From a virus, in the IMG/VR virus record IMGVR_UViG_3300018080_006612, positions 1 to 30,721 of that record: DNA of 30,721 nucleotides; one strand, written 5' to 3'. The position numbers and the translations under genes were made by a program. Of this stretch, positions 1-30,721 are shown piece by piece (position 1 is the stretch's first letter; each line of letters opens with the position of its first letter). The notes under the pieces were generated by a model. The model ran no database searches and was not told the origin of the DNA. It worked only from the letters and a program-made list of their open reading frames with translations.

Positions 1-529
1 CATAGGGCGGGATCTCCCGCAGTCCCTGCAGGTGGGCCGCCAGCTCACTCAGGTGCTCGACCGGAATGACCTCCAGGCCGTCGATCAGCGCGGCCTCAGG
101 GGCATCGGCGGCCGGGACAAAGACGTGGCCGATCGACTGCTGGTGTGCCAGCGCGGCGATGGGCAGGACGCCGTTGACGTGGCGCACGGAGCCATCGAGC
201 GAGAGCTCGCCCACGAAGAGCGCGTCCTCGACAGCCTCGGGCCACGCCTGCTCCGACGCGATCAGGACGCCGACGGCGATCGGCAGGTCGTAGGATGGCC
301 CGGCCTTGCGGATGTCGGCCGGGGCCAGGTTGACGGTGATGCGCTTGCCCGGGAACACCAGCCCGGAGTTCCGGACCGCCGCCCGTACGCGCTCACTCGA
401 TTCCTTGACCGCAGCGCCAGGCAGGCCGACGATCGTCAGAGACGGTACGCCGCGGGCGGTATCGACCTCTACTTCGACCAGGACCCCGTCCAGGCCCACG
501 AGGGCGCAACTGTTGACTTTGGAAAGCAT
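1..529 (-). CDS. comM: YifB/ComM-type AAA+ Mg-chelatase-like protein, N-terminal part
   Basis: This is the first 176 codons of a gene that continues past the left edge. Reading leftward from ATG at 529, the protein starts MLSKVNSCALVGLDG and continues with VEVDTARGVPSLTIVGLPG, ESSERVRAAVRNSG and ITVNLAPADIRKAGPSYDLPIA. This is the characteristic N-terminal Lon-protease-like domain of the YifB/ComM family. ComM is a hexameric helicase that aids branch migration during natural transformation in some bacteria. The AAA+ ATPase domain lies outside the window. A GGAG Shine-Dalgarno sits 6 bases before the ATG. It is a chromosomal housekeeping-type gene and marks the flank as host DNA. Family assignment is secure; a role in transformation in this host is only inferred. 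Confidence 0.93.
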   Translation of the reverse strand, partial: MLSKVNSCALVGLDGVLVEVEVDTARGVPSLTIVGLPGAAVKESSERVRAAVRNSGLVFPGKRITVNLAPADIRKAGPSYDLPIAVGVLIASEQAWPEAVEDALFVGELSLDGSVRHVNGVLPIAALAHQQSIGHVFVPAADAPEAALIDGLEVIPVEHLSELAAHLQGLREIPPY

Positions 530-556
530 AGTTAGCTCCGATGATGGGATGCATAT

Positions 557-585
557 AGTGTAGCACAGATGGCGTGAATGGGCAA
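557..585 (-). promoter_or_regulatory. Possible sigma70 promoter of the ComM-like gene
   Basis: On the minus strand TTGCCC (580-585) is followed by a 17-base spacer and TACACT (557-562), giving 4/6 matches in each box. It would start transcription about 20 bases before the ATG at 529. The call rests on pattern alone. Confidence 0.4.
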
Positions 586-631
586 GCGATGGGTTGTTAA
601 CGAGACTTCCGAAGTCTTCAACAATTACGAA

Positions 632-665
632 GAAAGGGGGCTCCCTGTACTGGAGCCCCCCTTTC
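632..665 (-). terminator. Hairpin terminator after the DUF4349 gene
   Basis: The arms at 632-644 (GAAAGGGGGCTCC) and 652-665 pair almost perfectly, with one extra C and a 7-base loop. On the minus strand the stem ends in CTTTC and continues TTCG, so the U-tract is weak. It lies 30 bases past the stop of the lipoprotein gene at 695, which fits an intrinsic terminator for it. Confidence 0.6.
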
Positions 666-694
666 GATTACAACGCAGGTCATGATGCGCCGTG

Positions 695-1597
695 TTATTC
701 CACCTTCTTCGCCTTGTTCCCCTTGCGGGCTCGCCGCCGGCGGATGATGGCGCGCACGAGCATGAACAACCCAACCAGTGGCACCGCAATCGCGATCAGG
801 ACCGGGATGACGAGGACGACGATGACGATGGCCGCGTCGACCAGGAACTGCAGCACGCGGATAAGCGACTGGACCGCATTGCGCAGCGTGCCCTCCGGGT
901 GCCAGCCGCCGACCTGGATCGGCTGCGCCAGTTCGTCGGGGATGATATTGAGGCTCACCGTCGCCATAGCCGCCGACTGCTCCAGGTACTGGATCCGCCC
1001 CTTGACCTGCTCGATCTCGGCCTGCACCTGCCGCAGTTGCTCGTAGACGGCAAGCGCGGCCTCGGTATCCTCGGCCTCATCCAGGAACTCCAGCAGCTTG
1101 GCCTCGGTCGCCTCCAGGTGACGCAGGCTGGACTTGCGGTCGACGTACTCCTCGGTCACGTCCGTGCCGGTGACGTCCTCACCCCGTACCTCGGTCGCCA
1201 TATCGCGAATGCGGTCCAGCGCGACGTCGAGACTTTCGGCGGGGATACGGAGCCTGACCGTGGCCCGCTGCCCCTCCTGGAACTGCTCCACGCTCGACTC
1301 GACGACGTACCCACCCAGTTCGTCGACCAGGTCGTTGATCTCGTCAAGGGCCGCCTCGGTGTCCGGCACGACCAGACTGAGCCACGCGTCGCGGATGATG
1401 AGGCGCTCGACGGCGGCATATCTGTTGCCAGCGCCAGGTTCAGCGGGCGCCGCCTCCATCTCCGACTCGGCGACCGGGGCACTGGCCGGCTCTTCGTAGA
1501 GATCCATCGCCGGCTCAGGCGCCGCCGCCCGGCCACAGCCTGCCACAACGAGTGCCAGGGCAGATGCGATGATGAAATACATAATCTTCTTGCTCAT
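695..1597 (-). CDS. DUF4349-family membrane lipoprotein
   Basis: A 300-aa protein with a lipoprotein signal: MSKKI, a hydrophobic stretch and lipobox VAGC with Cys21. An acidic Pro/Ala-rich linker follows. From about residue 58 comes the DUF4349 domain (IIRDAWLSLVVPDTEAALDEI, GGYVVESS, VRLRIPAESLDVALDRI, DVTEEYVDRKSSLRHLEATEAKLLEFL). It includes a coiled coil and ends in a hydrophobic membrane segment at about 250-285 with a basic RRRRARKGNKAKK tail. The start at 1597 is preferred over the longer frame (1654) because AAGGGGAAGGGA immediately precedes it and the signal peptide begins there. The function of DUF4349 is unknown; the protein should sit on the outer face of the cytoplasmic membrane. 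It belongs to the host flank. Confidence 0.88.
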   Translation of the reverse strand: MSKKIMYFIIASALALVVAGCGRAAAPEPAMDLYEEPASAPVAESEMEAAPAEPGAGNRYAAVERLIIRDAWLSLVVPDTEAALDEINDLVDELGGYVVESSVEQFQEGQRATVRLRIPAESLDVALDRIRDMATEVRGEDVTGTDVTEEYVDRKSSLRHLEATEAKLLEFLDEAEDTEAALAVYEQLRQVQAEIEQVKGRIQYLEQSAAMATVSLNIIPDELAQPIQVGGWHPEGTLRNAVQSLIRVLQFLVDAAIVIVVLVIPVLIAIAVPLVGLFMLVRAIIRRRRARKGNKAKKVE

Positions 1598-1707
1598 TCC
1601 CTTCCCCTTTCTCCCGCCTTCTGTTATTTCTTCCTCCCCTCTACCAGGGGGCATCGCTCTTTAGACGTTGAGGGCAGGCGCAAAGTTCCCGCTAGAATCG
1701 CCCAGAG

Positions 1708-2436
1708 TCACCGCCCGATCTCCAGACGGTCGATGAGGCGGCGGGGGAGGTCCCGGGCGCGCATCCGCTCCTGGGTGATCTCCACCGAATAGGGGACGCG
1801 ACAAAACTCCCACGTCATGCCCTCTGTGTCGAGCAGCGCGTAGCTGGCCCACGGGTCGCCATCTCGGGGCTGTCCTACGCTGCCGGGGTTGATGATCATA
1901 CGACGCGTGCCAAGCTTCACGGCCCCGTTCAAAGGGGGGATCATCGCCTCGCAGCGTTGGCGCTTCTGGTTCAATTCGAAGATCAGGGGAATGTGCGTAT
2001 GCCCTACCAGGCAGATCTGGGAGGAAAAATGCGCGAAATTCGCGTAGGCCACGTTGGCGTCAAGAATGTACTCCCACACGGGTTCCCGGGGACTGGCATG
2101 GGCCATACAGAAGCCATCTTGCTCCAGGTGCGTGGGAAGTCCAACCAGGTAATCGCGCGAGCCTGGCGTCAGCTCGGACCGGGTCCATACAGTGGCAGCG
2201 CGGGCGTCGGTGTTGAAATTCCTGATGTCCAGCTTTCCCAACGCAGCCCAGTCGTGGTTGCCCGCCAGGCTGACGTGGGGAAACTCCTGAATTCGTTCAA
2301 TACACTCGTTGGGATTTGGACCGTACCCCACCAGATCGCCCAGGCACCAAATCTCGTCAAACCCCGGCGCGTCCGCCAGAACAGCCTGCAGGGCCACCAG
2401 GTTGGCGTGAACGTCGGATAAAATCAGATAACGCAA
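1708..2436 (-). CDS. Calcineurin-like metallophosphoesterase
   Basis: A 242-aa single-domain phosphoesterase with the full metal-binding set of the family: D8-x-H10 (SDVH), GD at 33-34, GNHD at 59-62, H113 and GHTH at 145-148. Such small cytoplasmic enzymes hydrolyse phosphodiesters or nucleotides such as diadenosine tetraphosphate; the substrate here cannot be told. The start is TTG at 2436, with GGAGTGG 8-9 bases upstream. The serine recombinase gene of the element ends only 31 bases upstream, so integration has probably separated this gene from its original promoter while leaving its ribosome binding site intact. Confidence 0.9.
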   Translation of the reverse strand: MRYLILSDVHANLVALQAVLADAPGFDEIWCLGDLVGYGPNPNECIERIQEFPHVSLAGNHDWAALGKLDIRNFNTDARAATVWTRSELTPGSRDYLVGLPTHLEQDGFCMAHASPREPVWEYILDANVAYANFAHFSSQICLVGHTHIPLIFELNQKRQRCEAMIPPLNGAVKLGTRRMIINPGSVGQPRDGDPWASYALLDTEGMTWEFCRVPYSVEITQERMRARDLPRRLIDRLEIGR

Positions 2437-2452
2437 ATTGTCACCACTCCGT

Positions 2453-2467
2453 ATAGGTTGGCCGATA
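2453..2467. other. Predicted left element/chromosome junction (attL region)
   Basis: Only this short AT-rich stretch separates the ribosome binding site of the chromosomal phosphoesterase gene (about 2446-2452) from the stop codon of the recombinase (2468). Large serine recombinase genes usually lie next to their own attachment site, so the crossover core should be here or within the last codons of the recombinase. The right end is outside the window, so no direct repeat can be compared. Confidence 0.45.
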
Positions 2468-4072
2468 TTATATACCGATTCCCCAGTTTTGCCAGTTTGT
2501 CGCCACGAAGACTGGCTCCAGTTCGATTGGGATGGGCGCCTCGGCGTCGGGGCGCTCGAATTTGTAGGTGACGTGGATCACTGGATAGGGTTCGTTTTCG
2601 TCGTCGAGATGGGTCTCGGCGACGATTTGCTTTACTAACATCTCGATGATGGCGCGTTTGTCTTCCCAAGCAATGTTTTCATCAAGATGCTGACGTAGTG
2701 TTGTCAATGCCTCAAGTACGCTGGCCATATCGCGTTCCCACAGGTCGGCGCGTTGTTGTTCTTCAATGAGGTTGGCCCGGTAGGTCTCCAAGGTGGCCAG
2801 GCTCCCCCGCGTTTCTTCTGCTTTCTCATCAAGCTGTTTGACCGGGATCATCCCGCGGCCATAAAGCGCGAGGTAGCGTTCCAGCTCCGCTTTGCGCTGG
2901 GTGATCCTGCGATCGACGTCGGCCAGGCGGGAGGCAATGGCCGCACCCGCGGGCTCGCGCTGCCGTACGAGTTCTGCAGCGACTAGGTGGGGCTGGCGGA
3001 TGAATTCCTCGATGTCGGCCCAGATGGCTTCCTCCAGCTCCGGCCCCGGGATCGTGATCCCTCCCTCGCATTTTTGGGCCTTGATGCGGACCCAGTCGTA
3101 GCGTGCGATGCAACGGTAGCTGTGGGCTCCTCCTTTGCGTCGGGGAGGACGACCACAGTAAGCAGCGCCACATTCGCAGCGGATCAGGCCGCGGAGTAGA
3201 TAGCGATGCTGCGGTGGCCGGGTGTAGCGGCGGTTGCGTACCAGTGTGGTCTGTGCGTCGTTCCAGGCATCCTCGTCGACAATTGCTGGCACGTCTATGG
3301 TGATGTCATCAGTGCTGGAGTGGTAGGTCCAGCAGCCGATGTAGATTTCTCCACGGATGATGTGGCGAATGGTCCCGGGGGTCCACGTGGGTGTGTGACG
3401 TGTGCCGTCGCGGCGGACGGTTGTCTTCCCTAGCCGGGCCTTGGGGCTGGGGATCCCCAGCGCGTTTAACCGGCGGGCGATGGCGCGGCCGCTCATCTTT
3501 TCGTCGGTGGCCCAGCGAAAGATCATTCGTACGACGCCGGCAGGTTCTTCCTCGACAACGAGGTAACCATCCTCGTCCCGTAGGTAGCCGTACGGGACGA
3601 GGCCTCCGATATACTTCCCGTCTCTGGCGGCTTTCTCTCGCCCTTCGCGCATTCGACGAGTGATTTTCTCGCGCTCGACCTGGGAGAAGACGCCACGAAG
3701 GACAACCTGGATGAAGGTGGCTTCGTCGCAGGAGGTCATCTCCAGGTTATCGCAGATGGAATAGACGGGAATGTCTAGCTGTTGGAACTCGTGGCGCAGG
3801 TTGAGGAGATCGCGTAGGTTACGGTTGAACCGGTCGAGGTCGTAGATTACTAGCACGTCGTACTGGTGATCCTGGGCGGCGCGCCGGCATCGGTTGAGAG
3901 CCGGGCGGTCGAGGTTGGCGCCACTTTCGCCGGGTTCGACGAAGGTCAGGTCGGGATCCAGGCTCCAGCCTCTGGTAGTTGCGTATGCGGCTGTGCGTTC
4001 GAGCTGATTCGGTATGCTAGTGTTGCGAATCTGCTTCTCGCTCGAGACGCGGACGTAGCGTGCTGCGTTCAT
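2468..4072 (-). CDS. Large serine recombinase (integrase)
   Basis: A 534-aa protein with an N-terminal resolvase catalytic domain (residues 1 to about 150: RYVRVSSEKQ with nucleophile Ser10, VIYDLDRFNRN, FSQVEREKITRRMREGREKAARDG). A recombinase domain follows (about 155-270, GLVPYGYLRDEDGYLVVEEEPAGVVRMIF). A zinc-ribbon region comes next (RCECGAAYCG ... YRCIARYDWVRIKAQKCEGG) and then a C-terminal coiled coil. The domain order and length are typical of phage and ICE serine integrases, which join attP and attB without high-energy cofactors. The start at 4072 follows a GGGGG ribosome binding site and a near-consensus promoter. The gene points outward at the left end of the element. It is the best candidate for the enzyme that integrated it. 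Confidence 0.95.
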   Translation of the reverse strand: MNAARYVRVSSEKQIRNTSIPNQLERTAAYATTRGWSLDPDLTFVEPGESGANLDRPALNRCRRAAQDHQYDVLVIYDLDRFNRNLRDLLNLRHEFQQLDIPVYSICDNLEMTSCDEATFIQVVLRGVFSQVEREKITRRMREGREKAARDGKYIGGLVPYGYLRDEDGYLVVEEEPAGVVRMIFRWATDEKMSGRAIARRLNALGIPSPKARLGKTTVRRDGTRHTPTWTPGTIRHIIRGEIYIGCWTYHSSTDDITIDVPAIVDEDAWNDAQTTLVRNRRYTRPPQHRYLLRGLIRCECGAAYCGRPPRRKGGAHSYRCIARYDWVRIKAQKCEGGITIPGPELEEAIWADIEEFIRQPHLVAAELVRQREPAGAAIASRLADVDRRITQRKAELERYLALYGRGMIPVKQLDEKAEETRGSLATLETYRANLIEEQQRADLWERDMASVLEALTTLRQHLDENIAWEDKRAIIEMLVKQIVAETHLDDENEPYPVIHVTYKFERPDAEAPIPIELEPVFVATNWQNWGIGI

Positions 4073-4226
4073 CCATCCCCCTGTCGTCGATTGTACTGTG
4101 ATGTTGCGGGGATGTCAAATCAGAGAGAGCAACGTCGAGGAGGCGGGTGTAGATGCGATGGAGTAGCTCTGCCAGTTCGTCTGGCGGAGTGGGATCATAG
4201 TGGCGGACGATGACCAGGTTCGACAT
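4017..4226 (-). CDS. Small hypothetical protein overlapping the recombinase start
   Basis: A 69-aa frame beginning MSNLVIVRHYDPTPPDELAELLHRIYTRLLD. The first 35 residues look protein-like (a beta strand and an amphipathic helix), while the C-terminal half is basic and overlaps the first 56 bases of the recombinase gene. GAGAG lies just before the ATG. The recombinase promoter (4090-4118) falls inside this frame, which argues against the 3' half being under strong coding selection. No family is recognised. Confidence 0.42.
   Translation of the reverse strand: MSNLVIVRHYDPTPPDELAELLHRIYTRLLDVALSDLTSPQHHSTIDDRGMDERSTLRPRLEREADSQH
4090..4118 (-). promoter_or_regulatory. Near-consensus sigma70 promoter of the serine recombinase
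   Basis: On the minus strand TTGACA (4113-4118) is followed by a 17-base spacer and TACAAT (4090-4095). This gives 6/6 and 5/6 matches at the ideal distance. Transcription would start near 4083, giving a leader of about 11 bases that contains the GGGGG ribosome binding site of the recombinase (ATG at 4072). The integrase can therefore be expressed independently of the PRTRC operon upstream. Confidence 0.72.
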
Positions 4227-4241
4227 TGCTCTCTAATCTTC

Positions 4242-4469
4242 CTAATCAGTTGCTTCGAGCGATAGTGAAATCTGACCGTGGGGACAGTTCATAAACGTGT
4301 CCGCTTGGGCAAGTTTGACGTAAGTTTCCCAATCGATCCGCTCGACGATGAGGCCATCAGCGATGAAGTCGCGAACATGATCGCCGGTGGTGTGGTCGCG
4401 GTTGTCGGTTGCGACACCAACGATGCAACCGCAATCTTTTCGTGCAACGTAGACCCAGGATTTGCGCAC
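4242..4469 (-). CDS. Small conserved-looking hypothetical protein
   Basis: A 75-aa protein (MRKSWVYVARKDCGCIVGVA...) starting at GTG 4469 behind a very strong AAAGGAGGAAAGA ribosome binding site. It begins with beta-strand-rich sequence containing a CGC pair and contains VRDFIADGLIVERIDWETYVKL. A second Cys/His group (NCPHG) lies near the C-terminus, so a single metal site is conceivable. It is the distal gene of the leftward block, 50 bases after the next gene upstream. Small phage proteins with the same general layout exist, but no function is recognised. Confidence 0.72.
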   Translation of the reverse strand: MRKSWVYVARKDCGCIVGVATDNRDHTTGDHVRDFIADGLIVERIDWETYVKLAQADTFMNCPHGQISLSLEATD

Positions 4470-4519
4470 TCTTTCCTCCTTTTAGCGTGAATAACTTAGC
4501 TTGTCAGTCCTGCTTCAAT

Positions 4520-4732
4520 CTAACTGCACAAATTCTCCCACAGTTCGGTCAAGGCAGATTCAATGTCGAAGTCGTCAGCACGTGCAGAATCGAACAGAGT
4601 GCGTTCACCTCCTACAGTTTCTTCGCGCCAAGCTTCGACGATGACCCCTCCTATACCGTCTTCTCTGATTCGCAATTCGTAGCTTCCTCTTACGACTATG
4701 TCGTGAAGGTCCCAATGCAGTTTCTCATCCAT
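4520..4732 (-). CDS. Small acidic hypothetical protein at the end of the PRTRC operon
   Basis: A 70-aa protein (MDEKLHWDLHDIVVRGSYELRIREDG...) rich in acidic residues and beta strands. The ATG at 4732 overlaps the stop of the ThiF/E1 gene by 8 bases and has AAAGGAG 10 bases upstream; TTG at 4735 is a possible alternative. The overlap indicates translational coupling to the E1-like gene, so it may be an accessory part of the cassette. No domain is recognised. Confidence 0.68.
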   Translation of the reverse strand: MDEKLHWDLHDIVVRGSYELRIREDGIGGVIVEAWREETVGGERTLFDSARADDFDIESALTELWENLCS

Positions 4733-5534
4733 CAAGTTCTACTCCTTTGTCTCCGTTTGTAATCGGCAGCGAGCGGGCGCTGCCGGTGACCAGGTCGATG
4801 TAGGTGGCGTAGATGTCCAGGTCCCGGGCCAGGATCAGGCGGTAGACGTACTGTGCGGCGTAGGTGGCCACGGCCTGGTTGATCATCAGCGATTGGACGT
4901 CGGCCAGGGTCAGGTCCGCGCAGGAGGCCCCGGTTTCCTCCGTTTTCGGAGGATCTTGGAGCAGCTCCGGGTGCTGGATGGCGGGGAGGGGTAGGCCAGA
5001 GCAGAAGCCCAGGGGGTCGATCTCGGGGGCCGCCAGATCGCGGCGGTCACCGAGGAGGACCTGGCCAGCGTGCTCGTGGTTGCCACAATCCAGCCACCAG
5101 GTGCCGTATCCGAAGCCTGTCGCAATGATCTTATGGATGTCGCGGCGAGCGGGAACGTTGTCGACGCAACCAATCAGGAGCCGTAGCTCGTTGTGGCGTT
5201 CTGTCGGCAGAAAGTCGCGGTGAAGCGATTCAGTGAAGGCCTGAATATCCAGGCCAAAGGCGCGGTTAAAGCGATTCAGCAATGCCCAGGCTTTGTAATT
5301 GCCAACCTCAACAGGGGCGAAGTTCTGGCGGCCGATGTTGCGCGATTCTACTATGTCCGGATCGATGAACGTCAGGTGCACGGAGAGTCCGTGGCGATCG
5401 CGGGCGTGGTAGGCCAGGCGGGCAAGGTGTAGGGCCAGGAAGGAGCCCGTTCCCCCGCAGCCCACAAGGATGACCTCTATGCGTTTGGGCGAGCCGATCT
5501 CGATTCGGTAGCGTTTCTCGATCTCAATATTCAT
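4725..5534 (-). CDS. PRTRC system ThiF/E1-like adenylating protein
   Basis: A 269-aa ThiF/E1-superfamily protein. It has the nucleotide-binding loop VGCGGTGS (24-31), the acidic strand end FIDPD (57-60) and the ES-RN-x-x-RQNF motif (64-72) carrying the ATP-contacting Asn66 and Arg69. It also has Lys81 and CVDN (123-126) with the conserved Asp125. Cys150 (LDCGN) is a candidate thioester cysteine; no CxxC zinc pairs are seen. E1-like enzymes adenylate the C-terminal glycine of a ubiquitin-like protein. The gene order ParB-C-(F)-B-A-ThiF is that of PRTRC cassettes on proteobacterial plasmids and islands. It overlaps gene A by 11 bases and has GGAG upstream. The substrate is inferred to be protein C (7831-8019). 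Confidence 0.88.
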   Translation of the reverse strand: MNIEIEKRYRIEIGSPKRIEVILVGCGGTGSFLALHLARLAYHARDRHGLSVHLTFIDPDIVESRNIGRQNFAPVEVGNYKAWALLNRFNRAFGLDIQAFTESLHRDFLPTERHNELRLLIGCVDNVPARRDIHKIIATGFGYGTWWLDCGNHEHAGQVLLGDRRDLAAPEIDPLGFCSGLPLPAIQHPELLQDPPKTEETGASCADLTLADVQSLMINQAVATYAAQYVYRLILARDLDIYATYIDLVTGSARSLPITNGDKGVELDG

Positions 5535-6138
5535 CTTTGTGACTCCATTCCTGGAACGGGCCTAGATCGGTGAATAGAGTGGTCGTTGGGACACGCTGGA
5601 AGTCTCCGTACATCCCCAGCCGGAGGATGATCTCGGGACGGGTGAAAATGCGGCCGATGACAGCGTAGAAGCGAAAGCCCTGCTCGTCGCGGTTGTCGGT
5701 CTCGGAATAGAACGCCCGCATCTGTTGATGAGAGTGCAGGTCGAGGATGATACTGAGATCGTCTCCACCGGCGTACGCGACCCTGGCGGCACCGGCGTCC
5801 TGCTGTGGCCGAAAGACGTGCACCTGGTTGTGGTCAATAGTGATGTGGTACATCGCTTCGCATGGTGCGTCCCAGGATCTTGATCTGGCATCCTGCAGAA
5901 TCCGGTGGAGAATCTGGCCAGGGATGCGGCCGGTGAGAGGCCGGACGTACGGGGTCAGTGGCTGGAGGCCAGCGACGTGGGTAGTGGCCAGTTTTATCAG
6001 CGCGTCGACGTGACGATTGCGGGCCTGTTTAAACAGACCGTTGCCGGCGAGCACGTAGGCAAAGACCTTGTCGTCCGGGACCGCAGGCTGGCGTCCGTCT
6101 TGGTGAATCAGATAAGCGGCGGGTTCAGGTAACATCAT
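5524..6138 (-). CDS. PRTRC system protein A, JAB/JAMM metallopeptidase
   Basis: A 204-aa protein with a complete JAMM zinc-protease signature: Glu94 (PCEAMYHI), then His135-Ser-His137, seven residues, Ser145, two residues and Asp148 (HSHQQMRAFYSETD). This is the motif of Rpn11/JAB deubiquitinase-like proteins. In PRTRC systems protein A is the JAB member. Its likely role is to trim or remove the ubiquitin-like modifier. The N-terminal 90 residues are a family-specific region. ATG codons at 6138 and 6135 are both possible, with GGAAGGA just upstream. It overlaps gene B by 14 bases and the E1 gene by 11, so the three are translationally coupled. The catalytic residues are all present, so activity is plausible. 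Confidence 0.9.
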   Translation of the reverse strand: MMLPEPAAYLIHQDGRQPAVPDDKVFAYVLAGNGLFKQARNRHVDALIKLATTHVAGLQPLTPYVRPLTGRIPGQILHRILQDARSRSWDAPCEAMYHITIDHNQVHVFRPQQDAGAARVAYAGGDDLSIILDLHSHQQMRAFYSETDNRDEQGFRFYAVIGRIFTRPEIILRLGMYGDFQRVPTTTLFTDLGPFQEWSHKDEY

Positions 6139-6838
6139 TGTCCTTCCATAGGTCTTCCAGGACCAGGTGTGTCTTGACTAGGTCGTCAAGCGGGAATTCA
6201 TCCTGGTCATCGATGGCCTCCCACAGGCGAAACACATTCTCCTGGTACTCGGCCGATCTGCCCTGCATCAGGTCCTGGTTGAACTCGCTGGCGAAGAACA
6301 TGTTGGCGGCCTTATGGATCGTCTGCGCGCTGCAGGGCGGAAAATTCACATTACCAGGGCAGATTTTGCCATTGTCGAATACGTTGGGAAGTGGAGCGCG
6401 GAACAGACCTTCACGATTGCCCGGGCGATGCTTGACGGCGAAAACACAGTATCTGCTGCCTTTGCCGGTGAAGACAAAGCCAGGCAGAGGTACGTCGAAC
6501 TCTGTCTTTTGCTCAGGCTCCAGCCAGGCAACGAGTGTGCGGCGTCCGGGTGGGATGTAGATGCCGAAGAGAGCCGGGCCGTCGCGGCGGGCGTAGAAGA
6601 GGCAATCACGCGGGAGCACGCCGGTGGTGAGAGGCATATTGGCGAAGGCCGCGGCCAGATCGTCGGGGGCGACCTCATAGCAGGTGATTGGTCTGTTATC
6701 ATCGTAGCGAGTGAGAACGATCGATTCCTCAAATAGATCGAGACGCAGTCTGAGTTGCTGGCGGTCGCCGGCGACATCACCAAGCCCGGCCAGGGCGAGC
6801 CCGGTGACGTTGAGTTGAATATCAGTCTGAGTTATCAT
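6125..6838 (-). CDS. PRTRC system protein B with E2-like active-site signature
   Basis: A 237-aa protein placed between F and A as in PRTRC operons. From the ATG at 6838 it carries PNVFDNGKIC at residues 151-160. This matches the spacing of the E2 ubiquitin-conjugating motif (PNxxxNGxIC), with Cys160 at the position of the catalytic cysteine. The preceding strands (FGIYIPPGRRTLVAWLEP, PLPGFVFTGKGSRYCVFAVK) fit the E2 beta meander. The inferred role is to receive the modifier from the E1-like protein and pass it to a target. ATG 6838 is preferred over TTG 6859 because GAGG lies 6 bases upstream; it overlaps F by 17 bases. Assignment to PRTRC-B is by motif and position, and the E2 fold needs structural modelling. 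Confidence 0.82.
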   Translation of the reverse strand: MITQTDIQLNVTGLALAGLGDVAGDRQQLRLRLDLFEESIVLTRYDDNRPITCYEVAPDDLAAAFANMPLTTGVLPRDCLFYARRDGPALFGIYIPPGRRTLVAWLEPEQKTEFDVPLPGFVFTGKGSRYCVFAVKHRPGNREGLFRAPLPNVFDNGKICPGNVNFPPCSAQTIHKAANMFFASEFNQDLMQGRSAEYQENVFRLWEAIDDQDEFPLDDLVKTHLVLEDLWKDNDVT

Positions 6839-7634
6839 CAGATTCCTCACATATATCAAGCAAGACGGATAACACGCGGCTCATAGCGCTGGGAAACTGC
6901 TCAAACCAACCGGTGTAGATGTGTAGCTGGTGGATCTGGTCGCGCACCTGGTCGAATTCCTTGGCCATTAGCAGAACGTTTTCCACGGTCCAGAAGTAGA
7001 ATTCGTAGATGTACTCGTTTGCCCAATCGCCGCCGGGGACGTCGATGAATTCATTATCCCCATCTTTCATCACACAATGATAGAGCGTGGCCAGGCCGCG
7101 GAGCTCGTTGGGTAGTTCTTGTAGCCGATCAAGTGCGTCATCTGGCCAGCGGATCTGAGGAACGTGATCGTAGTTTCGATCGCTCCACCATTCCTCCAGG
7201 TTGCCAGGCTCGATTTTGCCGGCGGCGCCAAGAACGGCGACCATCGGCTGAGCATATTCGGGCAAATAGACGATAAATTCACATTCCCAGGCGATCCCGT
7301 TGCCATCGATGGGGATTGAGGCCTCGAATGGATTTTCGCCGCAGTTGACGTACATATCCATCGTCGCGAGGTGGACGGGAAACAGCTCATCGTTCACGCG
7401 ACCAACGAACTGGATTTCGAGATCCCACGTCGCATAGTAGTCCACGGGCGGGTCTTCGTCGAAGACGCCGCGGTACAGATCTATGATGTAATATCGGTGT
7501 GCCAGATCGTTCAGCCACCAGGCGATATGGCTGTAGAGAGGGAGCTGGAAGCGTTTTAGGCTCCAGGTGATCTTGCGGGCTGTTAGAAGCCGCAGGGCAG
7601 GTTGTTGGATGGCAATGGTCGTAGATTCTGGCAT
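6822..7634 (-). CDS. Putative PRTRC system protein F
   Basis: A 270-aa acidic, Trp/Tyr-rich protein (HIAWWLNDLAHRYYIIDLYRG, NLEEWWSDRNYDHVP, YEFYFWTVENVLL). It lies between gene C and gene B, the position held by PRTRC protein F in known cassettes. No catalytic motif is visible. The C-terminal part looks helical (VENVLLMAKEFDQVRDQIHQLHIYTGWFEQFP). The start ATG at 7634 has GGTGA upstream and overlaps the previous small gene by 52 bases. That it is a real coding gene is well supported by length and by operon overlaps on both sides; the name F rests on position only. Confidence 0.66.
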   Translation of the reverse strand: MPESTTIAIQQPALRLLTARKITWSLKRFQLPLYSHIAWWLNDLAHRYYIIDLYRGVFDEDPPVDYYATWDLEIQFVGRVNDELFPVHLATMDMYVNCGENPFEASIPIDGNGIAWECEFIVYLPEYAQPMVAVLGAAGKIEPGNLEEWWSDRNYDHVPQIRWPDDALDRLQELPNELRGLATLYHCVMKDGDNEFIDVPGGDWANEYIYEFYFWTVENVLLMAKEFDQVRDQIHQLHIYTGWFEQFPSAMSRVLSVLLDICEESDDNSD

Positions 7635-7828
7635 CGTTTCACCATAGCTTCTGTCTTGTGGACATGGTCATCAAGTTGCTCGACGGCTGATTCGACCTGT
7701 GGTTGGATGTCGACGATCTCCTTCACGTTTGTAGGTGGCTCGCGTTGCAGACGGATGAAGAGTTCAATCGCCTCCAACCGCAGGGTTGGCAGATAGAGGA
7801 GCCTATCAATCACGTCGGCGGGCGTCAT
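7583..7828 (-). CDS. Small helical protein within the PRTRC operon
   Basis: An 81-aa protein starting MTPADVIDRLLYLPTLRLEAIELFIRLQRE, predicted mostly alpha-helical. AAGGGG lies 5 bases upstream of the ATG, and only two bases separate it from the stop of gene C. Its end overlaps the F gene. By position it could correspond to the extra small component seen in some PRTRC loci (protein E), but it is much shorter than usual E proteins and no similarity is recognised. Confidence 0.65.
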   Translation of the reverse strand: MTPADVIDRLLYLPTLRLEAIELFIRLQREPPTNVKEIVDIQPQVESAVEQLDDHVHKTEAMVKRCQNLRPLPSNNLPCGF

Positions 7829-7830
7829 CG

Positions 7831-8019
7831 TTACCCCTTGGTGCCGGCGCGCTTGACGAAGGTCACCTCGACGGTGTCGTCGTCGAGCAGCTTTTCCTGG
7901 ATGGTGGCCTGGGCGAGCTCGGGGAAGTAGGTCGTCAGGTGGCGCCGAACGTCCTCGTTGGTGAATTCCTCGCCGGGGTCCTCCCAGCTCTGATCCTGGT
8001 ATCTAAAGATGCGTGGCAT
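7831..8019 (-). CDS. PRTRC system protein C, candidate ubiquitin-like modifier
   Basis: A 62-aa protein whose pattern matches PRTRC protein C: RIFRY near the start, DP (14-15), VRRHLTTYFPELAQA in the middle and an exact GTKG C-terminus. A short beta-beta-alpha-beta-beta layout and a free C-terminal glycine would suit a beta-grasp modifier adenylated by the ThiF/E1-like protein three genes on. The modifier role is an inference; the family match is strong. The ribosome binding site is GAGGAGG, 9 bases before the ATG at 8019, inside the end of the ParB gene. The 14-bp palindrome at 8040-8053 lies just upstream. No residue follows the glycine, so no maturation cut would be needed. Confidence 0.88.
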   Translation of the reverse strand: MPRIFRYQDQSWEDPGEEFTNEDVRRHLTTYFPELAQATIQEKLLDDDTVEVTFVKRAGTKG

Positions 8020-8023
8020 TGAT

Positions 8024-9493
8024 CTATACCTCCTCGGGTATTTCCTGGGAAATGTCGATAGTGAAATAGGAACTGCAAACGTCGGTGATCAGGGACGACA
8101 ATCCCTCGTAGACGCCAGTTTTGAACGTGGCAGGGGGTTGGCCTTCCTCGGCGATGGCCACCATCACGCGGCGCTGGAGCAGATTGAGATCCTCGTCGGG
8201 GAGGATGCGGACGGTGACCAGGACCGCGGGAGGCGGCGGGGGCTCCGGAGGCGTGGCAGGCTCTGGCGAATTGGTCGAGCTCATATCGAGCGTACGCGGA
8301 GCATTCGATGTACCGGTGGCGACGGGTGCGCTGGCGATCTCCTCGGATTCGGAGGCCTCGGGCTCCGGTTCGGGAAGGCCTGCGGCGTGCCAGCATTCGG
8401 GGCAGATCTGGAGCCAAGTGTAGCTACCTCCGGGCCTATACCACGTGGTGGGTGAGGAATCGAAGTCGTTGGTCCAGCGGCGGCAGGCCATGCATTGAGC
8501 GTAGCGGATTTCCACGTGGTGCCAGCCGGTATGTTCGTCGTACATCTCCTTGGCCTTGGCCGGTCCGGTGACCTGGACGCGATAGGCTTTTTCTTTCTTC
8601 TTGAAGCACGATAGGTTGCTGCAGCGGCGATTACGGCTGACGCGGTATTCGCAGTCCTCACAGGCTCCGACGATACCGTCGCCCGGCGCGTCCTCGGCGC
8701 GGTCAGGGATCCAGTCGAGCGGCCAGGTGGCTTCACTGAGCTCGTTGGTCTTCTGCTCGATTAGGCGCTTGACAGCGTCCTCGACCTCGGCGACGGAGCG
8801 AACGTCAGCGGCATCGTCGGGACGGTGATCATTGTGGCCCAGGAGGTCCATCAATGCGCCCTCGCCCACCCGGAGATCAAGGAGAGGCATCAGGGCGCGT
8901 CCGTGTCGCTCGGTGATGGTCTTATTACGCAAGAGCGAGCGGATACCATCAGGGAGACGTAACAGGCGGAGCTTGTTGGAGACGGCGGCCTGGGTGAGGC
9001 CCCAGCGTTCACCGACCTGAGACTGAGTCCACTTGAACTCTAGCATCGCCGTCTGGATGGCCGCGGCCTCTTCGATGGGAGAGATATCCTCTCGATCGGC
9101 GTTCTCCTGCCAGGCGACGTCGGCCATCGCTTGGTCATCGATGAGCTCAATGTCCACGGGTAGCGTGGCGTATTCGTCATCTGTCTTGGCCAGTTGCTGA
9201 AACGCAGCGAAACGGCGGTGGCCAGCGGCGAGCTGGACGCGGGCCTCGGGCTCGTCGCCCAGGCAGGGCAGGACCCCACCGTATTCCTCGTAATTGAGGA
9301 TCTGTCCATGGAACGTGACGGTTTTTCCACCGATGATGATCCGGCCCAGCGGCGGGTGGATCAGACCGGACGTCTCCGGCCGAACGTCGGCGAGCTGTTG
9401 GATCGACGCAACCAGGTCGGTGACGGCGGACGTGACGGTCCGGGTCTGAAACGGGTTCTTGTCGATCCGGTCGAGAGGGATTCTAGCGAGCAT
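8024..9493 (-). CDS. PRTRC system ParB-family protein with two Cys4 clusters
   Basis: A 489-aa ParB/Spo0J-type protein. The N-terminal domain includes the CTP/DNA box GHRR (91-94) and ENADREDISPIEEA (130-143). A helix-turn-helix follows (about 153-178, WTQSQVGERWGLTQAAVSNKLRLL). Two four-cysteine sets are then visible: C278/C281/C291/C296 and C334/C337/C364/C367, probably zinc-binding. An acidic Pro-rich linker leads to a C-terminal domain (about 422-489). ParB proteins bind centromere sites, spread as CTP clamps and partner with an NTPase; no ParA Walker ATPase is in the window. It starts at ATG 9493 behind GGAAGGAG and heads the PRTRC operon. An unusual insertion of about 45 residues precedes GHRR. 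Confidence 0.88.
   Translation of the reverse strand: MLARIPLDRIDKNPFQTRTVTSAVTDLVASIQQLADVRPETSGLIHPPLGRIIIGGKTVTFHGQILNYEEYGGVLPCLGDEPEARVQLAAGHRRFAAFQQLAKTDDEYATLPVDIELIDDQAMADVAWQENADREDISPIEEAAAIQTAMLEFKWTQSQVGERWGLTQAAVSNKLRLLRLPDGIRSLLRNKTITERHGRALMPLLDLRVGEGALMDLLGHNDHRPDDAADVRSVAEVEDAVKRLIEQKTNELSEATWPLDWIPDRAEDAPGDGIVGACEDCEYRVSRNRRCSNLSCFKKKEKAYRVQVTGPAKAKEMYDEHTGWHHVEIRYAQCMACRRWTNDFDSSPTTWYRPGGSYTWLQICPECWHAAGLPEPEPEASESEEIASAPVATGTSNAPRTLDMSSTNSPEPATPPEPPPPPAVLVTVRILPDEDLNLLQRRVMVAIAEEGQPPATFKTGVYEGLSSLITDVCSSYFTIDISQEIPEEV
8040..8053. repeat. 14-bp palindrome ATTTCCTGGGAAAT, copy 1
   Basis: ATTTCC-TG-GGAAAT has perfect 6-base inverted arms. This copy lies in the last codons of the ParB gene, 21 bases upstream of the start of PRTRC gene C. 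Identical copies are at 20910-20923 and 27901-27914. It is probably the operator of a dimeric regulator; which one is unknown. Confidence 0.7.
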
Positions 9494-10082
9494 GTGACTC
9501 TCCTTCCAGTGCGGATAAGGGTTCTTGTCGGTCCTGTACGTCCTGGAGCAAGACGGGGATGTCGGCCGCGGTGATGGCGAAGCGGGTGCACTGACGCGCT
9601 AGAAGCGCACGCAGGTTATCGACGGTAACCGGCCGGTCCCGGCGCTCCAGGCGACTGATGAGCAACGTGATTTCGTAGTGGCGCCGACACATCGGCGGGT
9701 TGATGAAGTTAGGCGTGAAGACAGGTTCGCTACAGTAGGTGCATTGTTTGTCGGTGGTTTCCAGCATACTGATCACTCCTTTCCATCCGATCTCGCTGAC
9801 GAGGCCGCGCAGGTCCAGCCCGGCCAGGTCGGCCCAGCACCAGAGGCAGATACCATTGTAGATTGGATTGTGATCCCAGCCGTGAAAGCTGCAGCAGACA
9901 CATTGTTCTGTCTCTGGCGGTGAGGCGTCGTCTTTTTTGTTCCACTCACGGCAATAGTTGGCGGCGGTATCTCTTTGACAGCCGACCATCTGTGCAAGTT
10001 GGCCTGGCGTGAAACGACCGGTGCCGACGTCATTCAAGATTCTGAAAATTCGTTGTCTGCAGCTATATTGCAGGATTGTCAT
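9483..10082 (-). CDS. HTH and zinc-ribbon protein upstream of ParB
   Basis: A 199-aa cysteine-rich protein. Residues 24-48 (TPGQLAQMVGCQRDTAANYCREW) look like a helix-turn-helix. Cysteine groups follow at C61/C63/C64, C79/C82 (CLWC), C114/C117 (CTYC) and C132, suggesting two zinc ribbons. The start at ATG 10082 is chosen because CGGAG lies 7 bases upstream and because the longer frame (to 10148) reads through the iteron repeats. It overlaps the ParB gene by 11 bases. A DNA-binding regulator or replication factor that binds the adjacent iterons (10119-10210) is a reasonable guess; no family is recognised. Confidence 0.75.
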   Translation of the reverse strand: MTILQYSCRQRIFRILNDVGTGRFTPGQLAQMVGCQRDTAANYCREWNKKDDASPPETEQCVCCSFHGWDHNPIYNGICLWCWADLAGLDLRGLVSEIGWKGVISMLETTDKQCTYCSEPVFTPNFINPPMCRRHYEITLLISRLERRDRPVTVDNLRALLARQCTRFAITAADIPVLLQDVQDRQEPLSALEGESHAR

Positions 10083-10118
10083 TGTCGCTCCGCATTGTAT
10101 TTTGAATACTTCTATACA

Positions 10119-10210
10119 ACTATGACACTCTGACACTATGACAAGCACTCATGGCAGTGTCATAGCTGGAACCATCATGACCCGATGTCATAGTGTCAGA
10201 GTGTCATAGT
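10119..10210. repeat. Iteron region with 25-bp inverted repeat (operator, origin or centromere)
   Basis: Three tandem 8-mers CTATGACA/CTCTGACA/CTATGACA (10120-10143) are mirrored exactly by TGTCATAG/TGTCAGAG/TGTCATAG (10186-10209). Together they form a perfect 25-bp inverted repeat with a 42-base spacer. A further TGTCATAG lies in the spacer (10158-10165), and an isolated CTATGACA is at 10366-10373. The surrounding 10083-10374 region is AT-rich and has no convincing gene. It lies between a RepA-like helicase gene and the zinc-ribbon/ParB genes. The site could be an autoregulatory operator, an iteron origin or a ParB centromere. Confidence 0.82.
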
Positions 10211-10234
10211 AGAATTAAATCCTAGTTTATGCAA
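10206..10234 (-). promoter_or_regulatory. Possible promoter of the zinc-ribbon/ParB/PRTRC operon
   Basis: On the minus strand TTGCAT (10229-10234) precedes TACTAT (10206-10211) by 17 bases. The -10 box overlaps the first iteron, and the remaining iterons cover the start site and leader, as expected for repression by the iteron-binding protein. The match is moderate (3/6 and 4/6). Confidence 0.4.
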
Positions 10235-10374
10235 AGCCGTTTGTGTTACTTCTACGAGTTTCGAAGTCATTAGAGTTGTTTACTTCGGATTTCATAGTTA
10301 ATGGCGTTGTTTTCGCCGAAAAGCGCAGGGGTCTTTTGTGTACAAGCCACTGTGATTTCCCGGAACTATGACAT

Positions 10375-11658
10375 TCAACTTTCTTGCCCGGCCCATTTCC
10401 AGCGATTTTCGGGGCTGCGCGTATCCTCACCTTCGGTATCTTCAATGCATTTTGCCAACTTCTGCCGGACACGGTAGATCATCCGGCGGTTGAATCCCTC
10501 CTCGCGGCCGAGTTCAATGATTTCGGCGGGTTTCATCGGCTCGTCTGCGTTGCAAAGAAGCTCCTCCAACCATTCTGCACAGTAGTCGCCTTTGGTCGGC
10601 TCTCGCCATGGCTCCGGGGCCTCGCCGTAGCGGAGCTGGGCGATGTCGGGGATCTCGGGATGAGGATCGAACCAAACACCGACAGGATCCGGGTAGCGAG
10701 TGAGATTGGATTTCATCACCCACAGGCGGCGTGGGCCGTTTTCGTCCAGCTCCTGGGTAGTGGGGATCCACTGCAGGCCCAGGACGTTGCGGGCCATCGC
10801 GGGGATGTGCGATGAGCCGCGGATACTGTCGATGTTCATCGGGATGAATGACGTCTGGGGCCCGCTGCGTTTGCGCAGGTGGTGGACGATGAGCATCCCC
10901 ATCTCGTTGTCTTTGGCCAGCTTGTTCAGAAACGCGAGGAGCTGCTGGACGTCCTCTTTGTTGTTCTCACCGCGCAGCGTAGCGGATCCATAGGAATCGA
11001 TGATGGTCAGGACTGGTTGGATCGTGTAGATCATATCCCAGAGGCGTTCGCGGTCGATCATGTCGTCCAGGTTGATGACGAGGCGATCATCGTCCGGTAG
11101 CATCAGATACATCCTGGCCAGCTCGCGGGAGCTCCAGGGCTGGACGCGGGCCTTGAAGATGGAGGGCGTGTTCTCCGCGTCGACGTAGATAACACGGTGC
11201 CGGCCGTCGGGGACCTGGGAATCATCTGGAAAGCGATCGTTGGCAATGACCCGGTGGGCCAGGTCCAGGGCAAGGTAGGATTTGCCTGTGCCAGGGACGG
11301 CGGCTAGCAGGCTGACCAGGCCCAGCGGTATCCAGTCCGGCCAGAGCCATTCCAGCGTGGGGAGGTTGTCGACGATGTCGCCGGCGCTGGGGTAGGTGAG
11401 GGGCTCATCGATGGCGTCGAGGATGAGGCGCACTCGGGTGGCGTCTTCCTCGCTGGTGCTGCAGAACTGCTGGACGAAGTCGATGCGTAGTTCGGAGACA
11501 TCGACGTTTTCGGGGTCTTCATCGATCCACGTAGTGATCCACGTGTAGTAGGTATCCCACGGGTCTCCCAGGTCCTCGGGGTCGACGCGGGCTGTACCAG
11601 GTTTGTTGGCAATTGTATCGGCTATGATCTGGATCCGTCTGGCGGTGGAGAGGATCAT
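10375..11658 (-). CDS. RepA-like AAA ATPase / hexameric helicase
   Basis: A 427-aa RecA-fold ATPase of the RepA/AAA_25 type. It has Walker A AVPGTGKSY (120-128), IYVDAEN (157-163), Walker B VLTIIDS (216-222), the HH motif (259-260, LIVHHLRKRSG) and an RGSSHIPA arginine-finger-like segment (280-287). A helical N-terminal domain of about 100 residues precedes it, and a small winged-helix-like C-terminal region follows (about 375-420, KPAEIIELGREEGFNRRMIYRVRQKL). Such proteins are replicative helicases of plasmids and phages. AAGGAG lies 8 bases before the ATG. The iteron region lies directly downstream, a common layout for replication initiation modules. Confidence 0.85.
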   Translation of the reverse strand: MILSTARRIQIIADTIANKPGTARVDPEDLGDPWDTYYTWITTWIDEDPENVDVSELRIDFVQQFCSTSEEDATRVRLILDAIDEPLTYPSAGDIVDNLPTLEWLWPDWIPLGLVSLLAAVPGTGKSYLALDLAHRVIANDRFPDDSQVPDGRHRVIYVDAENTPSIFKARVQPWSSRELARMYLMLPDDDRLVINLDDMIDRERLWDMIYTIQPVLTIIDSYGSATLRGENNKEDVQQLLAFLNKLAKDNEMGMLIVHHLRKRSGPQTSFIPMNIDSIRGSSHIPAMARNVLGLQWIPTTQELDENGPRRLWVMKSNLTRYPDPVGVWFDPHPEIPDIAQLRYGEAPEPWREPTKGDYCAEWLEELLCNADEPMKPAEIIELGREEGFNRRMIYRVRQKLAKCIEDTEGEDTRSPENRWKWAGQES

Positions 11659-11716
11659 CAGTTGTTACTCCTTCGTTGTCAATATTGGTCAGACAAGAAT
11701 CTTTATCAGTGCTACT

Positions 11717-11743
11717 CGGGGCGGAGTGGTCAGCTCCGCCCCG
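11717..11743 (-). terminator. GC-rich hairpin between two leftward genes
   Basis: A perfect 10-bp stem CGGGGCGGAG / CTCCGCCCCG with a 7-base loop lies 12 bases after the stop of the gene at 11755. No U-tract follows on the minus strand, so it may attenuate transcription or protect mRNA ends rather than fully terminate. Confidence 0.5.
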
Positions 11744-11754
11744 ATCGAACCCTA

Positions 11755-12417
11755 CTACTCAACGGTCATACGTGTTCCGATCACCTCCTCAGCTTGATGT
11801 TCGCTGACCGGGATCAGGGCGCTCATCACCTGGGCGCTCTGGAACGCGGCCTGCAGGAACAAGTATTCGGCATCGCTGAACTGCGGTACGTTGTCATCAC
11901 GCAGTTGCTCCAGGCGACGGACGGCCAGGCGCAAGGTCTGGTTAGCCTGGCCGAACCGTTGGTGACCTTTGTGCAGTTCGCGAGCTTTTGCGGCAATGCC
12001 GCTCTTGTACATATCCCACGTATTGGCCAGCGCCTGGGAGATCTGCGCGACCGGATGTACGATCGCGAGCTTCTGCCCCCACGCCTGAATGGTGAACTCA
12101 GTGGCCACGAATCTGCCACATTGTTCTTTCCACTCGACCGTGACAGGACCCAGGTCCGCCTCGGTGAGCGCAGCGGTGGTCTGGACCAGGTACCGTGCTA
12201 CGAGTTCCTTGCTGACCCCGGGGACTGTGTTGCCATGCTGATCCATCATCACCGGTGGCCGGAAGATCGCGACTTCGTTTGTCCCAATGTTGACGGCGGC
12301 GGTTGATTCATCACCGATGCCGTGAGGAACGTCGTAGACCTGGATCTGCGTGTTCGGTTTCGTTGACCTTGTTGGTTTCCCTGTCATTGCTGTTTTAACT
12401 GCCTTTATGATATTCAC
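11755..12417 (-). CDS. Hypothetical protein, phage/plasmid accessory
   Basis: A 220-aa protein. The start is placed at GTG 12417 because a perfect AGGAGG lies 6 bases upstream; the frame extends to 12462 without another signal. After a basic N-terminus (KAVKTAMTGKPTRSTKPNTQ) comes a beta-rich domain (IQVYDVPHGIGDESTAAVNIGTNEVAIFRPPVMMD...). A helical C-terminal half follows (ALANTWDMYKSGIAAKARELHKGHQRFGQANQTLRLAVRRLEQLRDD). No catalytic motif or family is recognised. It lies between the RepA-like helicase and a membrane protein, all leftward. Confidence 0.72.
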   Translation of the reverse strand: MNIIKAVKTAMTGKPTRSTKPNTQIQVYDVPHGIGDESTAAVNIGTNEVAIFRPPVMMDQHGNTVPGVSKELVARYLVQTTAALTEADLGPVTVEWKEQCGRFVATEFTIQAWGQKLAIVHPVAQISQALANTWDMYKSGIAAKARELHKGHQRFGQANQTLRLAVRRLEQLRDDNVPQFSDAEYLFLQAAFQSAQVMSALIPVSEHQAEEVIGTRMTVE

Positions 12418-12448
12418 GTGTGCCCTCCTGCACTTTAACTTTAGATTA

Positions 12449-12466
12449 GCTAGTGCGTCCACTAGC
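12449..12466. repeat. Short palindrome in a 101-base intergenic gap
   Basis: GCTAGTG-CGTC-CACTAGC has perfect 7-bp arms. It is about 20 bases upstream of the AGGAGG site of the preceding gene, so it could be an operator or a leader hairpin. No U-tract adjoins it. Confidence 0.4.
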
Positions 12467-12518
12467 GCCGGTTACGGTTTTCAGGTCACTCTCATTCTTG
12501 AGATATTCGCACCTCCTG

Positions 12519-12950
12519 CTATGTCTGCCTGGCGTCGTCGACGTAGATTGGCCCGCTCCACTCTTCTGCTTCCGTGGTCTTGGCCTCACCCTCGATGAGC
12601 TGGGCAGGTTTGGCCTGGCCCGACAAGTATGCCGCCCGGAGCATGTCCGGATACATCATTGGAAAGTTGGACGGTTGAACGACGTGGACCTTCGGCGTCT
12701 CGGCGACGCGGCCGTCAATGGTGTGCTTCTCCCGGATGATCTCGCGTTCGTGCGGGCGCTCGGGTTTGCGCGCATGCAGCGGGAGTGCTGTCGCGGCGAT
12801 GATCAGCGCGATCACGATGCCCACAACGAGAATCAACACGACAGTGTTGATCATCTGACGATCGAGCCGTAGGACGATCGCTACAACGGCAGCGACAGCG
12901 ACCACGAGTGTGAGTCCTACCAGCAGGCCTGATAATTTCTTGGTATCCAT
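12519..12950 (-). CDS. Two-pass membrane protein coupled to the FtsK-like gene
   Basis: A 143-aa protein with two hydrophobic helices (about 7-27 and 34-56) separated by LRLDRQMINT. A charged cytoplasmic-type tail follows (ARKPERPHEREIIREKHTIDGR ... MMYPDMLRAAYLSGQAKPAQLIEGEAKTTEAEEWSGPIYVDD). Its ATG shares one base with the stop of the FtsK-type gene (TAATG), and GGAGG lies 9 bases upstream, so the two are translationally coupled. It could anchor the soluble FtsK-like ATPase at the membrane; this is inferred from coupling and topology only. Confidence 0.75.
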   Translation of the reverse strand: MDTKKLSGLLVGLTLVVAVAAVVAIVLRLDRQMINTVVLILVVGIVIALIIAATALPLHARKPERPHEREIIREKHTIDGRVAETPKVHVVQPSNFPMMYPDMLRAAYLSGQAKPAQLIEGEAKTTEAEEWSGPIYVDDARQT

Positions 12951-14164
12951 TAGTCGGTTCCTCCAAACTGTTCCACCAGGCGCTGGGCGCGGTGGAAATT
13001 GATGCTAAATTGGCGGCCCAGGACCGCCGCCGTCGTACCGGCTTCAACAGCTTCCTGGACAGCGTCCAGATCGAGATCCTTGCGCTGCCAGCCCCCGCGG
13101 GGATCGACGTCGCCGACCGGCTCTCCATCGGGATCGAGAGCGCTCAGATCGAGGTGCCGGATGTTGGTCTCTTGGGGGAGACAGTCCAGCAGATCCATAG
13201 GGACGAGCGGGGCCTGAAAGCGGCTGATGGTATCGGTGATGTTCAGGAAATCGCCCCGCCCGAGGAGCTCGTTAGCGTGGGAACGTCCACGACCGGCGGC
13301 GCCGTACTCGAGCGTGCGTGAAGAGACACGGCCCAGGAGTCGGCAGGGAAAGTTGGCGATGGCCTCGCCCAGGGCCTTGGCGCCGGGCTGCTGGGTAGTG
13401 CAAAACAGGTGGATGCCCTCGCCGGCGCCCATCTCGGCGATGGAGTTGACGAGCTTGGTCACCTGGCGGTTGCTGCGGACCAGGTTGCGGATCTCGTCGA
13501 TGACGACGAGGATTCGCGGCCGGCGGATCCCGGCGATGGCCCGTTGTTTCATCGTGGAGTCGACCCACATCAAGGTCCGCACAATCTCTTCGACGTTGTG
13601 CTCGGGTGGATGGAGCAGATGCCGGACGTGGGCGAAGGGCTGGAGCTCGGAGCCCTTGGGGTCCAGGAGCAGGAGCTGCAGCTCCCGGGCCGGGTTCTGG
13701 AGCAACAGGCGGAAGAGCATCCAGCGCAGCAGGTTGGTTTTGCCCGAGCGGGTTGTCCCGCCGAGGAGCACGTGGCACATGCGCTCATCGGCGAGATCGT
13801 ACCAGACGACCTGGCCGGTGGTGCCGACGCCCAGCGGGACGCGCCAGGTGGATTCATTCTTGATGCGTAGCAGGCGCGTGGCCGTCAGGGTCTTGCGTTC
13901 CTTGGGCGGCTTTGGGATCTCGACCAGCAGGCGGCCTGGATCGCGGGCGATGCGACAGGATTCGGCGTTGGCCGCCAGGGCCAGCGCGCCGGCGAGGCGT
14001 TCGACCGCCTCCGGCTTGACGCCCAACGCCAAGTTGATCGCGTAGGTCTGGATCTGGGGACCGTCGAAGACAGGTGAGACGATAGCTTCTACGTTGCGCG
14101 TGGTCAGCGCGGCCTGCAGGAGCCCGGCGGTGAATTGGATGTTTCGATCAGTGCCAGTGTACAT
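12950..14164 (-). CDS. FtsK/SpoIIIE-type DNA translocase ATPase
   Basis: A 404-aa protein with the FtsK motor fold: Walker A LLGGTTRSGKT at about 133-143, LLLLDPKGSEL (165-175), Walker B ILVVIDEI (218-225) and a sensor-like LFCTTQQPGA. About 120 residues precede the motor and have no membrane helices, and a C-terminal HTH-like segment ends the protein (VEAGTTAAVLGRQFSINFHRAQRLVEQFGG, gamma-like). FtsK-type motors pump double-stranded DNA during segregation or conjugation. The start at ATG 14164 has GGAAG 5 bases upstream; GTG 14170 is less well placed. It may work with the membrane protein encoded immediately downstream. Conjugation genes other than this were not seen. Confidence 0.88.
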   Translation of the reverse strand: MYTGTDRNIQFTAGLLQAALTTRNVEAIVSPVFDGPQIQTYAINLALGVKPEAVERLAGALALAANAESCRIARDPGRLLVEIPKPPKERKTLTATRLLRIKNESTWRVPLGVGTTGQVVWYDLADERMCHVLLGGTTRSGKTNLLRWMLFRLLLQNPARELQLLLLDPKGSELQPFAHVRHLLHPPEHNVEEIVRTLMWVDSTMKQRAIAGIRRPRILVVIDEIRNLVRSNRQVTKLVNSIAEMGAGEGIHLFCTTQQPGAKALGEAIANFPCRLLGRVSSRTLEYGAAGRGRSHANELLGRGDFLNITDTISRFQAPLVPMDLLDCLPQETNIRHLDLSALDPDGEPVGDVDPRGGWQRKDLDLDAVQEAVEAGTTAAVLGRQFSINFHRAQRLVEQFGGTD

Positions 14165-14166
14165 AT

Positions 14167-14820
14167 TCACTTCCGATAATGTGGTTTACGTGACCTAGCT
14201 TTACGTTCGAGCAGATACTGAGCCAGGTGGATGGCCGAGCGCTCGGCGGGCGGCCAGCAGGGAATGCCGATCTGGGCGAAGAACTCCTCCTCGGTGGGAG
14301 TGGGTACGGGCTTGCCGTGGCGCCAGAGGTAGCCATCCTTGAGAGCAAGATCGATCGGGAGGGTTCCACCATCCCAGGACTTGGAGGCCCACATCTTGTT
14401 GAAATCCCCGGGGCCAGTGCGCAGGGCCAGGATATAGCCCCAATTGTCGCGGTCGGCTCGGAAGAGCTCGATCACGACGCGTTGTTCGTCGGTGCCCGGC
14501 CAGTCGCGCATGCTGGTGATCGGCCGCTCCGTGTAACGGACCATCCGCTTGTAGCGCGGGCCGTTGCGTTTGAGTTGATCGTCGAAGTACCAGAAGCGGC
14601 GCCGGATCAGGTCGTCGATGAAGGCCTCCGTGGCAGGCCTCTTATTCACCGTGAACAGATCAACGCGGGTATTGGTCATGCGTGGGATGTAGACGATCTC
14701 AATGTCCTTGGGATTGGGCTTACCGCGGCGGACGCTGCCGGCGATGATGATGCGGTCGCAGGCTGGCGTCAGTGCCTCGACGACTTCCATTCCGATTCGG
14801 CGGGCTTGCTCCAGGTTCAT
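14167..14820 (-). CDS. PolX-like nucleotidyltransferase
   Basis: A 217-aa DNA polymerase beta/X-family palm and thumb. It has the signature GSVRRGKPNPKDIEIV (28-43) with GS, RRG and the metal-binding Asp39-x-Glu41. A third acidic residue is Glu118 (VVIELF), and the thumb-type segment RADRDNWGYILALRTGPGDFNKMW is visible at 121-144. The 8-kDa lyase and PHP domains of cellular PolX are absent. Relatives occur in phages and mobile elements. The role could be gap filling or end processing of the element's DNA. AGGAG lies 6 bases before the ATG. The stop overlaps the start region of the FtsK-like gene. Confidence 0.86.
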   Translation of the reverse strand: MNLEQARRIGMEVVEALTPACDRIIIAGSVRRGKPNPKDIEIVYIPRMTNTRVDLFTVNKRPATEAFIDDLIRRRFWYFDDQLKRNGPRYKRMVRYTERPITSMRDWPGTDEQRVVIELFRADRDNWGYILALRTGPGDFNKMWASKSWDGGTLPIDLALKDGYLWRHGKPVPTPTEEEFFAQIGIPCWPPAERSAIHLAQYLLERKARSRKPHYRK

Positions 14821-14829
14821 AGGTTTCTC

Positions 14830-15138
14830 CTACCAGTTTGACAGCCGGTCGAGCATACTGTCCAGATTGCGTGCCGCGGCTGCGGGCTCCTCCTCGTCTA
14901 CGGTATCGGCCGGCCGGGCGAGGGCGATCCCCTGGGTCTCGATCCGCTCGACTGCTTCCTTGATGGCCCGGATCTCGGCCATGATGTCCGAGCGGGCAGG
15001 GCCCGTGATGGCTTCGAAGAGGACGCGACGAACCCAACGCGACTTACCACGTTCACCGAGGTTATCGAGTGCGTCGATGACGATGCTGTCCTGTGGGTCC
15101 TCTTCGTTCAGTTGGACGTGCAATCGGTAGTATCCCAT
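14830..15138 (-). CDS. ParR/StbB-like ribbon-helix-helix protein
   Basis: A 102-aa protein that starts with a short strand (YYRLHVQLNEEDPQDSIVIDALDNLG) followed by a helix pair (GKSRWVRRVLFEAI). This is the layout of ParR/StbB adaptor proteins that use an RHH fold. A coiled-coil-like stretch (DIMAEIRAIKEAVERIETQG) and a flexible acidic tail ending in a short helix (ARNLDSMLDRLSNW) could be the actin-binding end. It lies immediately downstream of the ParM-like gene with repeated DNA sites between the two. The RHH assignment is by pattern and context. GAGG lies 7 bases before the ATG. Confidence 0.72.
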   Translation of the reverse strand: MGYYRLHVQLNEEDPQDSIVIDALDNLGERGKSRWVRRVLFEAITGPARSDIMAEIRAIKEAVERIETQGIALARPADTVDEEEPAAAARNLDSMLDRLSNW

Positions 15139-15162
15139 CGCGTCCTCGTTTCAGTTCAGCCG

Positions 15163-15208
15163 TTTGCGCAATGATTGCACAAGGCGCGCTGCACAATCAT
15201 TGCGCAAA
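15163..15208. repeat. Inverted pair of ~20-bp sites, candidate parC-like centromere or operator
   Basis: TTTGCGCAATGATTG (15163-15177) and its exact reverse complement (15194-15208) face each other across 16 bases. Each arm extends to a longer site made of two TTGYGCAA-like 8-mers separated by TGA. The stop codon of the ParM-like gene (15197-15199) lies inside the right arm, and the ParR-like gene starts 25 bases to the left. The same site recurs twice at 20991-21047. A partial copy, GTTGTGCAT, follows at 15214-15222. Confidence 0.82.
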
Positions 15209-16216
15209 GATGCGTTGTGCATAGCGGTAGTAGCCTTTCGCGTTGGCGAAGGCTGCGTCCTCGACGATGCGAGCGTGGCGGAAGCGTTCGCAGATTGCCG
15301 GCCCGATCAGATCGGCCCCTCCGCCAGATACCAGGATCTGGTCGAGGCGGGCTCCTCCATTCCATCGTGTTGTGGCCTCGGCGATGATCTGTTCGGCCAG
15401 AGGCGCCAGGGCCTCGTTCACGAGATCGCTCACGTCGTAGGACTCGCCGTAGTAGCGTATGGTTGGCTGCGACTTGTCGTCGTCGTCCTTTTCATCGCTC
15501 TTGGCGGCGACGAGAGCGGTGATCTCGTGATCGGCGAGCTCCAGGCCGGGGAACCGATCATTCACCGCGTCCCGAATCAGCGTCAGAGCGCGCCAGCATC
15601 CGATGTCGATAGAACCGGTTTCGGATGGTATCTCGGCCAGATCCTCGACGGACAGGAAGCCGGCAGTTTTTCCGCCGACGTCAATCACGCCGGTCCGTCC
15701 GGTGGCCAGGTCATTGTCGACGATGCGCCCGCGGTTGTCCAGAACCTGGCTCAACAGCGTGCCAAATGGCTGCGGGATGCAGACGATCCGGGTGACCTTG
15801 AACTTTTGCCAGTTGCGACCCTCGCGTTGAACGCGAAACTCGCCGGATAACCGCTCGATGACCTCATCCTGATCTTGCGCGAAGTAGGTCACTGGAAGAC
15901 CAGTGACGACCTGGATTTCGGCATAGCTGGCGGTGGTGAGCTCGGTAAGAGCTGCCAGGTAATAGCGGAGGTATGCTTGACTTTTGATCCAGTCCCGGTC
16001 CTCCTGGCGTGGGGTGAAGCGGCTCAGGCGCAGGGCGGCGGATCCGACGATCCACTGGCCATCGCCAGGGATTGTGAGAATGACGGCGTCGGGATCGCGA
16101 CCGTTGAGCGAGAAGTGCGCTCGCTCCAGATTGCCGCAGATGGACGGCATCCGCTGTGCGATGTCCGCGGCGATAAGCTTCCAGTGAGAATATCCGAGAT
16201 CAATTCCAGCTTTCAT
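15197..16216 (-). CDS. ParM/StbA-like actin-type ATPase (PRTRC protein D-like)
   Basis: A 339-aa protein of the actin/Hsp70 fold: phosphate-1 loop GIDLGYSHWK (4-13), a connect segment (GLPVTYFAQDQDEVIERL), phosphate-2 GVIDVGGKTAGF and an adenosine motif ILVSGGGADLIGP. The end is ANAKGYYRYAQ. ParM-type filaments push plasmid copies apart via ParR bound to parC, and PRTRC loci carry a related protein D. The start at ATG 16216 has GGGAG 7 bases upstream; the ATG at 16222 is too close to that site. It is followed by repeated DNA sites and the ParR-like gene. Partition is the most likely role. Confidence 0.88.
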   Translation of the reverse strand: MKAGIDLGYSHWKLIAADIAQRMPSICGNLERAHFSLNGRDPDAVILTIPGDGQWIVGSAALRLSRFTPRQEDRDWIKSQAYLRYYLAALTELTTASYAEIQVVTGLPVTYFAQDQDEVIERLSGEFRVQREGRNWQKFKVTRIVCIPQPFGTLLSQVLDNRGRIVDNDLATGRTGVIDVGGKTAGFLSVEDLAEIPSETGSIDIGCWRALTLIRDAVNDRFPGLELADHEITALVAAKSDEKDDDDKSQPTIRYYGESYDVSDLVNEALAPLAEQIIAEATTRWNGGARLDQILVSGGGADLIGPAICERFRHARIVEDAAFANAKGYYRYAQRIFAQ

Positions 16217-16310
16217 TTGCATTCTCCCGTCTGTGGGGTATAATGAGGTTGGACGTTGCGATGCCAAGTTGCGTCCATCCCCTGGCCGTGGTGCTCTGCA
16301 TCACGGCCAT
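16200..16310 (-). CDS. Possible 36-aa protein overlapping the ParM-like start
   Basis: Frame MAVMQSTTARGWTQLGIATSNL..., with AAGGAG 11 bases before the ATG at 16310. It ends inside the ParM-like gene (17-base overlap). The start codon lies in the base of a strong hairpin (16283-16309). There is no similarity and no clear coding signal beyond the ribosome binding site, so it may be only a leader of the ParM-like gene. Confidence 0.25.
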   Translation of the reverse strand: MAVMQSTTARGWTQLGIATSNLIIPHRRENANESWN

Positions 16311-16320
16311 TGGCTTTTTT
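16283..16320 (+). terminator. Strong hairpin followed by T6 (rightward orientation)
   Basis: The 12-bp stem TGGCCGTGGTGC / GCATCACGGCCA has one G-T pair and a TCT loop. It is followed on the plus strand by TTGGC and six T. It could stop antisense transcripts from the right. On the minus strand it forms a leader hairpin upstream of the ParM-like gene. Confidence 0.45.
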
Positions 16321-16329
16321 ACTCCTTCT

Positions 16330-16485
16330 TTACTCATTGGGACTGCCGATCCACGTGATGCGGACAGGCTTGTCGAGCTCATCTGGATGAGTGACGACCC
16401 ACCACCAGGCCTGGAGTCGGCCGGCCAGATTGGCGGCGAGCCAGGCGTCCTGCAGTGTGCTGAGAAGCTCTCTAATCGCGTTCAT
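16330..16485 (-). CDS. 51-aa small protein
   Basis: MNAIRELLSTLQDAWLAANL, then a Trp-rich stretch (LQAWWWVVTHPDELDKP) ending in SPNE. GGAGG lies 6 bases before the ATG at 16485. The start overlaps the previous gene by 14 bases. It looks like an amphipathic helix followed by a short strand. Its translation start region closely resembles that of the ParM-like gene (GGAG-R-ATGCAAATGAA in both). No function is recognised. Confidence 0.6.
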   Translation of the reverse strand: MNAIRELLSTLQDAWLAANLAGRLQAWWWVVTHPDELDKPVRITWIGSPNE

Positions 16486-16720
16486 TTGCATCCTCCTGTC
16501 TTGCTGTTTCAAATAGCTCATGCCAACGAGAGGATAGCGCCTCTTTGAAACGCCGGAGATCGTCGCCCATCGCGGTGACCTCGGCGAAGGCGACGGTGAG
16601 GTCACCTTCGTGCCAGATCTGCTGGCGCACGATGCGCCGGCGGGTTTCGATGTCGTTGAGGAGGGCGAGTGCGTTTTCGAGGTCCCGCACACGTTCCCAG
16701 TGTTGACTGCGCGATGCCAT
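16472..16720 (-). CDS. 82-aa coiled-coil protein
   Basis: An almost entirely helical, charged protein (HWERVRDLENALALLNDIETRRRIVRQQIW ... AMGDDLRRFKEALSSRWHELFETARQ). GAGGGG lies about 11 bases before the ATG at 16720. The end overlaps the 51-aa gene, so the two are probably co-translated. No family is recognised; a small oligomeric accessory protein is likely. Confidence 0.65.
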   Translation of the reverse strand: MASRSQHWERVRDLENALALLNDIETRRRIVRQQIWHEGDLTVAFAEVTAMGDDLRRFKEALSSRWHELFETARQEDANERD

Positions 16721-16751
16721 GTTGTTCTATCCCCTCTGTTCGTCGGATCGA

Positions 16752-17075
16752 TCATCGTAGATCGTCGTCTGCTGCCTCGGCCTTGTCCGCCTTGCGTGCC
16801 TTCAGGACATACTTATCGATCTTGTAGGCCAGGATGACGGTTAGGCCGCCGACAGTCGAGATGCCGAGCAACCCGGTGGGAGTGATCCAATCGCCGTTGA
16901 GCCCGCGCCACAGGCTGAATCCAAGCCAGATGCTGGACGTACCATAGACGTAGCACTGGATCTTGGTCAGCTCGTGGGGCCAGGGGAACCAATGACCGAT
17001 GGCCAGGAGCAGGCCGGTCAGGACAGCGCCAGCGATGGCGGTTCCGATCTGCCAAAGTACAGGTTCGAAAGTCAT
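16752..17075 (-). CDS. Small membrane protein, two to three helices
   Basis: A 107-aa protein with hydrophobic segments at about 8-28 (LWQIGTAIAGAVLTGLLLAIG), about 41-57 and about 66-86 (TGLLGISTVGGLTVILAYKI). A charged tail follows (KARKADKAEAADDDLR). The size and layout resemble phage holins, but the gene is in the leftward maintenance block, away from the M23 peptidase. GGAGG lies 9 bases before the ATG. A holin, antiholin or superinfection-exclusion role are all possible. Confidence 0.68.
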   Translation of the reverse strand: MTFEPVLWQIGTAIAGAVLTGLLLAIGHWFPWPHELTKIQCYVYGTSSIWLGFSLWRGLNGDWITPTGLLGISTVGGLTVILAYKIDKYVLKARKADKAEAADDDLR

Positions 17076-17094
17076 TGGATGAAACCTCCGGTTT

Positions 17095-17325
17095 TCAGGG
17101 TATAATGTTGATGACCCTGACGGTGACGGGGCCTCCGGGGGCGGTGACCGTGAGCTCGTCGCCGGGCAGCGCTGAAAGGAGGGCCTGGCCTACGGGGCTA
17201 TCTACGTTCAACTCGGTGGCGTGGTCAGTCACGGTGTGAACGAGGCGGCGCCGGAGCTCCAGGCCTTCCACTGCGAATTGGATGTCTTGCCATATGTTGG
17301 TGCGCGGAATCGGAAGCGTTTGCAT
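17095..17325 (-). CDS. Stand-alone GreA/GreB C-terminal domain protein
   Basis: A 76-aa protein. Residues 40-76 (NVDSPVGQALLSALPGDELTVTAPGGPVTVRVINI) match the FKBP-like C-terminal domain of GreA/GreB (DSPxGxALLGxxxGDxVxVxxPGG). The long N-terminal coiled coil that enters the RNA polymerase secondary channel and rescues backtracked complexes is missing; only about 38 residues precede the domain. It could bind RNA polymerase without cleavage activity, as Rnk-type proteins do. The ATG at 17325 follows a strong AAAGGAGG; the upstream 35 codons of the open frame are a palindromic repeat and were excluded. Confidence 0.82.
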   Translation of the reverse strand: MQTLPIPRTNIWQDIQFAVEGLELRRRLVHTVTDHATELNVDSPVGQALLSALPGDELTVTAPGGPVTVRVINIIP

Positions 17326-17353
17326 CGGTCCTCCTTTGCTCCCCTCACCCTGG

Positions 17354-17374
17354 CCCTCTCCCAGAGGGAGAGGG
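17354..17374. repeat. Palindromic interspersed-type repeat (CCCTCTCCC...GGGAGAGGG)
   Basis: A perfect 9-bp stem with an AGA loop, preceded by CCCCTCACCCTGG. This sequence type (CCCTCACCC...CCCTCTCCC-AGA-GGGAGAGGG) is a common intergenic palindrome in many bacterial genomes. It lies between the Cas4-like and GreA-like genes and may act as an mRNA stabiliser or weak terminator. Confidence 0.6.
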
Positions 17375-17410
17375 AACAAGATGCAGGGCGGATAATAGTT
17401 CTTATGTGAC

Positions 17411-18010
17411 CTATTTTCTGCAATGACCACAGGTGCACTCGGGAGGCTCGCGACGGTCGACGGCGGCCAGTATTTCCCTGGCCTTGCGCTCGATGCGCTC
17501 GCCGTGGGCAGGGTCGACGTCTATCTCGAAGCACCAGATTTCCCCGGATTCGCGGTTCTTGTACACAATCAGGCAGCGCTCGTATCCTCCATAGCGCATG
17601 TAGGCCTGGACCTGGTCCCGATGATTGGCGAAAGGCCCTTGGTGCCGCACGCGGTCGAATTTCCTCTGGTTGACCGACTTAACTTCCAGCATTCGATCGG
17701 GTATCTCGCCGTCGATGTGACCGCGAAAACGACCGTGCTCGAAGGGAGCGACGATCTCGCGGTTGGTATTCGTGATTGCGAAATCGAGTCGACAGAGGCG
17801 ATCGATCACGTCGGACTCGTGGAGGTATCCTTCGTGACAGCGGAGAAGCTGCTTGTGGCTCGGCGTGCGCCGACCGTAGATCAAGTCGAAGTACAGCTTC
17901 TGCGGGCAATGGCCAATGGCGCTCATCCCCAGGTACTTGCGGTCGGGATCCCACTCTTCGCTGGCCGTGCTCTCAATGGCGTGTTTGATCTGAACAGGCA
18001 TTGGGTGCAT
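17411..18010 (-). CDS. Cas4/RecB-like PD-(D/E)XK nuclease, probable Fe-S protein
   Basis: A 199-aa protein. GHCPQKLYFDLIYGRR near the N-terminus supplies one cysteine, and the C-terminus ends ECTCGHCRK with three more. This 1+3 pattern matches the [4Fe-4S] cluster of Cas4/AddB nucleases. The catalytic core is visible as FRGHIDGEIPDRMLEVKSV (metal-binding Asp, then ExK) and Q-x-x-x-Y (QVQAYMRYGG). Phage-borne relatives process DNA ends in recombination or packaging. No cas genes or CRISPR repeats are nearby, so a CRISPR role is unlikely. AAGGAG lies 6 bases before the ATG at 18010. Confidence 0.82.
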   Translation of the reverse strand: MHPMPVQIKHAIESTASEEWDPDRKYLGMSAIGHCPQKLYFDLIYGRRTPSHKQLLRCHEGYLHESDVIDRLCRLDFAITNTNREIVAPFEHGRFRGHIDGEIPDRMLEVKSVNQRKFDRVRHQGPFANHRDQVQAYMRYGGYERCLIVYKNRESGEIWCFEIDVDPAHGERIERKAREILAAVDRREPPECTCGHCRK

Positions 18011-18020
18011 TGGAATCTCC

Positions 18021-19256
18021 TTACAGTAGCTGGGCCTGCTCCGGGGCGGGCTCTTCCTTTTGGCGACGACGGCGCTTGGGCAGCAGCTCGTCGGCGGCGG
18101 CGCGGCCACCGGGGTCCTCGGGGTCCTCCAGGATCTGCTGCGAATAGATCTGTGTGACGGCGAGGCTGGAGTGCTCCAGCAGGCGCATGATCTCGATGTA
18201 GTCGACGCCCCCGCGCTGCTCCTTCTGCTGGCGGACCCGCAGCCGTGCGCCGGCGTGGCGCAGGGCGTGCAGGTGGGCCTTGCTCTCGTCGACGCCCACC
18301 CGCCTCGCGTACTTCTTGAGGATCTCGTTGGCGAAGCGGTTGCTTAACGGCTTGTTCTCCTCGATCTCTGCGTCAGGCCGAAGACGGCGGATGCGGGTGG
18401 GGTCTAGGGCGATGAAGATGTAATCGTCGTCGGCGGGGTAGTGATTGGCCTCGGGATCGAGGCGGTCGTCCGCCTCCAGGTAGGCACAGATCGCCTGGTA
18501 ACAGTTGCGATCGAGAATGGCACGGCGCACCTGGTCCTTGCCCTTCTTTCGGACGGCGTAGCGGTAGATGCGATTGCCGTCCTCAAGCGGATCGTGCTGG
18601 ATGTCGCCCCACTTCAGCTCGAGAAGCTCGGACGCACGTCGGCAGGTGACGGAGAACGAATAGATGAGCGCGAAGTCACGCTTGCCGGTGAGGCAATCGG
18701 TGTTGATGGCGGATAGGATGGCCTTGAGCTCGTCGACGGTGGGGAAGGTTGCGCGGCTATAGGGATCGACGCGGGCGCGCTCCACAGCATCGAATGGATT
18801 GGCGCGATCAGCGGGCCAGAGGCTGATAATGCGGCCATCGGGCCCGGTCGCGACATAGCGACGCTGAACGTAGTCGTAGAGGGAAGAGAGAGCAGCGAGC
18901 TTGAGGTTGACGGTAGCAGGAGCGCGGCCCGCGTCGTAGAGAGAGCGGGACCATTCCTCGGCTATCAGCGGGGTGACGTCCCAGGGCGGGACGTCGCAGT
19001 CGAAGGCCTCCCGGGCATACTCGAAAAACTGACTCACGGCGCACTGGTAGGCGCGGGTGGTATTGCGGCGGCCCGAGCGGCGGCGCTTGGCGGCGAGCCA
19101 CGCGTTGGTGGCCTGCTCCCAGGCTAGCCATTTGACCGACTCGTCTTCCTGGACGACGACGAGACTCTTGCCGAAGAAATCGGCAGCTCGCGCGGTTTGT
19201 TCTCGTTGTGCTTGATCGGTCTGTGGCCGTACGTGTCCTTCGATGACTTCGGTCAT
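18021..19256 (-). CDS. Tyrosine recombinase (XerC/D-like)
   Basis: A 411-aa protein with an N-terminal SAM-like core-binding domain (about 40-135, TRAYQCAVSQFFEYARE, APATVNLKLAALSSLYDYV). The catalytic domain follows: Arg in CRRASELLELKW (206/207), a Lys in the beta hairpin (VRKKGKDQ, about 237-240), HALRH (330-334, H-x-x-R), His362 (LLEHSS) and the nucleophile Tyr371 (TQIYSQ). All expected residues are present. Because the element already has a serine integrase at its end, this enzyme may resolve plasmid multimers or act in a second mobility pathway. The start at ATG 19256 is coupled to the RHH gene; the frame upstream was excluded. Confidence 0.92.
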   Translation of the reverse strand: MTEVIEGHVRPQTDQAQREQTARAADFFGKSLVVVQEDESVKWLAWEQATNAWLAAKRRRSGRRNTTRAYQCAVSQFFEYAREAFDCDVPPWDVTPLIAEEWSRSLYDAGRAPATVNLKLAALSSLYDYVQRRYVATGPDGRIISLWPADRANPFDAVERARVDPYSRATFPTVDELKAILSAINTDCLTGKRDFALIYSFSVTCRRASELLELKWGDIQHDPLEDGNRIYRYAVRKKGKDQVRRAILDRNCYQAICAYLEADDRLDPEANHYPADDDYIFIALDPTRIRRLRPDAEIEENKPLSNRFANEILKKYARRVGVDESKAHLHALRHAGARLRVRQQKEQRGGVDYIEIMRLLEHSSLAVTQIYSQQILEDPEDPGGRAAADELLPKRRRRQKEEPAPEQAQLL

Positions 19257-19260
19257 ATCA

Positions 19261-19467
19261 TCACCCAGCCGTATTGGCCGTGGTCGAAAGCGGGACCGAA
19301 CGGAAACCGGCCTGCGCGGCTTCGAGAGCGCGCAGGCGGACGAATTCGTCGACGATGAAACGAAGCGCTGCTGAGTCACCACAGTTACCGTTGTCTTTGC
19401 CCACCTGGGCAATTGTGGCGATGTGTTGAGGTTCGAGCGAATAGGATTTGGTGATTTTTGGGGCCAT
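19261..19467 (-). CDS. Ribbon-helix-helix-like small DNA-binding protein
   Basis: A 68-aa protein: a basic N-terminal strand (PKITKSYSLEPQHIATIAQV) and a helix (GDSAALRFIVDEFVRLRALEAA). This is the arrangement of Arc/CopG-type RHH repressors. It is the first gene of the leftward block, 9 bases after AAGGAGG and just below a consensus promoter and a palindrome with GGAAGC half-sites. Autoregulation of the maintenance operon is the natural inference. Only 4 bases separate it from the tyrosine recombinase gene. Confidence 0.74.
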   Translation of the reverse strand: MAPKITKSYSLEPQHIATIAQVGKDNGNCGDSAALRFIVDEFVRLRALEAAQAGFRSVPLSTTANTAG

Positions 19468-19492
19468 TAGCGTTCGCCTCCTTAGTTTGATC

Positions 19493-19510
19493 TGCTTCCA
19501 ATCGGAAGCA
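19493..19510. promoter_or_regulatory. Operator-like palindrome TGCTTCC-AATC-GGAAGCA
   Basis: Perfect 7-bp arms lie between the consensus leftward promoter and the RHH gene. The sequence TCTGCTTCCAAT (19491-19502) recurs inverted at 19582-19593, so sites flank the divergent promoter region. The RHH protein or the XRE-like protein is the likely ligand. Confidence 0.65.
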
Positions 19511-19528
19511 TCGGTGATGACACCTGTC

Positions 19529-19557
19529 ATTATACACCAAAAGTTATTGGTTGTCAA
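19529..19557 (-). promoter_or_regulatory. Consensus sigma70 promoter of the leftward maintenance block
   Basis: On the minus strand TTGACA (19552-19557) and TATAAT (19529-19534) are separated by exactly 17 bases, a perfect 12/12 match. The start would be near 19522, giving a leader of about 55 bases that contains the palindrome at 19493-19510. So strong a promoter is likely to be tightly repressed. Confidence 0.88.
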
Positions 19558-19581
19558 TAGTTTTCCACAGGTTTGATGACC

Positions 19582-19593
19582 ATTGGAAGCAGA
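19582..19593. promoter_or_regulatory. Inverted half-site ATTGGAAGCAGA
   Basis: An exact 12-base reverse complement of 19491-19502, placed 22 bases before the XRE-like gene. It probably belongs to the same operator set and would let one regulator control both directions. Confidence 0.55.
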
Positions 19594-19614
19594 TTTTAAG
19601 GTAAACTAGTATCA

Positions 19615-20031
19615 ATGAAGAAAGATGTCGACAGATTCTGGAAATGGGTTGACACTAGGATGCAAAGTCTTGAGATTACGTCTCTTCGAGAACTTGAGCG
19701 ACGTACTGGATTTGCTCCTGGTGCGGTTGGCAAGCGATGGAATATGTTGAAACTTCCAACCGTGGAGATGGCGGAAGGATTGTGTCAAGCTTTGCGAGTT
19801 ACATGGTGTGAATTGTGGGAACAGGCGGGGTTCGTGGAGCACATAACGGAAGAAGACTTGGAGGGATTGGATGCAGACATTCATTGGGAGTTGAAAGAGA
19901 TGCCGAATTGGTTCAAAAGGCGGATGTTGGAGCTGATTCGGTTGTTTAAAGTGTGGGTGGTGGAAGATCGGGCAGTACGAGAAGAGATGTTCTCGGTGAA
20001 TGAGCCGGGGCCTGAATACAACACAGAATAG
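19615..20031 (+). CDS. XRE-like HTH regulator
   Basis: A 138-aa protein, first gene of the rightward block. Residues 18-72 (SLEITSLRELERRTGFAPGAVGKRWNMLKLPTVEMAEGLCQALRV) fit a cro/C1-type helix-turn-helix. A helical C-terminal half follows (ITEEDLEGLDADIHWELKEMPNWFKRRMLELIRLFKVW) and may be the dimerisation part. It faces the RHH gene across a 147-base region with shared operator-like sites, the typical position of a phage repressor or Cro-like switch protein. The ribosome binding site is weak (AAGG 13 bases upstream). Confidence 0.78.
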   Translation: MKKDVDRFWKWVDTRMQSLEITSLRELERRTGFAPGAVGKRWNMLKLPTVEMAEGLCQALRVTWCELWEQAGFVEHITEEDLEGLDADIHWELKEMPNWFKRRMLELIRLFKVWVVEDRAVREEMFSVNEPGPEYNTE

Positions 20032-20041
20032 GAGGCAGACA

Positions 20042-20878
20042 ATGCAAGGCGGGGGACGTCGGGGCTGTTGGTTCCAGGGGATGGCATTTGTGGGGGTCGT
20101 CCTTCTTTGTTGTGGGTGTTGCGGAGGGACCGGGCCCCCGGCTACCCGGGCGGCTCCAACAGCGACGGCGACCGCGACGCCCTCGCCCAGCGAGACACCG
20201 GTACCGGTCTCACCAACGGACACGATCCAGCCGACGGCAATGGCAACAGCGACGCCAGAGCCAACGCTTGCAGAGGAGTGTACCTGGTCGGCGGCATACG
20301 TGGCGGACGTGACGATCCCGGATGGAACGCGCTTGGAACCGGGATCGGCATTTGTCAAGACGTGGCGGGTGCGGAATGCGGGGACGTGTGATTGGGAGGG
20401 AGTGCGGCTGGCGTTCGGGGGTGGGGAGCAGATGGGAGCGGCGGAGGCAGTGGACGTGCTGGCGACGGTGGCCGGGGAGGAAGTGGACGTCTCGGTGGAG
20501 ATGGTGGCCCCGGAGTCGCCAGGCAACTATAGAGCGACGTGGAATCTTTGCTCTGGGGAGATGTGTTTCTCTCAGGTAATGGTGATGATTGTGTCGGGTG
20601 AGCCGGTGGTGGCCACGCCGGTGCCCACGTCGGTGCCCGAGGCGACGGAGGTTGCGGAGCCGACGGCACCTTCGTCACCGGGGTATCCACCGGGGGTGTG
20701 GTTGTGTCCAGGAGGCCTCGAAGGAGCGGTTTACGTGGGCAGTACCACGAGCAACAAGTTCCATAGTTTGGGTTGTCGTTACGCGTCCGAGATCGGGGCG
20801 GATGTACGGCTGTGTTTCGCGAGCCGGGAGGCAGCGGTGGGGTATGGGTACGAGCCCTGCGGGGTGTGCGATCCGTAG
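20042..20878 (+). CDS. Lipoprotein with NBR1-type Ig domain and Ada-like zinc domain
   Basis: A 278-aa protein with a signal region rich in Cys (VVLLCCGCC, probable lipobox) and a Thr/Pro linker (about 38-75). The NBR1-type Ig-like domain is at about 80-186 (TIPDGTRLEPGSAFVKTWRVRNAGTCDW ... VEMVAPESPGNYRATWNLCS). A second Pro/Val-rich linker follows. The C-terminal segment 229-278 (VYVGSTTSNKFHSLGCRY ... REAAVGYGYEPCGVC) has His241, Cys245, Cys273 and Cys276 in the manner of Ada-like/nuclease-tail zinc domains. The NBR1-type domain is common in Chloroflexota surface proteins. AGGAGG lies 6 bases before the ATG at 20042. Downstream of the regulator, it could alter the lysogen's surface. Confidence 0.82.
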   Translation: MQGGGRRGCWFQGMAFVGVVLLCCGCCGGTGPPATRAAPTATATATPSPSETPVPVSPTDTIQPTAMATATPEPTLAEECTWSAAYVADVTIPDGTRLEPGSAFVKTWRVRNAGTCDWEGVRLAFGGGEQMGAAEAVDVLATVAGEEVDVSVEMVAPESPGNYRATWNLCSGEMCFSQVMVMIVSGEPVVATPVPTSVPEATEVAEPTAPSSPGYPPGVWLCPGGLEGAVYVGSTTSNKFHSLGCRYASEIGADVRLCFASREAAVGYGYEPCGVCDP

Positions 20879-20909
20879 GGCTGACAAGAGGGCTTATCGG
20901 AGCTGAAGG

Positions 20910-20923
20910 ATTTCCTGGGAAAT
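20910..20923. repeat. 14-bp palindrome ATTTCCTGGGAAAT, copy 2
   Basis: Identical to 8040-8053 and 27901-27914. It lies between the stop of the lipoprotein gene (20878) and its terminator (20963). Confidence 0.7.
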
Positions 20924-20962
20924 AGTTTCTTCAGATGGGTTAGGTTATCAGAGGAAGGCGAG

Positions 20963-20985
20963 ACCCGGCGTTTAGCCGGGTTTTC
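20963..20985 (+). terminator. Intrinsic terminator after the lipoprotein gene
   Basis: ACCCGGC-GTTTA-GCCGGGT followed by TTTCT: a 7-bp GC-rich stem, 5-base loop and short U-tract, 85 bases after the stop codon. It ends the first rightward transcription unit. Confidence 0.85.
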
Positions 20986-20990
20986 TCGTG

Positions 20991-21047
20991 TTTGTGCAAT
21001 GATTGTGCAAAGTAGACTTTAGTGCTTTGTGCAATGATTGTGCAAAG
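20991..21047. repeat. Two identical 22-bp direct repeats (ParR/parC-like site family)
   Basis: Copies at 20991-21012 and 21026-21047 share TTTGTGCAATGATTGTGCAA plus AG and are spaced 35 bases apart start to start. Each holds two TTGTGCAA 8-mers 11 bases apart, one helical turn. The same site with Y/R changes forms the inverted pair at 15163-15208. Together with the terminator and the inverted repeat to the right, this makes 20879-21113 a non-coding control locus. Confidence 0.85.
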
Positions 21048-21104
21048 TGCTACACAAACAAGGTCCTCGGTGGGGTGGAAACGGGAGGATGTTTTTGTGT
21101 AGCA
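21048..21104. repeat. 11-bp inverted repeat with 35-base loop
   Basis: TGCTACACAAA (21048-21058) pairs with TTTGTGTAGCA (21094-21104). The right arm also takes part in an alternative GGATG/CATCC hairpin (21087-21107). It sits between the direct repeats and the promoter at 21114, so it may be a regulator site or part of a replication or segregation locus. Confidence 0.6.
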
Positions 21105-21113
21105 TCCAGGGTA

Positions 21114-21142
21114 TTGACACCAACTGAATAGTGTAGTAAAGT
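21114..21142 (+). promoter_or_regulatory. Sigma70 promoter of the structured leader RNA
   Basis: TTGACA (21114-21119), a 17-base spacer and TAAAGT (21137-21142). The predicted start near 21149 coincides with the first base of the long stem of the RNA described next, which supports both calls. Confidence 0.72.
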
Positions 21143-21148
21143 AAGAGT

Positions 21149-21271
21149 GCTCCTGGCAGAGCAAGGCAAGTGTATTCGTCGGTCGGCAACTCGGCGTTGC
21201 GGGCAGAGGCCCGCGGCCGACGGTACGCTTGTCTGCTCTGCCAGGAGACGACCGGCGGTGTCCGTCGGTCG
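21149..21271 (+). ncRNA. Structured RNA: three-way junction plus a second hairpin
   Basis: The arms at 21150-21163 (CTCCTGGCAGAGCA) and 21234-21247 pair perfectly over 14 bp. After one bulged A the stem continues for 6 bp (65-70 with 28-33 of the same hundreds) and then, with G-U pairs, on to CGTCGG/CCGACG-type pairing (21177-21182 with 21217-21222). Inside are two small hairpins, GCAAC/GTTGC (21186-21200) and GGGC/GCCC (21201-21212). A 10-bp hairpin follows (21249-21258 with 21262-21271, loop TGT). The transcript starts at a good promoter and continues to a small gene at 21323, so it may be a leader (riboswitch-like or repressor-bound) or a separate small RNA. The rest of the leader, 21272-21322, holds no gene. 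Confidence 0.7.
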
Positions 21272-21322
21272 CGGGCTTGTGCGCGATCTCCAGTAAGCGG
21301 GCGGGAGGTAGACAACTTCATA

Positions 21323-21577
21323 ATGCGAGTGCAGAGCATCGGACAATACGAGGCGGTAATCTCTGTGTCTGCAGATGATTGTAGAGCGTTGACCGAGGCG
21401 TGCGAGATCGCAGCCGACGTCATTGGCAGCGACGGGGAACGGCGAGGGGACGTTGCGTTCGTGGAGGCGCTGGGCGCCGCGTTCAAGTCGTTGACGGTGG
21501 CGGGCCTGGCACAGTGGGAGATGGATCACACTGCGATAGATGCACTCAAGGACACTATGAAACAACTAGGTTGGTAG
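21323..21577 (+). CDS. 84-aa hypothetical protein behind the structured leader
   Basis: A small protein starting MRVQSIGQYEAVISVSADDC, with two predicted helices (RALTEACEIAADVIGSDGE, DVAFVEALGAAFKSLTVAGL) and a helical end (ALKDTMKQLGW). GGGAGG is 14 bases before the ATG, which is long, so translation may depend on leader folding. It is the only gene between the promoter at 21114 and the terminator at 21580. No family is recognised. Confidence 0.65.
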   Translation: MRVQSIGQYEAVISVSADDCRALTEACEIAADVIGSDGERRGDVAFVEALGAAFKSLTVAGLAQWEMDHTAIDALKDTMKQLGW

Positions 21578-21579
21578 CG

Positions 21580-21606
21580 GGCCTGCCCGTGGGCAGGCCT
21601 TGTTCT
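21580..21606 (+). terminator. Terminator hairpin after the 84-aa gene
   Basis: GGCCTGCCC and GGGCAGGCC form a near-continuous stem with a very short loop, followed by TTGTTCT. It lies directly after the stop codon. The U-tract is interrupted but the stem is strong. Confidence 0.72.
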
Positions 21607-21626
21607 ATGTAGATTTATTAGGTTTG

Positions 21627-21655
21627 TTGACGTTGTCGCACATTTGTGCTATACT
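21627..21655 (+). promoter_or_regulatory. Sigma70 promoter giving a leaderless mRNA
   Basis: TTGACG (21627-21632), a 17-base spacer and TATACT (21650-21655). The next ATG is at 21662, so the transcript would begin at or within a base or two of the start codon. Confidence 0.78.
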
Positions 21656-21661
21656 GGTGGT

Positions 21662-21871
21662 ATGACCACGCCACTGCCACTGATGCTGCACGACGGTCAG
21701 CGGATCATTTCGTTACAAGGCCGAGCGGCGGCGATTGTACGCTGGATTGCCGACCGGGCTGACCGGCTGGACGGTCGCGAGCGGGTGAAGTTGGAGTTCA
21801 ACTGCGCTGGCAACAAGGTCCGGCCGAGTTGCGCGGTCTTTGAGGACGAGGCGCCGATCACGGTCGGTTGA
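21662..21871 (+). CDS. 69-aa hypothetical protein, probably leaderless
   Basis: MTTPLPLMLHDGQRIISLQGRAAAIVRWIADRADRLDGRERVKLEF..., a helix flanked by strands. No Shine-Dalgarno is present; the promoter lies directly in front. It is a monocistronic unit, since a terminator overlaps its end. The small size and short alternating transcription units here resemble phage regulatory genes. No family is recognised. Confidence 0.65.
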   Translation: MTTPLPLMLHDGQRIISLQGRAAAIVRWIADRADRLDGRERVKLEFNCAGNKVRPSCAVFEDEAPITVG

Positions 21872-21883
21872 CCTCGTCTTTTG
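21845..21883 (+). terminator. Terminator overlapping the end of the 69-aa gene
   Basis: GACGAGG (21845-21851) pairs with CCTCGTC (21872-21878), with an inner CCGA/TCGG pairing, followed by TTTTGTGTT. The left arm is coding sequence. Confidence 0.75.
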
Positions 21884-21957
21884 TGTTACTGGTAGACCAC
21901 TGCCTGGATTCTGTAACTGAATAGATAGGCCCTGCGGGGCCTCGGCGTCAGCGATGG

Positions 21958-22020
21958 AAAGCGCGCCGTTCCTGTTTCCCGACATGGTCGGGGGATAGGG
22001 ACGGCGCGCTTTTTGTGTTT
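21958..22020 (+). terminator. Long terminator-like hairpin before the lysis module
   Basis: AAAGCGCGCCGT (21958-21969) and ACGGCGCGCTTT (22001-22012) form a perfect 12-bp stem. It is extended by CCT/AGG and CCCGAC/GTCGGG to a loop at 21984-21986, and TTTTTGTGTTT follows. A smaller GGCCC-TGC-GGGGCC hairpin precedes it (about 21928-21942). The gap 21884-22053 has no gene. Its hairpins could end readthrough, be a small RNA, or be an antitermination target for late genes. Confidence 0.75.
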
Positions 22021-22053
22021 TGGTGAATCGGCAAATCTGCAAGGAGGTGCAAG

Positions 22054-22416
22054 GTGGATTTTGAGGTGATTTTTGAGTACGTGAAGCAGTTGCTCGTACT
22101 GATCTGGTCATTCGACGGTGTCAAAGTGATCGTGGCACATACGGCTATCAACGTGGTGGTGGCCATCGCTGCGGCCGTGGTCAGCGGGACGTTCGAGCTG
22201 GCGAAGGTGGCCGAGTTTCTCATCAAGAAGCTCTTGCCGTACGTTGCAATCTACTTCATCGTCAAGGCCTTCGGCCTGGCCGCAGGTCTGGAATGGTTGG
22301 GGCCTGTGGTTTGGACGGCGATCGAGACCAGCCTCGCGGGTGATCTGGCCGACAACCTGGTCAAGCTGGGGCTCCCGCTGCCGGATGGTATCAAGCAGAT
22401 CGTGGTCAAATCCTAG
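22054..22416 (+). CDS. Holin-like membrane protein
   Basis: A 120-aa protein starting at GTG behind AAGGAGG. It has two hydrophobic segments (about 27-47, VAHTAINVVVAIAAAVVSG; about 60-80, LLPYVAIYFIVKAFGLAAGL) and a C-terminal amphipathic part. It is the first of five rightward genes for membrane or surface proteins that end with an M23 peptidase, so a holin that releases or activates a lysin is a sound inference. No specific holin family is recognised. Confidence 0.72.
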   Translation: MDFEVIFEYVKQLLVLIWSFDGVKVIVAHTAINVVVAIAAAVVSGTFELAKVAEFLIKKLLPYVAIYFIVKAFGLAAGLEWLGPVVWTAIETSLAGDLADNLVKLGLPLPDGIKQIVVKS

Positions 22417-22434
22417 GTGGGCAAGGGGGCCGGT

Positions 22435-22527
22435 GTGCGGTTGCGGACGTCGTTCTCATGGCGGCAATGCGTGGTACTGATGGCGATCGGCATCGGCCTC
22501 TTGCTGCTGATACGGTTTGTGTCTTAG
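22435..22527 (+). CDS. 30-aa single-pass membrane peptide
   Basis: The frame VRLRTSFSWRQCVVLMAIGI followed by GLLLLIRFVS has a basic start and one hydrophobic helix. GTG 22435 has AAGGGGG about 6 bases upstream; an in-frame GTG at 22417 abuts the holin-like stop. Short membrane peptides of this kind occur in phage lysis cassettes. Evidence is limited to the hydrophobic pattern, the ribosome binding site and tight packing between neighbours. Confidence 0.45.
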   Translation: MRLRTSFSWRQCVVLMAIGIGLLLLIRFVS

Positions 22528-22541
22528 CCTGTCTCTGACGC

Positions 22542-22919
22542 ATGGATCCGAACATCGTCGCGCTCGTCGGAGCACTGGGTGGTCTGGGAGGCGTAATCAG
22601 CGCGTTGGTGGCCTGGCGGCAGGCGCGATCTGCGGTTGCGCAGGCGCAGGCCGCGGCGCGGAAGACGGACGTCGAGGCGCAGGATGTGATCATCAAGCGA
22701 TTGCAGGACGAGAACACACGATTGTGTCAACGACTGGATGAGCTCGAGTTGGACAATGAGCGCTTACGTGAAGAATTGGAAGACGTAACCACGGACCTGC
22801 AGACTATGAAAGATGAGAACGTCCAATTGCGTAAGCGGGTTGAGCGACTGACTTGTGAGCGCCAACAGCTATTGGAGGAATTGGAATGGGACAATCCCAT
22901 ATTGAACGCCGAATCCTAA
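22542..22919 (+). CDS. Membrane-anchored coiled-coil protein
   Basis: A 125-aa protein: a Gly/Ala-rich membrane helix at about 5-25 (IVALVGALGGLGGVISALVAW), then an Ala/Gln-rich helix and a long heptad-patterned coiled coil (about 45-115, KRLQDENTRLCQRLDELELDNERLREELED...). It overlaps the following lipoprotein gene by 34 bases. An inner-membrane coiled coil followed by a lipoprotein recalls the i-spanin/o-spanin order of Gram-negative phages. Chloroflexota lack a typical outer membrane, so the analogy is tentative. Confidence 0.72.
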   Translation: MDPNIVALVGALGGLGGVISALVAWRQARSAVAQAQAAARKTDVEAQDVIIKRLQDENTRLCQRLDELELDNERLREELEDVTTDLQTMKDENVQLRKRVERLTCERQQLLEELEWDNPILNAES

Positions 22920-23518
22920 TCGTCGTGGTTGTGCTGCTGATCGCATTGGCTTTGGCGGCTTGCGTGGTTACAACGGATCCGGTGTCACCGTTGCCGACGG
23001 AGTCGCCACTCGTTACTCCAACGATTGGTTTACCTGTGCGACCGACTCCACCTTCGAAGGCGATGATGACCACCATCAAGGTGACTGAGGCAGATGATCT
23101 GTGTGACTCGGCGAGCATACTATGGGATCACCCGGCCGTAGAGCAAGGGTGGGTACAGGTCTCTGGCATTCTTGAGGAACAGGGATGGCGCGGATACCTG
23201 GATCTGGAATTGCGGCTCGACGGCGAGGTGATCGCGGAGCAAACGGTGGAGCTGTACAACGCTCCGCCGTCGGACGGTCCCGGGACCGGCGTGTTTGAAA
23301 CAGTCGAGTGGTGCTGGGACGAGGAGGACGTGGTATCCGGGACATTGGAGCAATGGATGCGGTTGCGATGGTCGGCTCCGGGTCAGGACGATGTATTCGG
23401 GATCGGCGTCGTCAACGACCAGATCGCTGAGCCAGATGAGCGAGAGTTCACGCAGCAGGGTATGTTTGAGATTCCATTTCGGACATATGTACCGATTGTG
23501 TGGTGGCAAGATGACTGA
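22886..23518 (+). CDS. Phage lipoprotein in the lysis module
   Basis: A 210-aa protein with a classic lipoprotein signal (ERRILIVVVVLLIALALAAC) and a Pro/Thr linker (TTDPVSPLPTESPLVTP...). A beta-rich extracellular domain with several Cys and Trp follows (DDLCDSASILWDHPAVEQGW, YLDLELRLDGEVIAEQTVELYN, VEWCWDEEDVV). GGAGG lies in the end of the coiled-coil gene. It overlaps the M23 peptidase gene by 8 bases. It may anchor or guide the peptidase, or be an accessory spanin-like protein. Confidence 0.75.
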   Translation: MGQSHIERRILIVVVVLLIALALAACVVTTDPVSPLPTESPLVTPTIGLPVRPTPPSKAMMTTIKVTEADDLCDSASILWDHPAVEQGWVQVSGILEEQGWRGYLDLELRLDGEVIAEQTVELYNAPPSDGPGTGVFETVEWCWDEEDVVSGTLEQWMRLRWSAPGQDDVFGIGVVNDQIAEPDEREFTQQGMFEIPFRTYVPIVWWQDD

Positions 23519-24152
23519 GACTATCGTTGATCAGGGAGATGAGGTTGTCATCGGAAATCACCGGCAGGCTGTAGTGTTAATCACGTCAATTGCAGATCTG
23601 CAAGGGGCGGTCGATGGAATTCCCTTCGCGACCGAATTTATGTTATCGATGAAGAATATCCATTTGGCGTGGTACGAATATGCTCTCTACAAGGGCCCGT
23701 ACGCTGGCCATCCTCCGGCGCGCGATTGGAATTTGGAATCGATGGGCAACACTGACCTGGGCGAGCCGTTAGTGGCACCGTGGTCGGGTATTGTCATTAC
23801 AGCGGCTGACATTGGTGGATCGGTGGGTCGGGTTATTCAGATACTGGGGCTCACACCAGAAGGCGAGATGGTGGTGTGGGCGGGATGGCATCTACATTCA
23901 ATCGACGTCAGTCAGGGACAGATCGTCCAGGTCGGCGACCTGATCGGCTCGATCGGGAACGCGGATGGGCGGTACGCCGGGGCTCATTTACACGAGCAGA
24001 TCGCCGTCGTGAACGGGAGTTATGGGATTCCCTCGCCATCCGCATTTACGACGGATCTACGTTATCAATGGCGCGATCCCCTTAATTTCTACGTGGAGCA
24101 TGGCGTCGACGAGGCACTAGTCGAGCGAATGTCGCTGTTCGACGGAGAATGA
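23511..24152 (+). CDS. M23/LytM-type peptidase (putative endolysin)
   Basis: A 213-aa protein. From ATG 23511 it contains APWSGIVITAADIGGSVGRVIQI, WAGWHLHSIDVSQGQIVQVGDLIGSIGNADGRYAGAHLHEQI. This is the M23 metallopeptidase core with the C-terminal HLH zinc motif and a His-x4-Asp upstream (GHPPARDW). M23 enzymes cut peptidoglycan cross-bridges. The first zinc motif is divergent (no usual HxGxD), so activity needs testing. The longer upstream frame overlaps the lipoprotein gene and was excluded. With no signal peptide it would need the holin-like protein to reach the wall. Confidence 0.78.
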   Translation: MTETIVDQGDEVVIGNHRQAVVLITSIADLQGAVDGIPFATEFMLSMKNIHLAWYEYALYKGPYAGHPPARDWNLESMGNTDLGEPLVAPWSGIVITAADIGGSVGRVIQILGLTPEGEMVVWAGWHLHSIDVSQGQIVQVGDLIGSIGNADGRYAGAHLHEQIAVVNGSYGIPSPSAFTTDLRYQWRDPLNFYVEHGVDEALVERMSLFDGE

Positions 24153-24155
24153 TCG

Positions 24156-24680
24156 ATGAAGGTGCGGCGAACCGGAGCCAAGCGAGGACGATCTCCGATC
24201 TGGTATGTCTGGGCGGATCAGCCGGAGGAGCAGGCGGCAATCCGGGCCGGGCTACTGAAGGATCGAGCACCGGATAACCGCTTTCGCTACGTGTTGGCCT
24301 GGGGGTTCACCAGCCGCCAGGCGGCCGAGAGAGCAATGGAGGAGCTCCAGCCACAAGTCGATGAGCTGACAAGCCGGATAGGCGGGAATTCGCTGCTGCA
24401 GCGCGCCAGGGAAGTTGAAGCGCGGATCCTGACCGAGGACGTGCGCCTGGAGATCTGTCGCACTGAGATGCGCGTGTTGGTCAGTCAGTTATGCGTGCTA
24501 GCGGGCGAATTGGATCACCCGCGGCTGATCGCGTTGGCAGAGCAGATGGGTCGGTGGCTGGAAGATGAAGCAGGGCTGTGGAGTCGGGCGGTCAACGCGA
24601 TGCAGATGGCGTGCATGCTGTGTGTGCTCTATGATCATCAGGTTTCGTATAGTGATAGGGAAGAACCTCACAATTCCTAA
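24156..24680 (+). CDS. Helical hypothetical protein
   Basis: A 174-aa protein. The first 50 residues are basic with a WYVWADQPEEQAAIRAGL motif and RYVLAWGFTSRQAAERAMEELQP. The rest is helical (REVEARILTEDVRLEICRTEMRVLVSQLCVLAGELDHPRLIALAEQMGRWL). GGAGA lies 7 bases before the ATG. It sits between the M23 gene and the terminase genes; a DNA-binding or packaging accessory role is possible but nothing specific is recognised. Confidence 0.7.
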   Translation: MKVRRTGAKRGRSPIWYVWADQPEEQAAIRAGLLKDRAPDNRFRYVLAWGFTSRQAAERAMEELQPQVDELTSRIGGNSLLQRAREVEARILTEDVRLEICRTEMRVLVSQLCVLAGELDHPRLIALAEQMGRWLEDEAGLWSRAVNAMQMACMLCVLYDHQVSYSDREEPHNS

Positions 24681-24733
24681 CCATCGCAGCACTTCGCATC
24701 GGGCTCAGAATAGCGTAAGCGAACGAGGGTAAT

Positions 24734-25471
24734 GTGAGGGTATCCGTTCGTTGGGCAAGCGACGAGTTGGCCGAGGTGCTGGCAAAATTGACCAGCCAGC
24801 AAGCACGTGGGGTTGTGCGCATCGTCGAGGCGGAGATCGAAGGCCGGTCGCTGTCTTCGTTGTTGGATTGCCCGGGGCAGATATGTACGTCAACGACCTA
24901 TTATGGCAGCGGCAAGCGGCGAGGCTGGAAAGATAAGGTGCATTTTCAGCGCTCGTTGGAGCTGGCCAGGCGGGATTACCGCCAGTGGCTGCTGGAGCAT
25001 TCGACAGGCGAGGCCTTGGCCATCCTGGCCAGCACGGCGCCGCTGGCAGTGCGGGCGCTACGCCATGAGCTGGTCGGGGATACGCCGGCGATTCGATCTC
25101 TGGAGGTAGCGCTGTACGCATCTGATCCAGAGCTACGGGCCAACGCGGCCAAGCGTCTGGGAGAGACCGGGCTGCCGAAAGTAGTACCGGCGTTGACAAC
25201 TGCACTCCAGCGAGAGCAGGATGCGGACGTGCAAAGTGCATTGGTCGATGCGCTGGGCACGATTGCCGGATTCCGAGATGGGGAGAGACGATTAGCAGCG
25301 GTCAGTGTGTTGGATCGAGCAGCGGTAGAGACGGCGGCGAAACAGGCACTCACGGTGAGCGAGGATGACATCGACGTCGCAATCGAACGTGAACTGGCGC
25401 GCTTGGCCGCCGTCGGCCAAGATGGCGCTTCTGAAGCGGTTGCAGACGACGCCGACTCCGACGAACTTTGA
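24734..25471 (+). CDS. Putative small terminase subunit with HEAT-like repeats
   Basis: A 245-aa protein starting at GTG behind GAGGG. The N-terminal part (about 1-75) has helices and a segment SLSSLLDCPGQICTSTTYYGSGKRRGWKDKVHFQRSLELAR, reminiscent of an HTH followed by an oligomerisation helix. Residues 90-190 (LAVRALRHELVGDTPAIRSLEVALYASDPELRANAAKRLGETGLPKVVPALTTAL...) form HEAT-type helical repeats. It directly precedes and overlaps the large terminase gene by 50 bases, the usual place of TerS. Assignment is mainly by position. Confidence 0.68.
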   Translation: MRVSVRWASDELAEVLAKLTSQQARGVVRIVEAEIEGRSLSSLLDCPGQICTSTTYYGSGKRRGWKDKVHFQRSLELARRDYRQWLLEHSTGEALAILASTAPLAVRALRHELVGDTPAIRSLEVALYASDPELRANAAKRLGETGLPKVVPALTTALQREQDADVQSALVDALGTIAGFRDGERRLAAVSVLDRAAVETAAKQALTVSEDDIDVAIERELARLAAVGQDGASEAVADDADSDEL

Positions 25472-26996
25472 CAGATACATAGACGATCCTGCGAGCTTTG
25501 CGCGCGAGGAGCTGGGTAGCGAGCTGACGCCACGGCAGACGGAGATCCTGGAGTCGGTGCGCGACAATCAGGTGACGATCGTCCAGTCGGCGAACGCGGT
25601 CGGGAAAACGTTCGTCGCGGCGGACGCGGCGCTGTGGTTCGTGCGAGTTTTCGAGCGGGCCGAGGTGTTTACGGCCGCGGCCCCTCCGCTGGAGAATCTG
25701 GAGCGGCTACTGTGGGGCGAGATCAACAGCCGGTTGCTGGCCAGGCAGGACCTATTCGAGGAAGCGCGGCAGGGCTATCTGCGGGTTCACCTGGCGCCGA
25801 ACTGGTTTCTCGTTGGGGTGGCCATCCCCCAGAGCGGGAGCCCGGCCCAACGGGAGGCCAAATTCTCCGGGAAGCACGCTCCCCATCTCTTTTTCATCGT
25901 CGACGAGGGGGACGCGGTACCCGAGGAGGTCTACCGCGGCATCCAGTCGTGTATGAGTGGCGGCCACGCGCGGCTGTTGATCCTATTCAATCCGCGGGAG
26001 GCGACGGGCCCGGCCTATCGGATGATCCAGGCCGGGGCGCACGTGATCGAGTTGAGTGCGTTCGACCATCCGAACGTGGTCACCGGCGAGGAGGTAATCG
26101 CCGGGGCGGTGACGCGAGCGCAGACGGTGAAGCGGGTCGCGTTGTGGAGCCGGCCGCAGGTCACCGATGAGACGTCGGATGCGAACGATCCAGACTGGTT
26201 CCAGGTGCCGGCGTTCCTCGATGGAGCTACGGCGGAGCTGGATGACGGGACCGAGACGGAGCCGCTGATCGGCGGCCAATGGCGGAAGGCGACCAACCCG
26301 GCGTTGAGCTACATGGTGTTGGCGCGGTTCCCTGGCCAGGCTGAACGGCAGTTGATCAGCCGGGCGTGGGTGGAAGCGGCACAGCAGCGGTGGCTGTTGT
26401 GGCAGGATCAGCACGGGGACAAGCCTCCGAAGGGGATCCGGCCAGTCCACGGCCAGGACGTGGCAGAGTTCGGGGTCGACGTCAACGTGGCGTGCTTCCG
26501 TTACGGCGGGTGGGTGGCGCCGTTCGAGCTGTGGTCGGGAGTCGACGTGCTGGTGACCGGAGACACCGCGGCCAGATTGGCTCAGGAGCGAAACGCGCGG
26601 GAGAGCTTCGTCGACGCGACGGGGGTCGGCTCTGGGGTGGAGCCGCAGATGTACCGGTGGTGGGCCCGGAGCGAGGATTCGCAGTACGAAGGCCGGGCGA
26701 CGCCGGTGAAGGTGGCCGAGGCTCCCACGGCGACAGTGGAAGAAGGCGAGTTCGGGATCTTGCGGGATCAGCTCTGGTGGAGCGTGCGGGAGTGGCTACG
26801 GACGGATCCCAGCGCGATGTTGCCGCCGGATCCGGATCTGGCAGATGAGCTGTGTGCTCCACGGTACCGCATTAAGCGGGGGAAGATCAAGGTGAGCGAC
26901 AAGGAAGCGCTCAGGACGATGTTACGACGGTCACCGGACAAGGCAGATGCGTTGTGCTTGACGTTTGCGCCGGCGCATGGGTGGGGGGTGCGGTAA
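25422..26996 (+). CDS. terL: Large terminase subunit
   Basis: A 524-aa packaging motor and nuclease. From ATG 25422 it has Walker A SANAVGKT (about 56-63), coupling-type residues, Walker B LFFIVDEGD (157-164) and an ILFNPREATGPAY C-motif region. The RNase H-like nuclease follows: first acidic strand DVAEFGVDVNVACF (346-), then FVDATGVGSGVEPQMY and a late Asp (DKADALCLTFA). It cuts concatemeric DNA and pumps it into the prohead. The open frame begins at 25365, but MALLKRL at 25422 fits the family start better; neither has a strong ribosome binding site. The gene identifies the element as a tailed (Caudoviricetes) phage derivative. Confidence 0.93.
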   Translation: MALLKRLQTTPTPTNFDRYIDDPASFAREELGSELTPRQTEILESVRDNQVTIVQSANAVGKTFVAADAALWFVRVFERAEVFTAAAPPLENLERLLWGEINSRLLARQDLFEEARQGYLRVHLAPNWFLVGVAIPQSGSPAQREAKFSGKHAPHLFFIVDEGDAVPEEVYRGIQSCMSGGHARLLILFNPREATGPAYRMIQAGAHVIELSAFDHPNVVTGEEVIAGAVTRAQTVKRVALWSRPQVTDETSDANDPDWFQVPAFLDGATAELDDGTETEPLIGGQWRKATNPALSYMVLARFPGQAERQLISRAWVEAAQQRWLLWQDQHGDKPPKGIRPVHGQDVAEFGVDVNVACFRYGGWVAPFELWSGVDVLVTGDTAARLAQERNARESFVDATGVGSGVEPQMYRWWARSEDSQYEGRATPVKVAEAPTATVEEGEFGILRDQLWWSVREWLRTDPSAMLPPDPDLADELCAPRYRIKRGKIKVSDKEALRTMLRRSPDKADALCLTFAPAHGWGVR

Positions 26997-27017
26997 TGAG
27001 CAAAAGGAGGGCAAACG

Positions 27018-27329
27018 ATGGACAACGTTAAACGAATGTCAATCAGTGAATTTCGCGCGATGGGTCTCCTGCAAGAGATCAATCGTCAGTTTCTTAATCC
27101 GATAGGCCTGGCATTAGAGGTCGTAGTGGATAACGAAACGGGTGAAGAACACATCGGCGGTCTCTGGGACTACCGGGATGATGAAGAGGGCATTCTCTTC
27201 GACTGGTTCACTGATGAGGAGATTGAGAGAGCCATTCGCGTGGAGGAATTTCGGACGCAACGGGCGCTTCAGCGATTGAAGGTGTTTGGGTTTGTTGTTC
27301 AGCCGCTGATACCGAGATGCCCAGGTTAG
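27018..27329 (+). CDS. Small phage hypothetical protein between terminase and head genes
   Basis: A 103-aa acidic protein (MSISEFRAMGLLQEINRQFLNPIGLALEVVVDNETGEEHIGGLWDYRDDEEGILFDWFTDEEIERAI). AAAGGAGG precedes the ATG. Proteins of this form (EFR-x-GLLQEINRxFLxPxGLAL, GGxWDYRDDxEGI) are, to my knowledge, frequent in phage head regions, but their role is unknown. There is no catalytic motif. Confidence 0.78.
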   Translation: MDNVKRMSISEFRAMGLLQEINRQFLNPIGLALEVVVDNETGEEHIGGLWDYRDDEEGILFDWFTDEEIERAIRVEEFRTQRALQRLKVFGFVVQPLIPRCPG

Positions 27330-27364
27330 ATAAGGAGAGTTATGGGCACTAAGGAGGGCATAGG

Positions 27365-27895
27365 ATGACCTGTATTGTTGGAGTTGCGGAGGGGGGAAAG
27401 GCATACATTGGAGCCGATTCGGCGTCAGTAGCCGGTTGGCAGGTACGTGCGACCGGGCTGCGCAAGGTGTTTCGACGACAGCAGTTTGTGATTGGGTATA
27501 CCGGGTCTTTTCGGATGGGACAGATTCTGCAACACCATCTGACGGTTGAACCTCAGAAAAGCGAGCCTGACGAGGCTTATATGGTGCGTACTTTCATTGA
27601 GGCAGTACGGGATTGTCTCAAGGAGCACGGGTTCGCGGAGGTGGAGAACAACGTGGAGAAAGGTGGCACCTTCCTCGTGGGTTATAACGGCATTGTCTAT
27701 GATATCGACAGTGATTTCCAGGTGAATCATTTTGCGGATGGATTTACCGCGGTTGGATGTGGTAATGAGTATGCGCTGGGAGCGTTGAAGGCGTTGGAAA
27801 CATTGCCACCCAAGGAGCGAATACTGCGCTCATTAGAGATTTCAGCGCACTTTTGCGGCGCTGTGACTGGTCCGTTTCTTGTAGTGCCCGAATAG
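27365..27895 (+). CDS. Proteasome-beta/HslV-like Ntn hydrolase
   Basis: A 176-aa protein with the N-terminal nucleophile layout of the proteasome beta/HslV family: MTCIVGV with Thr2, GADSAS with Asp18 and LRKVF with Lys34. In mature numbering these are Thr1, Asp17 and Lys33, the catalytic set. A glycine-rich VGCGNEYALGALKAL motif follows, as in HslV-like proteins. Such phage-borne peptidases lie near terminase and portal genes, so a role in head maturation or turnover of a host protein is possible. AAGGAGG lies 7 bases before the ATG. Release of Thr2 would need only Met removal. Confidence 0.85.
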   Translation: MTCIVGVAEGGKAYIGADSASVAGWQVRATGLRKVFRRQQFVIGYTGSFRMGQILQHHLTVEPQKSEPDEAYMVRTFIEAVRDCLKEHGFAEVENNVEKGGTFLVGYNGIVYDIDSDFQVNHFADGFTAVGCGNEYALGALKALETLPPKERILRSLEISAHFCGAVTGPFLVVPE

Positions 27896-27900
27896 CAAAT

Positions 27901-27914
27901 ATTTCCTGGGAAAT
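27901..27914. repeat. 14-bp palindrome ATTTCCTGGGAAAT, copy 3
   Basis: The third identical copy (others at 8040-8053 and 20910-20923). It ends 5 bases before the start codon at 27920 and covers the place where a ribosome binding site would be, so a bound protein, or the fold in RNA, could control that gene. Confidence 0.7.
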
Positions 27915-27919
27915 GTGAG

Positions 27920-28126
27920 ATGGACGTAAAGGCAGTGACTGTCGAGATCGCCAAGTTGAAGCTGGCGCCAGGTGACGTGTTGGTCATCAAGGAGCGCCAC
28001 CGGTTGTCGATGGCCGAGTGTGAACAACTCCAATTAATTGTCAAGAGCGTCGTACCTGCGGAAATCCCGGTGATTGTATTGGATAACACCGTTGACCTGG
28101 AGGTTCTGAGTCACGGTGGCGACTAA
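27920..28126 (+). CDS. 68-aa protein preceding the portal gene
   Basis: MDVKAVTVEIAKLKLAPGDVLVIKERHRLSMAECEQLQLIVKSVVPAEIPVIVLDNTVDLEVLS. The alternating strand-helix-strand pattern and the LAPGDVLVIK...IPVIVLD motifs resemble small proteins next to phage portal genes. It overlaps the portal gene by 11 bases. The function is unknown, and the ribosome binding site is weak and overlaps the palindrome. Confidence 0.75.
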   Translation: MDVKAVTVEIAKLKLAPGDVLVIKERHRLSMAECEQLQLIVKSVVPAEIPVIVLDNTVDLEVLSHGGD

Positions 28127-29483
28127 GGCACCGTTCTTGTACAGGCTTGGAGTAGCGCTTCAGGTCCTCGCCGCCGGGAAGGCGGCGGGGAGCGATAACG
28201 TGACGGCCTACAGCGCGACGACGACCTGGCGGGAGCGGGCGCTGGCCACCAGCTTCAGTTTCAAGGCGGCGGCGCGCGAGGGGTACATGACCAACGAGGT
28301 TGTGTATGCCGTGATCAGTGACATCGCCGAGAGTGCGGCCGAGCCGACGCTGCGGGTCTACGACGGTGACGAGGAGAAGCCAGAGCACTCGGCGCGGTCA
28401 CTGATCGTGAAGCCGAACCCGGCTATGACCGAGTTCGAATTGTGGGAGATGACACTGTTATACCTGTGTCTGGCAGGCAATGCCTTCTTCCAGAAGGTGC
28501 GCAATCGGTCCGGAATACCAGTGCAACTGTGGCCAATCACACCGGGACGGATGCGGCCGATACCGGATCGAAGGACGTTCATCCGCGAGTGGCGGTATCG
28601 GATGGACGACGGGACAGAGATCCCGCTCGATCCGCGGGACATCATCCAGTTCAAGTATCCGCACCCGCTCAACCCATACATGGGTCTGGCGCCGATGGCG
28701 GTGGCGGCGCGGGCGGTGGATCGCGACAACTACGCCACAGACTACGTGAACTCGTTCTTTGAAAATGCGGCGGTTCCGCAAGGGCTCCTCAAGTTCAAGA
28801 GGCGGGTCGAGCAGGGAGAGGCAGATCGGGTGCGGGCACTGTGGCGAGCAAGATTTAGTAGCCACTCGGGACGACACGACGTGGCAGTGCTCGACGCGGA
28901 CACTGAGTATCAGCAGCTCGGGCTCAGTCAGCAAGAGATGGGGATGCCGGACCTGACAGATCTGAGCGAGAGCCGTATCGCGATGATCTTCAAGTGGCCG
29001 CCGGTATTGGTCGGGGCCCTGGCCGGGCTGAAGTACGCAACGTACTCGAACATCAGAGAGGCGCGCAAGATCGCGTGGGAGGACACGCTATCGCCGATCT
29101 ATCGACGACTCGAGGCGCGGATGAATATGCACCTGGCGCCAGACTTCGGCTACGAGCCGACGGCGAAATTGTTCCGCTGGGATTACGATCAGGTGTTGGC
29201 GTTGCGGGAGGACGTGAATGCTCGGGCGGAACGCTCGCGGCAGGCATTCCTGGCGAGCGGGATGACACGCAACGAGTACCGGGCGGAATTGGGGCTGGAG
29301 TCAGATCCACGCGGGGACGTGTACCTGGTGAGCCTGGGGATGTATGAACAGCCGCAAGGCCAGGCGATGCCGCTCCCTCCGGATGATGAGGGAGACAAGT
29401 ATACAGCCTATCCGGCGGTGAGCCGGATGTACCACCTGGTACGGCAGGCGATGGCGAGCAATGAGCGTGCGGGCCTGGATTGA
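28116..29483 (+). CDS. HK97-family portal protein
   Basis: A 455-aa protein with the portal fold signature: VYAVISDIAESAAEPTLRVYDGD, LIVKPNPAMTEFELWEMTLLYLCLAGNAFFQKVRN, VQLWPITPGRMRPIPDRR, DDIIQF-type (DPRDIIQFKYPHPLNPYMGLAPMAVAARAVDRDNYATDYVNSFFENAAVPQGLLKF), LFRWDYDQVLALREDVNARAER and MTRNEYRAELGLE. Twelve copies form the DNA entry ring of the head. The start is GTG at 28116 with GGAGG about 12 bases upstream, overlapping the previous gene. All expected segments are present. Confidence 0.93.
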   Translation: MATKAPFLYRLGVALQVLAAGKAAGSDNVTAYSATTTWRERALATSFSFKAAAREGYMTNEVVYAVISDIAESAAEPTLRVYDGDEEKPEHSARSLIVKPNPAMTEFELWEMTLLYLCLAGNAFFQKVRNRSGIPVQLWPITPGRMRPIPDRRTFIREWRYRMDDGTEIPLDPRDIIQFKYPHPLNPYMGLAPMAVAARAVDRDNYATDYVNSFFENAAVPQGLLKFKRRVEQGEADRVRALWRARFSSHSGRHDVAVLDADTEYQQLGLSQQEMGMPDLTDLSESRIAMIFKWPPVLVGALAGLKYATYSNIREARKIAWEDTLSPIYRRLEARMNMHLAPDFGYEPTAKLFRWDYDQVLALREDVNARAERSRQAFLASGMTRNEYRAELGLESDPRGDVYLVSLGMYEQPQGQAMPLPPDDEGDKYTAYPAVSRMYHLVRQAMASNERAGLD

Positions 29484-30258
29484 TCATCTGCGGGAGGATT
29501 GGGATGACGCAGGCCTGCGACTGTGGAAGGGGGTCATCGATCCGGTCGCCAGGAGCTGGGAGACGCAGTTCGCAGAAACGGCGTCGGGTCTGTTTGGGGA
29601 AGAGAAACGGACGCTGATCGAGGCAATCAAGCCGGGGAAGGCCTCGGTCGTCGATTGGGTAGCGCTCGAGTTAACAATCAAGGAAGTGCTGGAATCCCGT
29701 GAAGGTGATTGGCGGGCCGGGTTCATACCGCTGTTCCAGGGACTGAGCGAGGAATGGGCCGACGAGTGGTCGATCCAGCTCGGGGCTGATTTCGCGCTGA
29801 CTCAGCAGGAGGTCCTGGATTTCGTCGAGGAGTATTCATTCCACTTCGTCGAGCGACACCAGGGGGTCACGCGGGCCGCGGTGGCCAAGATGGTGGCCCA
29901 GGCGCACGAGGAAGGGTGGGGGATCCTCGAGCTGATCGGGAGCGGCCGTGAGGGGACCGGACTGCAGGGGCTCTACGGTGGCTGGTCATTCCTGCGGGCG
30001 GAGATGATCGCGCGGACGGAGACGATCCGGAGCGAGAACGCAGGCAGCCTGGCGGCGTACGAGAGCGCGGGGATTCAGCAGGTGCAGTGGTGGACGGCGC
30101 TGGACGACCGGGTGTGTGCATTCTGCGGGAAGTTGCACGGGAAGAAATGGTCGGCAGGCGACGCGCTGTTCAAGCTGGGGGATGAATTTCGAGTTGGACG
30201 GTCGGTGCTGCGGCTGAGCTACGAAGACGTGAAGTATCCGCCGCTGCACGTGTTTTGA
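29461..30258 (+). CDS. Mu gpF/SPP1 gp7-like head morphogenesis protein
   Basis: A 265-aa protein. The C-terminal half carries the Phage_Mu_F signature: RAEMIARTETIRSENAGSLAAYESAGIQQVQWWTALDDRVCAFCGKLHGKKW ... YPPLHVF. In this family the end is usually PPxHPNCRC; here the frame stops right after PPLHVF, so the last metal-type Cys residues are missing. The CAFC pair is intact. The N-terminal half is helical. It overlaps the portal gene by 23 bases, the standard order. It acts in early head assembly. Confidence 0.88.
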   Translation: MSVRAWIDHLREDWDDAGLRLWKGVIDPVARSWETQFAETASGLFGEEKRTLIEAIKPGKASVVDWVALELTIKEVLESREGDWRAGFIPLFQGLSEEWADEWSIQLGADFALTQQEVLDFVEEYSFHFVERHQGVTRAAVAKMVAQAHEEGWGILELIGSGREGTGLQGLYGGWSFLRAEMIARTETIRSENAGSLAAYESAGIQQVQWWTALDDRVCAFCGKLHGKKWSAGDALFKLGDEFRVGRSVLRLSYEDVKYPPLHVF

Positions 30259-30311
30259 AGGTGTACGTTGCTACCGGTGGTAGCGTAAGAACAAAACTTA
30301 GGAGGCGAACG

Positions 30312-30721
30312 ATGTTCAGCAGGAATGGAAGCGGTGGATTCAAGCTCAGTATCATCAAGCAGGACGATATGGGTTGGTGGCAGTTGGGGGCTGCAATAGC
30401 GCTGATAATCGCTCTTGTCGCGCTTGCAGTGGTCTTGCTGCCGGGGTGCGTGGCTGAAGAAGAGCCAGTACCAAGATCGTACAACTGTACCGTGTACACA
30501 GAGCAAGGGTGCGAGAAATTCGTCGTCGCCAGTGGGGGCGAGCTCGAGGTGCAGGATGGAGGAACACTGGACGTGCAGGATGGGGCGTCAGTAGATTTCT
30601 CCGGAGGTGTGGACCTCGACGGGGCGACCTTGACCATCGATGCAGACGCAGACACGACCCTGGTGGCCAGTGACGACGACGTGGTCAGTATGACAATCGG
30701 TGCGGCTGCAGGGTACTTCGA
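30312..30721 (+). CDS. Lipoprotein with repetitive beta-rich region (partial)
   Basis: The 5' 136 codons of a gene that runs off the right edge. It starts MFSRNGSGGFKLSIIKQDDMG, has a hydrophobic segment LGAAIALIIALVALAVVLLPGC (a lipobox or membrane anchor) and then CTVYTEQGCEKFVVASGG. Repeats of ELEVQDGG-TLDVQDGA-SVDFSGG follow and continue as DLDGATLTIDADADTTLV, a beta-helix or fibre-like pattern. AGGAGGCGAACG precedes the ATG at 30312. Similar repeat segments occur in surface or structural proteins. A virion or cell-surface role cannot be decided. Confidence 0.75.
   Translation, partial: MFSRNGSGGFKLSIIKQDDMGWWQLGAAIALIIALVALAVVLLPGCVAEEEPVPRSYNCTVYTEQGCEKFVVASGGELEVQDGGTLDVQDGASVDFSGGVDLDGATLTIDADADTTLVASDDDVVSMTIGAAAGYF

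Follow-up and report, generated by a model that had tools for sequence, protein, structure and literature searches.

A PRTRC-type ubiquitin-like conjugation cassette beside plasmid-type partition genes in a Chloroflexota prophage

A set of ubiquitin-like conjugation genes lying beside a ParB gene in a tailed-phage genome raises two questions: how the ubiquitin-like protein is matured, and what it may be attached to. The set is located at 4725-9493 on the minus strand of IMGVR_UViG_3300018080_006612. The window, defined here as the whole stretch of DNA analysed, is 30,721 nucleotides in length and contains an integrated Chloroflexota prophage. The first-pass annotation had placed a ubiquitin-like conjugation set of PRTRC type in the genome of a tailed phage, and this description is supported.

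The first 2.4 kb of the window is host chromosome. It contains genes for a DUF4349 protein, identified by a DUF4349 match, and a phosphoesterase (695-2436, minus strand) that are syntenic in a Thermoflexia metagenome-assembled genome (MAG). The host-flank proteins are 71-76% identical in amino acid sequence to those of L016-L018, and DNA synteny with the MAG runs to 2435-2493. The large serine integrase (2468-4072, minus strand; phrog_95, 1e-98) has its 3' end at this junction. The Chloroflexota host proposed earlier is borne out by this host DNA in the left flank. On the plus strand are the terminase large subunit (25365-26996; phrog_2, 2e-26; 45% identity to a Salinibacter phage) and the portal protein (28116-29483; PF04860, 235 bits). 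Both had been reported along with lysis genes, for which the evidence is one M23-type peptidase. The linkage could in principle have come from an assembly artefact in which plasmid and phage sequence were joined; this was rejected, because two separate contigs (L023 and L021) show it as well.

All of the E1-like (ThiF), B, A, and C genes are where they had been placed, on the minus strand, with the expected motifs. Every catalytic residue is present across the E1-like, E2-like, JAMM, and ubiquitin-like genes, and the profile matches, with E-values from 1e-7 down to 1e-50, are not due to chance. The E1-like adenylyltransferase (PRTRC ThiF, 4725-5534) contains the VGCGGTGS and RNIGRQ motifs. Among 13 relatives its invariant residues are G25, G27, G28, G30, D58, R69, Q70, K81, D125, and C205. 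PRTRC A (5524-6138) is a JAMM (JAB) metalloprotease with a Prok-JAB match (PF14464, 30.3 bits, cut-off 25) and the residues E94 and H135-S-H137-x7-S145-x2-D148. PRTRC B (6125-6859) is an E2-like conjugating enzyme with a Prok-E2_D match (PF14460, 91.2 bits, cut-off 25). It contains the HPN-type motif P158-N159-VFD-N-G-K-I-C167, in which Asn159 and the catalytic Cys167 are spaced by 8; P156, N159, and C167 are invariant in 45 sequences. PRTRC C (7831-8019) is 62 aa in length, ends in GTKG, and matches Prok_Ub (PF14454, 43.3 bits, cut-off 25). In 37 sequences G62 is invariant and K61 nearly so.

Directly upstream of C is a ParB-family partition gene (8024-9493, minus strand; PF17762, 77.3 bits; TIGR00180, 80.8 bits) whose product has a Cys-rich C-terminal half. 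The cassette had been described as fused to a ParB locus; the genes are adjacent, with a 5-nucleotide gap. At the head of this series of overlapping genes is one (9483-10148, minus strand) that overlaps ParB by 11 nucleotides and encodes a Cys-rich protein with a possible N-terminal HTH, for which only weak matches were obtained. Beyond it is an AAA_25/DnaB-like helicase of the replication module (10375-11658, minus strand; PF13481, 94.8 bits; phrog_239, 2e-15).

Two genes of the cassette were not mentioned in the first-pass annotation. These are a gene for an 81-aa protein (7583-7828) and a gene for a 270-aa protein assigned to the PRTRC F position by gene order relative to pMOL28 (6822-7634). 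Farther along the window is a gene for a ParM/PRTRC_D-like actin-family partition ATPase (15197-16267; phrog_691 partition protein, 4e-51). All three are on the minus strand.

Membership in PRTRC was assessed using the NCBI curated profiles TIGR03734-03739, 03741, and 03742. ThiF is over its curated cut-off (TIGR03736, 171.6 against 144.75 bits). A (TIGR03735, 59 against 101.8 bits), B (78.4 against 131.45 bits), and C (39.1 against 45.95 bits) match significantly and are under theirs. The ParB scores 49 against 278.6 bits for PRTRC-type ParB, and the ParM-like gene 89.5 against 214.8 bits for PRTRC D (TIGR03739), both under the cut-off. The profile search thus places ThiF within PRTRC and leaves A, B, C, and ParB short of the curated level. 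The order ParB-(E)-C-F-B-A-ThiF is kept, apart from an absent E and the additional 81-aa gene. No E gene lies between ParB and C, which are 5 nucleotides apart. The C-terminal half of ParB was compared with E as a possible fused form, and no relation was found. The protein in the F position shows no homology to canonical PRTRC F by hhalign (score 13.4, shuffles up to 14.4). It is the fastest-evolving member of the cassette, with about 33% identity to its nearest relatives, compared with 82% for C and 61% for ThiF. ThiF, A, B, and C all exceed their Pfam cut-offs, and these matches and the invariant residues are those of a conjugation set with a Gly-ended ubiquitin-like protein (type 6d). On sequence grounds, the cassette is a divergent member of PRTRC, or the 'type 6d' of Iyer and colleagues.

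AlphaFold models were built for monomers. The C model (pLDDT 90) has the beta-grasp fold that had been predicted for it. Protein G, MoaD, ubiquitin, FAT10, and SUMO, all of which are beta-grasp proteins, are its nearest structures, and Z is about 5 over the 62 aa. The earlier assignment of B as an E2 holds at the level of the Prok-E2_D match and the HPN-type motif and is weaker at the level of the fold. The B model (pLDDT 85) has UBE2S as its top VIA match, over 80-228 and with a weak Z of 4.0, and Foldseek against the PDB placed no E2 in the 50 best rows. Foldseek against viral models returned PRTRC-B-like phage proteins. A PDB sequence search with the B or C profiles gave no meaningful match.

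The likeness of C to MoaD, together with ThiF and MoeB family matches at 1e-10 to 1e-3, would fit a sulfur carrier that ThiF activates without any conjugation, on the pattern of ThiS/ThiF or MoaD/MoeB. This is very improbable, given that the cassette also encodes a JAMM protease and an E2-like protein whose catalytic Cys is invariant, that no biosynthetic genes are nearby, and that C ends in KG and not GG.

The C-terminal end of C varies with the presence of the JAMM protein. In loci without a JAMM gene, C terminates exactly at the glycine (32 of 32). In loci with one, C has a tail or is present as tandem copies (76 of 88). Tails were also called by regular expression in six JAMM-less loci, and these were false on inspection by eye. 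Tandem copies of C lie end to end, with four in Bacillus phage KLEB27-3 and three in Vibrio phage D69. Chloroflexota loci have two copies plus a tail. From this association across loci, A most likely processes a precursor, pro-C. The presence of A changes only about five times on the ThiF tree. The number of independent contrasts behind the rule is therefore small, and a phylogenetic sign test of it is underpowered and cannot reach 0.05.

The window differs in that the 81-aa gene begins right behind the Gly codon and stop of C. Aligned to the fused tails of relatives by hhalign, the 81-aa protein gives P 95.9 and a score of 50.9, compared with 15.1 for the best of 60 column shuffles. It matches the fused C of L169 by phmmer (3e-7), and L169, L167, and L176 by blastp. 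By these comparisons the 81-aa protein is the tail of C, encoded in the window as a separate gene, and C would therefore be born mature in the prophage.

The reading we favour, and hold to be reasonably probable, is a PRTRC/type 6d conjugation cassette in a Chloroflexota prophage with plasmid-type partition genes, with the following mechanism and role. ThiF would use ATP to adenylate Gly62 of C and then carry C in thioester linkage, probably to Cys205. From there C would pass to Cys167 of B, the E2, for transfer onto a lysine of a target that the fast-evolving protein in the F position perhaps selects. A would cut after the glycine, and in most relatives this would free C from a precursor with a tail or with tandem copies. 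Because the window encodes the tail separately from C, the main activity of A here should be deconjugation. As to the role, we would guess that the proteins modified are those by which the element itself is replicated and partitioned, and the replication and partition neighbours suggest a modification like that of PCNA.

The surroundings of related cassettes bear on this role. A scan of viral contigs with B as a single protein gave no match, and ThiF subset alignments used as queries gave matches. C, B, and ThiF occur together in 95 viral contigs, and Burkholderia phage BgVeeders33 (OK665841), a tailed phage in GenBank, carries a PRTRC cassette. The phage setting is therefore not rare, as had been supposed, and is common in temperate phages. 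The attribution of PRTRC to plasmids and islands of Proteobacteria is too narrow, since the cassettes also occur on plasmids of Cyanobacteria, Deinococcus, and Bacteroidota and in other phages. They are present on hundreds of plasmids and in many temperate phages. Most genes around them serve replication and partition, and conjugation genes are also usual there. In 20 of the 95 viral contigs a ParB gene is located no more than 2 kb upstream of C, and many phage cassettes are without it. A sliding clamp gene is present in about 25 related loci, and among 20 clamp-bearing loci it lies on the same strand as the cassette in all 20. The window contains no clamp gene, and the cassettes of Mu-like phages have neither a clamp nor a ParB directly upstream. 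An HslV-like peptidase was considered as a partner of the ubiquitin-like protein and did not co-occur in the flanks fetched. A broader proposal, which we regard as unlikely, is that mobile elements have in the PRTRC-type cassettes their own equivalent of PCNA ubiquitylation and SUMOylation. C would be put on proteins of plasmids and phages that handle DNA, the clamp if the element encodes one and otherwise ParB, to control replication and segregation, and the JAMM protein would reverse this.

Some phage loci would suit a different target. In L023 the cassette stands just before the terminase and portal genes on the same strand, BgVeeders33 is an isolated tailed phage, and giant phages carry tandem versions of the ubiquitin-like protein. 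In lytic growth the cassette might then modify proteins of the phage's virion or a protein of the host, for assembly or host takeover. We consider this quite improbable, as plasmids without virion genes, conjugative ones among them, commonly carry the cassette, and the window has it on the strand opposite the structural genes, together with ParB and the integrase.

A serious rival, though a less likely one, is that the cassette gives the prophage a means of anti-phage defence or superinfection exclusion. In that case C would be attached to a protein of an incoming phage, as in Bil, or would prime a defence enzyme, as in CBASS Cap2. Of the functionally characterised systems that combine an E1, E2, ubiquitin-like protein, and JAMM, the closest are directed against phages (PMC10097602; for Bil, the review PMC11354881). 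The cassettes are patchy in distribution and on mobile elements, the protein in the F position evolves fast, and among Chloroflexota cassettes that of L167 adjoins Cas10/Csx3 and another is near a DUF499 gene. In PADLOC, ThiF matches models of CBASS-type E1-E2 proteins at up to 1e-10; no PADLOC model matches A, B, or C, and these E1-E2 models are the only ones that match. Against defence, genes for replication, partition, and conjugation are the usual neighbours, and the cassette here is not stand-alone but overlaps the operon of ParB.

The comparison points to a cleavage site after GxKG and to the invariant E2 cysteine. The prophage supplies a natural pre-cut version of C, and KLEB27-3, D69, and BgVeeders33 supply tailed or tandem precursors. 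Candidate targets are ParB, the sliding clamp, and the partner of the tail protein. Should the target be the clamp or ParB, bacterial mobile elements would prove to control replication proteins in a ubiquitin-like manner.

Among known systems, Bil (BilABCD) and type II CBASS (Cap2/Cap3) share an E1, E2, JAMM, and a substrate with a C-terminal Gly. BilC exposes the glycine of BilA (PMC11354881) and Cap3 cuts after cGAS (PMC10097602). They are separate families by profile, with E1 and E2 fused in Cap2 and no ParB, and function is known for these systems only. The 'type 6d' of Iyer, Burroughs, and Aravind (2006; PMC1779556) is mobile and shares a stand-alone Gly-ended ubiquitin-like protein, a helical protein, and E2-like, JAB, and E1-like proteins. 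There the JAB was predicted to process the ubiquitin-like protein and phages were linked only to lambda-type tail genes; the portion consulted contained neither the tail/JAMM rule nor the splitting of the tail gene. The comparison of JAMM and tail across relatives, with the separately encoded tail of the window, is what is new here. BgVeeders33 has E, C, F, B, A, and ThiF in one tailed phage; it differs from the window in its canonical E and F, in ParB not being upstream, and in a 62-aa tail fused to C. Compared with PRTRC of Cupriavidus metallidurans pMOL28, the window lacks E, has a protein without detectable F homology in the F position, has gained the 81-aa tail gene, has A, B, C, and ParB below the curated cut-offs, and lies in a phage. 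It shares with pMOL28 the order of ParB, C, F position, B, A, and ThiF, the JAMM, E2, ubiquitin-like, and E1 families, and plasmid-type partition genes.

The cassette lies on the minus strand in the order ParB (9493-8024), C (8019-7831), an 81-aa protein (7828-7583), a 270-aa protein at the F position (7634-6822), B (6859-6125), A (6138-5524), and ThiF (5534-4725), exactly where the first-pass annotation had placed it. Adjoining genes overlap or are 2-5 nucleotides apart, so the run from ParB to ThiF reads as a single operon, and no terminator-like site was found on the minus strand inside it. Profile searches of the cassette proteins gave matches far beyond chance, and the enzymes contain the full set of catalytic residues: the adenylation residues and Cys205 in ThiF (E1-like), Asn159 and Cys167 in B (E2-like), and E94/H135/H137/S145/D148 in A (JAMM). 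Gly62 of C, the ubiquitin-like protein (Ubl), is invariant among 37 relatives. Identity to the related contigs L025 and L026 is 82% for C, 61% for ThiF, 51% for A, 49% for B, 38% for the 81-aa protein, and 33% for the F-position protein (ParB, 48% to L026). The F-position protein is thus the fastest-evolving member, which would fit a target-recognition part.

The left 2.4 kb of the window is chromosome similar to Thermoflexia/Anaerolineae metagenome-assembled genomes (MAGs), in agreement with the Chloroflexota host proposed earlier. Its phosphoesterase is 71-76% identical to the MAG counterparts, and the adjoining DUF4349 gene is in the same order. DNA similarity to the MAG locus L018 extends to about 2493, which is inside the 3'-terminal codons of the gene for a large serine integrase (4072-2468, minus strand; phrog_95, 1e-98). 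The record is therefore an integrated prophage fragment, with its right end outside the record. The junction (2436-2500) is at the 3' end of the integrase, just upstream of a -10-like TATAAT of the host phosphoesterase gene, whose start codon is now TTG.

The plus strand encodes a terminase, a portal, and a Mu F-like head protein. The minus strand encodes a DnaB-like helicase, a ParM-like protein, an FtsK/SpoIIIE-like protein (12950-14170; phrog 'moron' class, resembling PADLOC mad8, 6e-18), and a second, tyrosine recombinase (18021-19412). A Cas4/RecE-type nuclease (17411-18109) is in the same element as both recombinases. An HslV-family (proteasome-like) peptidase (27365-27895; phrog_1040, 2e-23) lies between terminase and portal and has no tie to the Ubl cassette among related loci. 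The claimed linkage to a tailed phage is borne out by two related viral contigs, L023 (ParB-C-F-B-A-ThiF, then terminase, portal, and Mu F) and L026 (FtsK, helicase, and ParB plus cassette).

The C-terminal end of C follows the presence of A. In loci without A, C ends exactly at the KG/LG glycine in 32 of 32, and the genes for B and ThiF usually share a 4-nucleotide overlap, so A is truly absent. Where A is present, residues extend beyond the glycine in 76 of 88 loci, as one to 113 residues or as tandem C units (Fisher p 1.5e-19, counted over related loci). On the ThiF tree, A changes about 5 times, at least 2 of them on well-supported branches. Supported contrasts place the tail in the predicted direction 1.6 times and in the opposite direction 0.0 times, which is not a significant test and is consistent with the rule.

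Successive C units number four in Bacillus phage KLEB27-3 and three in Vibrio phage D69, both giant phages with JAMM and ThiF; Chloroflexota loci L167 and L176 have two units plus a tail. The two giant-phage loci are L006 (4461-6711 and upstream) and L007. Deinococcus proteolyticus plasmid pDEIPR02 has B and ThiF duplicated in one cassette with no JAMM.

In the window, L025, and L026, A is present and the C tail is absent, with the separate 81-aa gene instead, beginning directly after the C stop codon. Over their full length, hhalign aligns the 81-aa family (window, L021, L022, L023, L025, and L026) with the tails fused to C in L004, L029-L038, and L045 (P 95.9; score 50.9, against at most 15.1 in 60 column shuffles). 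Direct matches of the 81-aa protein to fused tails were obtained in the Chloroflexota loci L169 (phmmer 3e-7; blastp 4e-10, six-sequence set), L167, and L176. The boundary is at the glycine in every compared case. The window element thus has two genes for what relatives produce as a single precursor, and this arrangement marks the expected JAMM site. Split and fusion both stand as the direction of change.

The phage setting, presented earlier as unusual, is already known. ThiF relatives were found by tblastn in 366 plasmids and 8 phage records, and two scans of viral contigs gave 42 and 150 ThiF relatives. Burkholderia phage BgVeeders33 has the cassette, with C and E located by profile. C, B, and ThiF occur together in 95 fetched viral contigs, 73 of them also with A. 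Prok-E2_D is present in 35 of 396 genomes of the host's class. All these counts are lower bounds, as the scans rely on short peptide patterns. In the open-access journal literature searched, no mention was found of the tail/JAMM rule, of the natural split, or of the clamp neighborhood.

In 20 of the 95 viral contigs, a ParB gene is found no more than 2 kb upstream of C, and canonical plasmids also have ParB upstream of C. A DnaN-type sliding clamp, found in 20 loci, is on the cassette strand in all 20 and upstream in 17 (13 within 3 kb). A clamp-family gene is directly 5' of the Ubl in the Firmicutes-phage loci L056, L059, L061, and L062 (in L062, phrog_947, 2e-18, with a 2-bp gap). A clamp lies within 10 kb in 4 of 16 fetched Chloroflexota genome loci; about 0.1 would be expected if a 5-Mb genome has one or two clamps, yet mobile elements carry their own clamps. 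This neighborhood points to a replication and partition role and suggests the clamp or ParB as candidate target of C. A defense system is a strong rival, since the window has no clamp gene, Mu-like phages have neither ParB nor clamp adjoining the cassette, and certain cassettes have Cas10/Csx3 or DUF499 genes in their vicinity.

In a Chloroflexota genome (L167:14305-19074), the cassette adjoins Cas10 and Csx3 (type III CRISPR) genes. Six other Chloroflexota cassettes (L166, L168, L171, L173, L177, and L178), probably in conjugative elements, have nearby genes for a T4SS coupling protein, RepB primase, DUF6094 methyltransferase-helicase giants, PAPS reductase, and DUF499. A second, JAMM-less class in Firmicutes-type phages (L047-L062; for example, L057:8509-11085 and L062:7081-8419) has the order [clamp or RusA]-Ubl ending in KG-ThiF-X-E2, and its Ubl matches no Pfam family.

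The beta-grasp fold anticipated for C is seen in its model (pLDDT 90), with a free C-terminal GTKG. The E2 fold anticipated for B is weakly indicated: the model is confident from residue 80 onward and its top second-look match is UBE2S, but at Z 4.0 over 109 residues this is weak by the tool's own scale; the third match is another E2. Classical E2 enzymes have a spacing of eight residues between the asparagine of the HPN motif and the catalytic cysteine (N77 and C85 in UBE2D), and the spacing in B is equal. With Bil and CBASS as precedents for E1-E2 conjugation with a JAMM (PMC11354881, PMC10097602), the best reading is that ThiF and B would conjugate C, while A would mature pro-C and deconjugate. 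In the window element, A would be mainly a deconjugase, since the tail is already separate.

The precursor arrangement of C and tail resembles ubiquitin-ribosomal-protein fusions. The PRTRC identity assigned in the first-pass annotation holds in part: ThiF alone passes the curated cut-off, while A, B, C, ParB, and D show homology but score below theirs, E is missing, and F is replaced. By these comparisons, the cassette is a divergent variant that would work like PRTRC/type 6d.
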